Assembly (NCBI RefSeq): GCF_000512915.1
Contig: NZ_CP007034.1
Coordinates: forward strand, 868,001 to 932,000
Source: Barnesiella viscericola DSM 18177
GTDB lineage: Bacteria; Bacteroidota; Bacteroidia; Bacteroidales; Barnesiellaceae
Length of the DNA: 64,000 nucleotides
Direction: 5' to 3'
A program made the position numbers and the translations under genes. Shown piece by piece: positions 1-64,000 of the stretch; the first letter of the stretch is position 1; each line of letters opens with the position of its first letter. Below the pieces are notes generated by a model. That model did not search any database, had not been told where the DNA came from, and saw nothing but the letters and a program-made list of their open reading frames with translations.

Positions 1-85
1 TTGACCGAATATAGTGACCAATAACCATCAAAACGATACCTATCCCCTTAGCTATATCGAATGCGATATCTCGTCTCTTTTCCAT
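1..85 (-). CDS. Acyltransferase 3 family protein (5' part, runs off window)
   Basis: Reading leftwards from an ATG at 83-85, the 28 visible codons give an N-terminus with the pattern RDIAFDIAKGIGIVLMVIGH. This is the first membrane helix of the acyltransferase-3 (OafA/WecH-like) family: Arg-x-x-x-x-Asp-x-x-Lys-Gly followed by a hydrophobic stretch and the conserved Gly-His. Such integral membrane enzymes O-acetylate surface polysaccharides. It starts 13 bases after the stop of the upstream glycosyltransferase and is probably the next gene of the capsule operon. Only the first helix is visible, so the assignment rests on this motif and the context. Confidence 0.72.
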   Translation of the reverse strand, partial: MEKRRDIAFDIAKGIGIVLMVIGHYIRS

Positions 86-98
86 TATAGAACTTTTT

Positions 99-1211
99 CT
101 ATTTCTTTCGCGAAGCCTCCTCAAACGATTCAATAATACGCCCCGCCACGGCATCAACCGTAATCAACGAAGCATAATGTTTACAATTCTCCACATAAAA
201 GTCGTTCTGCTCTATTACCCGAGCCATATCCACTTCATTCCAACCATCACGAGCAATACCCAACTGGTTCTCTTCTACCTCATTGCTATTAAATGGTACT
301 TTATTTGTAATTACCGGTGTCGACAAAGAAATCGACTCCATAAGCGATAACATATTATTTTCACGAAAAGAATCAAACAGCGAAGCCTTTGACTCCCGAT
401 AATATCGGAATAATTCTTCATGAGATAACTTTCCCAGCAAAATAATTTGCTGTTGTCTACCCATCTCCGCAATCTGCCGGGTATAATCGTCACGCAACAC
501 TCCGTCACCCGCAATATACAGCACATAGTTGCCATATTGCGGATAGTTCGACAAGAAAGCATCAAACTTGGCCATAATCGACCCGATATTCTTACGCGGA
601 ATCAACTGACCTACCGTCAGGAACTGCGGTTTCTTCACACCATTGTCGGCCGAAGCAGGAACCAACTTTACCCCATGACCAATAGGCTCGCCTACCCGAG
701 GCATATATTGCTTAATAAATCGCTGCGACACATACGACCGGGGTATCACCCAAACTTTACGCATAAAAAGTCGTGCCACCACATTATACCACACCCGAGA
801 AGGGATTTTCTTCATCTTACGATTATGCGAACCCAACTCCTGCCAGATCGCCGTCTTTCCCGGAAAGATACGTGCAGCCATTAAAGACGAGACCGAAAAA
901 GTTTCACTGGTCAACACCATGTCGACACACTGCCGACGACTCTTCAAAAAATGCCACAGCCCGGGCATAAAGGGTATCAGACTCGGTTTGAAGAGCCGGG
1001 ACCACCGAGTTTCCAGAAAAACAACCTCAAACTCATATTTCTCCCTCTGTTTGGGGGCATAATCCCGAGCAGCCACAAGTGTAACTGTGTGCCCAGCCCG
1101 ATAGTAGGCTAAGCACAAATCATAAATCATCGTATCTTTGATGGTCTTCACCCGAGGGATAACCCCCTTTTCGGGCGTAAAAAGTATGGGATTAATGACA
1201 ATGATTCTCAT
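99..1211 (-). CDS. Glycosyltransferase, GT4-like (GT-B fold)
   Basis: A 370-residue soluble glycosyltransferase in the capsule operon, expected to add a sugar to the lipid-linked repeat unit on the cytoplasmic face. The N-terminal half has the Rossmann-like start MRIIVINP and the C-terminal half carries the group-1 donor-binding region: FLTVGQLIPRKNI, then LYIAGDG, then an acidic segment ESISLSTPVITN near residues 291-302, equivalent to the E-x7-E motif. The start is ATG at 1209-1211, 10 bases after the stop of the GT2 gene. The acceptor and sugar cannot be predicted. Confidence 0.85.
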   Translation of the reverse strand: MRIIVINPILFTPEKGVIPRVKTIKDTMIYDLCLAYYRAGHTVTLVAARDYAPKQREKYEFEVVFLETRWSRLFKPSLIPFMPGLWHFLKSRRQCVDMVLTSETFSVSSLMAARIFPGKTAIWQELGSHNRKMKKIPSRVWYNVVARLFMRKVWVIPRSYVSQRFIKQYMPRVGEPIGHGVKLVPASADNGVKKPQFLTVGQLIPRKNIGSIMAKFDAFLSNYPQYGNYVLYIAGDGVLRDDYTRQIAEMGRQQQIILLGKLSHEELFRYYRESKASLFDSFRENNMLSLMESISLSTPVITNKVPFNSNEVEENQLGIARDGWNEVDMARVIEQNDFYVENCKHYASLITVDAVAGRIIESFEEASRKK

Positions 1212-1221
1212 AGCAACTTAC

Positions 1222-2175
1222 TTATCGCCCCAACAATTTATACTTGATATATCGGTTCATTTTGATAAGAATATAGCGTAGCCTCGGAAAACGGATCAAA
1301 AATTGTAAAACTCTAATCTTAAAAGGGTATTCTGTCGTATCATATTTAATTACTTGCCTTACCCAATTGTCAGTTTTATCTATTTCCTTCACATAAAAGG
1401 CCAATCGTTCAATTTCAAGGATATGGAAACGCCGCTCATTTGCTGCATATAGCCCCCGTTCTTTTAGATTGGTTTTAAGCATTTCGAAATAAGGCTTCCA
1501 CAAATCCTGTCGACTAGTCAACGAACCTCGCATCGATAATGAATCCGACACACAATAATAATTATACACAATGTCATTTATGATTCCTGCTCTATGCACA
1601 TACTTAGACAACTTAATATTAACCAGCACATCAGCAGTAGGATATTTTATATCTCCACCCAAGAATACATCGTCATGCCAAAGAGATCTTTTACTAAAAC
1701 TACTACTCAGACATATCGATTTCAGATCCATTAGATACGCAGCTAATTCATCACCCGAGATTATCCCTGAAAATGGGTGAAAAACCGGAAATTCTCTTTG
1801 AGGCTTAATCCTTCTGTATGCACCAAAAACAATATCTAGCTGATTTTCAACACAATATGTATAAAGTTTTTCTATCGCATCTTGAGGGAACGAATCATCA
1901 GCATCAATAAAAGTAATATATTGCGATGTGGCAACTTCAACGCCTGTACGACGAGCACCTACATCACCCTTATTCTTTTGATGAATAACCCGTATACGCT
2001 TATCTCGTATAGCATATTCATCAGCTATTATACCCGATTTATCAGTCGACTCATCATCGACCAATATAATCTCAATATCCTGAAATGTTTGAGTAAGAAT
2101 ACTATCTACGCAACGTTTCAAATACTCTTCCTTATTATATACCGGAATTATAACCGAAACCGCTCTTTCATCCAT
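1222..2175 (-). CDS. Glycosyltransferase family 2
   Basis: A 317-residue GT-A enzyme. The N-terminus SVIIPVYNKEEYLKRCVDSI is the canonical GT2 start, followed by IILVDDESTDKS (UDP-sugar binding Asp) and FIDADDSF, the DxD-type metal site, near residues 90-97. There is no transmembrane segment; a basic C-terminus (KMNRYIKYKLLGR) could touch the membrane. It lies between the flippase and the GT4 gene and probably extends the capsule repeat unit. The local sequence is AT-rich compared with the flanking housekeeping DNA, as is usual for horizontally exchanged capsule genes. Confidence 0.9.
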   Translation of the reverse strand: MDERAVSVIIPVYNKEEYLKRCVDSILTQTFQDIEIILVDDESTDKSGIIADEYAIRDKRIRVIHQKNKGDVGARRTGVEVATSQYITFIDADDSFPQDAIEKLYTYCVENQLDIVFGAYRRIKPQREFPVFHPFSGIISGDELAAYLMDLKSICLSSSFSKRSLWHDDVFLGGDIKYPTADVLVNIKLSKYVHRAGIINDIVYNYYCVSDSLSMRGSLTSRQDLWKPYFEMLKTNLKERGLYAANERRFHILEIERLAFYVKEIDKTDNWVRQVIKYDTTEYPFKIRVLQFLIRFPRLRYILIKMNRYIKYKLLGR

Positions 2176-2267
2176 ATTCTATTATTTAGCTCGTTTATTA
2201 CAAAAATATATATTACCATCAAATTTACCCATTAAATTATTATCTATTTTCACATACAGCGAACATT

Positions 2268-3680
2268 CTATTTTCTGTATATTTTAGAAAAAGCCATAAC
2301 TTTCAGTTGACTCTTTACATACCCAGGCATTACTACCCATAGAACAATCATTAATGCCCAAACATAGACTATTTGAAAATAAATACTTATGACTTCATAA
2401 TAAATTATTCCAGCGACAATACACCCGCCCAACGGAATCATGCCTGCATAAGGTATTTTCACTTGGAAGAACCGACGTGAATCAACAATACGATACAGGA
2501 ATAGAAACAAATAGGTAAAAATCGAGGAAACCACAATTCCCCAAATGCCCCACTGCTGTACCAGCAGGTAATTAAGCAACAAATTCAACCCAGTCGACAA
2601 AATAATCCCGGGCAGATTTCGTGCCGTCTCCTTGGAGCACTGATACCCCATATCAAAAAATGAGGTCAATGAGAAGAATATGACCGATATTCCCATTGGA
2701 AACAAATATTGAGCACTGTCCTGGAAATTTTCATCGACCAACCAAACGTAATTCCATTTAATCACAAAGATTAGTAAAATCACAAAGGCCGAAAAGATAT
2801 ACATCTGAGCATATAATACCGACGAAAAAAAACGATTCTTATCTTGAGATCCATATTGTTTTATGGATGTCTCCTGCCAAGCCTGATAGATAATCAACGA
2901 GAATGTCTCAAATATTGAGACAAACTTCATGGCCACAGCATAAATTCCATTAGACTCAAGCCCCAAATAATGATTGATAAACAATCGGTTTGAGCTCCCC
3001 AATAACCAATAACACAAGGCATTAGGCAAAAGAGGTAACGAGTATCTAATCATCTCCTGATTAATCTGAGGATCTGAGGAATTGTATCGAAAATACTTTT
3101 TCAAGATTCTAAGCTTGCATTCGATAATACACATCGAAAAAAAACGAGATAAGATATTAGCGTAAAAGATACCCAGCACTCCGCAATCTAAATTTATGAT
3201 AAACAAGCAACTGAAAACTATGGTTAAGAGCGACGTCAAAATGCCGATATAGACAAAATAAACATTTCTGCCAAGCCCTCGAATAACTTGAATATAAATT
3301 TCATAAAACATGAATACAACGGTCAAGGCGACAATCCAGGGGAGGAACCGTATCTCGAAAAAGAAGAGACAAAAAAGGCCTATAATAAAAGCGACAAGTG
3401 TCGCCCTCAGCAAGAACCGACAAGTAAATGATATAATATCTTTTCTTGTTCTATCATCTTCGTTACCAAGCAAAAAGCGGAAAACTCCATCTCGTAACTG
3501 AAATGAAAGGATTCCAATACCTAAGAATGAAATATTCAAAGCAATATCATAATAGCCAAAATCGTCAGGAGCAATAAAATAGGTATACAAAGGGACCAAC
3601 AGGAAGGTAATAAGCTTAGAGCCTAAGTTTCCCACAGCATAGATAAAGATATCATTTATAAATTTGTTCCCCCTATTCAT
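2268..3680 (-). CDS. Polysaccharide repeat-unit flippase (Wzx/MATE-like)
   Basis: A 470-residue polytopic membrane protein with about 12-14 hydrophobic segments spread over its whole length. It has the oligosaccharide flippase start (NKFINDIFIYAVGNLGSKLI) seen in the PST/MVF families. The inferred role is moving undecaprenyl-linked capsule repeat units across the inner membrane. The gene starts inside the last codons of the polymerase gene (8-base overlap, 3673-3680), so the two are translated as a coupled pair. A gap of about 90 bases separates it from the following GT2. Confidence 0.88.
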   Translation of the reverse strand: MNRGNKFINDIFIYAVGNLGSKLITFLLVPLYTYFIAPDDFGYYDIALNISFLGIGILSFQLRDGVFRFLLGNEDDRTRKDIISFTCRFLLRATLVAFIIGLFCLFFFEIRFLPWIVALTVVFMFYEIYIQVIRGLGRNVYFVYIGILTSLLTIVFSCLFIINLDCGVLGIFYANILSRFFSMCIIECKLRILKKYFRYNSSDPQINQEMIRYSLPLLPNALCYWLLGSSNRLFINHYLGLESNGIYAVAMKFVSIFETFSLIIYQAWQETSIKQYGSQDKNRFFSSVLYAQMYIFSAFVILLIFVIKWNYVWLVDENFQDSAQYLFPMGISVIFFSLTSFFDMGYQCSKETARNLPGIILSTGLNLLLNYLLVQQWGIWGIVVSSIFTYLFLFLYRIVDSRRFFQVKIPYAGMIPLGGCIVAGIIYYEVISIYFQIVYVWALMIVLWVVMPGYVKSQLKVMAFSKIYRK

Positions 3681-4908
3681 TTTTATATCGAATTGTTTGC
3701 AACTCTTTCTTATTTATTTCGGCTATTTCCCTCACCACAAATCCCAAGAGTATCATTACCATAATACCGGGGCCTTGCAAAAATACACTCCCCGCTACCG
3801 ACTCTATGGCAATGAACACGATAATCAGCAGCCCTATTTTATGGAGTTGAATAGCATCAGAATTTACCGTTTTGGGCTTGATTTTCCGATACACCCATAC
3901 CCAAAAGTAGACAAATAAAATAATCCCTACAATACCAAACTGCACCAACTCGGGGAAGAATGTATCGGAGACAAAAGGACAGTCCCCCTCCTCCAATCCC
4001 CAAATCTTGTCAATATCATATAGAGAATATAATAGGGAATACCCCACCTGTCCCGAAGAGAATGTTGCATAAGAGGCCAATCCCGACCCAAAGATGAAAT
4101 GATCCATCAAAACCAAGGGAGCTTGTGCATACAAAGCAGCCCGAGCAAATGAGTAGTCCATCTCATCGGCATCCAACAAGAAACCCGAAGACAAGAAATA
4201 GTAGTCGATTTTACCCCAAGCTACATACAACATGGCACAGAAAACGAATACTATTGTGAGCCACTGTTTTAATTTCATCCGAACCAAGATACCCGGTTTA
4301 TACCAGAAAAAGATATATACGGCCACCACAAAAAAACCGTAGAACTTGGAGCGGGTACTGAAAAAACCTACTACAAGCATAAGTATCATGATAATCTTGT
4401 CGCGACGAGTCAGATTTTGGTAGGAACAATAGTAATATATCAAGAACAACAGGATACTGATAATGCCGAAATAGGCCACATGAAAGAAAAACACCGTACC
4501 ATAACCCGATAAAATAATAGTTAACATGATAATGCTAAGCGCTATGCATAACCTCTTCAAAAACAACTTCTGCGAATCATTGAATCTCACCCTCATGGAA
4601 TAGGCGGCATAAAAGGCAATAAAAGGTTTTAACTGTATGAAAAAATCATACATGATGGCCTTGGAGGTGTTGTAATGGACAAAGAAAAGAGAATAGAGCA
4701 TATAAAAGGTCATAATCCCCACAACGGCAAATAGACCTTTGTATTGCCGATGATTCCTGTTACCTAAAATGTCCAAAACACACAAGGCTGCCAGCAGCAA
4801 AGTGATGAGTTCATCAGAGCTTTTAAACCACATCAATAGATAGGTATAAACGCCCACAATGAGCATCAAGATGAATAACCCATAGAATATTTTATTCAGA
4901 GATATCAT
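3673..4908 (-). CDS. O-antigen/capsule polymerase (Wzy-like)
   Basis: A 411-residue inner-membrane protein with about ten hydrophobic segments and a large, poorly hydrophobic loop (roughly residues 215-330, after KIDYYFLSSG). This is the topology of Wzy polymerases and WaaL-type proteins. Sequence conservation is low in this family, so the call rests on topology plus position between the BY-kinase gene (3 bases away) and the flippase (overlapping). The role is inferred: polymerising repeat units on the periplasmic face. Confidence 0.75.
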   Translation of the reverse strand: MISLNKIFYGLFILMLIVGVYTYLLMWFKSSDELITLLLAALCVLDILGNRNHRQYKGLFAVVGIMTFYMLYSLFFVHYNTSKAIMYDFFIQLKPFIAFYAAYSMRVRFNDSQKLFLKRLCIALSIIMLTIILSGYGTVFFFHVAYFGIISILLFLIYYYCSYQNLTRRDKIIMILMLVVGFFSTRSKFYGFFVVAVYIFFWYKPGILVRMKLKQWLTIVFVFCAMLYVAWGKIDYYFLSSGFLLDADEMDYSFARAALYAQAPLVLMDHFIFGSGLASYATFSSGQVGYSLLYSLYDIDKIWGLEEGDCPFVSDTFFPELVQFGIVGIILFVYFWVWVYRKIKPKTVNSDAIQLHKIGLLIIVFIAIESVAGSVFLQGPGIMVMILLGFVVREIAEINKKELQTIRYKNE

Positions 4909-4911
4909 TTC

Positions 4912-7242
4912 TTATCTTCTCATGTGCTTGTCTGAGTATCCGTACTCTTTTACTTCAGTATCGTTCAAGACAAAGATGAGGTTCTTCAAAGAACCCTCAG
5001 CAGCAAAATCGATGGCATTGAACACACTACTCTTTTGCGTATAGTTGGCCCGGCATACATAGATTGTAGCATCAGTAAAGCGAGTCAACGAAAAGGTATC
5101 AGCAATTCGTTCCACAGGTGCCGTATCCAAAATAATGCAATCATATTTCTCCCGCAAGTCTCTCATCAAACAATCCAGTCGATCAGACAGCAACAACTCT
5201 GAAGGATTGGGTGGAATGGGTCCGGCCGTCATTACATCAAGCCTCTCGGTTTGTTTTTGAATAAGCACGGTTTTATCGGCTTTGTCTTCCGAAGTCAAAT
5301 AGGGAATCAATCCCCCTTTATTTTTAATTCCCAAATAATTAGCAATTTGCGGATTACGGAAATTCAAATCAATTAACAATGTACGCTTTCCGGTCAATGC
5401 CTGCGTATAAGCTAAATTAAGACTGACAAATGATTTTCCCTCTTCGGATCCAGCCGAAGTCACCATGAGAACTTTCTTGTCTCCCCCACCTAAAACGAGC
5501 TGTAAGTTGGAACGTAACAGGCGGAATAACTCCGACACTACCGAAGTGCTCCCGTTTTTCACAACCACATAATCGTCCGATGTATTATGACAAATTTCAC
5601 CGGCAATAGGCAACTTGGTCAAACGACGTAAATCGCCTTTCGTAGCAAACTTAACCGTAAAGATGGTTTTCCCATACAGATAGACTACCGGGAGTATGAG
5701 ACCGACAACAAACGCAACAAACAACAGGAGCATTGTTTGAGGGGCAACCGGCTTGTCTTTGCTATATGCCTCATTGACAATACGACACTTGGGCGAGGTT
5801 GCAGTCAAAGTCATGGCACTCTCCTCGCGCCGCTTCATCAAGAAAGTATACAACTCATTCTTAATAAGCTGATTTCGCTTAATATCCATATAGGTTCTTT
5901 CCTGCTCAGGAAATCCTCGAAGTCTTGCTTTGAAATCGGCTTCTTGTTTTTTCAAATCGTCTCGAGCAATTTCTGAGCTTTCCTTGGCTTTCGATACCGT
6001 ATTCAAAATATTTCCACGCATGGCATCGATTTGAGCGGTCAACGTGCGCAAGGACAAGTTCGAATCTTTGGCAGTACGCAACAGACGCATACGTTCCAAC
6101 AGCAACTTGTTATACTCATTGATGGCCTCGGCAGCTCCCTTATCGGGCAAACCGGTTGTGATAGGGACCAACGAATATTTGTTCTCGGGCTTGTTCAAGA
6201 AACTGTCAACCATCGAGATAATCGAGTATTGAGTTTCGGCTTCAAGCAACAATTTGCGATACTGGCTACTCGACTCGAGAATAATTTGTGCCTCGGTATC
6301 GATATCCGACAAATCGTTTTTACGCTTGTACTCCTCGATAACGCGCTCAGCCTCATGTAGCTCGTTTTCTACAGTAGACAAACGCTCGTCAATGAAGGTT
6401 AGCATATTTTGAGCCTTCAAATTTTTATTCAATATGGCGTCTTCATTGTAGCAATCAATGAGCGTATTCAGTATATCTTTACCCCGGCGCCGATTGGTAT
6501 CTTCAATCCTCAAAGCAATACCATTGGCCTTCTTGTCTGACAAATCTATTACCAGGCGTTTCTCCAATATTTCAGTCTGGGTATCATAACTGTTCACATG
6601 AGCGACAAATCGTAATTCTTGTCCAGGTATATAGTAACGGGTCGTGTCGATAACAATCCCCTCGCCATAATCGAGTTTTATCGGGAATGACGTAGCCTCA
6701 GTCTCAACCAGTGTACTGAAAAATCCTTTTGTAATCAAGGCTTTAATTTTGGGGCTACCCTCATCGACCTGGACCTTTACGACAAAACCTCCAACCAAGG
6801 TATCAAGCATCGATTCCGGCACATTGACCGTCAACGGAGAATTTCCGTAATACTCCACTTTATCGAAAAAGCTCTTCTTGTTGGTATAGGTTTTGTTCAA
6901 TTCAAGACGTTGCACCATCTCACGAATCAACGAGTGTGAGGAGATAACCAATATCTCGTCATTCACCGAGCCTCCACCAATCATGCCACTCAAAGAGAAA
7001 CCGCCGCTTACATTGCCCATCAAAGAGGACAATCCGCCGCCACCTTGATCTTCATCTTCATTAACAAGAATATCCGCCGAAATGGCATATTGCGGTTTGG
7101 CTATCTTCAAATAACAAAATACTAATACGACGCAAACAAAAACCGAACCGGCAAACAGATACCAGTTCCGGCGGGCTATACGCCACAAAGCTGCTATATC
7201 TACATTATCATTCCGTCTTTCGGTAGAATAATTCTCTTCCAT
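4912..7242 (-). CDS. Polysaccharide co-polymerase / bacterial tyrosine kinase (Wzc/Ptk-like)
   Basis: About 776 residues from the ATG at 7240-7242; the longer reading frame begins with a TTG and looks less likely. Order: N-terminal Wzz domain with a membrane helix (near residues 30-50), a GumC-like periplasmic coiled-coil region, a second membrane helix (LLLFVAFVVGLILPVVYLYG), then a cytoplasmic P-loop kinase. Walker A is SAGSEEGKS near residue 595, Walker A' is LLIDLNFRNP, and Walker B is DCIILDTAP near 702. The C-terminus has only two tyrosines (EYGYSDKHMRR) instead of a long tyrosine cluster. It controls chain length together with the export protein encoded just upstream. Confidence 0.92.
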   Translation of the reverse strand: MEENYSTERRNDNVDIAALWRIARRNWYLFAGSVFVCVVLVFCYLKIAKPQYAISADILVNEDEDQGGGGLSSLMGNVSGGFSLSGMIGGGSVNDEILVISSHSLIREMVQRLELNKTYTNKKSFFDKVEYYGNSPLTVNVPESMLDTLVGGFVVKVQVDEGSPKIKALITKGFFSTLVETEATSFPIKLDYGEGIVIDTTRYYIPGQELRFVAHVNSYDTQTEILEKRLVIDLSDKKANGIALRIEDTNRRRGKDILNTLIDCYNEDAILNKNLKAQNMLTFIDERLSTVENELHEAERVIEEYKRKNDLSDIDTEAQIILESSSQYRKLLLEAETQYSIISMVDSFLNKPENKYSLVPITTGLPDKGAAEAINEYNKLLLERMRLLRTAKDSNLSLRTLTAQIDAMRGNILNTVSKAKESSEIARDDLKKQEADFKARLRGFPEQERTYMDIKRNQLIKNELYTFLMKRREESAMTLTATSPKCRIVNEAYSKDKPVAPQTMLLLFVAFVVGLILPVVYLYGKTIFTVKFATKGDLRRLTKLPIAGEICHNTSDDYVVVKNGSTSVVSELFRLLRSNLQLVLGGGDKKVLMVTSAGSEEGKSFVSLNLAYTQALTGKRTLLIDLNFRNPQIANYLGIKNKGGLIPYLTSEDKADKTVLIQKQTERLDVMTAGPIPPNPSELLLSDRLDCLMRDLREKYDCIILDTAPVERIADTFSLTRFTDATIYVCRANYTQKSSVFNAIDFAAEGSLKNLIFVLNDTEVKEYGYSDKHMRR

Positions 7243-7261
7243 ATGCAATACAAGGATTTTC

Positions 7262-8059
7262 TTATCTTATAAACAGGGCTATTGCCAACGAAGCCAATAC
7301 TGAAATAGCACTCACTACGGTTCCAGCTACCGAGATACGATATGAGGCCAACTGGTTATAATCGGAGTTGTTTCGCTGGGCACGGTTGGGCATGACATAT
7401 ACTACGTCATTTTGTTTCAGGTAGAAATAGGGCGATTCAAACGTTGCCTTATCCGTCAAATCGAAATGATGAAACACCCGCTTGCCATTTTCTTCTCGAA
7501 TAAGCAGGATATTTTTTCGCTCGCCATAAATAGTCAAATCACCAGCAGCCCCTATGGCATCGAGTATTGAGATACGCTCAGTCTGTACCGGAATCTGACC
7601 CGGACTTTTCACCTCGCCCAATACCACGACTTTAAAGTTCATAAACTGAACCAGGACAAAAGGATCTTTCAATTCGGGACGTATCTTGTCTTCGATATAC
7701 TCGGCCAACTCGGTACGGGTCAATCCGGCGGCGTGAATACGGCCCACACTGGGGAAATAGATATATCCATCTTTACTTACCGTATAGACCTGCAAGTTGG
7801 GAACGGTAGTCAACTCTTTCTTGCCGGGCTCGGAATAGGATACCGCAGGTAGATTATAAGGAGCCGCAGCATCGGGCACAACCGACGAAACAGTAATCGA
7901 CAGCATATCATCAGGAGCTATCTGCAATTCGTAATCACCGACATCAAGCTTCCCGCTTAACTGATCGACATCTAAATTCTCAAAATAAGTTGTCTTATTG
8001 GTCGCACACGAAGTTGCTAACAACAACAAGACAACAGCACTTAACATGTTTATTTTCAT
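7262..8059 (-). CDS. Polysaccharide export outer-membrane lipoprotein (OPX, Wza-like)
   Basis: A signal peptide MKINMLSAVVLLLLATSC with a lipobox ending at Cys is obtained from the ATG at 8057-8059, which is why this start is preferred over the upstream in-frame GTG at 8077. The mature part has the polysaccharide export (Poly_export) segment around YELQIAPDDMLSITVSS and SLBB-type beta-grasp segments (VVVLGEVKSPGQIPV; SILDAIGAAGDLTIYGERKNILLIR). A C-terminal hydrophobic helix (SVLASLAIALFI) fits the outer-membrane helix of the Bacteroidota-type OPX proteins. It is first in the operon, 19 bases ahead of the co-polymerase. Confidence 0.92.
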   Translation of the reverse strand: MKINMLSAVVLLLLATSCATNKTTYFENLDVDQLSGKLDVGDYELQIAPDDMLSITVSSVVPDAAAPYNLPAVSYSEPGKKELTTVPNLQVYTVSKDGYIYFPSVGRIHAAGLTRTELAEYIEDKIRPELKDPFVLVQFMNFKVVVLGEVKSPGQIPVQTERISILDAIGAAGDLTIYGERKNILLIREENGKRVFHHFDLTDKATFESPYFYLKQNDVVYVMPNRAQRNNSDYNQLASYRISVAGTVVSAISVLASLAIALFIR

Positions 8060-8292
8060 TACACTATTCTTTTCCACCCGGATAGGTCCGGCATAATTCT
8101 ATTATATAACGGGATTTTACTTCATTTTATTATATAGATTTCTCTATCTTTCTCGGAGTTTTATTTCAAATTCAATATTCGATTTTGCCTCCCCGAAGCT
8201 CGTTCCATAAATTTTCACATTCCACAGACACAATAGCGGTGCAAAAATAATATTTAATCTGTTTTTCAAGTGCAGAGTTTGAAAAAGTTTTG

Positions 8293-8300
8293 TACGTTTG
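8293..8300 (+). promoter_or_regulatory. Bacteroidales -7 promoter box TACGTTTG
   Basis: TACGTTTG matches the TAnnTTTG consensus used by the Bacteroidota primary sigma factor. Transcription would start a few bases downstream, about 15-20 bases before the ATG of the glycosyltransferase at 8322. It lies in the 262-base divergent region between the export lipoprotein gene and that glycosyltransferase. No clear -7 box was picked out for the opposite, capsule-operon direction. Confidence 0.6.
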
Positions 8301-8321
8301 TAACACTTTTTGTTATATGCT

Positions 8322-9503
8322 ATGAACTTGAATTTCTCGTGGAACTTTTCTGCGCCCGAGCTATACGGTATAGGAGCCTTTGCGCTTTTTTGGATAATCG
8401 AAATCATATACCAGCTCTATCTTTTTAACCGACCATTCCGTTTTTATCAAAAAAGCAACCAAAGGAAAAACCGATATACCGCTACATTACCATCGGTATC
8501 GGTTATTGTCTACGCTCAAAACGATGCCGACAACCTTATTCAGTTCATGCCCCGCATCTTGAATCAGGACTATCCTCAATTCGAGGTTATTGTGGTCAAC
8601 GACGACTCAACCGACGACTCAAAAGATATACTCGCCTCACTCGAATCACAATACTCCAATCTCTACCACACCTATGTTCCCGAGGGATCGCGTAACCTGA
8701 GTCACAAAAAGTTAGCTCTTACATTGGGAGTTAAGGCGGCCCAATATGACATCGTAGTCTTTACCAATGCCAACTGCTGTCCTCCCAGTAACCAGTGGCT
8801 GTCGACCCTGACCCGCAACTTTGTCGACGGAACTGACATCGTGTTGGGTTACACAGCCATGAACCGGAAGGAAAAAGAGAGACTCTCGTTCTGGTACTGC
8901 TCCTACGACAAACTGATTTTCACCCTGCGCTATCTTTCATTTGCCCTTATCGGTCGTCCCTACATGGGCGAGAGTTCCAACCTGGCCTATCGTAAGGAGC
9001 TTTTTTTCAAAAACAAAGGTTTTTCCAAATACCTGCATCTGCATTATGGCGACGACGATCTGTTCATCAACGAAATAGCTACAAGAAAGAACACCCGGGT
9101 CGAACTGGCCGACGAGGCTCAGATGATGGCTTTCTACGACGACAACTACGAGGCATGGAAGGAGTTGAAACTACAATACGATTTCACGTCGAAATACTTG
9201 CACACGGCAGCCAAAGCGGTGTTTGGGTTTGGTAAAGTGTGCGACTATGCCTTTGACATTCTATTCCTCTTGATTGCTACATGGGGAGTGCTTCACAACT
9301 GGATTCTCCTGCTCATAGCGCTGCTGCCAGCCATAGTCCTGTTTACCGTCAAGGTGGTGATATATCGCCGAACAGCCAAGATTCTTCACTTACCCAGGCT
9401 TTTTTTTGCGCTACCCCTCTTCTCGCTGGTGCAACCGTGGGTCAATCTCTATTTCAACATTATCGGGTCGGCCTCGCGAAAGAAAAACTTTACCTGGCGG
9501 TAA
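8322..9503 (+). CDS. Membrane-anchored glycosyltransferase family 2
   Basis: 393 residues from ATG 8322; the reading frame is open to a TTG at 8310, which is less plausible. An N-terminal helix (GIGAFALFWIIEIIYQLYLF) is followed by a GT2 domain: SVSVIVYAQNDADNL, VIVVNDDSTDDS, and GDDDLFINEIA as the acidic acceptor motif. Two or three C-terminal membrane helices lie at about residues 300-390. This is the layout of processive or polyprenyl-phosphate-dependent GT2 enzymes, although no Q-x-x-R-W motif is visible. It is divergent from the capsule operon and ends at a strong hairpin. The substrate is unknown. Confidence 0.85.
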   Translation: MNLNFSWNFSAPELYGIGAFALFWIIEIIYQLYLFNRPFRFYQKSNQRKNRYTATLPSVSVIVYAQNDADNLIQFMPRILNQDYPQFEVIVVNDDSTDDSKDILASLESQYSNLYHTYVPEGSRNLSHKKLALTLGVKAAQYDIVVFTNANCCPPSNQWLSTLTRNFVDGTDIVLGYTAMNRKEKERLSFWYCSYDKLIFTLRYLSFALIGRPYMGESSNLAYRKELFFKNKGFSKYLHLHYGDDDLFINEIATRKNTRVELADEAQMMAFYDDNYEAWKELKLQYDFTSKYLHTAAKAVFGFGKVCDYAFDILFLLIATWGVLHNWILLLIALLPAIVLFTVKVVIYRRTAKILHLPRLFFALPLFSLVQPWVNLYFNIIGSASRKKNFTWR

Positions 9504-9540
9504 CCCGATTCGTTCGCCAGTACCCTCCCTCAGATATAGA

Positions 9541-9572
9541 AAAGGCTGTATCATTTCGGTGGTACAGCCTTT
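9541..9572. terminator. Intrinsic terminator hairpin
   Basis: AAAGGCTGTA at 9541-9550 pairs perfectly with TACAGCCTTT at 9563-9572 around a 12-base loop. It lies between the convergent ends of the GT2 gene (stop 9503, plus) and the Hsp20 gene (stop 9605, minus), so it probably acts in both directions. Confidence 0.75.
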
Positions 9573-9604
9573 CGCTTGTTAAACTTTATAATTGTTTATG
9601 CCCC

Positions 9605-10030
9605 CTATTTCACGGCAATTTTCTTCTTCTCCGAAACGGTGGGGAGTTTTTTCTTGGGAATCTTCACGGTCAACACACCATTGTTCTGGCAGGCCTCGAT
9701 AGCGTCGGTATCGACATTATCGGGCAAAATTAGGGTCTGCTGGAATTGCGAGTAAGAGAACTCTCGGCGTAGATAACGCCCCTTCTTGTCCTTCTCGTCG
9801 TCCTCTTGTTTACGCTCTACGGTTACCACCAGGTGGTTGTCCTTGTCGACCGTGATTTCAAAATCGTCCTTGGTAATGCCGGGAGCGGCAATCTCTACCT
9901 CATACTCCTTCTCGGTCTCTACGATGTTGATGGCCGGGGCGGCACTGTTGGTCTTGGCAATCCATTCGTTGCCGAAGAAATCGTTGAAAATGCCGGGGAG
10001 CCAGTTTTGCTGATGCTTTGTAGGTGTCAT
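9605..10030 (-). CDS. Small heat-shock protein, Hsp20/alpha-crystallin family
   Basis: 141 residues, typical of the family. A short N-terminal arm (WLPGIFNDFFGNEW) is followed by an alpha-crystallin domain from about residue 35 (INIVETEKEYEVEIAAPGI). The conserved NGVLTVKIPKK lies near residues 115-125, and a basic tail follows. It acts as an ATP-independent holdase in the cytoplasm. The ATG at 10028-10030 is preceded by AGGAGG, a strong Shine-Dalgarno sequence that is unusual for this phylum. It is monocistronic. Confidence 0.95.
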   Translation of the reverse strand: MTPTKHQQNWLPGIFNDFFGNEWIAKTNSAAPAINIVETEKEYEVEIAAPGITKDDFEITVDKDNHLVVTVERKQEDDEKDKKGRYLRREFSYSQFQQTLILPDNVDTDAIEACQNNGVLTVKIPKKKLPTVSEKKKIAVK

Positions 10031-10164
10031 AATCTTTTACCTCCTAATAAGTTTTGTATGTTATTCGACAACGGTTTGTTCCGTTGTTCTCTCATACAAC
10101 AAGGAGGTTGACCGTTTGGCTCGCATACGGCGAGTTAAAGTTGGCGAAAAAATATCCAAAAGCG

Positions 10165-10698
10165 TTACGGCTCGACCACAACGTCGTAGCGCAACAGTTG
10201 GTAGCTGACGGTAAAGGGACGCCCCGACGTCCTTGCCGGCGGGGAATCGACATGATAGTAATTGCGCGAACGGTCGAAACTTTCAATTTCACATTTGCGT
10301 GTAGAGCCCGGCAAGAGGTCACACTCGACTGGGCAAGTGCGGTAGTCGATCATCTGTCCGTCGGGGTCGCGATAAATGAGTTTCAAGACTACCCGCGAAA
10401 GCCGATAGGGTGTGTTGTTGCGCAGCAGGAAACTCTCGCGCGTGTCGCTCATGCGTTTGTCAAAAGCCAGCATATCAACAGCCGTCGACGAGAATGGAAG
10501 AGAATGAGGCACCGTATCGGTCACCTCTACCGACTCGCGTGCGACCGGTCGGGCCTCGTCCTCGGCCGGAGGTTCGGCTACCCGTTGCGTCGGGATACGC
10601 ACCGAGGCGCTTTTGCGAGGCATGATGCCGGACGACTGGCTCCACAGCGGCAACGCCGCCCAGGCAACAAGAATCAGGAGTATTGCGTTTTTTTTCAT
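10165..10698 (-). CDS. Exported protein of unknown function
   Basis: 177 residues from ATG 10696-10698; the frame extends to a TTG at 10704. A Sec signal peptide (KKNAILLILVAWAALPLWSQ) is followed by a low-complexity Pro/Arg/Glu-rich linker and a compact domain with ESFLLRNNTPYRLSRVVLKLIYRD and a Cys pair (CPVECDLLPG, then RKCEIESF). I do not recognise the family. Its start codon overlaps the menA stop as ATGA, so it is the last gene of the ATPase-menA operon. It is presumably periplasmic or surface exposed. Confidence 0.7.
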   Translation of the reverse strand: MKKNAILLILVAWAALPLWSQSSGIMPRKSASVRIPTQRVAEPPAEDEARPVARESVEVTDTVPHSLPFSSTAVDMLAFDKRMSDTRESFLLRNNTPYRLSRVVLKLIYRDPDGQMIDYRTCPVECDLLPGSTRKCEIESFDRSRNYYHVDSPPARTSGRPFTVSYQLLRYDVVVEP

Positions 10699-11582
10699 AA
10701 CCAAACTCTTTTACATATCCACACAAGCGAAACCAGCAACGTAAAGAGAAGCAAGTTGCGGGCCGTACCCCCGAGCAGCGGATTCAAGGCCACCCCCTTG
10801 CGACGCCCCATCTCCACCCAGGTCTTCACGTGTAGGAACAGATAGAGTACAACCGGAACCAAAGCCTCATAATAAGGAGCCAGCGGAAGTAACGAGGGCA
10901 GTACCAGCCCCACGGCCACAAATCCGTTCACCAGATACCACCACCGGGCAAAAGGCCGACCGAAAAGTACAACCGTCGTGTGCTTGTGGGCCGCAGCGTC
11001 CTCCTCCATGTCGCGGTAATTGTTCACCAGCAGAATATTGATTGAGAGCAGCCCCATGGCGATGGAGATGAGAAGGACCATCATATCGAAATGCAAGGCC
11101 TGCACATAGTAGGTGAAGTTGACGGCTATCAGCCCGAAGAAGAGAAACACCGTGGCATCGCCCAGCCCATGATAGGCCAGCGGATAGGGACCGGCCGTGT
11201 AGGCCAAGGCAAACAGGGCGATGACAAGCCCCACCGGTATCAGCTGCCACCCGGCAAAGAAGACAAGTCCCAACCCTACCAGACAGGCTACACCCAACAC
11301 GACGAAGGTGGCCACAAGCATGGCCCGGGGCGAAATGTCGCCCGAGGCTACGGCCCTTCGAGGCCCCACCCGCTGGGCGGTATCGCTTCCCTTCACGTAA
11401 TCGAAATAATCGTTGGCCAGGTTGGAGGCGATTTGCGCCAACAAGGCAAACAACAGACAAAGGAGTGCCGGAGCCCAACGGAAGGTTCCGGCATAAAAGG
11501 CATAGGCCGACGCGGCTATCACCGGACTTGCCGAGGCCGGCAAGGTGCGGGGACGAGCCGCCGAAATCCAACTCTTATTCAT
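10695..11582 (-). CDS. menA: 1,4-dihydroxy-2-naphthoate polyprenyltransferase (menaquinone synthesis)
   Basis: 295 residues with about eight or nine membrane helices, of the UbiA prenyltransferase superfamily. The first Asp-rich motif is NDYFDYVKGSDTAQRVGPRR (about residues 58-77) and the second is NNYRDMEEDAAAHKHT (about 186-201). The first is the characteristic MenA form, with the VGPRRAV continuation. It attaches the polyprenyl chain to DHNA in the inner membrane. It overlaps the upstream ATPase gene by 8 bases and the downstream exported-protein gene by 4. Confidence 0.93.
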   Translation of the reverse strand: MNKSWISAARPRTLPASASPVIAASAYAFYAGTFRWAPALLCLLFALLAQIASNLANDYFDYVKGSDTAQRVGPRRAVASGDISPRAMLVATFVVLGVACLVGLGLVFFAGWQLIPVGLVIALFALAYTAGPYPLAYHGLGDATVFLFFGLIAVNFTYYVQALHFDMMVLLISIAMGLLSINILLVNNYRDMEEDAAAHKHTTVVLFGRPFARWWYLVNGFVAVGLVLPSLLPLAPYYEALVPVVLYLFLHVKTWVEMGRRKGVALNPLLGGTARNLLLFTLLVSLVWICKRVWL

Positions 11583-13173
11583 TCTTTTTTTCTTCTTTCG
11601 CTTCGTTCTCTTCGGTTTTATCTATTTTGAAACAGGCCCGTATCGCGCTGCGTATGCTCTCGGCCTCGGGGCGGTCGTCCCTCAATATGGAGAGGATTAC
11701 CCGCAGGTACTTGTCCTTGTTGGCCAGGCCGCACAGATTGCACACGTTGCTGTTGGTCACCATCGACTTCTGGTTATAGACCTTCAACACCGACCGGTAG
11801 TCGCGGTTCTTGACAAAGGAGCGGAACTGGCTGCAAATGCTGTTGTAGAGCCCCCGCACGTCGGTATCGTCGGTCAGGTGGTCGATGTGATCTTCAAACG
11901 AGGCAATGTCGTTGAAGCGCCGGTCGATCTTGTATTCCAGATTGCGCCGTATGCGATGCCGCGTGTGCAGCAGCGCCTGCGACTCAATCTCCTGGGCGAA
12001 AAGCTGTATCACGTTGTTTTTCACAATCTCGACCACCTTGTTTTCGTTGCGCTTCATGCGACGGGCTACGGCCCTGATTACCCCTTCGAGCATCAACAGA
12101 TTCTCGACCTCGGCCACCTCGGGCACATAGATGTGACGACTGCGCAGATACTCGACCTCGCGCTCGGTGCGCCGGTCGCGGTCGACGATACCCCGCGATT
12201 CGAGGTGATGTATCTCCTTCAAATCGGCAAAGGCCCGGGTCGCCTCGATCACCTTGTTGCAACCACCCAGCGGCTTCACGATATACTCGGGGAAGATATA
12301 GGGATAGAGCTTCACGTCGATACTGCCCGTGTTGGCTCCCTCGATAAAAAGCACCGGCTTGCGGCTGCCCAGGATATCGAGATACATGCCCTCGGGGAAG
12401 GAGTCGTCGTCGTGAATAAATTCGTAGTCCCACGTCAGATGCTCGGCATCGAACGAGCGCACCCAGATGCAGGTACTCTCGACCCGCGAGGCGGCGAAGT
12501 CTATGTCGTGCGTGAGATAGATAAAGGTACAATCCTTGCGCAGGCTCTCGATGGAGTCCCACAACGATTTCAAAATGGAGTGATGCAGATAAAATTCGGG
12601 GTCCTCGACCAGAATCACGGCATCGGGCATGGCATAGAGCACCCCGGCAATATAGTAAAGCACCGCCTTCTCGCCCGAACTCAGCCGCAGCGGGTTGAAG
12701 GGCTCGGAGTCTTCGCTTTGGATAAGCAACTTGCCCTCGGCCCGCAACATCTTGTTTTTGGGGAAGATGCGCTCCCACAGCCGTTGCACCCGGTCAAGAC
12801 GGGTCTTGGGCAGGTCGACATGCCCACCCTTCTGCACCTCGAACTTGTAGCTGAACAGGTTGCGAAACTCCTCGCTCAACAACAGGAAGAGCAACTGGTC
12901 AAACTCGGTAGGCGTCTCTTTCGAGACGTAATGTGAACGATCGATGGCCTCTTTGTACTGCGCCTCGATCGAGCCGGGCCACACCTCGTGCGGCGGCATC
13001 AGGCACAGCGCCTTCTGCGCCGAAAGCCAAAAGGCGTGCTCCTTGATTTGACGGGCAATCTCTACACCAAAGCTACTCTTACCCGCACCATTGGCACCAA
13101 TCACGGTCACGGTACGCGACGACAACTTTTCGCCAGGCGAACCGTTACTTTTCTTCGGGAGCAATATTTCCAT
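11575..13173 (-). CDS. AAA/ABC-type ATPase with DUF4435 (Toprim-like) domain
   Basis: 532 residues. The N-terminal ABC-type ATPase has Walker A VIGANGAGKSSFG (near residues 24-36), signature RLSSGEKAVLYY, Walker B AVILVEDPEFYLHH, and the His-switch YLTHD. The second half matches DUF4435: VLFIEGANTGSIDVKLY, PLGGCNKVI, and GIVDRDRRT, an acidic layout reminiscent of Toprim and OLD-family nucleases. ATPase plus DUF4435 proteins are poorly characterised; a DNA-related or stress function is inferred. Here it heads an operon with menA, overlapping by 8 bases, and so looks like a stable chromosomal gene. Confidence 0.82.
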   Translation of the reverse strand: MEILLPKKSNGSPGEKLSSRTVTVIGANGAGKSSFGVEIARQIKEHAFWLSAQKALCLMPPHEVWPGSIEAQYKEAIDRSHYVSKETPTEFDQLLFLLLSEEFRNLFSYKFEVQKGGHVDLPKTRLDRVQRLWERIFPKNKMLRAEGKLLIQSEDSEPFNPLRLSSGEKAVLYYIAGVLYAMPDAVILVEDPEFYLHHSILKSLWDSIESLRKDCTFIYLTHDIDFAASRVESTCIWVRSFDAEHLTWDYEFIHDDDSFPEGMYLDILGSRKPVLFIEGANTGSIDVKLYPYIFPEYIVKPLGGCNKVIEATRAFADLKEIHHLESRGIVDRDRRTEREVEYLRSRHIYVPEVAEVENLLMLEGVIRAVARRMKRNENKVVEIVKNNVIQLFAQEIESQALLHTRHRIRRNLEYKIDRRFNDIASFEDHIDHLTDDTDVRGLYNSICSQFRSFVKNRDYRSVLKVYNQKSMVTNSNVCNLCGLANKDKYLRVILSILRDDRPEAESIRSAIRACFKIDKTEENEAKEEKKNE

Positions 13174-13299
13174 AGTATCACTTTTTAACGTTACGGAAAT
13201 CCTTTCTCAAAAATAACTATTTTCGGGAATAATCGGCACAAGATACCGAACTATTTTTCTATTTTTGAAAACTATTTGTAACCGCTAACTTATAAGATT

Positions 13300-13908
13300 A
13301 TGTTTTCAGGAATTGTCGAAGAAGCCGCTCCCATCGTCGCCCTCACCCGCGATAACGGCAATCTGCATCTCACGCTTAAAAGTTCGTTTACCCACGAATT
13401 GAAAATAGACCAAAGCGTCGCCCACAACGGCGTGTGCCTCACCGTGGTCGACATCGACGGCGACTGCTACACCGTGACCGCCATACAAGAGACTCTCGAC
13501 CGCACCAACCTGGGGGCGTTGAAGGTAGGCGACAAGGTGAATCTCGAGCGCAGCATGCTCATGAACGGCCGCCTCGACGGACACATCGTGCAAGGCCACG
13601 TAGACCAGACGGCCCGCTGCGAGCGCATTGACATGGTCGACGGCAGCCGCTACTACACCTTCGTCTACGACCTCGACCCCAAGATGGCCGCCAAAGGCTA
13701 CATGACCGTTGAGAAGGGTTCGGTCACCGTCAACGGGGTGAGCCTCACCGTGTGCAACTCGCAGGACAACAGCTTCCAGGTGGCCATCATTCCCTACACC
13801 TACGAGCACACCAACTTCCACCAGATTGAGGTGGGCAGCACCGTCAACCTCGAATTCGACATCATCGGCAAATACATCAGCCGCATCATGCACTTTGAAA
13901 AAGCCTAA
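13300..13908 (+). CDS. ribE: Riboflavin synthase, alpha subunit
   Basis: 202 residues with the diagnostic start MFSGIVEEAAP and two lumazine-binding barrels. The first has AHNGVCLTVVDID and GHIVQGHVDQTARC; the second has MTVEKGSVTVNGVSLTV. It dismutates two 6,7-dimethyl-8-ribityllumazine molecules to riboflavin. The nitroreductase gene follows 6 bases later, which is functionally sensible because nitroreductases use FMN. TAnnTTTG-like boxes occur just upstream (for example TATTTTTG), but which one is used is uncertain. No FMN riboswitch was recognised. Confidence 0.95.
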   Translation: MFSGIVEEAAPIVALTRDNGNLHLTLKSSFTHELKIDQSVAHNGVCLTVVDIDGDCYTVTAIQETLDRTNLGALKVGDKVNLERSMLMNGRLDGHIVQGHVDQTARCERIDMVDGSRYYTFVYDLDPKMAAKGYMTVEKGSVTVNGVSLTVCNSQDNSFQVAIIPYTYEHTNFHQIEVGSTVNLEFDIIGKYISRIMHFEKA

Positions 13909-13914
13909 ACTGCC

Positions 13915-14460
13915 ATGACCGATATTTACGAACTCATCGCCCACCGCCAGAGCGACCGTCAGTACGACCCCAACCGCCCCGTCGAGCCCGAGAAGGTGGC
14001 CCGCATCGTCGAGGCCGCCCGACTGGCCCCCTCGGCCTGCAACGCCCAGCCGTGGCACTTCATCGTAGTCGACGAACCCGAATTGCGCAACCAGGTGGCC
14101 GACGCCGTGGCCAGCCGTCTGCTGGGCATGAACCACTTTACCAAACAAGCCCCCGTGCATATCCTCGTTGTCGAGGAGCGGCCCAACTTCACCGCAGGCA
14201 TCGGCGGGCTCATCAAAGACAAGCAATTCCCGCTGCTCGACATCGGTATCGCTGCCGCCCACATCACCCTGGCCGCCACGGCCGAAGGGCTGGGCAGCTG
14301 CATACTCGGCTGGTTCGACGAGAAAGCCGTGCGCCGTCTGCTCCATATCCCCGACAAGAAACGTGTGCTGCTCGACATCGTGCTGGGCTACTCTACCCAA
14401 CCCCTGCGCGAAAAGAAACGCAAACCGGCCAGCGAGGTGATTTCCTACAACAAGTACTAA
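13915..14460 (+). CDS. Nitroreductase family FMN oxidoreductase
   Basis: 181 residues. The FMN-binding start HRQSDRQYDPNRPVEPEKV and the motif RLAPSACNAQPWHFIVV (about residues 38-54) are typical of the NfsB/FRP superfamily. The central GIAAAHITLAATAEGLGSC and the C-terminal LDIVLGYSTQPLREKKRKP complete the fold. The substrate is not predictable. It is transcribed with ribE, 6 bases apart, and ends at a GC-rich terminator. Confidence 0.9.
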   Translation: MTDIYELIAHRQSDRQYDPNRPVEPEKVARIVEAARLAPSACNAQPWHFIVVDEPELRNQVADAVASRLLGMNHFTKQAPVHILVVEERPNFTAGIGGLIKDKQFPLLDIGIAAAHITLAATAEGLGSCILGWFDEKAVRRLLHIPDKKRVLLDIVLGYSTQPLREKKRKPASEVISYNKY

Positions 14461-14480
14461 TTCCCGGTAAAAAGAAAAAC

Positions 14481-14514
14481 GCCGCCGAGCAGGACTCCCC
14501 TCCTGCCCGGCGGC
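14481..14514 (+). terminator. Intrinsic terminator after nitroreductase gene
   Basis: GCCGCCGAGCAGGA pairs with TCCTGCCCGGCGGC around a loop of about 6 bases, and TCAATTTTATAATAAA follows. The stem is strong, GC-rich and located 20 bases after the stop codon. Confidence 0.85.
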
Positions 14515-14582
14515 TCAATTTTATAATAAAATCTATCTTCCCATGAATAGCCCGGCCGCTAAGCATACCGGCGCCACGACAG

Positions 14583-15515
14583 CTATTTTATAATCTGCGT
14601 ATAGGTTATGCGCGGCTGATGATTCTTGGCATACTCGACCCCTATCTCCCGAATCGCATCAATGCGTTTGCTTTCGAGAGTCATGGCGTTGTCGATGAGT
14701 TTATTCTGCATTTCGAGTTCTCGTTTTTGCTCATCTCGAATTTCCGTACCAATCTGCTCGATCAGTTTCAACGACTCTTCATGGCAGGCCGACTCGCTAT
14801 CGACGGTGGCCAGGATATCGATGGCTCCCTCATAGTCCTGTGTAGAGATGGCACCCCGAGCCTGAGCTATTTTAGCCGAACAGGTAGCGTCTTGATATTT
14901 CTTGTAAATTTCAATCGCTACATCCTGCACCTCATCGCTCCCCTCCATCGACGACGGATAGGTCATAAGTAAAGCGAAGGCCTGTTCATACTGCTGCTGC
15001 GCAGCCATAGTCCGGGCACTCTTTATCATCTTCTCCTTGTTTTCACGATAATACTGCTTTATCTTGTCCTTGACATCGGTAAAAAAATAGGCATACGTAT
15101 TATCGTTAGGCGAAATCTTGGAGAAGGCGTTTTTCACCGCATCGGAGATTGTGTTGCCGCTACCCTTCAAGGTTTTCGAACAACTGCCAAAACCCACATT
15201 CGTGTCGAACTGTTTTACAAAAAGGGTCATCTCTATCTCAACGATGTTTATATTCTTCAGTCCCCCCTCGACAAGCGCATTATCGATAATATTGATTTGG
15301 GGATACATGACAAAAGAGCCATACGAATCGGAAAAGATTCCATTCCGGGCAGCTACAGATTTCAGCTTGGTCTCCAATAACTTGAATGATTTGGCATTAA
15401 TCTCTTCCTGCTGGTCGGGAAGTACAATTCCAATTGCAATGCTATTGTCTTGTTGCTGGGCAAAACCGATGAGAGAATACCCCAGTAATAAAAGAGACAA
15501 GATATGTGCTTTCAT
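14583..15515 (-). CDS. Exported protein of unknown function, last gene of envelope operon
   Basis: 310 residues with a signal peptide (HILSLLLLGYSLIGFAQQ). The N-terminal part (SIAIGIVLPDQQEEINAKSFKLLETKL) resembles the start of CsgG/LpoB-like proteins. The C-terminal half is helical, TPR-like (YEQAFALLMTYPSS, YEGAIDILATVDSES) and ends in a coiled-coil stretch rich in Glu and Lys. I do not recognise a named family. It is the 3' gene of a five-gene minus-strand unit beginning at 18245, separated by 7 bases from the previous gene. Confidence 0.7.
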   Translation of the reverse strand: MKAHILSLLLLGYSLIGFAQQQDNSIAIGIVLPDQQEEINAKSFKLLETKLKSVAARNGIFSDSYGSFVMYPQINIIDNALVEGGLKNINIVEIEMTLFVKQFDTNVGFGSCSKTLKGSGNTISDAVKNAFSKISPNDNTYAYFFTDVKDKIKQYYRENKEKMIKSARTMAAQQQYEQAFALLMTYPSSMEGSDEVQDVAIEIYKKYQDATCSAKIAQARGAISTQDYEGAIDILATVDSESACHEESLKLIEQIGTEIRDEQKRELEMQNKLIDNAMTLESKRIDAIREIGVEYAKNHQPRITYTQIIK

Positions 15516-15522
15516 CGTAAAA

Positions 15523-16395
15523 CTACATAATGGTTATATAAATCGTGGTCCCTTTGATATCTCGTTGTATCTGCAACCCAAGCGAGCGCATGAACTTGAA
15601 TATCTCCAACCCGAATTTGTTGGGATTGTAATTCGACTGATTCTTGGGATCCTTAAGCGGAATACGAACCTCATCGAATATCATCTGCGTATCGGTAGTT
15701 CCCTGGATATGATAATTGTTTTTGTAGGCGTGCTCCTCCATCCACAACTCTATTTCATCGGAGAGTTGCAATCCCTGGTTCCCCACTTCGGAAGACATGG
15801 AATAGGCCGAGTTCTGATCGAAACCGAAGTTAATCATCACCGAGCGTCCATTCTCGACGATATCATTGAACTTCATCTGAATCGTATTGAGAAACTCTTC
15901 GGCACACGACTCAATGGCCTTGCTGGCCAGTTTTCCGATATCGTCGGTATAGAACTTACCGCTCTCTCCCACCTTATTGGCCAGAGAAGCTCCTGTCGAA
16001 ATATCATAGGCCGAGACAATGACCTTCACCGAATTTCCCGTATTGGACAACAAGATATCCATCTCGGCCTCTACATAGATATCGGCACCCGACAGTTCTA
16101 TCAGTTGAGCTTTCAAATCGCTCTGATTCTCCTCTTTAAAGACAGCGCTTTGCGAGGCAGCTTTGAGTCTCGCAGTAAAATCGACCGTGGTAAATCCCCG
16201 GCTGTCAAAGGCCTCCTTTATCTTTGCCAACGTTATGCGCTTGTTGACATCCTGCTCCAGGATAGTGCGTATATCCTCACCCGCCTTGGTATAAGGGATA
16301 ACCATGATCTTAGGTTGTACCGTGACTACATCTTGTGCCCACATACCAAGGACACTCATGCAACAAAATAGCACAGATAATATACTCTTTTTCAT
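15523..16395 (-). CDS. Exported protein of unknown function (DUF6175-like)
   Basis: 290 residues from ATG 16393-16395; the frame extends to a TTG at 16401. A signal peptide (KKSILSVLFCCMSVLGMWAQ) precedes KIMVIPYTKAGEDIRTILEQ, whose shape recalls the ABC/CsgG-type periplasmic proteins encoded in the same operon. The resemblance to DUF6175 is from memory and tentative. The rest is mixed alpha/beta with no membrane segment. It lies 9 bases after the preceding gene, so it is presumably co-expressed with the CsgG-like protein. Confidence 0.68.
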   Translation of the reverse strand: MKKSILSVLFCCMSVLGMWAQDVVTVQPKIMVIPYTKAGEDIRTILEQDVNKRITLAKIKEAFDSRGFTTVDFTARLKAASQSAVFKEENQSDLKAQLIELSGADIYVEAEMDILLSNTGNSVKVIVSAYDISTGASLANKVGESGKFYTDDIGKLASKAIESCAEEFLNTIQMKFNDIVENGRSVMINFGFDQNSAYSMSSEVGNQGLQLSDEIELWMEEHAYKNNYHIQGTTDTQMIFDEVRIPLKDPKNQSNYNPNKFGLEIFKFMRSLGLQIQRDIKGTTIYITIM

Positions 16396-16404
16396 ACTCA
16401 ATAC

Positions 16405-16860
16405 TTAGAATCCAAACTTTCTTATAATCCCATTCTGCTCCAAATCGAGACGCAAAGCTCTAATATTCACCTTCACATCAACGATTATCCGTTTCTTTTT
16501 GGTAGCATCCTTCTCAAACTGGGAGATAGGGACATTCGATATTATAAAACTATGATAGCGCTCTTTATCAAACAACTCCTTAAAATAAGCTCCATGCTGC
16601 TCTTGAATAGCCTTTTCATTGACCCCGACCAGAGGATACTCTACCTGATTCGAGCCCGGAATACCCCGGAACAGAATCGTCTGTATAGCTACTTTCTCGG
16701 CATTATTCATTGCCTCTTTGCTTTTCTTTCCATACGAGAGTACGCGCAAAGAGATGGTTCCGGTCCCATCGGATACATAGGTGACTTTATCTTGTCCTCT
16801 CAATCCAAAGGCAACAGTCAACGAGAGAAGCAATAAAAAATTACGTACTATCAGTCTCAT
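16405..16860 (-). CDS. Small exported protein of unknown function
   Basis: 151 residues with a signal peptide (NFLLLLSLTVAFGLRGQ) and a compact domain (KVTYVSDGTGTISLRVLSYGK, then KAIQEQHGAYFKELFDKERY). The family is not recognised. The start codon overlaps the stop of the CsgG-like gene as ATGA, which indicates coupled translation and a shared function in the periplasm or outer membrane. Confidence 0.65.
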   Translation of the reverse strand: MRLIVRNFLLLLSLTVAFGLRGQDKVTYVSDGTGTISLRVLSYGKKSKEAMNNAEKVAIQTILFRGIPGSNQVEYPLVGVNEKAIQEQHGAYFKELFDKERYHSFIISNVPISQFEKDATKKKRIIVDVKVNIRALRLDLEQNGIIRKFGF

Positions 16861-17693
16861 TTGATAATCATTTTACAAACGATATTCGCATTCGAAGCTA
16901 ATCGGGAAGCCAGCTCTTCGCCCATTTTCGAGGGCACCTTACATTCCGAGAAAGCCTCGCCCGACAATTTAACGACCTCAATCTCACCCAAATCTACGGG
17001 ATAGGGCTCTCCGTCGAGCATCTCGACATATTGCACGGCAAACCGGTCGCCCTGGTTCACACCCTGCTTCTTCCCGACATTGAGCAAAACTACCTCAACC
17101 TTATCCTTCTTCTCTTTCAGCACCTTGATAATCTTTCCCGAAACGGGGAAATTTTTCTTGAAATACTCATAAATCTCATCTTGAAGAGACTGCATGGCCT
17201 GGTTTACCGCACTCTCGGGCGAAAGCATCAGGTCGCTGGCTTTCCCTTCAAAACTAACAGCCTCGGTGCTCAACCCGGTAGCGACATCGACTACCTTCAT
17301 TTGGAACGAGACGCTCCCTTTATATCCTTTGATACTGCCATTGGCATTCTTCATGGCATAAATAGGGATCTTATTGATATGCCCCGTTATCAGCTTTTCG
17401 GCAGCGACAGCAATATCCTGTTCCACAAGATTCTTACTGTCCAAGAAAGCCTCGCTCTTCTGAAGTTCCAGCTCCTCCTTGATTTTGTCGTGACTGGTGC
17501 GGTCCACTACTTGAAAACGCTTGGTATTCGTGAGCATTTCGACAACCTTCTCCGTCACCAACCCGGCATACTTGCTATCGGTCTCGCTAGTAAACTGAGC
17601 AACCCCGACAACAGGTCTGATATCTGATGATATCTGTGCATAGACACAAGTTCCACACACAAACATCATCAAGATCCAAAAACATCTTTTCAT
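16857..17693 (-). CDS. CsgG/HfaB-like secretion or assembly protein
   Basis: 278 residues with a signal peptide (CFWILMMFVCGTCVYAQ, no lipobox Cys at the cleavage site). The core PVVGVAQFTSETDSKYAGLV, then NTKRFQVVDRT and AVAAEKLITGHINKIP, follows the CsgG family pattern: beta strand with V-x-x-F, helix, V-(V/I)-(E/D)-R, and a GxI strand. The C-terminal half (VLLNVGKKQGVNQGDRFAVQYV) is an extra beta domain. CsgG proteins form outer-membrane export pores, while related LpoB-like proteins regulate peptidoglycan synthases; which applies here is unknown. Confidence 0.78.
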   Translation of the reverse strand: MKRCFWILMMFVCGTCVYAQISSDIRPVVGVAQFTSETDSKYAGLVTEKVVEMLTNTKRFQVVDRTSHDKIKEELELQKSEAFLDSKNLVEQDIAVAAEKLITGHINKIPIYAMKNANGSIKGYKGSVSFQMKVVDVATGLSTEAVSFEGKASDLMLSPESAVNQAMQSLQDEIYEYFKKNFPVSGKIIKVLKEKKDKVEVVLLNVGKKQGVNQGDRFAVQYVEMLDGEPYPVDLGEIEVVKLSGEAFSECKVPSKMGEELASRLASNANIVCKMIIK

Positions 17694-17702
17694 GTTTCTA
17701 CT

Positions 17703-18245
17703 CTATAAGTTATCCGATGTTTTAGCCGTTTCTATCATCTCGGCAATTGCCTTTGTCTGCAAGGCCGACTCCTCTACAAGAATAGGATAAGCATCTTTTG
17801 TAAAAGCCAACGCCGCAGCTATCTTGGCTACTTTCATCGGATTCTTTTCTCCCTTGGAGGCCTGCACGGCGGCTTCGGCCGACTTGGCTGCACTCGTAAT
17901 CGAAACGGCCTGCGCAGCAATCGTCGCACTGAGACTGGTCAACTCTTCAAGAGTAGGTTTCTTTACCGTCACATCCGTAACTCCATCTTTCGATTCCCCT
18001 ATCTGCCGGTAATACAAGCCTTGCAACTGTTCGGTTGTAGCAGCCGCAGCAACAGCCGACGTATAAACACTCGTCACATAAGTATCAACCTCCGGGATAT
18101 TGGTCTTTTTAGGTTCTTTCTTGCACAGTTTAACCAATTTTTCATAACGTGCTTGAGATGCCTCCATCTCTTCTTTAGTCTGAGCGTTTGCTACATTTCC
18201 CATCAACAACAAAAGAGCAGGGATAATCCAGAATAATTTTTTCAT
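17703..18245 (-). CDS. Ala/Ser/Thr-rich exported helical protein, first gene of envelope operon
   Basis: 180 residues. A signal peptide (KLFWIIPALLLLMGNVANAQ) is followed by an almost entirely helical, Ala-rich protein (VYTSAVAAAATTEQ; AAQAVSITSAAKSAEAAVQA) with no Cys after the leader. The family is not recognised. Ten bases separate it from the CsgG-like gene. It could be a structural or substrate component of whatever the operon builds. Confidence 0.65.
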   Translation of the reverse strand: MKKLFWIIPALLLLMGNVANAQTKEEMEASQARYEKLVKLCKKEPKKTNIPEVDTYVTSVYTSAVAAAATTEQLQGLYYRQIGESKDGVTDVTVKKPTLEELTSLSATIAAQAVSITSAAKSAEAAVQASKGEKNPMKVAKIAAALAFTKDAYPILVEESALQTKAIAEMIETAKTSDNL

Positions 18246-18374
18246 AATACAATTTAATTAAAAATTTATTATGCAAAGAAATCTAAAATCGACTATTATT
18301 CCTATGAATAGCAAGTTCCCATTCATCGACACAACTGTATCCTTTTTCTTGTCAATAGTGTCACCTCGGGCCCC

Positions 18375-18584
18375 TCACTCCTCTTTCAGGTGGTCAGAAA
18401 AATATTGAAAAAAATCATAATCCAATATGCGCGAGATGCGCGTAAGCAACTCCGTATCGATATACTCCTTGCGGAATATCTTGTACACATTGGCTCGGCT
18501 GCAAGACAACTTGCGGGCAAACCAGGCGACACTGCGCTCCTCGGCTTGCAATCGCTCTCGAATAAGTTCCCCTATCGGTTTCAT
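18375..18584 (-). CDS. Small HTH DNA-binding protein (XRE/Cro-like)
   Basis: 69 residues from ATG 18582-18584; an in-frame TTG lies 9 bases upstream. The central VAWFARKLSCSRANVYKIFR is a helix-turn-helix with the second helix SRANVYKIF, as in Cro-like repressors. It stands alone at the boundary between the core region and the mobile module starting at 18.8 kb. It may regulate the divergent integrase, although ownership is unclear. A hairpin followed by six Ts (reading leftwards) sits directly before the start. Confidence 0.75.
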   Translation of the reverse strand: MKPIGELIRERLQAEERSVAWFARKLSCSRANVYKIFRKEYIDTELLTRISRILDYDFFQYFSDHLKEE

Positions 18585-18599
18585 GGCCTTCAAAAAACC

Positions 18600-18620
18600 C
18601 TCTTATCGTCCCTGTAAGAG
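18600..18620. promoter_or_regulatory. Dyad CTCTTA-N9-TAAGAG upstream of the HTH gene
   Basis: CTCTTA at 18600-18605 pairs with TAAGAG at 18615-18620. Read on the minus strand it is followed by GGTTTTTT, so it could be a weak terminator or attenuator placed just before the HTH start at 18584. Alternatively it is an operator for the HTH protein. The sequence does not decide between these. Confidence 0.35.
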
Positions 18621-18834
18621 GCCTATATACAACAGACAAAGCGTGGAACTGCAATATATGATATTCGGGAAGCCGGATACAACCCGAAATGAAAAAAAGA
18701 GCTAAACATCTGCAAATATAATCATTGATTTTCTGTGCTTTATGTGGTATCAGATTCGGGAACGACTTTTTAATTTGTCTTAATCCGTTGCAAGTTTCTT
18801 CGGGATATATGGGAACATTTACGGGAATTTGTTA

Positions 18835-18842
18835 TACCTTTG
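18835..18842 (+). promoter_or_regulatory. Bacteroidales -7 box TACCTTTG for the first integrase
   Basis: TACCTTTG matches TAnnTTTG. It lies 25 bases before the ATG at 18868, implying a leader of about 20 bases for the two-integrase operon. Confidence 0.6.
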
Positions 18843-18867
18843 CCGCATAACCGAAAAAGCAACGCAG

Positions 18868-20166
18868 ATGAAAGTCACCGTCTATCTGAAAAAGTGTTCC
18901 CCCGAGGCCTCGAACATCTGTTTCAGGGTCAGGGATAAAAATGTGGACATAAAGGTCGTTTCCACACTTGAAGTGCAGGACAGGTATTGGGACACCGATA
19001 CCCTCAGCTACAGGCGCACGACAGCCGTGCCCGCCGCCGAGCAGAAACGGCTGCCGGAACAGATTGCCGCCATCATCGAGCGGGCGGAGAAGACCTTTTC
19101 GGACAAGGCGGACAGCCGGTGGATGAGACAAGTCATAGAGGATGTGCTGTACCCTGTTCGCGCCTTCGAGCGTAACCACCCGAACCTGCTCGCCCGTGTC
19201 CACGAGTATCTGGAAAAGTTCGACGGGGCGGAAAGGACCAAGGAGCACATCATACGCTTCGAGCGCAGGATGTCGCGCTACCATGACTACCGGCGGGAGA
19301 TACTGGGCGAGGCTGATTTCACCCTCTTCGTGGAGACCGTCACGCTGGAGCAGATGAACGCTTTCAGAGATTATGTCGTGAACGAGTACAGGCTGCGGCA
19401 GGAGCATTCAAACTTCTATGCACCCCGCACGCTCATCAACCACAGGCCGAGGCCGCTTTCCGGCACGACCGTCATCAACATCATGAACCTGTTCTGCACC
19501 TTCCTGCACTGGTGCAAGAAGATGAAGTATTCCGACAACGAGGTCTATGTCCTCTACGGCTGCAAGGAGCCCACCTACGGCGACCCGTTCTTCCTCACTT
19601 CGGAAGAGAGGAACATCCTCTACGATGCGGACTTGAACGACAACCCGAAACTGGCCGTCATACGGGACATCTTCGTGTTCCACTGCTATGTCGGCTGCCG
19701 AGTGGGTGACCTTTATAGGCTCACGAGGGCCAACATCAAGGACGGCTTCCTGGAATACATGCCGCAGAAGACGAAGAAATGCCAGGCGAAGACCGTCAGG
19801 GTGCCGCTGCATGAGAAGGCACTGAAGATACTGGAACGCTACGATGCCAATGCCGACAGGCTGTTCCCGTTCAAGCAGATACACACCTACAACCTCGGCA
19901 TACGGGAGCTGCTGAAGCGTTGCGGCTTAGACAGGATGGTCACCATCCTCGACACGCACGGCTACAACACCGTGCAGAAGCCCCTGTACGAGGTGGCCAC
20001 CAGCCATACGGCACGCAAGACCTTCGTGGGTAACCTATACCGGCAGGTGCCCGACCCAAACCTGATAGCCTCCATGTCGGGACACGTGGAGGGCAGCAGG
20101 GCGTTCAACCGCTACCGCACGATAGACGATGACATGAAGCGCAGGCTTGTGGACATGATAGATTAG
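18868..20166 (+). CDS. Tyrosine recombinase (site-specific integrase)
   Basis: 432 residues from ATG 18868. An N-terminal arm-binding-like domain (KVTVYLKKCSPEASNICFRV) and a SAM-like core-binding domain precede the catalytic domain. Catalytic residues visible are Arg in GCRVGDLYRLT (near residue 277), the HTARKTFVGNLYRQ box (near 380), and SGHVEGSRAFNRYRTID with the candidate nucleophile Tyr near 416. The His-x-x-Arg box has Lys after Arg. The gene is GC-rich and followed 20 bases later by a paralogue, a tandem arrangement common at the ends of Bacteroidales islands. Confidence 0.92.
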   Translation: MKVTVYLKKCSPEASNICFRVRDKNVDIKVVSTLEVQDRYWDTDTLSYRRTTAVPAAEQKRLPEQIAAIIERAEKTFSDKADSRWMRQVIEDVLYPVRAFERNHPNLLARVHEYLEKFDGAERTKEHIIRFERRMSRYHDYRREILGEADFTLFVETVTLEQMNAFRDYVVNEYRLRQEHSNFYAPRTLINHRPRPLSGTTVINIMNLFCTFLHWCKKMKYSDNEVYVLYGCKEPTYGDPFFLTSEERNILYDADLNDNPKLAVIRDIFVFHCYVGCRVGDLYRLTRANIKDGFLEYMPQKTKKCQAKTVRVPLHEKALKILERYDANADRLFPFKQIHTYNLGIRELLKRCGLDRMVTILDTHGYNTVQKPLYEVATSHTARKTFVGNLYRQVPDPNLIASMSGHVEGSRAFNRYRTIDDDMKRRLVDMID

Positions 20167-20186
20167 ACAGAAAGGCGGACATACAT

Positions 20187-21518
20187 ATGAAAGTGACCGC
20201 ATTCATCCGGAAGACCGCCGCCAAGAACAACATCACCGACCAGGCTCGGGTCTATTTCCGTGTCCGGGACATCGGCGGCGTGGACATCAAGGCCGCGAGC
20301 GAGCTGTCCATCAACCCCAACCACTGGAGCCCGGAACGGCAGGGCTACAAGCCCCGCGTGGCCCTGGTGTCGGAGGAGAAGAAGATGGGCTTCGACAAGG
20401 ACGTGCAGCAGATCACCCATCTCATCACAAAAGAGTACCACCGGGGAGTGGACGGCAGCTGGCTCAAGGGGCTGATAGAGGAATACCACCATCCCGGCAT
20501 CAACGCCAGGGGCGGCAACAAGGCCGACGAGTACCTGCTCTCGTTCCAGATACGGAAATACATCGAGGAAACACCGCTCGCGGACGAAAGCCGGAAACAC
20601 CATCTCGACAATCTCAACAAGGTGCTGCGCTACGAGCGTTTCCGCCACGAAGTGCTGCACCAGAGAGGCTTCCACCTGTGCATCGACACCGTCACGGCGG
20701 ACGACATCAGGGACTTCAAGTTGTGGATGCAGGAGGAACACAAGTACGTGGACATGTACCCCGTATTCTACCGGAATGAGGTACGCCGCAACGTCGAACA
20801 GAAGCGTTCCGAGAACAGCATGTCGGGCTCCCTCTACCGCATCCGCACCGTCATCAAGTGGTGCGTCAAGCGCGGGCTGACAAGGAACAATCCCTTTGAC
20901 CAGTACCAGATTGCCCGGCCGATGTACGGCGACCCGTTCTACTTGACGCTCGAGGAGCGGGACAAGGTGTACTACGCCGACCTGAGCGGCATGGGGGCAA
21001 CCTATCCGGTCTACCGTGACATCTTCATGTTCCAGTGTCTGATAGGGTGCCGTGTCAGCGACCTGAACAGGCTAACCAAGGCTAACATCGTGGACGGCTT
21101 CGTGGAGTACATCCCGCAGAAGACGAAGATGGAACATGCCAACACGGTGCGCGTGCCGCTCAACCAAAAGGCACGGGAGATACTTGAACGCTACAAGGAT
21201 CTGGAGAACGCCCTGCTCCCCCGGTTCTCGCACTTCGGCTACAACAAGAAGATAAAGGAGATACTCAAGTATGTGGGCATCGACCGCAAGGTCATAGTAC
21301 TCGACCCCAAGACAAGGGAGGATGTGGCAAGACCCCTGTACGAGGTGGCATCTACCCATACGGCACGCAAGACCTTCATCGGCAACCTCTACAGGCAGGT
21401 CAAGGACCCGAACCTGATAGCCTCCATGTCGGGACATTCGGAGGGCAGCCGTGCCTTTGCCCGGTACCGGAAGATTGACGACGAGATGAAGAAGGAACTG
21501 GTAAACCTTCTGGACTGA
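20187..21518 (+). CDS. Tyrosine recombinase (second of tandem pair)
   Basis: 443 residues, clearly paralogous to the preceding gene. It shares GCRVSDLNRLTKANI, HTARKTFIGNLYRQVKDPNLIASMSGH and SRAFARYRKIDDEM. The N-terminus begins KVTAFIRKTAAKNN. Two related recombinases in one operon may act as a heteromeric integrase or serve different steps. The GC content is high like its neighbour, so the pair moved as a unit. Confidence 0.92.
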   Translation: MKVTAFIRKTAAKNNITDQARVYFRVRDIGGVDIKAASELSINPNHWSPERQGYKPRVALVSEEKKMGFDKDVQQITHLITKEYHRGVDGSWLKGLIEEYHHPGINARGGNKADEYLLSFQIRKYIEETPLADESRKHHLDNLNKVLRYERFRHEVLHQRGFHLCIDTVTADDIRDFKLWMQEEHKYVDMYPVFYRNEVRRNVEQKRSENSMSGSLYRIRTVIKWCVKRGLTRNNPFDQYQIARPMYGDPFYLTLEERDKVYYADLSGMGATYPVYRDIFMFQCLIGCRVSDLNRLTKANIVDGFVEYIPQKTKMEHANTVRVPLNQKAREILERYKDLENALLPRFSHFGYNKKIKEILKYVGIDRKVIVLDPKTREDVARPLYEVASTHTARKTFIGNLYRQVKDPNLIASMSGHSEGSRAFARYRKIDDEMKKELVNLLD

Positions 21519-21557
21519 TAATTTCCCTGTTTTTCCCCCCTCCACAGACAATGCAAT

Positions 21558-22691
21558 ATGAATATGGACGAGCAGAAACAGACATACGAACAGTTCAAGG
21601 CGGACATCCTCCAGTGGAAGGACGCACACAGGGAGGAATACACCCGCTTCGCGAAAATGATGGCGGACGGGAACGAGGTGCAGTACCTTGCCGTATGCCG
21701 GGCCATATTCAAGCAGCTGCCCGGCATCAAAAAGGAATGGCAGATATCATGGTGTGACGACAGCACGGACAGCTTCAGGAACATAGGTCTCCATTTCAAG
21801 GAGAACGCAGTGCCGGGGCAGATCGTGGAACTTTACAGGAAACAGAGGGAAGAGGATGCGACTTCTCCTCCGTCCTCCTTCTGGGGCAGGATGAAATACA
21901 TTTTCAGACAGAGTCTGAGAAAACGCTTCGTAACCCTGTCCGCCCCTCTCGTGCTGAGCTGGCTGTACTACGGCAAAAGTTTCGAGGCGATGGTTGACAT
22001 GGTCAGCAGGCAGGCGGGGCACCCCAAGGCTGGGAACGCCGAAAGGATGGGCTGCTCCATTGTCGTCAAACAGATTATTGAAGTGTCCATAAAGAACGGT
22101 TTCCGAACGCAGGAGGACTGGGACAAACATTTCGCCATGAAAGACGCCATCGAGAAAGGCAGCATCGGCGAATGGGCTTTGCAGTCCTTAAAGGACGGGA
22201 TGAGATGCAGTGATACCGAAGGCAGCCCGGCAGCAACGGAGTCCGTCAGCGGTACGGTGCCACAGGCGCAGCGGACGGCCGGAAAAAAGAAGATACAGGA
22301 GCGGCCGCTTGCAGATTATCTCAAGTGCGGAAACAAGGAGGAAGTCCTGCAATGCATCCGCCGTTTCGTTTCCATAAACACGAGCGCGGTCCATCAGGCA
22401 CTGCCGTTCTATGTGCTGAAAGAACTGGGGCTGGTGGTCGGGATGCACGCCGCCAAGGAGTACAGTGTGGGGATGGCACTGCAGTTCCCCGACCTGCCAT
22501 CGCTGAAAAGCGAGAGTGCCATACGGCAGGCGGTCGGCTTCCTGAAGACGGCAAAGCACGTAATCAAAGACGGCAGGGACCAGTCCGCCCCGCTCATCGA
22601 AAGCGACGAGAACCGGGAATTGTACCGGACACTGGTACAGGAAATCAAGGAAATCACCACTGATGATGAAACGGAAACGGCAGCCGGATAA
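21558..22691 (+). CDS. Mobile-element protein of unknown function (DUF6043-like)
   Basis: 377 residues with no signal peptide. There is a possible hydrophobic stretch around RFVTLSAPLVLSWLYYGKSF (near residue 120), followed by a helical, charged protein. I recall similar proteins annotated as DUF6043 beside Bacteroidales integrases, but this is not certain. It lies 39 bases after the second integrase and precedes the HTH and DUF3987 genes, so an accessory role in excision or maintenance of the island is plausible. Confidence 0.6.
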   Translation: MNMDEQKQTYEQFKADILQWKDAHREEYTRFAKMMADGNEVQYLAVCRAIFKQLPGIKKEWQISWCDDSTDSFRNIGLHFKENAVPGQIVELYRKQREEDATSPPSSFWGRMKYIFRQSLRKRFVTLSAPLVLSWLYYGKSFEAMVDMVSRQAGHPKAGNAERMGCSIVVKQIIEVSIKNGFRTQEDWDKHFAMKDAIEKGSIGEWALQSLKDGMRCSDTEGSPAATESVSGTVPQAQRTAGKKKIQERPLADYLKCGNKEEVLQCIRRFVSINTSAVHQALPFYVLKELGLVVGMHAAKEYSVGMALQFPDLPSLKSESAIRQAVGFLKTAKHVIKDGRDQSAPLIESDENRELYRTLVQEIKEITTDDETETAAG

Positions 22692-22724
22692 GGCAAAATG
22701 AGCCGTTTTACATGGTCATGCAGA

Positions 22725-22748
22725 CTTGAATTGTCATGACAATTTAAG
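22725..22748. promoter_or_regulatory. 24-bp near-perfect palindrome (candidate operator)
   Basis: A perfect 16-bp core AATTGTCATGACAATT is flanked by CTT and AAG arms with one mismatch pair. It lies between the unknown gene ending at 22691 and a TACTTTTG promoter box at 22786, with no T-run, so an operator is more likely than a terminator. The HTH protein encoded downstream is the obvious candidate ligand. Confidence 0.45.
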
Positions 22749-22785
22749 ACAAATTATTATATATCAATCCGTTTCAATTCGCATA

Positions 22786-22793
22786 TACTTTTG
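22786..22793 (+). promoter_or_regulatory. Bacteroidales -7 box TACTTTTG
   Basis: It matches TAnnTTTG and lies about 115 bases upstream of the HTH gene start at 22907, giving a long leader. It would drive the HTH-DUF3987 pair. Confidence 0.5.
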
Positions 22794-22906
22794 CACCGTC
22801 AATCCTCTTCCCGGGGATAGGCGGTGCTTCTCTTTTACAAGCCATCGGAAGCGGGGCATCAGGGAACTTTTGAAGATGGTCATCACAAAATTCAAAACTG
22901 ATATTT

Positions 22907-23260
22907 ATGATTACCATAGAAAGTCTGGTTGAGCAGGGCGCGAACGTGAAACTGGAAGTCACGCCAGCCGACCTTAAGATGTTTGCCGAGGCCATCGTGC
23001 AGCGCACGATGGCGGCCCGGCAGGAAGAACTGAATGCGGAGATGCGGCGTGTGGCGGAAGAGACATGGCTCAACACAAGACAGGTGCGTGAGCTGCTGAA
23101 CGTGTGCGAGGGGACGCTCAACCTGTGGGCGAAGCGCGGCTACCTCGTCCCCGTCAAGGTGGGCAACAAGAACATGTATGCCAGATCGGATGTCCGCCGT
23201 GTGCAGACGGGAGGCAAGTCCGAGAGTGTGACATCCTATTGCAAGAAGAAAAATGGCTGA
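22907..23260 (+). CDS. HTH (MerR/HTH_17-like) protein, excisionase-like
   Basis: 117 residues. An N-terminal helical part is followed by WLNTRQVRELLNVCEGTLNL (about residues 62-81) and WAKRGYLVPVKVGNKNMYARSDV. This is the helix-turn-helix plus wing of excisionase and MerR-like DNA-binding domains found in Bacteroidales mobile elements. It overlaps the DUF3987 gene by 8 bases. The likely roles are recombination directionality factor or repressor of the module. Confidence 0.78.
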   Translation: MITIESLVEQGANVKLEVTPADLKMFAEAIVQRTMAARQEELNAEMRRVAEETWLNTRQVRELLNVCEGTLNLWAKRGYLVPVKVGNKNMYARSDVRRVQTGGKSESVTSYCKKKNG

Positions 23261-24665
23261 CATGACAAACACCCGACTTGAACTGTGCAACATGATCCGC
23301 ATGGAGGCGGAGCATGTCAGTGATACAGGCTTCCCTCTGGATGTCTTTCCGCAGGCCGTGCAGTCCGTCATACTCGACATGGACCGGTACGAGAACTACA
23401 AGACCGAGTTCATCGCGACGGCCATGCTGTCGGCGGTATCGGCCGCATTGGGAGGCACCTACCGTATCCGCATCAAAGGCGAGTGGCAGAGCAACGCCGC
23501 CCTCTACATCATCCTCGTGGGCAGGCCGGGACTGGGCAAGACACCGCCGCTGGAGGCGGCATACCGCCCCATACGGAAGCACGACTATGCCCTGTTCAAG
23601 GCGTATGAGTCGGAATTGGAGGTATGGAAAGCCGCCGGGGAAAACGGGAAGAAGCCCGTGCTGCGGCGTACCGTCGTGTCCGACTTCACCCCCGAATCAC
23701 TCCTGCTGACGCACAACAACAATCCCCGCAGCGTGGTCATTCTGGTGGACGAGATAATGGGCATGTTCAACTCCGCCAACCGCTACACCAACGGGCAACT
23801 CATAGAGCAGCTGCTCACGGCATGGAGCGGCGGGGCACTGGATGTGACAAGGGTCAGCAACACTATACCTGTGCATATTGAACAGCCGTGCATCAACATC
23901 ATCGGGACCACGCAGACCAAGCGTGTGCATGAACTGCTGACGAAAGGCTTCGAGGAAAACGGCCTGCTCGACCGCATCCTGTTCGTGCTTCCCAAGTCCC
24001 GTGAAGTGCCAAAATGGACCGATTGGGATGATGGCGGGGAGGACAGGGCTTCCATGGCGGCGGCACGATGGGAACAGATACTTGGCAAGGTACTCGCCTT
24101 GGACTATGACACGGGAGAGGAAGAAAGGATGCCCCATGTGCTGTCTATGGACAGGGAGGCAAGGGAATATTTCTTCTCTTGGTGGAACAGGAAAGTGGAA
24201 TGCATCAACCGGATAGAGGACGACGCCCAAGTGGAGAGTCGCGAGATGAAGCATCCGGCGCAAGTGGCACGGCTGGCCCTGCTCATGCAGGTGTTGCGGT
24301 ATGCCATCGACGAGAGCCACCTGCAGTCTGTGGATACGGCATCGGTAAAAGCCGCCATCCGGCTGAACGGCTACTTCGAGGACTCGTACCGCCGCATCCG
24401 CTCATTCGTGGCGGAGGACATGTGCGAGGAACCGCCCAAGGTACTGCTGTCGCTGCTGCCGGACACGTTCGACACGAAAACGGCCATCGCTACTGGCAGG
24501 GAACAGCAGAATGTCAGCGAGCGTACGGTGATGAACTACCTCAGGGAACTGTGCAGGAGCGGGCTGCTGCGGAAGTCCAAGGCCGGGCATTACGAGAAAA
24601 TCATATATGATAAATCTGGAAAATTTGAAATTAACAAGGGTTTTACACATACAATTTATTTATAA
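23253..24665 (+). CDS. DUF3987 P-loop ATPase (primase/helicase-like)
   Basis: 470 residues. The segment GEWQSNAALYIILVGRPGLG, with Walker A VGRPGLGKTPPLE (near residues 88-100), the Walker B-like VVILVDEIMGMFN (near 160), and sensor-like NIIGTTQTKRV are characteristic of DUF3987 proteins of Bacteroidales mobile elements. The C-terminus has a winged-helix-like segment (TGREQQNVSERTVMNYLREL). It is often found with primase-type genes, so a replication function for the excised island is inferred. The codon composition is GC-rich up to the last 20 codons, then becomes AT-rich. Confidence 0.82.
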   Translation: MADMTNTRLELCNMIRMEAEHVSDTGFPLDVFPQAVQSVILDMDRYENYKTEFIATAMLSAVSAALGGTYRIRIKGEWQSNAALYIILVGRPGLGKTPPLEAAYRPIRKHDYALFKAYESELEVWKAAGENGKKPVLRRTVVSDFTPESLLLTHNNNPRSVVILVDEIMGMFNSANRYTNGQLIEQLLTAWSGGALDVTRVSNTIPVHIEQPCINIIGTTQTKRVHELLTKGFEENGLLDRILFVLPKSREVPKWTDWDDGGEDRASMAAARWEQILGKVLALDYDTGEEERMPHVLSMDREAREYFFSWWNRKVECINRIEDDAQVESREMKHPAQVARLALLMQVLRYAIDESHLQSVDTASVKAAIRLNGYFEDSYRRIRSFVAEDMCEEPPKVLLSLLPDTFDTKTAIATGREQQNVSERTVMNYLRELCRSGLLRKSKAGHYEKIIYDKSGKFEINKGFTHTIYL

Positions 24666-24980
24666 TCAGCATTCTAATATTTTCCACCCTCTGATTAAGA
24701 AACAACACAGAAACAAAACAATCAATTAAAGCAAATTCAAGCCTTTTCCATTTTCATTAGGTTTCATTCCCTTCACTTGTTTGCACAAGGAGTCCATACT
24801 TTACTGTGAGCAGTTATTCTCTCTACTCCAAGAGACATTTATTGATAAACATACTTGCAGCCAAAAAAGAAAAATCCCCGATCTCTCTTCAGCCTGTGCT
24901 TCCCTTTTATTGGCAACCAAAACCGCTTTTACCGTAATAGCCATAGGCATACTGACAAGCAAATATGCCTATCTAAATAT

Positions 24981-25030
24981 AGTTTACTTTGGTTTAGCTT
25001 ATATATAGAGCTAATAAACTAAAGTAAACT
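24981..25030 (+). repeat. Palindromic repeat, copy A
   Basis: Arms AGTTTACTTTGGTTTA and (reverse complement) AGTTTACTTTAGTTTA flank a TTATATATAG centre. The same layout TTTACTTT ... TTATATATR ... AAAGTAAA recurs in copies B and C. Copy A has the same orientation as copy C. Confidence 0.6.
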
Positions 25031-25133
25031 GAATTCATGTAGCTTCTACTCATTCAACAGGTGCAGCCAAAAGAGAAAATGGCTGGAACCAATAAGTCAT
25101 TTGGCGCAGCCATCTCCTTTTTTCCCTTTATTT

Positions 25134-25180
25134 GACTTTACTTTAATGAACATATATAAGACGGGAATAAAGTAAAGTTC
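25134..25180 (-). repeat. Palindromic repeat, copy B (opposite orientation)
   Basis: GACTTTACTTTA and TAAAGTAAAGTTC arms flank CATATATAAG. On the minus strand the order is TTTACTTTA, TTATATATG, TTAAAGTAAA, so it lies inverted relative to copy C at 33871. Copies B and C thus bracket the whole type I restriction locus as inverted repeats. Confidence 0.55.
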
Positions 25181-25304
25181 ATATTTTTTCTTTTGGATGC
25201 AATCTGTTTTTTAATATTAGCATTCTTATATTCAATATATTGCCTATTTGCAAACACATGATGCGAAGATGAGATAAATAGTTTCTTGAGCTTATTTAGG
25301 CAGA

Positions 25305-26084
25305 TCAAAACAATGTATCATCAACAACGCTTTCATCCATATAATTTTGTAAAATCTTATATTTAACTATTTTATCTCCCTTGCGCAACACTTCTATGTC
25401 TACGATATATCCCCTTTTTTGCCAATCTACCCCATCATGTGAAGTCGTCATCTCTGTTTTAGTCAAAGAATTATCATCCTCAAATATGACATTAACTGCT
25501 TCTGGTTGTATAGATTCTATAATACCCTTATTCCCGCTATTGGATTTCTTGTCATCAAATCGAGTTTGATACCAATAAAACAACTTCTTTCTATAAATAT
25601 TAGTTTGCGGTTGAGCCTCATCCATCGTCCCAATTTCTTTTATCACCTGCGGAGATAGAGTTTTTACTTGCTGTGCTTCTTCACTATCAATAACTACAAC
25701 TTTTTCATTACCCGTAATTATATTTATTGTTCCATGATTATGGATAATAGGTTGTGTTATTTCTATACAATTCCTGATACTTTGCTCATTTGGTTTTTGT
25801 AGAGAAACATTTGTTCCTACTATATAATCTTTTACTCTTTTTAGATGAGAGCAAAAATCTAAAATTGTGTTTGAATTCTCAAGAGCAGCGAATAATGATG
25901 GGATTAATACAGATATAAATTCTACTTCATAACTTCCCTTGCGCACCTCACATATCTGCAATTCTTTCTGATTACATGAATAGCGTTTATATTCATTGTT
26001 TATTGCAATGAGTGCTCTCGAAAAATCCTCAACGGATAATGGGCTATCCGTATCAACCTTATAAGTGAATCTTTGTTCTGCCAT
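25305..26084 (-). CDS. Unknown protein encoded after hsdR
   Basis: 259 residues, AT-rich, no signal peptide and no clear membrane helix. Features are a start YKVDTDSPLSVEDFSRALIA, a hydrophobic centre (SYEVEFISVLIPSLFAALEN) and a beta-rich C-terminus (GYIVDIEVLRKGDKIVKYKI). The family is not recognised. It starts 5 bases after the hsdR stop and so is transcribed with the type I restriction genes. Its base composition differs from hsdR, suggesting later acquisition. An accessory or independent defence role is possible. Confidence 0.55.
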   Translation of the reverse strand: MAEQRFTYKVDTDSPLSVEDFSRALIAINNEYKRYSCNQKELQICEVRKGSYEVEFISVLIPSLFAALENSNTILDFCSHLKRVKDYIVGTNVSLQKPNEQSIRNCIEITQPIIHNHGTINIITGNEKVVVIDSEEAQQVKTLSPQVIKEIGTMDEAQPQTNIYRKKLFYWYQTRFDDKKSNSGNKGIIESIQPEAVNVIFEDDNSLTKTEMTTSHDGVDWQKRGYIVDIEVLRKGDKIVKYKILQNYMDESVVDDTLF

Positions 26085-26089
26085 ATAAT

Positions 26090-29000
26090 TTATTCATTTT
26101 TTATAGACATTATATCCCAAAATCGATTGAAAAACGCAGTCAGTTTCTCAATGACGGTTTCGCGTTTCTTTGTTCGGTCACCCGTAGGGGTGAAACGGGA
26201 TACAGGCGGCAGAACCTTTGTTATCGCTGTCCCTGTCGTCTGTACAAACCCGTCGCGGAAGGCGTTATCCATGAACTTGTAAGCCTCGTCACGGTTCAGG
26301 TTCTCATCAACAATAATCCGATCCAACTCGGCACGACGCTGCTCTTCAACATAAGCCAGCCAGTCCTCATCCACCTCTGATTCCGGCGTCAGAGATTCGA
26401 TAAACCGTTCTATCAGCTCCTTTTTGTTGCGCAGGTCAACACTTGAGTCGATTGCCCTACGAATCATTACAATAATCTCCTTATCCTGCAAGTGCTCTTC
26501 GTGGTACTTGCGAATCAACGACAGAATATAGTCGATGTTGACCTCTACCTGCTTGATTAGTTCCATCTCGAAAACCAAATCCTCGTTGATTTGCTCTGCT
26601 TCATGCTTCTGAGGTCGGAACTCATTGTACAAGTCAATGTATGCACTGTGATAATCCTGCACATCGCGTTCGGTCAATATTTCACGTACGGCAAAAGCAT
26701 CGAATGTCGAGAGGATATTCCGCAGTTTCAGAATCGCCCCATATAATCGTACGAAACTCTTTTTGTTCTGTTCTCCGACAATCTGCTCTCCGGCTGGATA
26801 CTTCATCTGCAGTTCGCTGACTAAATCCGCATAACCGCGAACTTCCTTATCATTCTGCGTGTAACCGTTATAATATTCATCGAAGGTTTTGAACAACACG
26901 ATGCCCGCAGCCTCCTTATCTCCAAATAGTGCAATACTCTCGTTGGTCGCCTTTTCGAGATTGCGGAAACATACAATATTGCCAAAGGTCTTGATCGAGT
27001 TCAGAATACGGTTTGTTCGCGAATAGGCCTGCAACAGCCCGTGCATCCGCAGATTCTTGTCGACCCACAACGTATTGAGTGTCGTTGCATCAAAACCCGT
27101 CAGGAACATATTGACGACAATCAGCAAATCCAGCTCCCGATTCTTCATCCGCAGGGATACGTCCTTATAGTAATTCTGGAACTTATCGCTCGACGTATCG
27201 TATGAGGTGGCAAACATCGCATTGTAATCCTCGATGGCGCTTTCGAGAAAATCGCGGGAACTCTGATCCAAGCCACTCGTATCTTCGGGATTCTCATCCA
27301 TGATAAAATCGTCCGAATCCTCATTGACGCCAAAACTGTATATCGTCGCTACTTTCAGCCGCCGGTCACTCGGCAGCTCCGCCATCTGACGTTTGAACTC
27401 GGCATAGTACATCTTGGCCGTATCAATGGAAGAGACAGCGAAAATCGAATTGAAGCCCGTCAGACGTGTTCGTTGTTTTACCTCTTCGACCTTATTGCGA
27501 CGACCGGCTGAAGCCACCTCGCCGATATTTGTCACGGCATGGAATTCATAAGATTTCGCCGTGCGCTTCGTCTTTTGATTGAAATGTTGGAGAATGTAGG
27601 CAACGATATTGGCAATGCGCCGTTTGTCGGCCAATGCCTCTTCACGGGCAATGTCCCAGACCATCGAATTCTCAATCTCCTCTTTCTCCTTGACGGTACG
27701 GACGTACTCGATGCGGAACGGTAATACGTTCTTGTCGTTGATGGCATTGACAATCGTGTAGGTGTGCAACTGGTCTCCAAAAACCTGCGCCGTTGTCCGC
27801 AAATCGGGCTTTCCTCCGCTTACGGCATTTTTGGCGAATATCGGCGTGCCCGTGAACCCGAACAGGAAATAGCGTTTGAATTTTCGGATGATGGCCGTAT
27901 GCATATCGCCGAACTGCGAACGGTGACACTCATCGAAAATGATGACGATTTTTTGCTGGAAGACCGGATGTTCCGCATGACGACCGATAAAGACCGAAAG
28001 TTTCTGAATAGTCGTGATGATGATCTTCGCCGCCGGGTCTTCCAACTGACGTTTCAGAATCGCCGTACTCGTATTGCTGTTGGCTGCCCCTCGCTCAAAC
28101 TTGTCATACTCGCGCATCGTCTGATAGTCGAGGTCCTTGCGGTCGACCACAAACAGCACCTTGTTGATGTAAAGCAGTTTGCTCGCCAACTGTGCCGTTT
28201 TGAACGAAGTTAGGGTTTTGCCACTGCCCGTCGTATGCCAAACATACCCGCCGCCTTCTACCGTACCGTAGCGTTTATAACTGTTGGCCACGTTGATTTT
28301 ATTCAAGATACGTTCCGTCGCTACAACCTGATAGGGACGCATGACGAGCAGCATCCGGTCGGAGGTAAATACGCAGTACCGGGTCAGCAGATTGAGCAAC
28401 GTATGTTTGGCAAAGAACGTGCGGCCAAACCCCATCAGGTCGGTAATCGGCCGGTTGTTGGCATCTGCCCACCACGAGGTGAACTCAAAACTGTTGCTCG
28501 TTTGCCGACTTTTGGAGCGGTTTCCGCCGGAGGCGGCCTCCTTGATATGGCTTTGGCGCGTGGTATTGCTGTAATACTTGGTGTAGGTTCCGTTCGATAT
28601 GACGAATATCTGGACATACTCGAACAATCCGCTGCCGGCCCAGAAACTCTCCCGCTGGTAGCGGTCGATCTGGTTGAAAGCCTCCTTGATATCGACTCCT
28701 CGACGTTTCAGTTCGATGTGCACCAACGGCAGGCCGTTCACCAATATGGTAACATCGTAACGATTGGAGCGCATTCCGCCATCGACTTCGTATTGGTTGA
28801 TGACCTGGAGCGAATTGTTGTGGATATTGACCTTGTCGAGCAGGTAGATATTCTTGACTGTTCCGTCGTCGCGCGTCAGCAACTGCACATGGTCTTCCTG
28901 AATAATGGCGGTCTTCTCTACAATTCCACTGTTCTTGTTGGCAAGACAACCCGTAAAGAAACGCGACCACTCGGCATCCGTAAACGTATAGTGATTGAAT

Positions 29001-29206
29001 TTCTCCAACTGACGGCGCAGGTTGGCAATCAACTCCGTTTCGGTATGAATCGGCAGATAATCGTATGCCTGTTCGGTCAGCAGTTTGATAAATGCCCGTT
29101 CGAGATCGGCCTCCGACTGGTACTCTTTTTCCGTGCGGTATTCTGCCCGGTAGTCACTGACGACTGTACTTTCGGGATTTTCAGCAACAAGGTTGTATTT
29201 TTGCAT
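26090..29206 (-). CDS. hsdR: Type I restriction enzyme R subunit
   Basis: 1038 residues. The N-terminal nuclease domain begins with the HsdR pattern SEADLERAFIKLLTEQAYDY, with the PD-(D/E)XK region near LVHIELKRRGVDIKEAFNQI. The SF2 translocase has Walker A TTGSGKTLTSFK (near residue 330), IIFDECHRSQFG (near 427) and LFGFTGTPIF, then a C-terminal helicase half with VVNMFLTGFDATTLNTLWVDK. It cleaves and translocates DNA with the HsdM2-HsdS complex. It overlaps the 3' end of hsdS by 26 bases. Confidence 0.96.
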   Translation of the reverse strand: MQKYNLVAENPESTVVSDYRAEYRTEKEYQSEADLERAFIKLLTEQAYDYLPIHTETELIANLRRQLEKFNHYTFTDAEWSRFFTGCLANKNSGIVEKTAIIQEDHVQLLTRDDGTVKNIYLLDKVNIHNNSLQVINQYEVDGGMRSNRYDVTILVNGLPLVHIELKRRGVDIKEAFNQIDRYQRESFWAGSGLFEYVQIFVISNGTYTKYYSNTTRQSHIKEAASGGNRSKSRQTSNSFEFTSWWADANNRPITDLMGFGRTFFAKHTLLNLLTRYCVFTSDRMLLVMRPYQVVATERILNKINVANSYKRYGTVEGGGYVWHTTGSGKTLTSFKTAQLASKLLYINKVLFVVDRKDLDYQTMREYDKFERGAANSNTSTAILKRQLEDPAAKIIITTIQKLSVFIGRHAEHPVFQQKIVIIFDECHRSQFGDMHTAIIRKFKRYFLFGFTGTPIFAKNAVSGGKPDLRTTAQVFGDQLHTYTIVNAINDKNVLPFRIEYVRTVKEKEEIENSMVWDIAREEALADKRRIANIVAYILQHFNQKTKRTAKSYEFHAVTNIGEVASAGRRNKVEEVKQRTRLTGFNSIFAVSSIDTAKMYYAEFKRQMAELPSDRRLKVATIYSFGVNEDSDDFIMDENPEDTSGLDQSSRDFLESAIEDYNAMFATSYDTSSDKFQNYYKDVSLRMKNRELDLLIVVNMFLTGFDATTLNTLWVDKNLRMHGLLQAYSRTNRILNSIKTFGNIVCFRNLEKATNESIALFGDKEAAGIVLFKTFDEYYNGYTQNDKEVRGYADLVSELQMKYPAGEQIVGEQNKKSFVRLYGAILKLRNILSTFDAFAVREILTERDVQDYHSAYIDLYNEFRPQKHEAEQINEDLVFEMELIKQVEVNIDYILSLIRKYHEEHLQDKEIIVMIRRAIDSSVDLRNKKELIERFIESLTPESEVDEDWLAYVEEQRRAELDRIIVDENLNRDEAYKFMDNAFRDGFVQTTGTAITKVLPPVSRFTPTGDRTKKRETVIEKLTAFFNRFWDIMSIKNE

Positions 29207-30463
29207 CTTCTTTGCGCTTAAAAGTCAGTAGTTTGTCTCTGTAATACTCATATTGCTGCCGGCGGGCGGCAATCTCGGCGGGCAGTCCTTCCGAAATATC
29301 ATTTACCAACGCCTCGAATTTATCGAGGATGGCAACGATACGTTGCTGCTCTTTCATCGGCGGGATGGGGATTACAACCTCCCCAAACCGTTTTTTTGAT
29401 ACATTGAAACGAGTAACACCGCTGGCCGTCTTTATTATTTGTTTTCGTATCTCTTCACTGCGAAATAAGAATTTCATAAAATCGGGCAATAGCAATGCTC
29501 TATCGTTCATACGAAATCCGAAACAAAAACTATTGAGATATAAATCCCCATCCGGACGTGTAGTCATTACGGAAGACATCCCGCAATCATCAGGTGTTTC
29601 CGATGAACCAGTAAATACAACATCTCCATACTCGACTTTATTTTGTTTCTCTCCTTCTGCAATCTGAACCATATCATTCATGTTGACATCTATCGCAATA
29701 TTGGAGTATACGTTCATATAAGTGATAAACTTGGCATTTCCTACTATAAAATCGCGTTTGCTCTTTCCGGTGAGACCTCCATAGAATGTGCCTATATCGC
29801 TTAATTTACACCATTTTACATCTTTAGAATACCCCCCCCGAATTTGCTGAAATTCAACAACTTATTGCGATAGTATTCATACTGCTTCCGACGTGCCTCC
29901 AGTTCCGCCTCCAGTTCCGCCTCCAGTTCCGTAAACTTATCGAGAATATTTACGATTTCGTTCTGAATCGCAAGAGGCGGAACAGGAACAACGTAGTTTG
30001 CTATCATTTTTAAGTTTAAACCTCCACGGGTTCCATCTCCGGAAGAGATTTGGCGTAGGTCTTGATACCTTGAACGCAAAAAATGATAAAGGAAATCACT
30101 ATTTAACGAATCATTCGTTACTATAGAACATAATGATTGATTTGTGCATAGCTCTATCCGAGTAATAGCCACAGTTCCTCGCGTCTTCCCTTGTCCAGCA
30201 AGTGCAATAACAACAGTATTAGGAGGTACAAGTTTGGTACTGGTTTTATCATACCCTAACTGGGTTATCTTTTTTTCAGTAGCAAAAATCTCCCCATAAT
30301 TCACCTCGCCAGAACTCATCCAAGGTATTGTCCCATTATCCCAGTATTCACGAACAGTTGTTTTAGGGGTTGCCCCTGCATAACATTCTGCAACCTCACC
30401 AATACGTTTGAATTCAATTCCTTCCGAGCATAACTCCCGGATCATCTCCTCGATACGGTTCAT
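29181..30463 (-). CDS. hsdS: Type I specificity subunit HsdS, split by a frameshift at a G8 tract (candidate phase-variable gene)
   Basis: The first frame (30463 to a stop at 29816, 215 aa) encodes one target-recognition domain and the conserved spacer ending RRKQYEYYRNKLLNFSKFGG. The second frame continues without a gap as YSKDVKWCKLSDIGTFYGGL then TGKSKRDFIVGNAKFITYMN and runs to 29181 with the second domain and a second YYRDKLLTF spacer. The break is at a run of eight G (minus strand; C8 at 29832-29839). Adding one G gives a single 427-aa HsdS, the normal family length. With G8 a one-domain protein is made. The hsdS start overlaps the RhuM-like stop as ATGA. A sequencing error in the run cannot be excluded. 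Confidence 0.85.
29832..29839. repeat. C8/G8 homopolymer at the hsdS frame break
   Basis: Eight C on the plus strand (G8 in the coding strand) lie exactly where the two hsdS frames must be joined. Six or nine residues would put the two halves in one frame; eight does not. This is a typical slipped-strand mispairing site. Confidence 0.8.
29895..29930. repeat. Three tandem copies of GCCTCCAGTTCC in hsdS
   Basis: Three perfect 12-bp repeats encode ELEAELEAELEA in the helical spacer between the two recognition domains, about 55 bases from the G8 tract. In the EcoR124I family a 12-bp repeat at the same place varies in number and changes the spacing of the recognised half-sites. Gain or loss of a copy keeps the frame. 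Confidence 0.85.
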
Positions 30464-31524
30464 TGCTCACCTCCTTTCTCCTTGTCGGCTGCACGCTCCT
30501 CCAGTTGCACGAAGCGGTCGAAATCGCTCGTATAGAGACGATCCTGAACAATGCGATATTTCTCCCATTCGCTCTCGGCATGGGCTTTGGCCAGTTCCGC
30601 CGAGATGCGGCCGGCATTGGCAAGCACCTCCCGATCCATCAGCGACAAAAAGCCGTTCAACCGTTTCTCCCAGTCCTCCATCGTCATGGGGATATGGCGC
30701 ATGGCTTGTATCTCCGCCAGATCAAGGTAGGCCGAAACGATACGGCCAAGCGTCTGCAACTCCTCCTCCGTAAGGTAGTTTTTGGCAACCGTCACGTCGT
30801 ATTTGTGAATTTTGCCCGTCGGCGCACCCTCCCAGGTCGTCAGTCCCATGTGCTCCTTGTCGGCATCGGCACGCTGATAGATTAACTCCGCCGCCGTGTG
30901 TCCATGTACGCTGTAATGCATCTTGTTCTGCACTGCAGCGAAAAAGCGCTGGGTGGCCTTTGCCGTCGGATCGTAATCGACGGCCGTAGCGTAAATGTCC
31001 GTAATCTTCTGGTAAAAACGACGTTCCGACAAACGAATCTCACGGATGCGCTCCAACTGCTTCTCGAAATAGTCTTTCGTAAGCACCGTACCGCCCCGTT
31101 TCAGCCGCTCGTCGTCCATCACCCATCCCTGTATGGTGTAGTCCTTGACAACCGCATTCGCCCACTTGCGGAACTGTACGGCACGCTCGTTATTGACCTT
31201 GAAGCCCACGGAGATAATCATCTGGAGACTATAATGTTTCACTTCGCGGCAGACCTCACGGCTGCCTTCGGTTTGAACTATCCGGAAATTCCGGACAGTT
31301 GCCGACTCGGACAATTCATTGTCGTCGTAAATCTTCCGGATATGCTCGTTGATGGTACGTACATCCACCCCATACAGCGCCGCCATCATGCGTTGGGTCA
31401 ACCAAATGTTTTCATCCTCATACCGGAGTTCCACGCGGGAGGGATTTTCACCCGTAGCTGCTACGAAAGTCAGGTATTCGGCGGCCGAACTGCGGATCGT
31501 TATCTCTTTATTGCTCATACTCAT
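30460..31524 (-). CDS. RhuM family protein (virulence RhuM-like) in the hsd operon
   Basis: 354 residues from ATG 31522-31524, eight bases after the hsdM stop; the longer frame would overlap hsdM by 68 bases and starts badly. NIWLTQRMMAALYGVDVRTI and NEHIRKIYDDNELSESATVR are the diagnostic RhuM N-terminus, followed by HYSLQMIISVGFKVNNERAV. RhuM-like genes are frequently embedded in type I loci between hsdM and hsdS. Their function is unproven; a Fic-related or DNA-binding regulatory role has been suggested. The stop overlaps the hsdS start. Confidence 0.88.
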   Translation of the reverse strand: MSMSNKEITIRSSAAEYLTFVAATGENPSRVELRYEDENIWLTQRMMAALYGVDVRTINEHIRKIYDDNELSESATVRNFRIVQTEGSREVCREVKHYSLQMIISVGFKVNNERAVQFRKWANAVVKDYTIQGWVMDDERLKRGGTVLTKDYFEKQLERIREIRLSERRFYQKITDIYATAVDYDPTAKATQRFFAAVQNKMHYSVHGHTAAELIYQRADADKEHMGLTTWEGAPTGKIHKYDVTVAKNYLTEEELQTLGRIVSAYLDLAEIQAMRHIPMTMEDWEKRLNGFLSLMDREVLANAGRISAELAKAHAESEWEKYRIVQDRLYTSDFDRFVQLEERAADKEKGGEQ

Positions 31525-31531
31525 TCCGTTT

Positions 31532-33079
31532 TTACAATGTAGCCACAATCGCGTCGATAGCCGTGCGCAGCACGTTTTGACGTGCGACAATCTCTGCAAT
31601 ACGCAGGTTCAGCGCCTCTATATCCACCTCCTCGCGCGTATCGGGCTGTTCGACGTATGACGAAACCGAGATGTTGTAATCATTCCCGGCAATCTTGTCG
31701 TTTTCGACCAGACGGGCAAAATGCGCATCATCCTTGCGGGCGACGAATGCTTCGAGAATCCGTGCGATATTGGCGTCGGAGAGTTTGTTCTTGTTCCCCT
31801 CGTGGATAAACTCGCCAGAGGCATCGATAAAGAGAGTTGCATTGTCCTTCTTGCTCTTTTTCAGTACGATAATGCAGGTGGCAATGCCGACGCCAAAGAA
31901 AAGGTTGGCCGGCAACTGAATGACGGTATCGATGTAGTTGTTGTCGATCAGGTATTTGCGGATTTTCTGTTCGGCTCCGCCTCGGTAGAGTACACCGGGG
32001 AACTCGACGATGGCCGCCGTGCCGTTGGTTGCCAGCCACGAAAGCATGTGCATCGTAAAGGCAAGGTCGGCTTTGCTCTTGGGGGCCAGAATACCCGCAG
32101 GCGAGAATCGCGGGTCGTTAATCAGCAACGGATTTTCATCCCCGACCCATTTGATCGAGTATGGTGGATTGGAGACGATGCACTCGAACGGTTCATCGTC
32201 CCAGTGTTTCGGGGCAAGCAACGTATCGCCCAATGCAATATCAAACTTTTCGTAGTTGATATCGTGCAGGAACATGTTGATACGGCAAAGATTGTAGGTC
32301 GTAATATTGATCTCCTGCCCATAGAACCCCTGACGCACATTCTCCTTACCGAGCACTTTGGCGAATTTCAGCAGCAGCGAACCGCTGCCGCAGGCCGGAT
32401 CGTACACTTTGTTCACCTGTTTTTTCCCGACGAGCGTAATACGGGCAAGAAGTTCGGAAACCTCCTGTGGTGTGAAGAATTCGCCGCCCGATTTTCCCGC
32501 ATTGCTGGCATACATCGTCATCAGGAACTCGTAGGCGTCGCCGAAGGTGTCGATTTGATTATCGGCCAGATTGCCGAGTTTCATGTCGCCGATTTTATCG
32601 AGAATCTTCACCAACGTCTCATTGCGTTTCTGCACTGTTGCTCCGAGTTTGTTGCTGTTTACATCGATGTCGGCAAACAGGCCTTTCATGTCATCCTCGC
32701 TCGCTGCACCCTTGGCCGAATTTTCGATGGCATGGAAGATATTATTCAGCGTTTCGTTCAGATTGGGGTCTGCCGCGGCACGTTTGCGCACATTGCCGAA
32801 GAGCTGCGACGGAAGGATGTAGAAACCCCGCTCTTGCACGGTCACTTCTCGTCCGAACTCGGCCTGCTCGTCCGAACATTCGGCATAATCAAAGTCCGCG
32901 TTCCCGGCCCGGTGCTCTTCCGCATTGATAAAAGCAGTAATATTCTCGGAGATGAAGCGGTAAAACAACATTCCCAAGACGTAATTTTTGAAATCCCAAC
33001 CATCGACACTTCCCCGCAGGTCGTTAGCTATCTGCCAGATCGTGCGGTGGAGTTCCGCACGCTCCTGTTCTCTTGCCAT
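31532..33079 (-). CDS. hsdM: Type I DNA methyltransferase M subunit
   Basis: 515 residues. An N-terminal HsdM_N helical domain (LHRTIWQIANDLRGSVDGWDFKN) is followed by an N6-adenine methyltransferase with motif I DPACGSGSLLLKFAK (near residue 226) and motif IV NPPYSIKW (near 308). It methylates adenine within the sequence chosen by HsdS. It lies 3 bases after the HTH regulator gene and 8 bases before the RhuM-like gene. Confidence 0.97.
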   Translation of the reverse strand: MAREQERAELHRTIWQIANDLRGSVDGWDFKNYVLGMLFYRFISENITAFINAEEHRAGNADFDYAECSDEQAEFGREVTVQERGFYILPSQLFGNVRKRAAADPNLNETLNNIFHAIENSAKGAASEDDMKGLFADIDVNSNKLGATVQKRNETLVKILDKIGDMKLGNLADNQIDTFGDAYEFLMTMYASNAGKSGGEFFTPQEVSELLARITLVGKKQVNKVYDPACGSGSLLLKFAKVLGKENVRQGFYGQEINITTYNLCRINMFLHDINYEKFDIALGDTLLAPKHWDDEPFECIVSNPPYSIKWVGDENPLLINDPRFSPAGILAPKSKADLAFTMHMLSWLATNGTAAIVEFPGVLYRGGAEQKIRKYLIDNNYIDTVIQLPANLFFGVGIATCIIVLKKSKKDNATLFIDASGEFIHEGNKNKLSDANIARILEAFVARKDDAHFARLVENDKIAGNDYNISVSSYVEQPDTREEVDIEALNLRIAEIVARQNVLRTAIDAIVATL

Positions 33080-33082
33080 ATA

Positions 33083-33277
33083 TTATCTGTTTATCAATTC
33101 CTTAATATCCACTTCCAGCAACTCTGCAATACGAATCACCGTATCCAGTTGCGGTTGCGACGAGTTGGTACACCACTTCGATATGGTCGAAGGGTCTTTA
33201 CCCAACTGTTCCGCCAGCCATTTCCCTGTTTTATTCTTTTCCGCAAGAATAATTCTCAACCGGTTAATCTCTTTCAT
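33083..33277 (-). CDS. XRE-family regulator heading the hsd operon
   Basis: 64 residues from ATG 33275-33277, chosen because the extra N-terminal residues of the longer frame (to 33325) lack family similarity. It is a complete five-helix XRE domain: RLRIILAEKNKTGKWLAEQL, GKDPSTISKWCTNSSQPQLD, then TVIRIAELLEVDIKELI. Small XRE proteins upstream of R-M genes often act as controllers. The stop is 3 bases before hsdM. Confidence 0.88.
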   Translation of the reverse strand: MKEINRLRIILAEKNKTGKWLAEQLGKDPSTISKWCTNSSQPQLDTVIRIAELLEVDIKELINR

Positions 33278-33958
33278 TCCTGTTACAAACTGGGATTGCA
33301 AACAAAGATATTGAAAATTATTCAATCAATGTAATTCGAAGAAAGGATTTTAACATTTGCAATGTACTTCTCGTATTATATTTTGTGACAGATTCCGTGG
33401 ATATATGGCAACCGCTCACATTATCCAATACACCACAACTTCCGTCAAGCCGGATTTTATGCGGGCTTGCCCGTCTGCCAAAATATTTCTTTCGGGGGAG
33501 CCTAATACCCCGCCAGCCGTTCGGCGGCCGGAGGGATGCCACACAATCTGCAAGCAGGGGCTGTCTCGTTGTCCAATGTTGGCCTGATTATAAAGTGGCA
33601 AACAGGTTGGTATGGTTCGACGCAGAATTGCCATCAAAGTTTCTCCGGCATCACGCACATCTGTCAAGCAATAAAAGGGGAAAAGAAGGAAGAAACTGAA
33701 GCCATTATATCCGACTGGGTAACATTTCCAGCAACCTGTCCAGAGATATTTTTCATTGGCAGAGGACAACCCTGTCGACGACTTGTTTCCTTTTATACGG
33801 GGCGGCAAAAAGCCCGTATTTGGCTCAAACTTTCACCGCCGATTTCCTTTCAGTTGTTTGCACGAAAACGGTTTACTTTAGTTTTCCTCCCTTATATATA
33901 GATATTAAAGTAAACTAAAATATATATGCCCGCGCCGGTGCAAAGAACCGTTCGTGTT
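33278..33958. other. Intergenic region between hsd operon and integrase remnant
   Basis: About 680 bases. No gene with family features is visible in any frame. The hsd promoter should lie at its left edge, reading leftwards, but no exact TAnnTTTG box was found there. The right part contains repeat copy C. The rest, with several short GC-rich inverted repeats, looks like decayed sequence. Confidence 0.5.
33871..33916 (+). repeat. Palindromic repeat, copy C
   Basis: GTTTACTTTAGTTT at the left and TTAAAGTAAACT at the right flank CTTATATATAG. It lies 43 bases past the stop of the interrupted integrase. Island integrases commonly end near an attachment site, so an att or recombination-site role is possible but unproven. 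Confidence 0.55.
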
Positions 33959-34132
33959 TCAGTCGAACAATCCGTTTACCAGATTGACCGCATTGTCCTT
34001 TTTCTGATTGATGATTTTGGCGTACACCTGCGTCATCTTCACATCGGCATGACCGAGTAGCTTCGAAGTGGTATAGAGGTCGGCGCCAAGCGTCAGCATC
34101 ATCGTCGCGAACGTGTGCCGGGCCGTGTGGAA
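33959..34132 (-). pseudogene. C-terminal part of the resident tyrosine recombinase (separated by insertion)
   Basis: 58 codons on the minus strand read FHTARHTFATMMLTLGADLY, then TTSKLLGHADVKMTQVYAKI and a tail to a TGA at 33959-33961. This is the catalytic HxxR box, the second His (LLGHADVKMT) and the nucleophile Tyr (QVYAKI) of a tyrosine recombinase, with nothing upstream. The missing N-terminal 320 codons are at 55088-56047 in the same orientation. Both parts meet in frame at TGGAA. Confidence 0.9.
34128..34132. other. Left attachment core TGGAA (attL)
   Basis: The host-side sequence reads GGGCCGTG-TGGAA and the element side continues CAGAATACAAG. Host coding similarity stops exactly here. 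Confidence 0.8.
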
Positions 34133-34257
34133 CAGAATACAAGAAGCAAGTAGATGAAGGGATGAGAAAGAAAAACGTAATTGGTTGAATATGAGCAGAA
34201 GTTCTGTTTTTTGCTGAGATAATGGAAAGCAAAAATGGACAGGATATTGCAGATGTT

Positions 34258-34305
34258 CAGTTACCAGAATGTTAGCCGACCAGTTACCTGAACCGAATAG
34301 GTAAC
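34258..34305. repeat. GTTACC arm-type repeats near the element's left end
   Basis: CAGTTACC at 34258-34265 and again at 34281-34288 are direct repeats, and GGTAAC at 34300-34305 is an inverted copy. A further GTTACC is at 55008-55013 near the right end. Such repeats inside both ends fit integrase arm-binding sites. Confidence 0.45.
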
Positions 34306-34391
34306 AGACTGAACAATAAAGAATCTGTCACAGAGGCTATTATTCACTGTATGTCAGTATTTTGCATATCAAAGGACGCTTATAAAATAGG

Positions 34392-34399
34392 TAATTTTG
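34392..34399 (+). promoter_or_regulatory. Bacteroidales -7 box TAATTTTG
   Basis: It matches TAnnTTTG and lies 20 bases before the ATG of the first element integrase at 34419. Confidence 0.5.
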
Positions 34400-34418
34400 C
34401 CATTAAAAAAATAAGCGT

Positions 34419-35648
34419 ATGAAAGTAGAAAAATTCAAGGTGCTGCTCTACCTGAAAAAGAGCGGTCTTGACAAATTTGGGAAGGCTCCGATAATGGGGC
34501 GAATAACGGTGAACAACACGATGGCGCAATTCAGTTGTAAACTGTCATGTACTCCGGAGTTATGGAATCCAAGAGAAAGCCGACTGAATGGAAAGAGTAA
34601 AGAAGCAGTTGATATTAATGCAAAAATTGATCGTCTCTTACTTTCTGTCAATTCTGCATTTGATTCACTTGTTGAACGTAAGACTGATTTTGACGCGACT
34701 GCCGTAAAAGAGCTTTTACAGGGAAGTGTAGAAACCCAGATGACTCTGTTGAAACGGCTTGATATGCATATAGAGGATATGCGCTCAAGAATCGGTATTG
34801 ATGTAGCTAAAAGCTCCATGTCAACATACATTTACACCCGAAGGTATCTTGGCGAATTTATTCAAAAACGATTCAAGACAAGTGATGTTGCTTTTGGACA
34901 GTTGAATGAACACATCCCATGGGAGTTTCAGGATTATATACTGAAGGACAAAGGACTTGCGGTAGATACAGCAAGACATTATCTGGCAATCCTGAAGAAA
35001 ATCTGCCGGATGGCATTCAAGGAAGGACATGCGGAGAAGCGTTATTTTGTGAATTTCAAACTACCCCAAGAGAACCGGAAACCACCACGGGCTTTGAGTC
35101 GTGAGGATTTTGAAAAGATTCGTGATGTTGTGATACCACCGGAAAGAATCACTCATAATATAGCCAGAGATTTGTTTCTCTTTGCCTGTTATACAGGAGT
35201 TCCGTATGCGGATGCAGTTTCAATCACTAGAGATAATATATACAAGGACGATAAAGGTGACTTATGGTTAAAGTACCTGAGAAAGAAGAATGAATATCTG
35301 GCCCGCGTCAAATTGCTGCCGGAGGCTATCTCTCTTATAGAAAAATATCGTTCGGATGACAGGAAAGAGCTTTTCCCTATGATACACCACCCCAATATAA
35401 GACGCCACATGAAAGGTTTGCGGGATCTGGCTGGTATAAGCTGTGATTTGGTCTATCATATGGGAAGGCATACCTTCGGAAGTCTGATAACCCTTGAGGC
35501 TGGTGTTCCTATTGAAACAATCAGCAAAATGCTTGGTCATACCAATCTGACAACTACCCAGCTTTATGCAAGGGTAACTCCTAAAAAACTTTTCGAGGAT
35601 ATGGACAAATTCATCGAGGCAACGAGTGATATGAAACTGGTATTATAA
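34419..35648 (+). CDS. Tyrosine recombinase, probable integrase of the inserted element (1)
   Basis: 409 residues. Arm-binding N-terminus (KFKVLLYLKKSGLDKFGKAP), SAM-like core-binding domain, then the catalytic domain with FACYTGVPYADAVSITRDNI (here the usual Arg of the first box is not obvious: GVPYADA), HMGRHTFGSLITLEAGVPIE, and MLGHTNLTTTQLYARVTP with the nucleophile Tyr. It belongs to the Bacteroides transposon integrase group. It begins 287 bases inside attL and is followed 18 bases later by a second recombinase. Confidence 0.92.
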   Translation: MKVEKFKVLLYLKKSGLDKFGKAPIMGRITVNNTMAQFSCKLSCTPELWNPRESRLNGKSKEAVDINAKIDRLLLSVNSAFDSLVERKTDFDATAVKELLQGSVETQMTLLKRLDMHIEDMRSRIGIDVAKSSMSTYIYTRRYLGEFIQKRFKTSDVAFGQLNEHIPWEFQDYILKDKGLAVDTARHYLAILKKICRMAFKEGHAEKRYFVNFKLPQENRKPPRALSREDFEKIRDVVIPPERITHNIARDLFLFACYTGVPYADAVSITRDNIYKDDKGDLWLKYLRKKNEYLARVKLLPEAISLIEKYRSDDRKELFPMIHHPNIRRHMKGLRDLAGISCDLVYHMGRHTFGSLITLEAGVPIETISKMLGHTNLTTTQLYARVTPKKLFEDMDKFIEATSDMKLVL

Positions 35649-35666
35649 ACCAAAAATGAAAGAATC

Positions 35667-36857
35667 ATGAGAAGTACATATAAGCAACTGTATTATATAA
35701 ACCGAAGTAAAGTCAAATCAGACGGGACCACATCAATTATGTGCCGTATTACAATAGACGGAAAGGCTGTTGTATTATCGACCGGGTTGTATTGCCAGCC
35801 GGAAGAGTGGAACAGCAAGAAAGGGGAAGTCAAGAACAACAGACTGAACGGGATGCTTTGCGAGTATAAAAAACGAATAGATGAAACTTATGCTGAACTG
35901 TTGAAAGTAAACGGTGTCATCAGTGCAGAACTGCTGAAAACAGCCATGACCGGAGCAGTCGACATCCCGAAATACATATTACAGGCAGGAGAGGTGGAAC
36001 GGGAAAATCTGAAAATCCGTTCCATTCAGATAGATTCAACCTCCAGTTACAGGCAATCAAAAATGTATCATTACTATCTGGGGGAATACATCCGTTCTCT
36101 TGGCAAGGAGGACATGCTTTTTACAGATATTACCGAAGAGTTTGGCACCAATTTCATTTTGTATCTGAAAACAAATTACCCTCATAAGCCATCATACCGT
36201 AACCATTGTCTTTGCTGGCTGAAACGTCTGGTTTATCTTGCCGTGGATAACGGAATTTTGAGATATAATCCTTTGGATGATATAAAATATGAAAAGAAGG
36301 CACCTACAAAGCTCATGTATATAAGCAAGAATCAACTTCAGGAGATAATGAGCCATCCAAAACCGGATCCACTACAGGAACTTGCAAGAAGAACCTTTAT
36401 ATTTTCATGTTTTTGCGGTTTGGCTTACGTTGATGTCCGCAATCTCTATCCGCATCATATAGGTACAACTGCAGAAGGACGAAAATATATCAGAACATAC
36501 CGCAAGAAAACAAGCGTTGAGTCATTTATACCATTGCATCCGGTAGCTGAGCAGATAATTTCCTTGTATAATACGACAGATGACAGTAAGCCCATCTTCC
36601 CGTTACCCATACGGAGTATGATTTGGTTTGAGATACATGAATTGGGATTTTCGCTTCAGTTCAAGCATAACTTGTCATACCATCAAAGCCGTCATACTTT
36701 CGGTACCTTGATGGTTTCTGCCGGAGTTCCTATGGAAAGCATATCAAAGATGATGGGACATACAAATATCAGAACCACACAAGGATACGCAAAAGTTACA
36801 GATGATAAGATTTCGGAGGATATGGATAAACTAATGGAGAAAAGATATGTTTTTTAA
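35667..36857 (+). CDS. Tyrosine recombinase, probable integrase of the inserted element (2)
   Basis: 396 residues. The N-terminal segment YYINRSKVKSDGTTSIMCRI precedes the catalytic domain, which has CFCGLAYVDVRNLYPHHIGT at the first box (again without the typical Arg), YHQSRHTFGTLMVSAGVPME, and MMGHTNIRTTQGYAKVTDDK with the nucleophile Tyr. It forms a tandem operon with the preceding recombinase. Atypical first-box sequences in both members suggest that they work together or that the Arg is displaced. Confidence 0.9.
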   Translation: MRSTYKQLYYINRSKVKSDGTTSIMCRITIDGKAVVLSTGLYCQPEEWNSKKGEVKNNRLNGMLCEYKKRIDETYAELLKVNGVISAELLKTAMTGAVDIPKYILQAGEVERENLKIRSIQIDSTSSYRQSKMYHYYLGEYIRSLGKEDMLFTDITEEFGTNFILYLKTNYPHKPSYRNHCLCWLKRLVYLAVDNGILRYNPLDDIKYEKKAPTKLMYISKNQLQEIMSHPKPDPLQELARRTFIFSCFCGLAYVDVRNLYPHHIGTTAEGRKYIRTYRKKTSVESFIPLHPVAEQIISLYNTTDDSKPIFPLPIRSMIWFEIHELGFSLQFKHNLSYHQSRHTFGTLMVSAGVPMESISKMMGHTNIRTTQGYAKVTDDKISEDMDKLMEKRYVF

Positions 36858-36908
36858 AACAAAGATGTTTTTGTACTACAAAATATGAAGTTCTTTTCTT
36901 TAAATAAG

Positions 36909-36916
36909 TATCTTTG
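36909..36916 (+). promoter_or_regulatory. Bacteroidales -7 box TATCTTTG
   Basis: A perfect TAnnTTTG match, 27 bases before the ATG of the AlbA_2-RRM gene (36943). It gives that gene its own promoter, separate from the integrases. Confidence 0.6.
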
Positions 36917-36942
36917 TATCATAATATAATAATTTGACTCAT

Positions 36943-38772
36943 ATGGAATTACTGAAATTAAAAGAAAGACTTGAAATAGCAACACAAGTAGGTGAAAGTC
37001 ATTTTAGAGAATTTAAAAGTGCTTTTCAAGGTCCACCCTCTGCAAAAAGTCAAAGAGATATAAAAGACGTATGTCAAGACATTTCAAAAACATTGGTCGC
37101 ATTTGCAAATGCGGATGGAGGTGAATTGTTTGTTGGTGTAGAAGATGATGGCACTATTACAGGTATTCAATACGATGATGAGTTGATTAATGTTTTGCTT
37201 AAAGCGCCAACTACTTATGTACTTAAAACAACCCCATTACCTACGACAAAAGCGCTAATAATTAATTATGAAGGGAAAAAAGTATTATATTTTTCCATTC
37301 CAAAAGGGCTGGAGTATGTTTATGTAACTTCCGATGGTAAATGTTTAAAAAGAAAAGATTTAGAATCTATTCCTATTTCTCCTGATTCTATCCATATTGA
37401 ACGAGAAGAGATTATTTCACGCGAATATGATAGAGCCTTTATTGATAATGCCAAAATAACAGATTTGGATAATGATTTACTGCAAGAAGTTGCACATGGA
37501 TTCTCTAAAACAATTTCTGTCGAAAAGTATCTCCAACATCTCGACTTAGCCGAATTTAATGGCGATGATCTTAAACTAAGAAGAGCGGCTTTATTATTAT
37601 TTGCTAAAAATCCATTGAAATGGCATCCTAGATTACAAGTAAGGATATTAAAGGTTAAGGGGACAAAATTAGAGGCGGGTAAAAATTATAATGTTCTTAA
37701 TGATGAAACTGTAAGTGGTAATATTCTAACAATTATTGAATCTGCATGGGATAAACTCCGTCCTTTTTTGACTGAAACAAAAATGTCTTCTGATGCCATG
37801 TTTAAAACTCAAATAATATATCCGGATTTGGCATGTAAAGAAGCCTTGATAAATGCAATAGCTCATAGGGATTATAGTATAGAGGGACGCGGAATTGAGG
37901 TATATGTTTATGACGATAGATTGGAAATAAAATCTCCAGGTATGTTGTTATCTACGATAAAAATTGATGATTTGGAAAAATGTATTGGGATTCATCAATC
38001 AAGGAATTCATATATTGCCAAAGTCCTGAAAGAAGTTGGTTATATGCGGGAATTAGGAGAAGGATTTAGACGAATTTATGAACTTATGGAAAGTCACGAA
38101 TTATCAAAACCAACTTTATTTAATGAAAATAAATCTTTTACTATCTCTTTTAGTCAAAAACTAGTTTATACCGAAGACGAAAAAATTTGGTTAGATAATT
38201 TTAAATCATTAGATTTAAGCAGAGAAGAGCGCGCTATAATCAGACTTGGGGCTAAAGGGGAACTATTGTCTCCAAAACAGATATGGGATACTGTTGGTAT
38301 CGTTGATACAGATGTATATAGAAGTTATATTGAAAAACTCAGAAAAAAAGGTGTGTTAGTAAGCGAAATAAGTAAAACTCGAGCTGTATTGTTGGCGAAA
38401 AAGACTCATAAGGACAAGAAATCTATACCAAGATTTAGAATTATTATTCCTAAAAATGAGTCTGAAAAAATGAATATTCAAGCTGAACCTTTAGATTCGT
38501 CTGATTATGCAAAGATTTTTGTAGAAAATGTTCATTATGATTGTCAGGAGGAGGATATATTTAATGAATTTTCGAAATTTGGAGAAATTGATTCTGTTAT
38601 TATTCCTAGGGACAGAACTTCCAAAAAGGGAAAAGGTTTTGCATATGTTGAATTCTCAAATAATGATAGCGTACAGCTAGCGTTAGAATATCAACCCCCA
38701 ATCTTTATTAAAAATAGAAAAATAAGAATAAAGAAGTACAAGCGCAACATTAAGTCTGAGGCAAAATCATGA
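36943..38772 (+). CDS. AlbA_2 (Schlafen-like)-HATPase-RRM fusion protein
   Basis: 609 residues from ATG 36943; the open frame extends to a TTG at 36934. Order: AlbA_2 domain, residues about 12-130 (EFKSAFQGPPSAKSQRDIKD, then LVAFANADGGELFVGVEDDG); RecG-like/HATPase_c_4 region, about 290-400 (ACKEALINAIAHRDYSIEGR; YMRELGEGFRRIYELMES); winged-helix-like linker about 425-490; C-terminal RNA-recognition motif about 520-600 with RNP2 KIFVENV and RNP1 KGFAYVEF. AlbA_2-HATPase proteins are common defence-associated regulators; the RRM is an unusual addition and predicts RNA binding. The gene is AT-rich and stands alone. Confidence 0.85.
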   Translation: MELLKLKERLEIATQVGESHFREFKSAFQGPPSAKSQRDIKDVCQDISKTLVAFANADGGELFVGVEDDGTITGIQYDDELINVLLKAPTTYVLKTTPLPTTKALIINYEGKKVLYFSIPKGLEYVYVTSDGKCLKRKDLESIPISPDSIHIEREEIISREYDRAFIDNAKITDLDNDLLQEVAHGFSKTISVEKYLQHLDLAEFNGDDLKLRRAALLLFAKNPLKWHPRLQVRILKVKGTKLEAGKNYNVLNDETVSGNILTIIESAWDKLRPFLTETKMSSDAMFKTQIIYPDLACKEALINAIAHRDYSIEGRGIEVYVYDDRLEIKSPGMLLSTIKIDDLEKCIGIHQSRNSYIAKVLKEVGYMRELGEGFRRIYELMESHELSKPTLFNENKSFTISFSQKLVYTEDEKIWLDNFKSLDLSREERAIIRLGAKGELLSPKQIWDTVGIVDTDVYRSYIEKLRKKGVLVSEISKTRAVLLAKKTHKDKKSIPRFRIIIPKNESEKMNIQAEPLDSSDYAKIFVENVHYDCQEEDIFNEFSKFGEIDSVIIPRDRTSKKGKGFAYVEFSNNDSVQLALEYQPPIFIKNRKIRIKKYKRNIKSEAKS

Positions 38773-38830
38773 AATTTAAGTATAGAATGATTGAATTATG
38801 ATTAAATATTACAGTCGCCCATTTCCTCGC

Positions 38831-38964
38831 CGTCCATAGAAGTTAGTACAGACTCTATTGAAAGCGAAAAGGTCTGGCGGCTGTGCCGTTTCGGGCAGAA
38901 TCTTCCTCTTTCAGAGCGTATTCAGCCCGAAAACCTTTTCCCTTTCACGTCTGTACAATGGACG
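38831..38964. other. 134-bp nested palindrome (possible structured RNA or protein-binding site)
   Basis: Four collinear stems. CGTCCAT (38831-38837) pairs with ATGGACG (38958-38964). GTACAGAC (38846-38853) pairs with GTCTGTAC (38949-38956). GAAAGCGAAAAGGT (38860-38873) pairs with ACCTTTTCCCTTTC (38933-38946), with one mismatch. GTTTCGGGC (38888-38896) pairs with GCCCGAAA(A)C from 38925. All stack into one long hairpin with a 28-base apical loop. TTTCGGGCA and CCCGAAAACCT recur in the candidate oriT hairpin at 40872-40906. It could be a small RNA, an oriT-like site or a cruciform. Confidence 0.6.
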
Positions 38965-39016
38965 CCGACGGCAGCGGAAACAAGCGACTGACGGAAAAGT
39001 CAGAAAAAAAGACAAA

Positions 39017-39061
39017 ACAGCATATAGATTGGTTCAAATAGGGCCTAATTCTATATGCTGT
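39017..39061. terminator. Bidirectional intrinsic terminator
   Basis: ACAGCATATAGA (39017-39028) and TCTATATGCTGT (39050-39061) pair perfectly and are followed by TATTTTATC on the plus strand. It separates the AlbA_2-RRM unit from the convergent HTH genes. Confidence 0.7.
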
Positions 39062-39180
39062 TATTTTATCATTTGGAAAGGCTATTTTTTAGAAACACAA
39101 ATAAAATGGGCAGGCGGTCAACTGCGCTCCCTCCAGAAAAATCAAAATCCTTGCGTGTTCTTTGTAGAGCGTTTTGCGTG

Positions 39181-39489
39181 TCAGTTTCTTTTGTATTTGT
39201 ACGCCTCCTTATACCCTTTCATCAGTGTCTTTTCTATGTCGGAAGCCCGGTAGAGAATCTTGCCGCCTACCTGTGTGTAAGGCAATATGCCGTTGTTGCG
39301 GTAGTCCTGTAAGGTTCTCCGGCTCACTTTCAGCAGGAATGCCACTTCCTTGTCTGTCAGCAGTTCATCGCCATAGGCAGACGGTTGCCGTTTCTCCAAT
39401 AACTTTTCAAGCAAGGCCAGCAGCCTGTCGAAATTCGAGTGGAACGCCTTTACCCACTCGTGGTCCTTTTCTCTGATTTCATTACTCAT
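39181..39489 (-). CDS. HTH_17/excisionase-like DNA-binding protein
   Basis: 102 residues from ATG 39487-39489; the upstream extension of the frame overlaps the next gene and lacks similarity. An N-terminal coiled segment (NFDRLLALLEKLLEKR) is followed by LLTDKEVAFLLKVSRRTLQD and YRNNGILPYTQVGGKILYRA, the HTH plus wing of Bacteroidales excisionase-type proteins. It is paired with a similar gene 40 bases upstream and probably sets the integrase direction or mob expression. Confidence 0.85.
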   Translation of the reverse strand: MSNEIREKDHEWVKAFHSNFDRLLALLEKLLEKRQPSAYGDELLTDKEVAFLLKVSRRTLQDYRNNGILPYTQVGGKILYRASDIEKTLMKGYKEAYKYKRN

Positions 39490-39529
39490 ACGCGTTTGAT
39501 ATAAGGTTATAATTATTCTTGAAACTCGT

Positions 39530-39841
39530 TCAAATGGTCTTACCTTTCCAACGGGCTTCCTTACGTTTCTCCTCCACATTTCCGACCACACGCTCCACAT
39601 CATCGGGACGGTAGTAAGTCCGGTTTCCGATTTTGGTAAAGGCAAGCGTCCCATTATCCCTCAAGGTCTGGAGGGTTCTCGGACTGATACGTAACCTGCG
39701 GCAGACCTCGTGGTTGTCCATCCATTCACTTGTTTCCTTTCCGCCATGTTCACGGCACAGACTTTCCACCCGCTGCACGAAACGATCCAGCTTGGCGGCA
39801 ATCTCCTCGAAAGTCCTTTTTTCAAAGCTGATGATTTCCAT
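39530..39841 (-). CDS. HTH_17/excisionase-like DNA-binding protein
   Basis: 103 residues. N-terminal helix (FEEIAAKLDRFVQRVESLCR), then WMDNHEVCRRLRISPRTLQT and LRDNGTLAFTKIGNRTYYRP. It has the same architecture as the following gene, a common duplicate pair in Bacteroidales mobilizable elements. The start is ATG at 39839-39841. Confidence 0.85.
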   Translation of the reverse strand: MEIISFEKRTFEEIAAKLDRFVQRVESLCREHGGKETSEWMDNHEVCRRLRISPRTLQTLRDNGTLAFTKIGNRTYYRPDDVERVVGNVEEKRKEARWKGKTI

Positions 39842-40303
39842 TGTCTTCTTTATTTTCAGTTAAACATATATTCAAAAATCTGGAACAGAACAGTTCTTTT
39901 ACAGCCAATATACCATCATGTCTCATCGTCCATTTTCGGATGGAAATGTGACCGTTTTATCCTGTTTCCACTGCAAATAAAAGCAGTAGAAATCACACTG
40001 CAATGGATTTTCAGACCGGTGGCGATGTGTTACCCGGAATGACATCATGTTACATATCAACTGCATACAATGAGCCTTCTTTATAAACGGAATCCGCTTG
40101 AACAAACCGGTATGTAGAAATCACTCCGGCAAATCACGGCAGACAGCACCGACTGTCCAATCGATATTGTGCATAGGGTAACATAATTGCCACGGTATCT
40201 CCATTTGCTTGATTCTGTTCACTATACACATTTCCTTTGCTCACGACAATGAGTCAAGGTGCGCACCGAGACCAGTGAGTAAACCGATTAAAATCAAAAA
40301 TGT
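39842..40303. other. Divergent intergenic region without recognised genes
   Basis: 462 bases between the minus-strand HTH pair and the plus-strand DUF3408 gene. It should contain both promoters, but no exact TAnnTTTG box was found in either direction. No tRNA or open frame of note was seen. Confidence 0.5.
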
Positions 40304-40768
40304 ATGGTAACAAAAAAGAAATTGACCAAAGAAGAATGGGAGGCTATGACAGGTACTGATATGTCACTCATACTCCCGTCAGATGGCAACATTGAAACTG
40401 CCATAGAATCATCCTTGAATGATACCGGAAAAGAGAAGTCAGAAGAAACGGTAGAACAGACCGACTTCACATCCGAGAATCAGGAACTGTCAACCGTAAA
40501 AGAGGAAGCCGTTCCTGCGTCTCAGCGACGTATAAGCAGCAGGCAGAGAAAACTTTCTCTGGACGAATACCGGAAAACCTTTCTTCAGGTTCCGAGAATC
40601 GAAGACCGCAAGCCCGTGTTTGTTAGCGGCGAGGTACGTGACAGGCTGGACGAGTTTGTCCGCAGGTTGGGAGGACGCAAAATGAGCGTTTCCGGACTGC
40701 TTGAGAACATCGCCCGACAGCATCTTGAAATCTACTCGGAAGACTTCGAACAGTGGAGAAAACTGTGA
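40304..40768 (+). CDS. DUF3408 domain mobile-element protein
   Basis: 154 residues. An acidic, low-complexity N-terminal half is followed by the DUF3408 C-terminal module (KPVFVSGEVRDRLDEFVRRL, then GGRKMSVSGLLENIARQHLE). This looks like a ribbon-helix-helix-type fold and is almost restricted to Bacteroidales mobile elements. It usually lies just upstream of mobilization genes, as here, 224 bases before mobC. The role is probably regulation or an accessory DNA-processing function. Confidence 0.8.
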   Translation: MVTKKKLTKEEWEAMTGTDMSLILPSDGNIETAIESSLNDTGKEKSEETVEQTDFTSENQELSTVKEEAVPASQRRISSRQRKLSLDEYRKTFLQVPRIEDRKPVFVSGEVRDRLDEFVRRLGGRKMSVSGLLENIARQHLEIYSEDFEQWRKL

Positions 40769-40848
40769 TATTTTCCTGAATGACAGACTTACTGACTTCA
40801 AGTATCATAGTATTCAGACAGTCTGCAGCGCCCCGGCGGAGTAACGGA

Positions 40849-40924
40849 CAAAACTTCAGTTTTGGGAGTTAGCGAGGTTATCTTTCGGGCATCCCGAAAA
40901 CCTCGCTCCACTCCCGAAGAGTGG
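40849..40924. other. Candidate oriT: three adjacent hairpins upstream of mobC
   Basis: CAAAACT-TC-AGTTTTG (40849-40864). GCGAGGTT (40872-40879) pairs with AACCTCGC (40899-40906), enclosing TTTCGGG-CAT-CCCGAAA. CCACTC-N5-GAGTGG (40908-40924). A cluster of strong inverted repeats just before the mobC-mobA operon is the usual position of an origin of transfer. The nick site is not identified. Confidence 0.6.
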
Positions 40925-40991
40925 AGGCAATCCGCTCCCGGTGGTCGCAGATTGTGGGAAAAAGAATAATCAAAAATCAAACAGAGAAAAT

Positions 40992-41366
40992 ATGAATGAC
41001 AGAAAGAAAAACAGACCGAGGGGACGCCCCAGAGTAAGCGGAGTGTGCAAACTCAGCAAAGCCGTTACAGTGAAATTCTCCAAGATAGACTATGAACGGT
41101 TGTGCCGACGCAGCAGGCAGGCCAACCTCACGCTGGCGGAGTTTCTCCGCGTATCAGCCTTTGAAACGACGATAACGGCCAGGCACTCTGCCGAGGAAAC
41201 TGCCGTCATACGCAGTCTTACGGGGATGGCAAACAACCTGAACCAGCTGACCCGTCTGTCCCATCAGGCAGGATTCCACCGTACACAAAAGACAGTGACA
41301 GAACTCCTGCAGAAACTCAAGGAGATTATAGTCCGGTACAGGAACGGAGAAAGGAGGCAATCATGA
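40992..41366 (+). CDS. Relaxosome accessory protein, MobC family
   Basis: 124 residues from ATG 40992, the first ATG in a frame open to a GTG at 40941. A basic N-terminus (NRPRGRPRVSG) is followed by a ribbon-helix-helix-like region AVTVKFSKIDYERLCRRSRQ and the MobC C-terminal signature MANNLNQLTRLSHQAGFHRT. It helps the relaxase load at oriT. The stop overlaps the start of the relaxase gene as ATGA, showing translational coupling. Confidence 0.88.
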   Translation: MNDRKKNRPRGRPRVSGVCKLSKAVTVKFSKIDYERLCRRSRQANLTLAEFLRVSAFETTITARHSAEETAVIRSLTGMANNLNQLTRLSHQAGFHRTQKTVTELLQKLKEIIVRYRNGERRQS

Positions 41367-42289
41367 TTGGCAAGATCAAGAAAGGGAAATCCTTCGGCGG
41401 CTGTATCCGCTACGTGATGGGCAAGGACAACGCGGAAATCATCGACTCAGACGGTGTATTGCTGGGAAATATCCGGGAAATAACGGACAGTTTCAACTAC
41501 CAGCGTGAGCTTAATCCGAAAATCAAACAGCCTGTCGGGCACATTGCATTGAGCTTCAAGCCGGAAGACAAGGCATTGCTTACGGATGAATTTATGGCTA
41601 AAATAGCCCGGGAATACATGGAGCTGATGGGGATAAAAAACACTCAGTTTATTCTGGTAAGGCACCATAACACGGACAATCCGCACTGCCACCTGGTCTA
41701 TAACCGTATCGGATATGACGGAAAGGTAATCTCTTCCCAAGGCGATTACAAGCGCAATGAAATTGCCACAAAACTGCTTAAGAACAAGTACGGGCTGACA
41801 TATGCGGAGGGCAAGGGCAAGACTAATGTGGAGAAACTCCATGCTTCGGAACGTGTGAAATACGAAATCTTCAATGCTGTCAAGGCAGCTTTGAAGTGCT
41901 CCGGAACATGGAAAGAGTTCAACGATTATCTGCTTCGCCGGGGCATCAGGCTGGAATTTGTAAAGCGTGTCAGGGAGATAAAAAGGCCGGAGGATATACA
42001 GGGAATCCGGTTCACCAAGGACGGGCAAACCTTCAAGGCTTCGCAAATCAGCCGGGAGTTCAGCTTTGCCAGGCTGAATGCCTTGTTGAGTTGGAAGACT
42101 TCGGAGTCCCAACAGGAATCCGAACGTAAGGTGCAGCAAGGGATACCGGACGGAGGCCATCTTCTCGTAAGTACAGGACCGGGACTGTTCAGTCCGACAA
42201 ACGGCACCGTTCCCGAAGAGCCGTTACATCAAGAAGAACTCTTGCGCAGACGCAAGAAAAAGAAAAGGAGGAAAGGATTCGGGCTGTAG
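41363..42289 (+). CDS. MobA/VirD2-type relaxase (MOBP-like)
   Basis: 308 residues. The N-terminal Tyr region is KSFGGCIRYVMGKDNAEIID, and motif III is RHHNTDNPHCHLVYNRIGYD (near residues 106-125), the His triad that binds the metal. It nicks oriT and pilots the strand during mobilization. The C-terminal part is short and ends in a Lys/Arg run (RRRKKKKRRKGF), smaller than relaxases with an attached primase. It is one cistron with mobC. Confidence 0.92.
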   Translation: MIGKIKKGKSFGGCIRYVMGKDNAEIIDSDGVLLGNIREITDSFNYQRELNPKIKQPVGHIALSFKPEDKALLTDEFMAKIAREYMELMGIKNTQFILVRHHNTDNPHCHLVYNRIGYDGKVISSQGDYKRNEIATKLLKNKYGLTYAEGKGKTNVEKLHASERVKYEIFNAVKAALKCSGTWKEFNDYLLRRGIRLEFVKRVREIKRPEDIQGIRFTKDGQTFKASQISREFSFARLNALLSWKTSESQQESERKVQQGIPDGGHLLVSTGPGLFSPTNGTVPEEPLHQEELLRRRKKKKRRKGFGL

Positions 42290-42339
42290 CCAGTCCTTTC
42301 TTCATTCAAATTATTCATGAACATTAAAATTGTAGGAAT

Positions 42340-43107
42340 ATGAAATTGGAAGAATATATCGAGAGCATCTTCGGATGCCTGGAAAGAATCGAGAACAAAA
42401 TCAACGGGTTGTCCGTTCCCTTGCCGGAAGGGAATTGCCCGACAGTTAACAATGAAAAGGATGAGTCCGTGCTGAATGAAGTCCGGAATGGTCATGAGAC
42501 ATTTCGCAAATTGTTGGCTCGCATGTGCGAGGGTCTTGCCGCCATCAAGAACGATATAGTTTCCATGGACAGGAAGAACTCGTCACAGGAAAGACTTGGA
42601 CAGGTCTTGTCAGAAATACGGAATGAACAGCGGCAGAACCAGGAGAAAGTGGAAACCCTGTTTTGTGAGACCAATGACACAATCAGGAAGAATGCCGTCA
42701 AGACAAGCAACATCAACCATCATTTCAGCCTGAGCTTGGAATCCCCGTACATCCTTGGGAGTTTTTCCGTAATGTTCGCGGCAATCGTGGCCCTGTCCGT
42801 GGCGCTCTATTTTTCGGCGAGAACAGATAACGCACAGTCCGATAATGATCTGAAGTACCGTTATGTCAAGATGAAAGGAGAGGCTACTCCCGAGCAACTT
42901 GTGGAACTTGAGAACCTTTTTGGGCCGAACCGGGATAACGGACGGATCGGACAGATGCGTGAGGATGTGGAAGCCTACGAAGAAGCGGTACGGAGACAGG
43001 CCACCCTGACCGAGCAGGCTCGGCTGAAGGAACAGGCCGCGAGAGAACTGGACAGCAAGGCGAAGTCCATCAAGGACAAGTCTATTACGGACGAACCCAA
43101 AAAGTAA
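42340..43107 (+). CDS. Mobilization-associated membrane protein
   Basis: 255 residues. The N-terminal half is coiled (ESIFGCLERIENKINGLSVP, then ERLGQVLSEIRNEQRQNQEK), there is one central membrane helix (GSFSVMFAAIVALSVALYF, near residues 143-161), and a charged coiled-coil C-terminus follows. Similar proteins follow relaxase genes in Bacteroidales elements; a link between the relaxosome and the coupling protein at the membrane is plausible but unproven. It starts 50 bases after the relaxase stop. Confidence 0.75.
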   Translation: MKLEEYIESIFGCLERIENKINGLSVPLPEGNCPTVNNEKDESVLNEVRNGHETFRKLLARMCEGLAAIKNDIVSMDRKNSSQERLGQVLSEIRNEQRQNQEKVETLFCETNDTIRKNAVKTSNINHHFSLSLESPYILGSFSVMFAAIVALSVALYFSARTDNAQSDNDLKYRYVKMKGEATPEQLVELENLFGPNRDNGRIGQMREDVEAYEEAVRRQATLTEQARLKEQAARELDSKAKSIKDKSITDEPKK

Positions 43108-43111
43108 GCCC

Positions 43112-44314
43112 ATGGCCAGTGTCAAAGTGAAATTCAGACCTTCCACCATAGAGGGAAAGGAAGGTACCGTCTATTATCAGATTATCCAGAACCGTGTAAT
43201 CCGTCAGTTAAAGACGGATTACCGGATATTTACGGAAGAATGGAATGAAGCTGGGAACTGCATCATTGGCGGTAGTTCGGAACGAAGCAATCTGCTTCTT
43301 TCCTTGCAGGAACGCATGGAATGGGACCTGAAACGGCTGGACATGATCGTCCGACAACTGAATAACCGGAAAGCCGGATATACGGCAGATGATATTGTCG
43401 CTTCTTTTCAGAGCAATATAGAGGGACAGTCGTTTTTCAACTTCATGCAAGGCATCATAGCCCGTCTCAAACAGATGGGCAAGATACGCACGGCTGAAAA
43501 TTATTCCTGCACCCTGAAAAGTTTCATGCAGTTCAGAGGAGACAGGGATATTCTGCTGTCCGAAATCGATTCGGACCTGATGCAGCTATATGAGGCTTAC
43601 CTTCATAAAAAAGGTGCCGTACGGAATACCAGTTCATTCTACATGCGTATCCTTCGGGCGGTATATAACCGTGCCCTGGAAAAGGAACTGATGGAACAGT
43701 GCAATCCTTTCAGGCATGTCTATACGGGAGTGGACAAGACCGTCAAGCGTGCCGTTTCCTTATCTGCCATCAAGCGTATGAAGAATCTGGACTTGTCCTT
43801 ACAGCCTAATCTGGAATTTGCGAGGGACATGTTCCTGTTCAGTTTCTATACCCGTGGCATATCATTCATAGATATGGCTCACCTAAAAAAGAAAGATCTT
43901 CAGAACGGATTTTTATCGTATCGCAGACGAAAGACCGGGCAGCAGCTGGTTATCAGGTGGGAAAAATGTATGCAGGAGATTGTCGGCAAATACCCGGAAG
44001 ACAGTTTCAGTCCTTATCTTTTGCCGGTATTGAAATATCCTTTTAAGGATACGCACAAGCATTACAGGAATGTCATGTCCGGAATAAATCGGAACCTGAA
44101 AGAAATAGCCAGACTGGCCGATATATCCGTTCCTATTAGCATGTACTGTGCCCGTCATTCATGGGCAAGCGCAGCCAAAGGCAAGAATATTCCGATTTCG
44201 GTTATCAGTGAAGGAATGGGGCATGATTCCGAGGCGACCACACAAATTTATCTGACCTCATTGGACAATTCCGTAGTGGACAAAGCCAACGCACAAATTC
44301 TGAAATGTCTGTAG
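43112..44314 (+). CDS. Tyrosine recombinase, candidate DNA invertase
   Basis: 400 residues. The N-terminus VKVKFRPSTIEGKEGTVYYQ is typical of the Bacteroidales invertase/shufflon recombinases rather than island integrases. The catalytic boxes are FSFYTRGISFIDMAHLKKKD (Arg), MYCARHSWASAAKGKNIPIS and EGMGHDSEATTQIYLTSLDN (His, Tyr). It starts 4 bases after the mobilization membrane protein, so it is read with the mob operon. Its 3' end lies 29 bases before the left 17-bp inverted repeat of the invertible segment, the expected place for the enzyme that flips it. Confidence 0.88.
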   Translation: MASVKVKFRPSTIEGKEGTVYYQIIQNRVIRQLKTDYRIFTEEWNEAGNCIIGGSSERSNLLLSLQERMEWDLKRLDMIVRQLNNRKAGYTADDIVASFQSNIEGQSFFNFMQGIIARLKQMGKIRTAENYSCTLKSFMQFRGDRDILLSEIDSDLMQLYEAYLHKKGAVRNTSSFYMRILRAVYNRALEKELMEQCNPFRHVYTGVDKTVKRAVSLSAIKRMKNLDLSLQPNLEFARDMFLFSFYTRGISFIDMAHLKKKDLQNGFLSYRRRKTGQQLVIRWEKCMQEIVGKYPEDSFSPYLLPVLKYPFKDTHKHYRNVMSGINRNLKEIARLADISVPISMYCARHSWASAAKGKNIPISVISEGMGHDSEATTQIYLTSLDNSVVDKANAQILKCL

Positions 44315-44343
44315 GATTGGAGAACGTTTAGCAAAAGCATTCA

Positions 44344-44522
44344 TTTCTTAGACAGAGGGACTCACTCTTGCGCAAAGTTATACATTTTATTGAAAATCCT
44401 GCAATTCCGGTCGTTGGATTTTCATCCGGAAGTCATTGAATTTCAATTGTAGTTTAGCAATCCTACATATAATTCATCAGCAAATCAGCCTTATAGCCTG
44501 AAATCTCCCTCTGTCTAAGAAA
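44344..44522. promoter_or_regulatory. Predicted invertible promoter segment (17-bp inverted repeats), OFF orientation
   Basis: TTTCTTAGACAGAGGGA at 44344-44360 and its exact reverse complement at 44506-44522 bound 145 bases. Inside, on the minus strand, TAACTTTG (44373-44380) is a perfect TAnnTTTG -7 box with a TTG about 20 bases upstream of it. As drawn it fires leftwards, towards the recombinase 3' end. After inversion the box would lie at 44486-44493 on the plus strand, reading into the restriction genes that begin at 44570. No other TAnnTTTG box reading rightwards was found between 44315 and 44570. Confidence 0.82.
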
Positions 44523-44569
44523 GACGCAGACACCGGGACTTTCTCATCCCCTTTACGCACAGAAAGAAG

Positions 44570-45604
44570 ATGAAGAAAACAACCGGAGAAGCCGACATAC
44601 AGGAGAACAAACTGAAAGAACTTTCACCCGACTTACTGAATACCTTGCTCAAAGATCATACAACGAGCAAGGAAGGAAAACAGTGTAATATATTCTGGGC
44701 TACTTCCGATTATGAACAGCTCGGCAAAGGTTATGAATACGGGTCACAGATTCTCCCAGAGTTGATAACCGGAGAGAACGGGCATGTAGTCATGCCCCGT
44801 GTTCTGAAACACAGGGATACCCAAAGCACACGTTCCCGGGAAATGGCGGAGGTATTTACTCCATCCTGGATCTGTAATGCCCAGAACAACCTTATCGATG
44901 AAGCCTGGTTTGGCAGAAAGGATGTATTCAACCATGAAGTGACATCCAAAGACGGTACACATTCATGGGAAATCAATCCTGATAAGATTGCTTTTCCTGA
45001 AGGCAGGACATGGAAAAACTATGTACGGGAAAACCAGTTGGAAATCACCTGTGGAGAAGCTCCTTATCTGGTAAGCAGGTATGATACGACTACCGGAACA
45101 TTCATTCCTGTGGAGAAGCGTATCGGCCTGCTTGACCGTAAGCTCCGTATTGTCAGTGAGAATACTACGACAACGCGTGAATGGCTGGAGGCAGCCAAGG
45201 ATGCTTACAGAAGTATCTATGCCTATGAATGGCAGGGCGACAGTCTTCTTCTTGCCCGTGAAGCACTTCTCTTATCCTTCATCGAATATTACCGGAACAA
45301 GTTCGGTAAAGACCCGCAAATTAAATCCATCAACCATATAGCCTATATCATCTCCTGGAATGTATGGCAGATGGACGGACTGAAAGGTGTTGTTCCGGAC
45401 AGTTGCGGAGAACGTGTGCGGATGGAACCAAGTCTGTTCGGTACGATTGAAAGACGAGAGCCGTGCGAGGGCTGTCTGAAAAATGACCTGACCAAGCACA
45501 ACGGAATTTACTGTATTATCAAGGACTGGCGGGCTACAGACAAGACAACAGGCAAAAAGGGGAAACGAATCCGATTTATCGACCTCATAAATGAAGAAGC
45601 ATGA
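44570..45604 (+). CDS. Restriction-modification-associated protein (partner of the helicase-methyltransferase)
   Basis: 344 residues. TRSREMAEVFTPSWICNAQN resembles the motif X region of N6-adenine methyltransferases (x-F-T-P-x-x-I/V), and a CEGCLKNDLTKHNGIYCIIK segment near the C-terminus suggests a small Cys motif. The classical motif I (DPACGSG) and motif IV (NPPY) are absent, so it is not a complete methyltransferase alone. Its stop overlaps the start of the large fusion gene (ATGA), so the two are made together. It is the first gene after the invertible promoter. Confidence 0.72.
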   Translation: MKKTTGEADIQENKLKELSPDLLNTLLKDHTTSKEGKQCNIFWATSDYEQLGKGYEYGSQILPELITGENGHVVMPRVLKHRDTQSTRSREMAEVFTPSWICNAQNNLIDEAWFGRKDVFNHEVTSKDGTHSWEINPDKIAFPEGRTWKNYVRENQLEITCGEAPYLVSRYDTTTGTFIPVEKRIGLLDRKLRIVSENTTTTREWLEAAKDAYRSIYAYEWQGDSLLLAREALLLSFIEYYRNKFGKDPQIKSINHIAYIISWNVWQMDGLKGVVPDSCGERVRMEPSLFGTIERREPCEGCLKNDLTKHNGIYCIIKDWRATDKTTGKKGKRIRFIDLINEEA

Positions 45605-48600
45605 GATTCACATCGTCCCTGAAACTAAAACTGATCTATGTGTTCCGTATCAATGATGCGGCACACCGTGAATGCCTGAAGATTGGCGAGGCAACCTGTG
45701 AGGATGAAAATGTGTTCGGCCTGTCTCCCAACAGCAAGGTGCTCAATGAAGCGGCAAGAAAGCGTATCAACCAATACACACAGACGGCAGGCATCGCATA
45801 CGATCTGCTATATACGGAACTGACTGTTTACAACCGTGGCGGACTCCGTTCGTTCAACGACAAGGAAGTACATAATGTCCTGGAACGCTCCGGTATCAAA
45901 AAGAAAGTCTTCGATACAGTCAACAAGGCCAATGAATGGTTCATCACCGATCTGGAAACCGTCAAGCGTGCCATTGCGGCTGTCAAGGAAGGCAGGAGCT
46001 CTCTTTCATCAGTGGAAGTTACCCAGGAGTATTCTCCAATTGTATTCCGCCCGGAACAACAGGAAGCCATCAGCAAGACCAAGAAACAGTTTAAGAAAGG
46101 CAACCAGATGCTCTGGAACGCAAAGATGCGTTTCGGAAAGACCCTTTCTGCTCTGGAGGTTGTCAAGGATATGGAGTTTCAGCGTACCCTGATTCTGACT
46201 CATCGTCCTGTGGTGGATGCCGGATGGTTTGAGGATTTCGGTAAGATCTTTTACGACCGCAAGGATTTTGCATACGGTTCCAAGAACAACGGGGATAGTT
46301 TTGCCAGTCTAGAACGGCGGGCAGAAAGCAACGGGCTTCATTATGTTTATTTTGCATCCATGCAGGATTTGCGCGGTTCCGAACTTGTGGGTGGCAACTT
46401 TGACAAGAATAACGAGGTGTTTGCTACCGATTGGGACCTGATTATCGTGGATGAAGCGCACGAAGGCACCCAGACCGAACTGGGTAAAGCGGTTATGGGA
46501 GAGCTGGTCAAGGAACAGACCAAAGTATTGCGCCTGTCAGGTACTCCATTCAACCTGCTGGATGATTTCAAGGAGGATGAAATATATACATGGGACTATG
46601 TGATGGAACAACGGGCCAAGATAAACTGGGATGAGCTCCATTTTGGTGACCCCAATCCGTATGCCTCACTGCCTACACTCAATATCTATACCTACGATTT
46701 GGGACGGCTGCTTCATGACTTTGTAGATGAGGATGTCGCCTTTAACTTCAGGGAATTTTTCCGAGTCAATGAGGCTGGCGGTTTCTGTCATGAAAAAGAT
46801 GTGCGGGCTTTTCTGAACCTTCTTACCAAGGAGGACAAGGACAGCCTTTATCCATATGCCAACGAGGAATATCGGAATATTTTCCGCCATACACTCTGGA
46901 TGGTGCCCGGCGTGAAGGAAGCACGGGCACTGAGTGCCATGCTCCAGACACATCCGGTGTTCCAGCATTTCAAGGTGGTCAATGTAGCCGGTGACGGTGA
47001 TCAGGACGAGGAAAGCCGTGATGCCCTGGAAGCCGTGGAAAAGGCTATCGGAAAAGATCCGGATGCTACACGGACCATTACCCTCTCTTGTGGACGGCTA
47101 ACGACCGGAGTAAGTGTAAAGGCATGGACTGCCGTATTCATGCTGTCCGGATCCTATAATACAGCCGCATCCAGTTATATGCAGACCATCTTCCGCGTAC
47201 AGACACCGGCCACCATCAACGGACGGATGAAGGAGCAGTGTTACGTTTTCGATTTTGCTCCCGACCGTACCCTAAAAGTGATAGCCGAAACCGCCAAAAT
47301 ATCGGCCAAAGCCGGAAAAACTTCACAAAGCGACCGTAAGGCTATGGGTGAGTTTATCAATTTCTGTCCCATCATATCCATAGAGGGCTCACAGATGAAC
47401 CGCTTTGATGTACCCTGTATGTTGGAACAGTTGAAACGGGTATATGTGGAACGTGTCGTCCGTAACGGGTTTGAAGACAACAGTCTGTATAACGATGAGC
47501 TGATGAAACTGGATGATCTGGAACTGCAAGAATTCGATGACCTGAAAAAGATTATCGGACAGACCAAAGCCATGCCCAAGACCAACCAGGTGGACATCAA
47601 CAGTCAAGGTCTGAACAATGAGGAATACGAGGAAAAGGAGAAGCTGGAGAAGAAACCCAAGAAGGAACTTACGGAGGAAGAACGGAAACGGCTGGAAGAA
47701 CTGAAAAAGAAGACCAAGAACAGGGAAGCGGCCATTTCCATACTTCGTGGCATCTCCATCCGTATGCCCCTGTTGATTTATGGTGCGGAACTGAGTGATG
47801 AGAGTCAGGAAATCACGATTGATAATTTTGCCTCACTCATTGACCCACAGTCATGGGAAGAGTTCATGCCCAAGGGAGTGACCAAGCAGAAATTCAACAG
47901 CTTCAAAAAATACTATGATCCGGAAATATTCTGTGCTGCCGGAAAACGAATCCGTGCGATGGCCCGTGCCGCGGACAAACTGAGTATTGAGGAACGAATC
48001 GAACGAATTACGGACATCTTCAGTACTTTCCGTAATCCGGACAAGGAAACGGTGCTTACTCCGTGGCGCGTGGTAAACATGCACCTCGGAGACTGTCTTG
48101 GAGGCTATAACTTTTATGACACAGACTATCAGAATGTGATTTCTGAACCACGGTTTATAGACAAAGGAGAGGTTACCTCAGAAGTTTTCTCCCCTGAATC
48201 CCGTATTCTGGAGATCAACTCCAAATCCGGACTGTATCCGCTTTATATGGCATACGGCTTTTACCGGGCAAGGGCAAAGGCTTCTCTTTTCGCTGTAGAA
48301 ACAGTAGAAGAGCAGCAGACTGTATGGGACAAGGTCATAGCTGAGAACATCTTTGTCATCTGCAAGACTCCGATGGCAAAAAGTATTACCAAACGTACGC
48401 TTGCCGGATTCCGTAAAGCAAAGACAAATATGTGGGCTCCGGAAGATCTTATCAACAAAATAAAGAATCAATCAGAATTATTCATTAAAAAAGTACATGA
48501 CTTAATAGGCAAAGACATGAAGATTAATGCTATAGTCGGTAATCCTCCATACCAAATCAATGATGGAAGCGGTGCATCTGACGATGCTGCAAATCCTATA

Positions 48601-49551
48601 TACCAAATATTTGTACGGATAGCAAAACAGATCAGACCTGAATACTTTTCCCTGATTATGCCTTCAAAATGGATGATTGGAGGAAAAGCTGTACTCAAAC
48701 CATTCAGAAAAGAAATGATGGAAGATAAACATATTGCATCCATCTATGATTATGAGGATTCTGGTGAATGTTTTAACGGGCAGCATATAGATGGTGGAAT
48801 CTGTTATTTTCTTTGGAGTAACAAGCACAATGGTAAGTTGCGTTACACTTATATTTCAGCTAATAAAGAGTTTTTTGTATCTACAAGATTCTTATCCGAT
48901 GGAAATTCTGATATCGTTATACGTGACAACCGTCGTCAATCTATTATTGCTAAAACTTCTACAAATTGCTCCTTATTTAAGGAGATAGTCTCATTAACCC
49001 AGCCGTTTGGAATCAGAAAGGATTTATTTAATTCGCCAGAAAGATATCCACTGTCTAATTTACAAGCAGAGCCTTTTTATGGGAGCGTAAAAATTTATGG
49101 TGTGAAAGGAATTAAAGGAGGAGCAAGAAGGACCATTGGATATATTTCACCTGAAATTATAACAAAAAACAAAGCAGCAGTAAACAAGTATAAATTATTT
49201 TTTACAACCAGTTATTCTACAAATGCTTTCAATCCACCTGAAACCATCATAGGAGAACAAAACTCAGTCTGTACAGAGACTTTCCTTTTGATTGGACCAT
49301 TTGACACTGAGATAGAACAGAAAAATTGTTATAAATACATTTGTACAAACTTTTTTAAGGCATTATTGTTTTTTGGTCGAGGTACTATGCAAGTATCTCA
49401 AGATGTTTTTAGATTTATTCCACTACAAGATTTTAGTAATCAAAGCGATATTAAATGGAACAAATCTATATCAGAAATAGATCAACAATTATGCATAAAA
49501 TATGCTTTTACCCAGCAAGAAGTATTATCTATCGATAGAAATCATTTATAA
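45601..49551 (+). CDS. Single-chain restriction enzyme: GIY-YIG-like nuclease, SF2 helicase, N6-adenine methyltransferase
   Basis: 1316 residues. The N-terminal GIY-YIG-like domain is about 9-110 (LKLIYVFRINDAAHRECLKI, then ARKRINQYTQTAG). The SF2 translocase has Walker A WNAKMRFGKTLSALE (near 174), LIIVDEAHEGTQ (near 281), LRLSGTPFNL and GRLTTGVSVKAW. A Lys/Glu coiled linker lies near 680-705. The methyltransferase has EINSKSGLYPL in place of motif I (near 871) and motif IV NPPYQIND (near 981), then a C-terminal recognition region that is more AT-rich. The layout resembles type ISP enzymes with a different nuclease. It is predicted to restrict foreign DNA and methylate self. Confidence 0.85.
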   Translation: MRFTSSLKLKLIYVFRINDAAHRECLKIGEATCEDENVFGLSPNSKVLNEAARKRINQYTQTAGIAYDLLYTELTVYNRGGLRSFNDKEVHNVLERSGIKKKVFDTVNKANEWFITDLETVKRAIAAVKEGRSSLSSVEVTQEYSPIVFRPEQQEAISKTKKQFKKGNQMLWNAKMRFGKTLSALEVVKDMEFQRTLILTHRPVVDAGWFEDFGKIFYDRKDFAYGSKNNGDSFASLERRAESNGLHYVYFASMQDLRGSELVGGNFDKNNEVFATDWDLIIVDEAHEGTQTELGKAVMGELVKEQTKVLRLSGTPFNLLDDFKEDEIYTWDYVMEQRAKINWDELHFGDPNPYASLPTLNIYTYDLGRLLHDFVDEDVAFNFREFFRVNEAGGFCHEKDVRAFLNLLTKEDKDSLYPYANEEYRNIFRHTLWMVPGVKEARALSAMLQTHPVFQHFKVVNVAGDGDQDEESRDALEAVEKAIGKDPDATRTITLSCGRLTTGVSVKAWTAVFMLSGSYNTAASSYMQTIFRVQTPATINGRMKEQCYVFDFAPDRTLKVIAETAKISAKAGKTSQSDRKAMGEFINFCPIISIEGSQMNRFDVPCMLEQLKRVYVERVVRNGFEDNSLYNDELMKLDDLELQEFDDLKKIIGQTKAMPKTNQVDINSQGLNNEEYEEKEKLEKKPKKELTEEERKRLEELKKKTKNREAAISILRGISIRMPLLIYGAELSDESQEITIDNFASLIDPQSWEEFMPKGVTKQKFNSFKKYYDPEIFCAAGKRIRAMARAADKLSIEERIERITDIFSTFRNPDKETVLTPWRVVNMHLGDCLGGYNFYDTDYQNVISEPRFIDKGEVTSEVFSPESRILEINSKSGLYPLYMAYGFYRARAKASLFAVETVEEQQTVWDKVIAENIFVICKTPMAKSITKRTLAGFRKAKTNMWAPEDLINKIKNQSELFIKKVHDLIGKDMKINAIVGNPPYQINDGSGASDDAANPIYQIFVRIAKQIRPEYFSLIMPSKWMIGGKAVLKPFRKEMMEDKHIASIYDYEDSGECFNGQHIDGGICYFLWSNKHNGKLRYTYISANKEFFVSTRFLSDGNSDIVIRDNRRQSIIAKTSTNCSLFKEIVSLTQPFGIRKDLFNSPERYPLSNLQAEPFYGSVKIYGVKGIKGGARRTIGYISPEIITKNKAAVNKYKLFFTTSYSTNAFNPPETIIGEQNSVCTETFLLIGPFDTEIEQKNCYKYICTNFFKALLFFGRGTMQVSQDVFRFIPLQDFSNQSDIKWNKSISEIDQQLCIKYAFTQQEVLSIDRNHL

Positions 49552-49568
49552 AACTCTTTTACGAATAT

Positions 49569-49576
49569 CAGTGAAA
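49569..49576. repeat. 8-bp target duplication CAGTGAAA (left)
   Basis: CAGTGAAA here and again at 50946-50953 directly flank the IS256-family element. An 8-bp duplication is the normal length for this family, so the boundaries are secure. Confidence 0.85.
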
Positions 49577-50945
49577 GGCACTATAAAATATTTTGTGTAA
49601 ATGGAAATACGGGATTCAGAAATGAGTCTCGTATTTTTTATTGTATACATTTGCAAAATGAAAAAGATTATGAAAGAAAAAAATCAAGTAGTGCCTGATG
49701 AGGTGTTAAGCAAAGAGTTCCTTAGCCAGTTCAAAACAGAAGCCGATGTAAGCAAGTTCCTGAAGCAATTGCATGCCCAGGTATTGGAAAAGATGCTTGA
49801 AGGTGAAATGGATGCCCATTTGGGCTATGAAAAGAATTCTGTAGCCGGTAATAACAGCGGTAATTCACGTAATGGCAGCTATCCAAAGAAAATTCAGACC
49901 GAACATGGAGAAGCAGTCATCTCTATACCCCGTGATCGTAACGGTCAATTTGAGCCAATAGCCGTACCCAAACATGAGAGTCGTGGACTTTCTATAGAAA
50001 AGCTTGTTATCTCCCTATACGCCAAAGGAATGAGTGTTTCTGATATAGAAGAAGAAATGCGTGAGATTTATGAGATAGAGCTCTCTACATCAGCCATTTC
50101 CATCATTACCAACAAGGTAAACCAGGCCGCCCAGGAATGGTAGAACCGCCCTTTGGATCCTGTTTATCTGATAGCCTGGATGGACGGTATTGTTTTCAAA
50201 GTACGGGATAACGGCAAGATCATAAACAAGACCGTTTACCTTTGCGTCGGACTAAAACAGAACGGCCTGAAGGAAGTCCTTGGCATGTGGGTCGGCAAAT
50301 CGGAAAGCTCTTCTTTCTGGATGGGTGTTCTGACCGATTTAAAGGCACGTGGAGTACAGGATATACTGATTACCTGTACCGACAACCTGAATGGATTTAC
50401 AGATACCATCCGCACCGTATTCCCTCAGTCATCTACTCAAATCTGTGTGGTGCATCAGATCAGAAACTCCTGTAAATATGTCGTTGACAAGGACAAGAAA
50501 GAGTTTACGGCGGATATGAAGAATATCTATAATGCACCCAACAAAGAGGTTGCGGCCACAGAACTTGACAATCTGGAAAAGAAATGGGGAGGAAAGTATC
50601 CATACGCCATACTTTCATGGAGAAACAACTGGGATGATTTGACAGTTTTCTTCCAGTTCCCGCTGGAAATCAGAAAAATAATCTATACTACAAATCTCAT
50701 TGAAAATCTGAACGGGAAAATCAGAAAGTACACAAAATCAAAGCTCTCATTCCCTTCGGACGATGCCGTAAAAAAGACCGTGTATCTTTCACTTATGGAG
50801 ATTGAGAAGAAATGGACACAGCCTATTCATAACTGGGGCTTGATTATGAACCAATTTATGCTTATTTTTGAAAACAGAATCCAGATATAAGAATAAACTT
50901 ACAGCTGAATCCTGTTTCCATTTACACAAAATTTTGGACAGTGTC
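49577..50945 (+). mobile_element. IS256-family insertion sequence (1369 bp)
   Basis: The ends are imperfect inverted repeats of the same length: GGCACTATAAAATATTTTGT on the left and GACACTGTCCAAAATTTTGT (reverse complement of the right end), both continuing GTAAATGGAAA. It carries one mutator-type transposase gene and sits 25 bases after the stop of the restriction fusion gene, so the cargo genes are not broken. Confidence 0.9.
49658..50890 (+). pseudogene. IS256-family transposase with an internal amber codon
   Basis: The first part (to 50143) has the mutator-family N-terminus LKQLHAQVLEKMLEGEMDAH and SRGLSIEKLVISLYAKGMSV. It ends AAQEW followed by TAG at 50141-50143. In the same frame the sequence continues NRPLDPVYLIAWMDGIVFKV through the DDE catalytic region (CTDNLNGFTDTIRTVFP) to the normal end at 50890. 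The family usually has Gln (CAG) at the stop position, so a single C-to-T change explains it. The transposase is 410 codons in all. Readthrough cannot be excluded. Confidence 0.88.
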
Positions 50946-50953
50946 CAGTGAAA
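50946..50953. repeat. 8-bp target duplication CAGTGAAA (right)
   Basis: Second copy of the duplication flanking the IS256-family element. Confidence 0.85.
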
Positions 50954-51004
50954 TAACAAGCATATGATATGGTTATGGTGTAAATATAGAGTTTTGTTCT
51001 ATAT

Positions 51005-51496
51005 TTACACCATAATTGTATCTAAGATTTCAATGATTTGAATAGCCTCAGAAAAACGATCCTTCATATCATTAAATGATAGTGTGGAATTAGTCCCATG
51101 AGCAACATTATTTCTTTCTCTATTTAATACAGAAAATGCTTCTTTTAAACTTTCACTGTTTGGTAAAGTTGTTATTGCTGACTTGAAATTTTGATTTTTG
51201 TTATCATCAAAACGTTTTAATGCTTGACATATGTTTTCATAAGTAGGATTCATTGATGCATCTCTTAAATGATATCCTATAAATTGTCCCAGTTGCGGTG
51301 CCGCATTTTCATAATAATCTGCAATAATTGTTTTATAACAGACTTCAAGAGTTCCACATATGCGGATCAAAGAATATTTGGTCAGATATCCAGAGAGTGG
51401 GCTAGTACTCCCAACCCCATTTATAATACCTGTAATACGGTCTAGCTCGGCATTACAGTCATCGATAGCAGCCTTGGCATTAATATTATTAATCAT
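51005..51496 (-). CDS. HEPN-domain protein, candidate RNase toxin of a DUF262 pair
   Basis: 163 residues from ATG 51494-51496; the start overlaps the DUF262 stop as ATGA, and an upstream extension of the frame would lie inside that gene. It is an all-helical protein with the motif RERNNVAHG near the C-terminus, giving the Arg-x4-His active site of HEPN ribonucleases. An N-terminal pattern DDCNAELDRITGIINGV and a region SLIRICGTLEVCYKTIIADY are as in RiboL-PSP/MAE-type HEPN families. The coupling with DUF262 suggests a toxin-regulator or abortive-infection unit. It is AT-rich like its partner. Confidence 0.72.
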   Translation of the reverse strand: MINNINAKAAIDDCNAELDRITGIINGVGSTSPLSGYLTKYSLIRICGTLEVCYKTIIADYYENAAPQLGQFIGYHLRDASMNPTYENICQALKRFDDNKNQNFKSAITTLPNSESLKEAFSVLNRERNNVAHGTNSTLSFNDMKDRFSEAIQIIEILDTIMV

Positions 51497-52611
51497 AGTT
51501 TTATACCATATAAAAAATGGAGTGCGCAAGAGATGCGTGTTCGGATATTATCTATTTTCATAGTACCTTGAGATATACTTTCCCTATATGTCGCATCTCT
51601 TAATAATGCAAGGCGTTTCTCTGGTAAATTTTTTACTACATCAATGCATCCTTTTTTTAATGCTATTGAAGTTGCAATCATTATAGAATCAAAAACTGTA
51701 GGGTATAGTCTACGTCTTATTTTAGAGAGATCATTTTGTAGATTAAAAAATGCTTCTTCTCCCATATTTGTATAGATAAAATCTATAACAGAATAAAATT
51801 CACTTTCTTTTTCAGCAATAAAATCTGTAGAGGCATTAATATTTGATTGCATATATTTATTTAGAGTCTGCTTTAAACTTATTTTCTTTTTGTCAGAATT
51901 ATATATTTCTACAGAATTTAATGCGTAATATCTAAGGATTAATTCTAAATCCATCATCCTTGGATCTTCTTCTTGTTCTCCATACAAATAACGCCATTGT
52001 TGATACTTATTTACTTTAAATAAAAGGGTATTCATATTACCTTGATATACGCAATTACGAATTTCTTGATTATTTAATGTGGTACCACTAGTATTAATTC
52101 TTTCAAAAACTTGAAAGAGCCCAGAATCATCAGATGGATGTTTTTGTTCAAAAACAATTGCATGAATAGTGTAGTTTTTCAGTCTTCTTTTATCTATTTC
52201 AGTTAGCTCTTTAAAGGCTTTTCCTCTCCAACGTTCGTTTATAAGTTCTGAATTAATTAATTTAAAATCAGAATCGTCACCATGCCATATACCGTCTTCA
52301 ATATAGTCGTATAATGTACGTATTCGTTGATAACCATCAATAATAAGGCGTTTCCCAGATTGTTCAATGTTTGCTAAAAATATACTAGGAACAGGAAGTC
52401 CAAGAAGTAGCGATTCTATAAAACGGCTAGCATCTTTTTTCTTCCATACATATTTTCTCTGCAACTCAGGTTTTTCAATATCACCTTCTTTATATTGTTG
52501 GATTAATTCTCTAACAGAAGGATCTGCGCCCCATGAGGTAATATTAAACAGGTCATCATTAGAGAACTCTTCATTTTGCTCTTCTGAAATAAAATCTATA
52601 TGTTCACTCAT
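51493..52611 (-). CDS. DUF262 (ParB/GmrS-like) protein
   Basis: 372 residues. ELIQQYKEGDIEKPELQRKY, then VWKKKDASRFIESLLLGLPV, then RLIIDGYQRIRTLYDYIEDG (usual motif DGQQR, here DGYQR) and LFQVFERINTSGTTLNNQEI are diagnostic of DUF262, the nucleotide-binding domain of GmrSD-type modification-dependent restriction and many defence systems. The C-terminal helical part lacks the DUF1524 HNH nuclease, so the effector is presumably the overlapping HEPN gene. Confidence 0.88.
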   Translation of the reverse strand: MSEHIDFISEEQNEEFSNDDLFNITSWGADPSVRELIQQYKEGDIEKPELQRKYVWKKKDASRFIESLLLGLPVPSIFLANIEQSGKRLIIDGYQRIRTLYDYIEDGIWHGDDSDFKLINSELINERWRGKAFKELTEIDKRRLKNYTIHAIVFEQKHPSDDSGLFQVFERINTSGTTLNNQEIRNCVYQGNMNTLLFKVNKYQQWRYLYGEQEEDPRMMDLELILRYYALNSVEIYNSDKKKISLKQTLNKYMQSNINASTDFIAEKESEFYSVIDFIYTNMGEEAFFNLQNDLSKIRRRLYPTVFDSIMIATSIALKKGCIDVVKNLPEKRLALLRDATYRESISQGTMKIDNIRTRISCALHFLYGIKL

Positions 52612-52745
52612 AGCTATGATAATTAAATTTTCTATACTTAATTTGTACGCTCTAAATCTAATACGAAATTGGCTTTATGTTAAATTAATGTTTATTTTAT
52701 TGCATAACAGGTAAAGCTGCACCACATATTGGAAGGCAACAATAT

Positions 52746-54764
52746 TTAACATAGTCCTAATTTCTTAAAAAATATTTGATTTCGCATTTTTGCATCATCA
52801 ATTACTTTTTTAAAGCTTTTAATTTCAATATATGCATTATACTTAGGATTATAGCCAAAGTACCCTTGTTTATCTGGACTTATAGAAAGTCCTGATAAAT
52901 CAGCAAACTCCTCAATCTTAGGTACGATATCACATACAATATATATGTAAACAGGAGTTACGTTTTTATCTACAATAATCTCTTCTAATCCTTCAGGCAT
53001 CTCATATTTTCCTGCCAGGATTTTACCTGCATAGCGTAATGCCTGATTTATTGGATTTTCCTCATCTGAATAATTCGTTCGTTTAGGACGTTTGAATTCA
53101 ACAATAGCGATAGGGGATGTGATAGTGTTATCTCCATTTCGATAAAACAAACCACTTTCATAAAATATAGCAAGATCTGGCTCCTTGTGGTCAGAACTAG
53201 AAATCACTTTATCTGATGCTATATATTGAGTGAAATTAAATCTTTCATCAAGTAACCATAAATTATGTTCTTCATATTCAATCTCCCTATCATCCTTTAT
53301 CATAGGAAATATTAAATTATGCATTTCACTCTCTTTGTGAGATTTTCCTCCATCAATCCTTTTACGTAAATCATCGAATAATTCAATGATTCTACGTCTC
53401 TGACATACATAATGAGCTAAATCGTTTTTTGCTGTTTCTGTCACATTCTTTAAAATATCATTTACTTCATCCTCAAAAGATATATCACTTTCATCTTCAG
53501 CATCAGAGTATTTGTCCTGCAACTCCTTTAATGCAATCCTTGCATTTTGTTCTTTGTCAAACTTTATCTTCTGGAAACGCATTTCCAAATCAAAATCTGA
53601 AATACCTATTGGAATAGATTCCATATCTACATCCTTTAATAAAGTCTTATTCCAAGGTGCTGTATTATATACATAATGTTCGACTTTTTGCTTCTTATCA
53701 TTATATCGTTTTTCTATATCATCAGAAAAATAATTTTTAATAATAGATGAAGTGGCTTTCATTATCTGCTTTTCAGATAAATCTGAATATATATCATCTT
53801 CTTTACCGAAGTTGAAACCATCTCTTTCTGTTGTTACATTGTCATCAAGATATTTACCTTGAACATACGCTTTTATCATATAGTTCTTCTGAGTCCCATT
53901 TGCTGTTATCTCGAACATTGTTTCTTTAAACTCAGGTACATAGTTATGCAATGCCGACTCTGTAACCTCTCTATAATTTGCTGTTAGACAGATTTTATTT
54001 GTTATTGCGGAATAGTATATTTTATAAATCTTTACTACAAAATTCCATTCATTATCACGACCTTTTATCGTAAACTTTTCTTCTTTGCCAATCTGTTGAA
54101 TATCGGAATTTTCTCCAATATAATCGTTTAAGACTATTGAATTAGATTCATCCTCTTCTTTAATTGTAATTTTGGGAGTATACTTCCCCCCAGTAACAAA
54201 GAATACCAGCAAACGCTCTACAAGCTTTCTGGCAATAACTTCAAGTCCTTTGTCCAAATCAAAAGACTTGATAGAAGAAAGGTGCAAAACTGTACCTGTA
54301 TGCAGGTCAGGGGTGGATTCAATATCTATTATTTGTTCATTTTCTATTATTTCATCTGCATGTCCGAACGTAAAACTTCGTTGTTTATATTTACCATCCT
54401 CGCAAAAAACACTTTCAATAGAAACATTATTAAAGTATTTTAGATACATAAATCGACCAAACCCTTTACCGCCTTTAGACATCTTAAAGCCACTTCTATA
54501 AGTATCAAAAGAGTCTTTGTTTTCCTCTGTAAAACCGATACCATTGTCTATTATATCTATCGATACAATGTCAGACAGAGTATTAGTATTGTCTAAATTT
54601 AAAGACCGCTGACCAGTTCGCTTTACTATAATATCAATAACACCATCGGTTCTTTCAGTACCGATGGCATCAATAGAATTACACACAGCTTCAATGACAG
54701 GCGTTAAACTTGTCGTTTTAGACTTAATATCCTTGATGATTCTATCAATATTAATCTTACTCAT
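52746..54764 (-). CDS. GHKL ATPase fused to a PD-(D/E)XK-like nuclease domain
   Basis: 672 residues. The N-terminal GHKL (Hsp90/MutL/MORC-like) ATPase has N box PVIEAVCNSIDAIG (near residues 22-35), G1 SIDIIDNGIGF (near 68-78) and G2 KGGKGFGRFMYLKYF (near 96-110). A middle domain and a long charged helical region follow. The C-terminus has PDLAIFYESG (near 525) and SPIAIVEFKRPKRT (near 555), i.e. D...E-x-K, a PD-(D/E)XK nuclease core. MORC/MutL-like ATPases are known in restriction systems. As a single gene this is a candidate stand-alone defence effector. It is AT-rich and monocistronic. Confidence 0.82.
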   Translation of the reverse strand: MSKINIDRIIKDIKSKTTSLTPVIEAVCNSIDAIGTERTDGVIDIIVKRTGQRSLNLDNTNTLSDIVSIDIIDNGIGFTEENKDSFDTYRSGFKMSKGGKGFGRFMYLKYFNNVSIESVFCEDGKYKQRSFTFGHADEIIENEQIIDIESTPDLHTGTVLHLSSIKSFDLDKGLEVIARKLVERLLVFFVTGGKYTPKITIKEEDESNSIVLNDYIGENSDIQQIGKEEKFTIKGRDNEWNFVVKIYKIYYSAITNKICLTANYREVTESALHNYVPEFKETMFEITANGTQKNYMIKAYVQGKYLDDNVTTERDGFNFGKEDDIYSDLSEKQIMKATSSIIKNYFSDDIEKRYNDKKQKVEHYVYNTAPWNKTLLKDVDMESIPIGISDFDLEMRFQKIKFDKEQNARIALKELQDKYSDAEDESDISFEDEVNDILKNVTETAKNDLAHYVCQRRRIIELFDDLRKRIDGGKSHKESEMHNLIFPMIKDDREIEYEEHNLWLLDERFNFTQYIASDKVISSSDHKEPDLAIFYESGLFYRNGDNTITSPIAIVEFKRPKRTNYSDEENPINQALRYAGKILAGKYEMPEGLEEIIVDKNVTPVYIYIVCDIVPKIEEFADLSGLSISPDKQGYFGYNPKYNAYIEIKSFKKVIDDAKMRNQIFFKKLGLC

Positions 54765-55082
54765 CTCAAATTGATATTACATTCCCTAGTTTATTACAAA
54801 TATAGCGAATAAGTCTCATTTCAGATGGATTGTATTGGATTTTTTATCTGATAGAATGAATTTAAGGTTTTAATATTAGAAAACACATCAAAATCCTTTT
54901 CCGGTTATTATATTATTGAATAAATCACTACCTTTGTATCAGAATTAAGTGTTCTTTTCAATAATGCAGAATAAAACAGATAAGGGAACTTTGCTCGTTT
55001 CCAGATCGTTACCTGTCAAGATTCTCAATTTCATAAACTGCTTGTTTTCAGAGAGAAATGGAAACTGTTATGCCTACTCAAA
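54765..55082. other. Right end of the inserted element, largely non-coding
   Basis: About 320 bases from the start of the GHKL gene to the attR core. It contains a rightward promoter box TACCTTTG (54929-54936), one GTTACC arm-like site (55008-55013), and the start of a short frame (ATG 54964) that crosses the attachment core. Nothing else recognisable was seen. Confidence 0.55.
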
Positions 55083-55131
55083 TGGAATGAGAAACGCTTG
55101 TCTATGCCTGCCGCTCTTGCCCACGGTTTGA
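54964..55131 (+). other. Short ORF crossing attR (would be a different 59-aa ORF in the excised circle)
   Basis: ATG 54964 lies 28 bases after the TACCTTTG box. In the integrated state it reads into the host integrase antisense and stops at 55131. In the predicted circle the frame passes AAT-GGA-A into attL-side sequence and continues TEYKKQVDEGMRKKNVIG to a TGA at 34186-34188. Whether it is translated is unknown. It has no family match I can name. Confidence 0.35.
55083..55087. other. Right attachment core TGGAA (attR)
   Basis: The element side reads CTACTCAAA-TGGAA and the host side continues TGAGAAACGCTTG, which is antisense to codons for KRFSF of the resident integrase. Confidence 0.8.
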
Positions 55132-56047
55132 GCAGCAGGTTTATCATCGTTGGGCTCGGCAAGTCGAAGACGTGGTCTTCTGCCATCTTGTCTCCACGCT
55201 CCGGCATCCACTTTAACGCTTCCGGTGAAAGCGGCAGATAAATCGGCTCTTTGGTTTTCTGCATGGAGACCGCCAAACGATACTGCCCCCTATCGACAAA
55301 CACATCTTTCCATCTCAAACCGATAATGTCGCTTATTCGCAATCCACAAAAGCAGGAGAACAAATAAGCCTGTTTTACGGCCTCATTCTTCATCGGAGTA
55401 GCAATCAATGCCCGAACCTCCTCAATGGTCATATACGAGCGCTTACTCTCCGGCAAACGTATTTTATCCGAGTTATTAATCTTCGTAAATGGGTTGGACT
55501 TGATAATATCAGCACGAACGGCGGCATTCAAAGCTCCGTTCAGAATACGGTAATAAGTGTGAAGCGTAAAGTTAGACACCCGTTTTCCTTTGGGGCGGTA
55601 TTCCGTCAGCAGATAGTCGAGATAGTTCTGGCAAAAGGTCTTGTCGATCTGATCCATCATTACCCGATCTCCCGCAAAATCCTTCAGGATACGGATCGTA
55701 ACATTGATTTGATTGCCGTCTTTCTTTCCCCTCTTCGCCTGATTCTCCTTGTAGGTCTCCATCCAGTCCAAAAGAAAAACCTTTTCCCTGTGTTCGATTC
55801 CGGCTTCACCATTGGTAAGTTGGATAATGCGCTTCGACTTGAGAGCATTGGCGGCAGCCATTGTCGCTTGATTCTGTCTACGGGCATTATGGTCGATTTC
55901 GGGGATAATATAGAGCTTCAAATACTCATACGACCGTTTGCCGTTGCGGTAAATATCCAGATACAGGCTTTTGTTTCCGTTGGCCAGTTCTTTCATCCGC
56001 AAACGAACAGGTTCTTTGATTTTCGAAGGTTTTTTTATGCGCGGCAT
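55088..56047 (-). pseudogene. N-terminal part of the resident tyrosine recombinase
   Basis: 320 codons beginning MPRIKKPSKIKEPVRLRMKE and including the arm-binding segment (NKSLYLDIYRNGKRSYEYLK), core-binding domain, and first catalytic box CFCGLRISDIIGLRWKDVF with Arg. The open frame continues into the inserted element and ends at 55031 after HLSRHNSFHFSLKTSSL, losing the rest of the HxxR box, the second His and the nucleophile Tyr. These lie at 33959-34132. The protein as it stands cannot be an active recombinase. Upstream of 56047 there is no obvious partner gene. Confidence 0.9.
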
Positions 56048-56407
56048 GGATTCTCCCTTATTCTTGTTATTCTGCCGTAAAGTTAGAAAGAATCCCGCGA
56101 ATCAAGAAACAAACAAGAAACAAAAATGTACCGAAAAAGAACCAATCAACTGAAAAGAATGAAAACAATAGAAAATATTAAACACTATATAAAGCACTGT
56201 AAATTAGCGTATTTATTTGCACTTGTTTAGCTCTTGTTTTCATTCTATATCTTTACTTTGTAAATCTGGTAAATTTAAGGCGCAAACGAGAGAGGCATAC
56301 GCCATATTATGCACGCAAAAACACAACTCAAACAAAAATACAAATATCAAAAACACATTTTCCGTGTTTTTTGAACGCAAACACTTGTGTAAATCGAAAA
56401 AACATCG
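56048..56407. other. AT-rich intergenic region upstream of the interrupted integrase
   Basis: About 360 bases. It contains a short direct repeat (CAAGAAACAAACAAGAAACAAA), otherwise AT-rich sequence without a recognisable gene. An exact promoter box for the leftward integrase was not found. Confidence 0.45.
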
Positions 56408-56465
56408 TAGCTTTGCATTGTCAACTCGAAATTAAGACCCTGGCCAAAGGACCAGAGAGTTGACA
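56408..56465 (+). promoter_or_regulatory. Promoter TAGCTTTG with a hairpin leader
   Basis: TAGCTTTG (56408-56415) is a perfect -7 box. The predicted transcript starts near 56420 and immediately contains TGTCAACTC (56419-56427), which pairs perfectly with GAGTTGACA (56457-56465). It encloses a small CTGG/CCAG stem (56440-56455). The hairpin ends 8 bases before the ATG at 56474, so it could control translation of the small Cys-rich protein. Confidence 0.55.
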
Positions 56466-56473
56466 TTTCAAAT

Positions 56474-56683
56474 ATGAATAATTTCTACTATGTGAACAAA
56501 GTTGCCCAACCTACGGGAGAGCATGAAGTGCATAAGTTAGGTTGTCGGTATTTGCCTTCGGAGGAAAATCGACTCTTCTTGGGAATATTCTCAAATAGTA
56601 GTGAGGCGATAAGAGAAGCAAAGAAACACTACTATAACGTAGATGGATGTTTCTATTGCTGTCCTGAGTCGCACACAAGGTAG
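56474..56683 (+). CDS. Small Cys-containing protein of unknown function
   Basis: 69 residues. The pattern HEVHKLGCRYLPSEEN, then LFLGIFSNSSEAIREAKKHY and NVDGCFYCCPESHT belongs to a widespread small family with the start H-E-V-H-x-x-x-C and a C-terminal C-x-x-C-C motif, probably metal binding. In family members I remember, the ending is CCPECH; here Cys is replaced by Ser. It has its own promoter and hairpin leader. The function is unknown, and such genes often lie in DNA-modification neighbourhoods. Confidence 0.7.
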   Translation: MNNFYYVNKVAQPTGEHEVHKLGCRYLPSEENRLFLGIFSNSSEAIREAKKHYYNVDGCFYCCPESHTR

Positions 56684-56770
56684 GCAAAGGGAATTGGTAT
56701 GTAACACCTAAGTGCACCGTAGCGGAATCGGGAGGTCACCGTATAATATTAACCACAAAACGTCTCAACT

Positions 56771-56902
56771 ATGTCAAAAACAATAGACAAAGGCAGAAGT
56801 GCTAAAACAGGACAATTTGTTCCCATCTCCTATGCTAAAACGCATCCGAGCACAACTGTTATTGAAAAGGTCAAAGTTGGCCCAACCAAGCATAGGAAAT
56901 AA
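56771..56902 (+). CDS. 43-aa basic protein (RSAKTG-type small protein)
   Basis: ATG 56771 to TAA 56902. The sequence contains DKGRSAKTGQFVPISYAKTH followed by PSTTVIEKVKVGPTKHRK. It matches the pattern of small G-R-x-A-K-T-G-x-F-V ... HPSTTV-E proteins seen in phage- and transposon-borne DNA of many bacteria. It lies 88 bases after the Cys-rich protein and ends at a terminator, so the two form one unit. The role is unknown. Confidence 0.65.
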   Translation: MSKTIDKGRSAKTGQFVPISYAKTHPSTTVIEKVKVGPTKHRK

Positions 56903-56907
56903 ATTTT

Positions 56908-56945
56908 GAAGAACCTGGACGACTCTTATCGTCTAGGTTCTCTTC
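56908..56945. terminator. Intrinsic terminator, shared with convergent vsr
   Basis: GAACCTGGACGA (56911-56922) pairs with TCGTCTAGGTTC (56929-56940) with one G-T pair, extended by GAA/TTC outside. It lies between the 43-aa gene (plus) and vsr (minus). Confidence 0.75.
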
Positions 56946-56990
56946 TTCACATTACCTGATAAAATATTCTTAATAAAATTTCTCCAAGCG

Positions 56991-57410
56991 CTATTGTGTA
57001 AGGACATCCACTGATATCCGGTCTATTAAGCCTGCAAAATCCTTTCCGTGTCTGATCTCGCATTCCCAAACGATGATTACCCTCCAACCAGATTCTTCAA
57101 GCTCGCGTTTTACAACTGCATCCCGTTCCTGGTTGCCTGATATCTTGTTAACCCAAAATTCCGTATTGCTCTTGGGGGTGTAAGCATATTTGCAGCCGGG
57201 ATGTCCGTGCCAGAAACATCCATGAACGAAAATGACCGTCTTGTATCGAGGCAGAACGATGTCCGGTTTTCTGGGAAGAGTCTTGACATTAACACGATAG
57301 CGAAATCCGCGGGCAAAAAGGGCCTTGCGAAGCGTAACTTCCGGCTTCGTACCCTTGTTCCTGATTCGGGACATGACCTCCGATCTTTTTTCGCTGCTCC
57401 AGATATCCAT
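56991..57410 (-). CDS. vsr: Very short patch repair (Vsr) endonuclease
   Basis: 139 residues from ATG 57408-57410, giving the standard start MDIWSSEKRSEVMSRIRNKG; the frame extends 12 bases to a TTG. The conserved features are GTKPEVTLRKALFARGFRYR, KPDIVLPRYKTVIFVHGCFW (the catalytic Asp and metal-binding residues), HGHPGC and KRELEESGWRVIIVWECEIR. Vsr nicks at T:G mismatches left by deamination of 5-methylcytosine, normally beside a cytosine methyltransferase. None is in the window. Vsr-like nucleases also occur with AIPR genes in larger restriction clusters, as here. Confidence 0.92.
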   Translation of the reverse strand: MDIWSSEKRSEVMSRIRNKGTKPEVTLRKALFARGFRYRVNVKTLPRKPDIVLPRYKTVIFVHGCFWHGHPGCKYAYTPKSNTEFWVNKISGNQERDAVVKRELEESGWRVIIVWECEIRHGKDFAGLIDRISVDVLTQ

Positions 57411-57418
57411 GGCTCTCG

Positions 57419-59451
57419 TCAATTGGGGAATCCAGCCTTCTTAAGCTTTTGCAGGTTGAAGTAGAAGGCATATTTCATTCTGTCTGTCAGTGGCTTAATC
57501 CCATCGGTGACATCCTTCATGGCTTTCCATTTCCAGCCTTCAAGAATTCGTCGACGTTTGTCCCATTCCACCATGGCCTGTATCAGTTCCAAGGTAATCT
57601 CGTCTTGACCGTTTACCGGAGACATGGTATCGGAAGTCTCGGCTGCTTTTGCACGATCCTGCTCGGCCAGACTGTCGGCTTCCTCAAGAAGTTCCGGATT
57701 GTGTTGCCAGACATTCTCGTAAATAAGATATCCTCTGGAGATGTCGCTGTCGTTCAGCTTTCGGTTGTTCTTGATTTTATATGCGATATCGCTGGCCAGG
57801 GAGGCCAGGGTCGGCTGCAACATCCCCGTGTCGCGCCCCCACGTCTCTATCTTTTTCCAAAGAGAGAACGGGATTGCCCGTATGATACCCTCCTTGTGCC
57901 GTCTGTCCGACTCTTCGTTGCCAACATCGCTTTTGTGGTTGCGTTTGGGAGGATTCTTCTCATCAATAAAATCCTGACGAATCTCATCGAGATTGTAAGC
58001 CCATTCATTTGAGCGGACTTTTAACCAGCACTCTTCCTTTTTGGCCCATTCGATATAGTGCGAGACGGGAGATTCTTTGAGAATAAATTCGTTGACCTGC
58101 TTCATCAGATCGTATATGAAATCCGACAGGGCTGACGATATCGACTGGTTTTTCCAGATTCGATACAAATCCAGTCGGCCCTCGGTAATGATATTCAGAA
58201 GAGACAATGTATACGGAACGACAACCTGTTTCAATTCACCGATATGATCTCCCGTGAGTTTGGTCCCGTATCGTTTGTCGGCAGCCTTGAAAAGAATGGC
58301 TTTGGCAATCGTGTCCTCAAACCAGGCAACGTCGATATGTTTGATGTCTGGGAGATTGTAGTTTATGAAACGAGCATAGTTCTTTTCATTTCCTCGCACC
58401 ACGATGTGAGGTCCGATAGCCAAACTCCGGCCATAGTATGTTTCTTGCCAGGCATTAACATATTTGGCAAGTTCCACTTTCGTAACGACCTGCTTCTTTG
58501 GGTATTTCAGATCAAAGGCCTTTTGCCGTGATTTCGTGAATCCTTCCTTGGCCCGCAAGGTCTTGTATTGTCCACGAGCTCGTTCAAAGAACCATGCTGT
58601 CTGCAGATTGTTGGTCGGAGTCGCGGGTGCAAATATGTATCTTGAGATTCGCTCGATTTCTACAAGAGCCGGATTATTGGCCGAGAAGTCGGCATCATTG
58701 ACCTTGTTCTGGGTATTGGCATAGCGTGATATGCGTGAAACTATTTCCGCATATTGATCTTTGTCCTTGATGACTGACAGCTTCACCTGAACAAGAATAT
58801 CTGAAATGTCGACTTTATCCTTTTTGGCCGTATTGTAGATGGAGGCCGTAGTCTGACCTCCATTTACAATCTGGAGGTTGCTGATATGTCTTATGAAATG
58901 CTTTGTCTCATCCAGTTCGATGTGATCGGCTGTTGCAGCAATACCGTTGTTGTATGCCAAGAACATGTGAGGCTCACTCTTGATGGTTTCCCGTATGCCC
59001 TTGTTAATCTTTCCCGTGAACTGAAGGAATGAACGCACATTCTGTTCCAACAGACGGGATCCATAGCATTCATAAAGTTTTGCCAGACATTCTCCTGATA
59101 TAATGGCAACATATGCTTCGTAATCGGGATTGCTTAAATTGGCGGCAAGACATGGAATTTCATATTTGTGTCCGTCAAGATTCTCAAAATCCAGTTCTAT
59201 GGGAACTCCGGCCTGTTCGGAAATCTTGTAAAGATACTCCACGTCTATAACCTTGTAGTAGATGTTGTATCCGCAGATGACCTGGCTGGCCGGCGTTCGC
59301 CCTTGTATGTGCCGTTTGTCAGGATGAAGGCATTTACGCGAATCAGATTTTCGCGCAATTCGGCATAATTGGCCAGCGTATTGGCGAATTCAAAGATTTC
59401 GGAAGATTCTGCAAATTCATTTGCATCCACGTTTCCTTCAATATAGAATAA
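57419..59451 (-). pseudogene. AIPR family (abortive phage infection) gene, 5'-truncated and frameshifted
   Basis: The long frame (607 codons to 57419) contains the AIPR core: YEAYVAIISGECLAKLYECY, then LLEQNVRSFLQFTGKINKGI and PHMFLAYNNGIAATADHIEL and LQIVNGGQTTASIYNTAKKD. Upstream, another frame carries ANYAELRENLIRVNAFILTN, clearly the preceding AIPR part. The two frames are offset at about 59297-59303 near a GGG run, where one missing base explains the break. Homology begins abruptly at about 59451, next to the stop of the AlbA_2 gene. About 100 N-terminal residues usual in the family are absent, so the gene is probably dead. It ends next to vsr. Confidence 0.78.
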
Positions 59452-59454
59452 TAG

Positions 59455-60840
59455 TTATTTTATTAATCTCCATGCGGAGGCAGCCCCTCTTTTTTCAGGT
59501 ACCCTTTCTATATACCCGCCTTCTCTCAATTTATAAAACTCATTTTTGACTTGGTTTTCAGACTTTATTCCTGTTATGTCTCTTGCTTGTTTATTGGTTA
59601 TTTCGTTATTATTTTTTAAAAATTGCAATATTAAATCTGATGCATTTGCTAATGGTATATGAGGTATGATAACGCATACGCAATCATTTTCTTCTATGAT
59701 TCGAGGACTTTGTAGTTTCCATTCTTTCATCTTCTGAAATGCTGTATTTAGGCCTTCTCCTATGTCTTTATTGGGTGCGTCTTTATATTTATTTAAAATT
59801 CTTACTATTTTCGCATTCCTAGCGTAACGTCTCTCCAAAATATTATCAGGTGTGATATTTGCAGGTAATTTCCCTGGACTGATAACCTCAATGCGATTAT
59901 CATAAATTAATACTCTAATATCATCAGAAATAGAATAATCTCGATGAATTAACGCATTAGTAACAATTTCCCAAATTGTTTCTTGAGGGTATTCCATTGT
60001 TTTCAATTTCCCGTTTGTCCCCCAAACTTTAATTTGAGACATTATTTCACTAATTTTATCACATGTATCTTTAATTAAATTATATAAGGGACCTTCCAAT
60101 GTTATAGTATATTTTAGATTATCCCTATCTGGATCATCATCTTTTGTCTCGTACCTAGCTATTTTTACAGCACATTTTCGCGGAAGAATAGAAGAAGGAT
60201 TAGTAGAGAATAATAATAAACCAGCAACAGTTGGAATACATTTATTTTCATCAATTAAATTTTCACTAAAACAGAACTCTAAGTTATCGGTTTGTGGAGA
60301 TAAATTTTTTAAGAAGGATTTTAATATTTCGCTCTCATAAATAGCTTCTGGTTTTACATGCGGAACAAGTTCGTTTTCATAGGAAGTAGTACCTTTGGCA
60401 TATCTTAAATTATCAATTTGTTCCAGATTTTGTAATGGTATAGATTGAGCACCTTGACGTATATATATTTTTTTTGCAGATGTTTGATGAACTGATAAGC
60501 TTTTATCTATTTTTATATCAAGAAGATAGCCTTTGTATGAATCACATTTTAAGAAACAACATTTGTATTCTAAACAAGGAGAAATAGATAAAAAATTAGA
60601 CAATATAGCATTATATTCTTCCATTGTATCAAAACCGTCCCATCTGTTTTCTGTTATAGGTTCATCTTTTTTATCTTTAATTCCTATACAGAATTCACCT
60701 CCATCGGTATTTGCAAAAGCAACCGAAATTTTTTGGACCTTATCACCGGATATTTCTTTCGCTTTTTGGTCAAAGAAATGACTTTCTTCTTTTTCTATTA
60801 GCTTATCAGCTTCTTCCTTTGATATGTTTTTGATATTCAT
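59455..60840 (-). CDS. AlbA_2/HATPase_c_4 regulator (RecG-like, Schlafen AlbA type)
   Basis: 461 residues. The AlbA_2 domain covers residues about 15-130 (ESHFFDQKAKEISGDKVQKI, then VAFANTDGGEFCIGIKDKKD). The HATPase_c_4 region is near 280-370 (TIWEIVTNALIHRDYSISDD; RIEVISPGKLPANITPDNIL; IGEGLNTAFQKMKEWKLQ), and a C-terminal winged helix follows (NNNEITNKQARDITGIKSEN). It is the second member of this family in the window but lacks the RRM tail of the first. It is AT-rich against its GC-richer neighbours, so it was acquired separately. An IS4-family element lies 35 bases upstream of its start and the broken AIPR gene directly downstream. Confidence 0.87.
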   Translation of the reverse strand: MNIKNISKEEADKLIEKEESHFFDQKAKEISGDKVQKISVAFANTDGGEFCIGIKDKKDEPITENRWDGFDTMEEYNAILSNFLSISPCLEYKCCFLKCDSYKGYLLDIKIDKSLSVHQTSAKKIYIRQGAQSIPLQNLEQIDNLRYAKGTTSYENELVPHVKPEAIYESEILKSFLKNLSPQTDNLEFCFSENLIDENKCIPTVAGLLLFSTNPSSILPRKCAVKIARYETKDDDPDRDNLKYTITLEGPLYNLIKDTCDKISEIMSQIKVWGTNGKLKTMEYPQETIWEIVTNALIHRDYSISDDIRVLIYDNRIEVISPGKLPANITPDNILERRYARNAKIVRILNKYKDAPNKDIGEGLNTAFQKMKEWKLQSPRIIEENDCVCVIIPHIPLANASDLILQFLKNNNEITNKQARDITGIKSENQVKNEFYKLREGGYIERVPEKRGAASAWRLIK

Positions 60841-60874
60841 TTCGTAGATTGTTTAATTTTATATTCAAAGACAT

Positions 60875-62193
60875 TAGTGTCCCGTTAAAATGGGACGAGT
60901 TAAACAATTAATCAAAAAGCCCCGGAATCAGGGGATCATTTAGATCTTTGACATCATTGAAATTAGTCTTGTCGAACAGGTCACGCAAGTGGGTTTTGTC
61001 AGTCAATGATATACTGAGAATTTGCAAAACTTCATAGGTTGAACGTTTCAACTTCATATCATGTTGGACAATAGCCACAAGACAGTACGTGATAATAGCC
61101 ACACTGATTTGTATGCGAACAGCGTTCTCTGTTGTGCCCCAGAATTTCTTTATCTTGAGATGCTGCTTGAGCCATTTGAAGAACAGCTCGATTAACCATC
61201 TTTTCTTATAAAGATTGGCGACATCCAGTGCAGAAAGTTGTTTTGCATTCGTCAAGAAAGTGAACTCACGGTCATCCTCTTCGTCGTAATATCGGACGAG
61301 TCTGAATGAGTCAGGATATTTTTTCTCGGAGAGATATCCGGTCAGTTTCACTTCCGCATCTGTCATTATGTTCTTTGGCATTCTTCGCTTCCATTTGACT
61401 GTCTTATACTTTAAGTTCGTCTTGGCTCTGACAACAAAGAAAGAGTCTGTAAGATGTATCCTATAGAGTTCTTTAAAGGAGTCATAAGCCCTGTCGAATA
61501 TATAATAAGTATTTGGTTCATAATGGATTGAAGACATTGCTGTGGAATCGTGCTTTGATGCAGTGGTTACAGTATAGAAGGCAGGAACTTGTGCTTCAAT
61601 GTCGTATAAGACATGAGCTTTCACCCCTCCTTTCTTGCTTCGGAACTTTGCCCATGGGAATGTTGCAAGACACAACGGAATCGTTGTTGAATCAAACGCA
61701 TATTTCTTTCCGGAAATGTCAAGGATGTTGGTCGTCCGCTTCTCGCAGGCTTCCTTCATCATATAGAATGCAAAATCTTCGAAGATTCTGTAATCACGGT
61801 TCTGGTTCGCTGTCGCAAGAGTTGTCTTGGCTATCGGTTCACGTCCTAAACCAAGATGATATTGCTTGGCCCTATGCGCCTCGAAAGCAACGATTAAGTC
61901 TCGCAGGCTCTCACGGTTACTCAGTTGTCCAAACATCATCGCGAGCATCTGATTCCAGCAAGTGAAATGTTTCACATATCTGTTGCCATCATACTTGCGA
62001 ACATAGTTGTTGAACTGAGTCCTGTTCAGAAAAGCGGTTAATTGAGAGAATACGTATTTGTCTTGGAACATAGCAGCCATTTGTATTAGACTGCAAAGTT
62101 GCAAAATCAAGTCCGTTTCATTTCAAAAGACCGTGTAATTGACTATATTTCAATAATTTCAAAGAACTATTTATCCACTTTTACGGGACAGTA
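60875..62193 (-). mobile_element. IS4-family insertion sequence
   Basis: Terminal inverted repeats TAGTGTCCCGTTAAAATGG (left, from 60875) and TACTGTCCCGTAAAAGTGG (right, reverse complement from 62193) match at 16 of 19 positions. The element is about 1.32 kb with one transposase gene. No convincing target duplication is visible in the flanks, which suggests a rearrangement or decay after insertion. Confidence 0.85.
60908..62080 (-). CDS. IS4-family transposase
   Basis: 390 residues from ATG 62078-62080 (MAAMFQDKYVFSQLTAFLNR); the frame extends to a TTG in the IS end. An N-terminal DUF4372-like part (CWNQMLAMMFGQLSNRESLR) is followed by the DDE domain: YAFDSTTIPLCLATFPWAKF (first Asp), YYIFDRAYDSFKELYRIHLT (second Asp) and the YREK signature Y-x2-R-x3-E-x6-K in LYKKRWLIELFFKWLKQHLK. 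The frame is intact, so the element may be active. Confidence 0.92.
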   Translation of the reverse strand: MAAMFQDKYVFSQLTAFLNRTQFNNYVRKYDGNRYVKHFTCWNQMLAMMFGQLSNRESLRDLIVAFEAHRAKQYHLGLGREPIAKTTLATANQNRDYRIFEDFAFYMMKEACEKRTTNILDISGKKYAFDSTTIPLCLATFPWAKFRSKKGGVKAHVLYDIEAQVPAFYTVTTASKHDSTAMSSIHYEPNTYYIFDRAYDSFKELYRIHLTDSFFVVRAKTNLKYKTVKWKRRMPKNIMTDAEVKLTGYLSEKKYPDSFRLVRYYDEEDDREFTFLTNAKQLSALDVANLYKKRWLIELFFKWLKQHLKIKKFWGTTENAVRIQISVAIITYCLVAIVQHDMKLKRSTYEVLQILSISLTDKTHLRDLFDKTNFNDVKDLNDPLIPGLFD

Positions 62194-62288
62194 GTGAAGC
62201 AAAGATATAAAATATTGTGTTATAAAAAAGTAAAAGGGGAGAAGATTTTCCTCTCCTGTACGAAGAATCCTATGTTATTCATCACAAA

Positions 62289-64000
62289 TTATATTTCCTC
62301 TAGTCCTATTGACTTGAGGTATTCGTAGGTGCCGTTATAAAACTCAGGTAGTCGGGTCGCATCTTCCGGGAAACCGCCGATGGTTTTATTAGGATTGCCT
62401 TCTGGAACGCAAATGACCATGCCGATACGGGCACGTGTCAGGAGGACGCGGTAGGCATTCAGCATGTATTTCCTTCGTTCAAGGCTGCCTTCGGTTTTAC
62501 CAGCTTCTTCGCGCCAGGCTGTTCGGCCATTGAAGTTATAATATCGCCATTGTCCGTTTTCGCATCTCAAGTCAGCATCCCAGAGGACGCATGTATAATC
62601 CAGCTCTAGACCCTGAACCTGAATCTCGGTTGCAGCGTCCTCGAGGAAATTAGATGAGCGGATGTCGTTTTTATCCTCCAAGAACCAGTGTACGGCATTT
62701 TCGTCGCCTTGATCCAGAATATCGACGGCTAATGGTTTGAACCGAGCCGCAGCCTTGCTGACCAGCACACCTGATCGTTGCGAACCTCGGGTGTTCTTAC
62801 GCAGCCAGGCCCTTGCCTTGGTCATATCTCTTGTTAGTACAATCGGATAGCGCTCTTTTATTGTGTTGTACCATGTAGAAGCATCCGGATTGAAAGAGAG
62901 TAAAGAATGTACAAATGCAGAGAGATTTTCAGCTCTGAACGAACGCAGACTAACTCCCAGATGGAGTTCTGGAGAGAACGTGACCTTGTTATTGTCGGCC
63001 AATAGTTCATTGACCCGACCTTCGGCATATTCCGCTTCGGTCAGTTTGTCGGAGATATAGATTTGCCAATGTGTAAATTTCTCGTTGAGAGCCTTGATCC
63101 ACTCTGAAATGCCGGCCTCTCCGGTGTTGATCTCCTGACCGCCACCGACCAGACATACGATTGTTGCCCAATCTTCCCGCTGATCCAAAGACCAAATTAG
63201 GAATGCCGCCTCGGAGTAGGGAAAGTTCGGCACCTTGAGTTTGTTTCCATAAGTACCGCCTCGTTTGAGGTAGTCCGCAAGCCTTTTATGCGTCCATGAA
63301 CGCTGGGCTTCATCAAAGATGGCCACATGCTCTACTTCTCCATAGCCGGATTTTGCTAGCTTCATCGCTTTCTGCGGGTCAATCTCGAGTTCTCCGTTCT
63401 CGACGGGGTTCTTGATTTTGGCCAGCATGTTGTCGCGGTAGCGGTGAATCATTTGTATGAACTTACCGACCTCTCTCCGAGAGTCTGACATATTCTTTTT
63501 CTCGCCCCGAGCTTTGCATTTCTTCTGATTGTCAATGGCCAAAGCCTCGGTAAGCACTGCGACCAGTGGTCCGTTGCCGGATAGGTAGACCGCACCCTCG
63601 TCCTCGACCAATTTATCACCATTCTGATAGGACTGTTTGACGGCGACATCTAGCCCGACTAAGGTCTTCCCCGCTCCGGGTACACCGGTTACAAAGCAGA
63701 TGCTCTTCTCTCCTTTCTCACGACTTGTCTTGATCACATTGAGAATATACGCAATGGTGCGATCGGTCGATACCTTGTCGGCTTCGTGGCGGGTGATGTC
63801 CTCTACCGAGTGGCTTTCATAGAGCTTCTTGGCCGCTTCAATGATGGTTGGGGTGGGTGAATAAGGGCTAATAATCCAGTCGGCTCCCAGACTGGGATCC
63901 GGGGCTATTGCTCCGGCATGAGCCAGAACATCTGTAATGAGCTTTTGCAATCCGTTGGCTCCAGTCACCAAAGGATTGTATATGGAATCATCGTATACCG
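62289..64000 (-). CDS. DUF2075 family P-loop protein (Schlafen-group helicase-like), 5' end outside window
   Basis: Open from the window edge (visible start VYDDSIYNPLVTGANG) to 62289, about 570 codons. An N-terminal nuclease-like region is followed by Walker A ICFVTGVPGAGKTLVGLDVA, Walker B VEHVAIFDEAQRSWTHKRLA, and a C-terminal helicase half with EIQVQGLELDYTCVLWDADL and LLTRARIGMVICVPEG, a UvrD/Pif1-like motif VI. DUF2075 proteins are DNA/RNA helicase-like and often sit in defence clusters. The TTG at 63971 is only an internal codon; the true start lies beyond the window. Confidence 0.87.
   Translation of the reverse strand, partial: VYDDSIYNPLVTGANGLQKLITDVLAHAGAIAPDPSLGADWIISPYSPTPTIIEAAKKLYESHSVEDITRHEADKVSTDRTIAYILNVIKTSREKGEKSICFVTGVPGAGKTLVGLDVAVKQSYQNGDKLVEDEGAVYLSGNGPLVAVLTEALAIDNQKKCKARGEKKNMSDSRREVGKFIQMIHRYRDNMLAKIKNPVENGELEIDPQKAMKLAKSGYGEVEHVAIFDEAQRSWTHKRLADYLKRGGTYGNKLKVPNFPYSEAAFLIWSLDQREDWATIVCLVGGGQEINTGEAGISEWIKALNEKFTHWQIYISDKLTEAEYAEGRVNELLADNNKVTFSPELHLGVSLRSFRAENLSAFVHSLLSFNPDASTWYNTIKERYPIVLTRDMTKARAWLRKNTRGSQRSGVLVSKAAARFKPLAVDILDQGDENAVHWFLEDKNDIRSSNFLEDAATEIQVQGLELDYTCVLWDADLRCENGQWRYYNFNGRTAWREEAGKTEGSLERRKYMLNAYRVLLTRARIGMVICVPEGNPNKTIGGFPEDATRLPEFYNGTYEYLKSIGLEEI

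Follow-up and report, generated by a model that had tools for sequence, protein, structure and literature searches.

A probable invertible promoter of a restriction-modification operon on a mobilizable island of Barnesiella viscericola, and the exchangeable cargo of its relatives

Results and Discussion

The island and its restriction operon

The stretch of DNA analysed here, referred to as the window, comprises 64,000 nucleotides of Barnesiella viscericola DSM 18177 (NZ_CP007034.1, positions 868,001 to 932,000). It contains a mobile island with the following main features:

34130 to 55087, no strand: mobile island, approximate extent, ~21 kb
34419 to 35648 and 35667 to 36857, plus strand: two tandem tyrosine integrases of the HxxRHTF type, at the left island end
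38809 to 44524, plus strand: module 93% conserved in a second island (L003), where homology stops at the right repeat
40941 to 41366, plus strand: MobC-like relaxosome protein, at the gene-order position of the annotated MobC in L090
41363 to 42289, plus strand: MobA-type relaxase of the conserved mobile module
42340 to 43107, plus strand: conserved hypothetical protein between relaxase and recombinase
43112 to 44314, plus strand: tyrosine recombinase, 400 aa, putative invertase, with the catalytic motif YCARHSW instead of HxxRHTF
44570 to 45604, plus strand: first restriction-modification (R-M) gene, methyltransferase-like subunit, 344 aa (PADLOC MTase_II, 1.2e-119)
45601 to 49551, plus strand: second R-M gene, 1316 aa, with a ResIII helicase, an Eco57I methylase with NPPY and a GIY-YIG/T5orf172-like N-terminus (GIY-YIG only by way of 30% identity to a type B relative that matches T5orf172)

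The tandem integrases (34.1-36.85 kb) are followed by a slot of variable content, then by the mob-recombinase-inverton module (38.8-44.5 kb) and finally by defence genes. With its tandem integrases, its relaxase and ends that fall inside a recombinase gene, the island has the make-up of an integrative mobilizable element. The Barnesiella genome carries two such islands, which differ in their R-M cargo and are both in the OFF orientation described below.

The cargo in the window had been predicted to be a GIY-YIG/helicase/methyltransferase system, and this description fits: the second protein combines a T5orf172-like region with ResIII (2.1e-13) and an Eco57I-type methylase (8.3e-26, NPPY at residue 981), all domain assignments in this and the type B operon being profile matches, and a separate methylase-like subunit precedes it. 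Methylase NPPY, helicase and nuclease domains together are those of a type IIG-like or helicase-containing R-M system. An hsdS shufflon was dropped as a candidate, as the repeats lie outside coding genes, HsdS was not found and the system does not qualify as type I.

An inverton upstream of the operon

Between recombinase gene and operon lies an inverton of 179 bp (44344-44522):

44326 to 44332, plus strand: GTTTAGC motif outside the left repeat, candidate arm-type recombinase site
44344 to 44360, plus strand: left inverted repeat, perfect, 17 bp, putative recombinase core site TTTCTTAGACAGAGGGA
44361 to 44505, no strand: invertible segment, 145 bp, in OFF orientation here and inverted in L007
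44373 to 44380, minus strand: -7 box TAACTTTG of a Bacteroidales promoter, pointing at the recombinase (OFF)
44402 to 44404, minus strand: TTG (-33 element), with a 21-nt spacer to the -7 box (TTG-N21-TAACTTTG)
44452 to 44458, plus strand: GTTTAGC motif inside the segment, strand reversed in ON loci
44506 to 44522, minus strand: right inverted repeat, copy of the left site in opposite orientation

The original prediction of perfect 17-bp repeats around 145 bases holds to the base, with the two arms at exactly 44344-44360 and 44506-44522. By our own arithmetic, a random sequence of 64 kb should contain ~0.002 such pairs within 500 bp. The 15-bp core of the repeat occurs at only two places in the window (0.05 expected in shuffles), and its 12-bp centre forms only two pairs in the whole genome, namely this inverton and one in the second island. 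The locus thus shows inverted repeats in the range of 10-40 bp around a short segment, as well as an inner promoter with a downstream gene in an orientation that it could regulate. As had been claimed, the promoter faces away from the restriction genes, being located on the minus strand with its -7 box at 44380-44373 and its TTG at 44404-44402. The recombinase gene, of which the prediction had said that it encodes an invertase-type enzyme and stops 29 bases to the left, does end at 44314, which leaves 29 bp to the left repeat, and the right repeat is 47 bp away from the start codon at 44570.

These features suggest the following mechanism. In the OFF state seen here, transcription from the promoter would run to the left and enter the recombinase gene at its 3' end. 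The operon (44570-49551) would be OFF because the promoter faces left and the operon has no recognisable promoter of its own. Inversion would move the -7 box to 44486-44493, about 75 bp before the start codon as predicted, and turn the restriction operon ON. We assign a probability of about 0.88 to the reading of 44344-44522 as an inverton, in which inverted core sites of a tyrosine recombinase surround a single promoter, which is most likely inverted by the product of 43112-44314 and thereby switches the R-M operon. We infer from sequence that this recombinase catalyses the flip, that flipping occurs in Barnesiella viscericola DSM 18177 and that orientation sets the expression of the operon; in principle, the recombinase could act on other sites, or another enzyme could flip the segment.

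Antisense transcription in the OFF state may damp the recombinase and so stabilise this state. Read-through from the recombinase gene into the restriction operon is possible, and a simple scan found no plus-strand terminator between the two. The same scan, which looked for terminators and sigma-70 promoters, detected neither a plus-strand promoter nor a plus-strand terminator within the inverton. This bears on an explanation in which the inverted repeats fold into a hairpin that acts as terminator or operator, and in which the sole role of the minus-strand promoter is to make antisense RNA against the recombinase, into whose 3' end it indeed points. With 145 bp between the arms a hairpin is unlikely, the scan yields no terminator there, and the segment is observed to be inverted elsewhere, so that we consider this explanation highly improbable.

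Orientation of the segment in other genomes

Evidence for a promoter switch comes from Bacteroides mediterraneensis An793 (L007), which has the same flanks and repeats around a reverse-complemented segment, so that the promoter points into the restriction operon (ON). A separate whole-genome search gave the same picture, the inner part matching one strand of An793 and the two outer parts the other. The original prediction had proposed to look for both forms across isolates, and across genomes both were found: the exact inverton is OFF in 12 distinct copies, including both of the Barnesiella genome, and ON in one of 13, where duplicate records of the same genomes were merged, only clear cases were counted (16 loci were ambiguous by automatic ON/OFF scoring) and the ON evidence is one assembly (L007). 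In the phylum-wide sample, we obtained only short, weak matches beyond the genome itself, and exact ON or OFF junctions were not found in viral contigs.

Since only one of 13 distinct copies is ON, flipping could be rare or mostly historical; the OFF bias may also be a product of culture. Taken further, the segment might have been inverted once and now be locked OFF here, a fossil switch with a silent restriction system, for which the 12 of 13 OFF copies, with both from the Barnesiella genome among them, can be cited. We regard this as improbable: repeats, promoter, catalytic residues of the recombinase and long cargo reading frames are all intact, and all parts are kept in near-identical copies of several genera, which argues for continued use.

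Two further loci support an invertible promoter that switches the restriction system. In L087 (genome G190), the same promoter is fixed ON in front of the same 344-aa gene, the repeats are not intact and the upstream gene is, by our own reading of its sequence, peptidase-like and not a recombinase. Because the promoter is kept there, fixed ON, without intact repeats or an adjacent recombinase, we conclude that it belongs to the restriction operon. The second is found on pMMCAT plasmids, whose recombinase is 51% identical and whose inverton precedes UpxY and an exopolysaccharide operon. The promoter points away from UpxY (OFF) in 17 of 18 records of this inverton at ≥99% identity; the sole flipped copy, NZ_CP072238.1, has the segment inverted between the same 19-bp repeats.

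The recombinase and its recognition sites

The recombinase, whose class we can add to the original prediction, is a tyrosine recombinase by its Pfam domains (Phage_int_SAM_5, Phage_integrase, Arm-DNA-bind_5); a serine invertase was discarded as a candidate, since the protein has no such domain. Its family, tyrosine recombinases encoded beside invertons, is characterised by the motifs YxxRHSW and GHDSE..TTQIYL, the former at the position where the integrases at the island end carry HxxRHTF. An NCBIfam search with the recombinase returned only Xer/integrase models, below their cut-offs, and no model named after a DNA invertase, which concerns the naming of models and not function.

Such repeats accompany most of 80 relatives of the recombinase, down to ~50% identity, and those of the closest relatives are identical to the pair in the window. 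In 43 invertons, the repeats have arms TCTCT and AAGAGA (TCTCT-N4-AAGAGA) around a variable centre of ~4 bp, which differs between loci and is the same within a locus, the latter being partly a condition of the search. This pattern would correspond to two recombinase half-sites flanking a free crossover region. A further motif, GTTTAG[CT], is present in 32 of the 43 invertons, whereas shuffled sequences gave a mean of 3.65, with the qualification that the 43 loci are kin and hence not independent. Its usual places are ~18 nt outside the left repeat and, as a second copy, inside the segment. Because the recombinase has an arm-binding domain, these motifs may be arm-type sites. The inner copy is on the opposite strand in four loci scored ON (L007, L017, L049, L067), with L062 as an exception; L017, ambiguous by the automatic score, was assigned to ON on the basis of the TATTTTTG box at its right end and of the strand of the motif.

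Exchangeable cargo behind the inverton

In 52 of 53 family loci the next gene lies on the plus strand, mostly starting within 65 nt of the repeat. Near-identical recombinases head three types of R-M operon. Type A, as in the window, encodes proteins of 344 and 1316 aa; type B is a similar R-M system split differently (220, 510 and 969 aa); and type C (L003, L004) consists of a Snf2 helicase of the HKD+Snf2 type and a methylase. More distant recombinases are found with type III R-M (L017), type IIG (L029, L030, L042) and Zorya II (L051), and in L037 the cargo comprises genes related to the dynamin-like LeoA/LeoBC. Other more distant relatives are followed by fimbrillin or other surface-type genes (L052, L058, L060-L062) or by a TonB-like gene (L045). 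The recombinase tree mixes types A, B and C among enzymes that are ~95% identical, and therefore the cargo has been exchanged while the recombinase was retained. As far as the right repeat, type C has the same inverton as type A; type B has a repeat pair of its own, which at 12 bp was below the 13-bp limit of the search and was recovered with looser settings.

This exchange raises the question of whether the repeats are mainly a site of cargo exchange or attachment, with the recombinase inserting or swapping defence cassettes at the right repeat and promoter inversion being a side effect. Homology indeed ends at the right repeat, both between the two islands of the genome and when type A islands are compared with those of type C, and different cargo follows near-identical recombinases. 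We nonetheless judge this explanation to be quite improbable. The island has tandem integrases of its own and ends elsewhere; the core is present neither at the island ends nor elsewhere in the genome, and searches of window and genome found no direct copies of it that could act as attachment sites; and type B cargo is accompanied by a different repeat pair. Cargo exchange alone would also leave the inverted segment of L007 and the fixed promoter of L087 unexplained.

The promoter switch belongs to the island, and what the original prediction missed is that it forms part of a portable module, carried by a mobile island, whose defence cargo is interchangeable. On the mobilizable island the relaxase-recombinase-inverton module is retained, and the defence operon downstream of it changes. 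We lean, with some reservation, towards a broader interpretation: in a family of Bacteroidales mobile islands, a dedicated recombinase and an invertible promoter would provide a default-OFF socket for exchanged defence systems (several R-M types, Zorya II and operons of unknown function), in which a small ON minority would protect the population and newly arrived restriction enzymes would stay silent in an unmethylated recipient. The advantage of the OFF state on transfer is our proposal. If true, this could explain how unmethylated hosts survive the arrival of restriction enzymes on mobile islands, and why many methyltransferase genes of Bacteroides genomes seem to be silent, as noted in PMC10333322. 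The defence state would then be readable from the orientation of the inverton in long-read data.

Invertons of this kind also offer a way to seek new defence systems behind them. One seven-gene operon (L048:5896-15551 and L043:11364-21067) follows an inverton in two recombinase clades that are otherwise associated with R-M or Zorya. Its matches, all weak, are tubulin-like, actin/Ppx-like and MotB/OmpA-like, PADLOC gave no match for the three L048 proteins scanned, and we consider it a candidate for a defence system of a new type.

Relation to known invertible systems

Invertible promoters are well established, including on ICEs, as is the phase variation of R-M systems through inversion (PMC12632263, PMC11892184, PMC8748976). 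Phase variation known from Bacteroidales mainly concerns surface structures, and that of R-M systems mainly proceeds by specificity switching or repeat slippage. The closest parallels are the invertible promoters of Bacteroidales capsule and exopolysaccharide loci (UpxY loci, pMMCAT), with the same promoter type, inverted repeats, a nearby tyrosine recombinase (51% identical in pMMCAT) and a common OFF state; their cargo, however, is polysaccharide synthesis, whereas here it is R-M on a mobilizable island. ICE-borne antibiotic-resistance genes behind invertible promoters (Yan et al. 2022, PMC8748976) likewise combine promoter and invertase on mobile elements with variable downstream cargo, but there resistance genes are inserted into glycan-synthesis loci, in contrast to the defence cargo here; the words 'defense' and 'phage' do not occur in that paper's main text.

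The phase variation of type I R-M through inversion of hsdS (inverton group 145, PMC11892184) resembles our case as an R-M system of gut Bacteroidales under site-specific inversion, and relaxase and MobC are enriched near this group (PMC11892184); the type I hsdS-inversion system of B. fragilis is credited to Ben-Assa 2020 in PMC12632263. Whereas hsdS inversion rearranges specificity genes, here the promoter alone moves, which would switch a whole system of a type other than type I ON or OFF. The E. coli fim switch (314-bp fimS, FimB; PMC9993118) similarly relies on a tyrosine recombinase that inverts a short promoter segment. It differs in being an unrelated element with other host factors and cargo. 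In Mycoplasma pulmonis, inversion involves the hsd genes and is not known to involve a separate portable promoter module. That system, as cited from Dybvig and Yu 1994 in PMC11892184, is a precedent for R-M control by DNA inversion.

In the literature we searched, we found no account of an invertible promoter module whose defence cargo is exchangeable; this is weak evidence for novelty, as several key papers were outside the search. The inverton principle is known, and our results suggest that the newer part is the portable default-OFF socket for exchangeable defence systems.

Island ends and neighbouring genes

The island ends fall inside tyrosine recombinase genes, at their HxxRH motif. In the window, the island splits another tyrosine recombinase gene within the codons of its catalytic HxxRH motif (33966-34130 and 55060-56047), and insertion at these codons is also seen at the left ends of L005, L010, L014, L019 and L038 and at the right end of L012. 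As different host recombinases are struck, the island may target and inactivate the integrases of other elements.

Between the R-M operon and the minus-strand genes of the island lies an IS256-family insertion (49576-50946), whose transposase is split over two frames (49601-50143 and 50153-50890); the same island in Coprobacter secundus (L012) is without this IS256 copy. The minus-strand region 51005-54764, which is 99.5% identical in L012, encodes further defence-like cargo: a GmrSD-N/NsnA-like protein (51493-52611) and, next to it, a protein that matches HATPase weakly (52746-54764). Outside the island, a second defence-like cluster on the minus strand (56991-59242) has a Vsr-like endonuclease adjoining an AIPR/MzaE-like protein. 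A short remnant of IS256 ends, 32 bp of it identical, is located at L003:5340-5377, just left of the conserved module of the second island.
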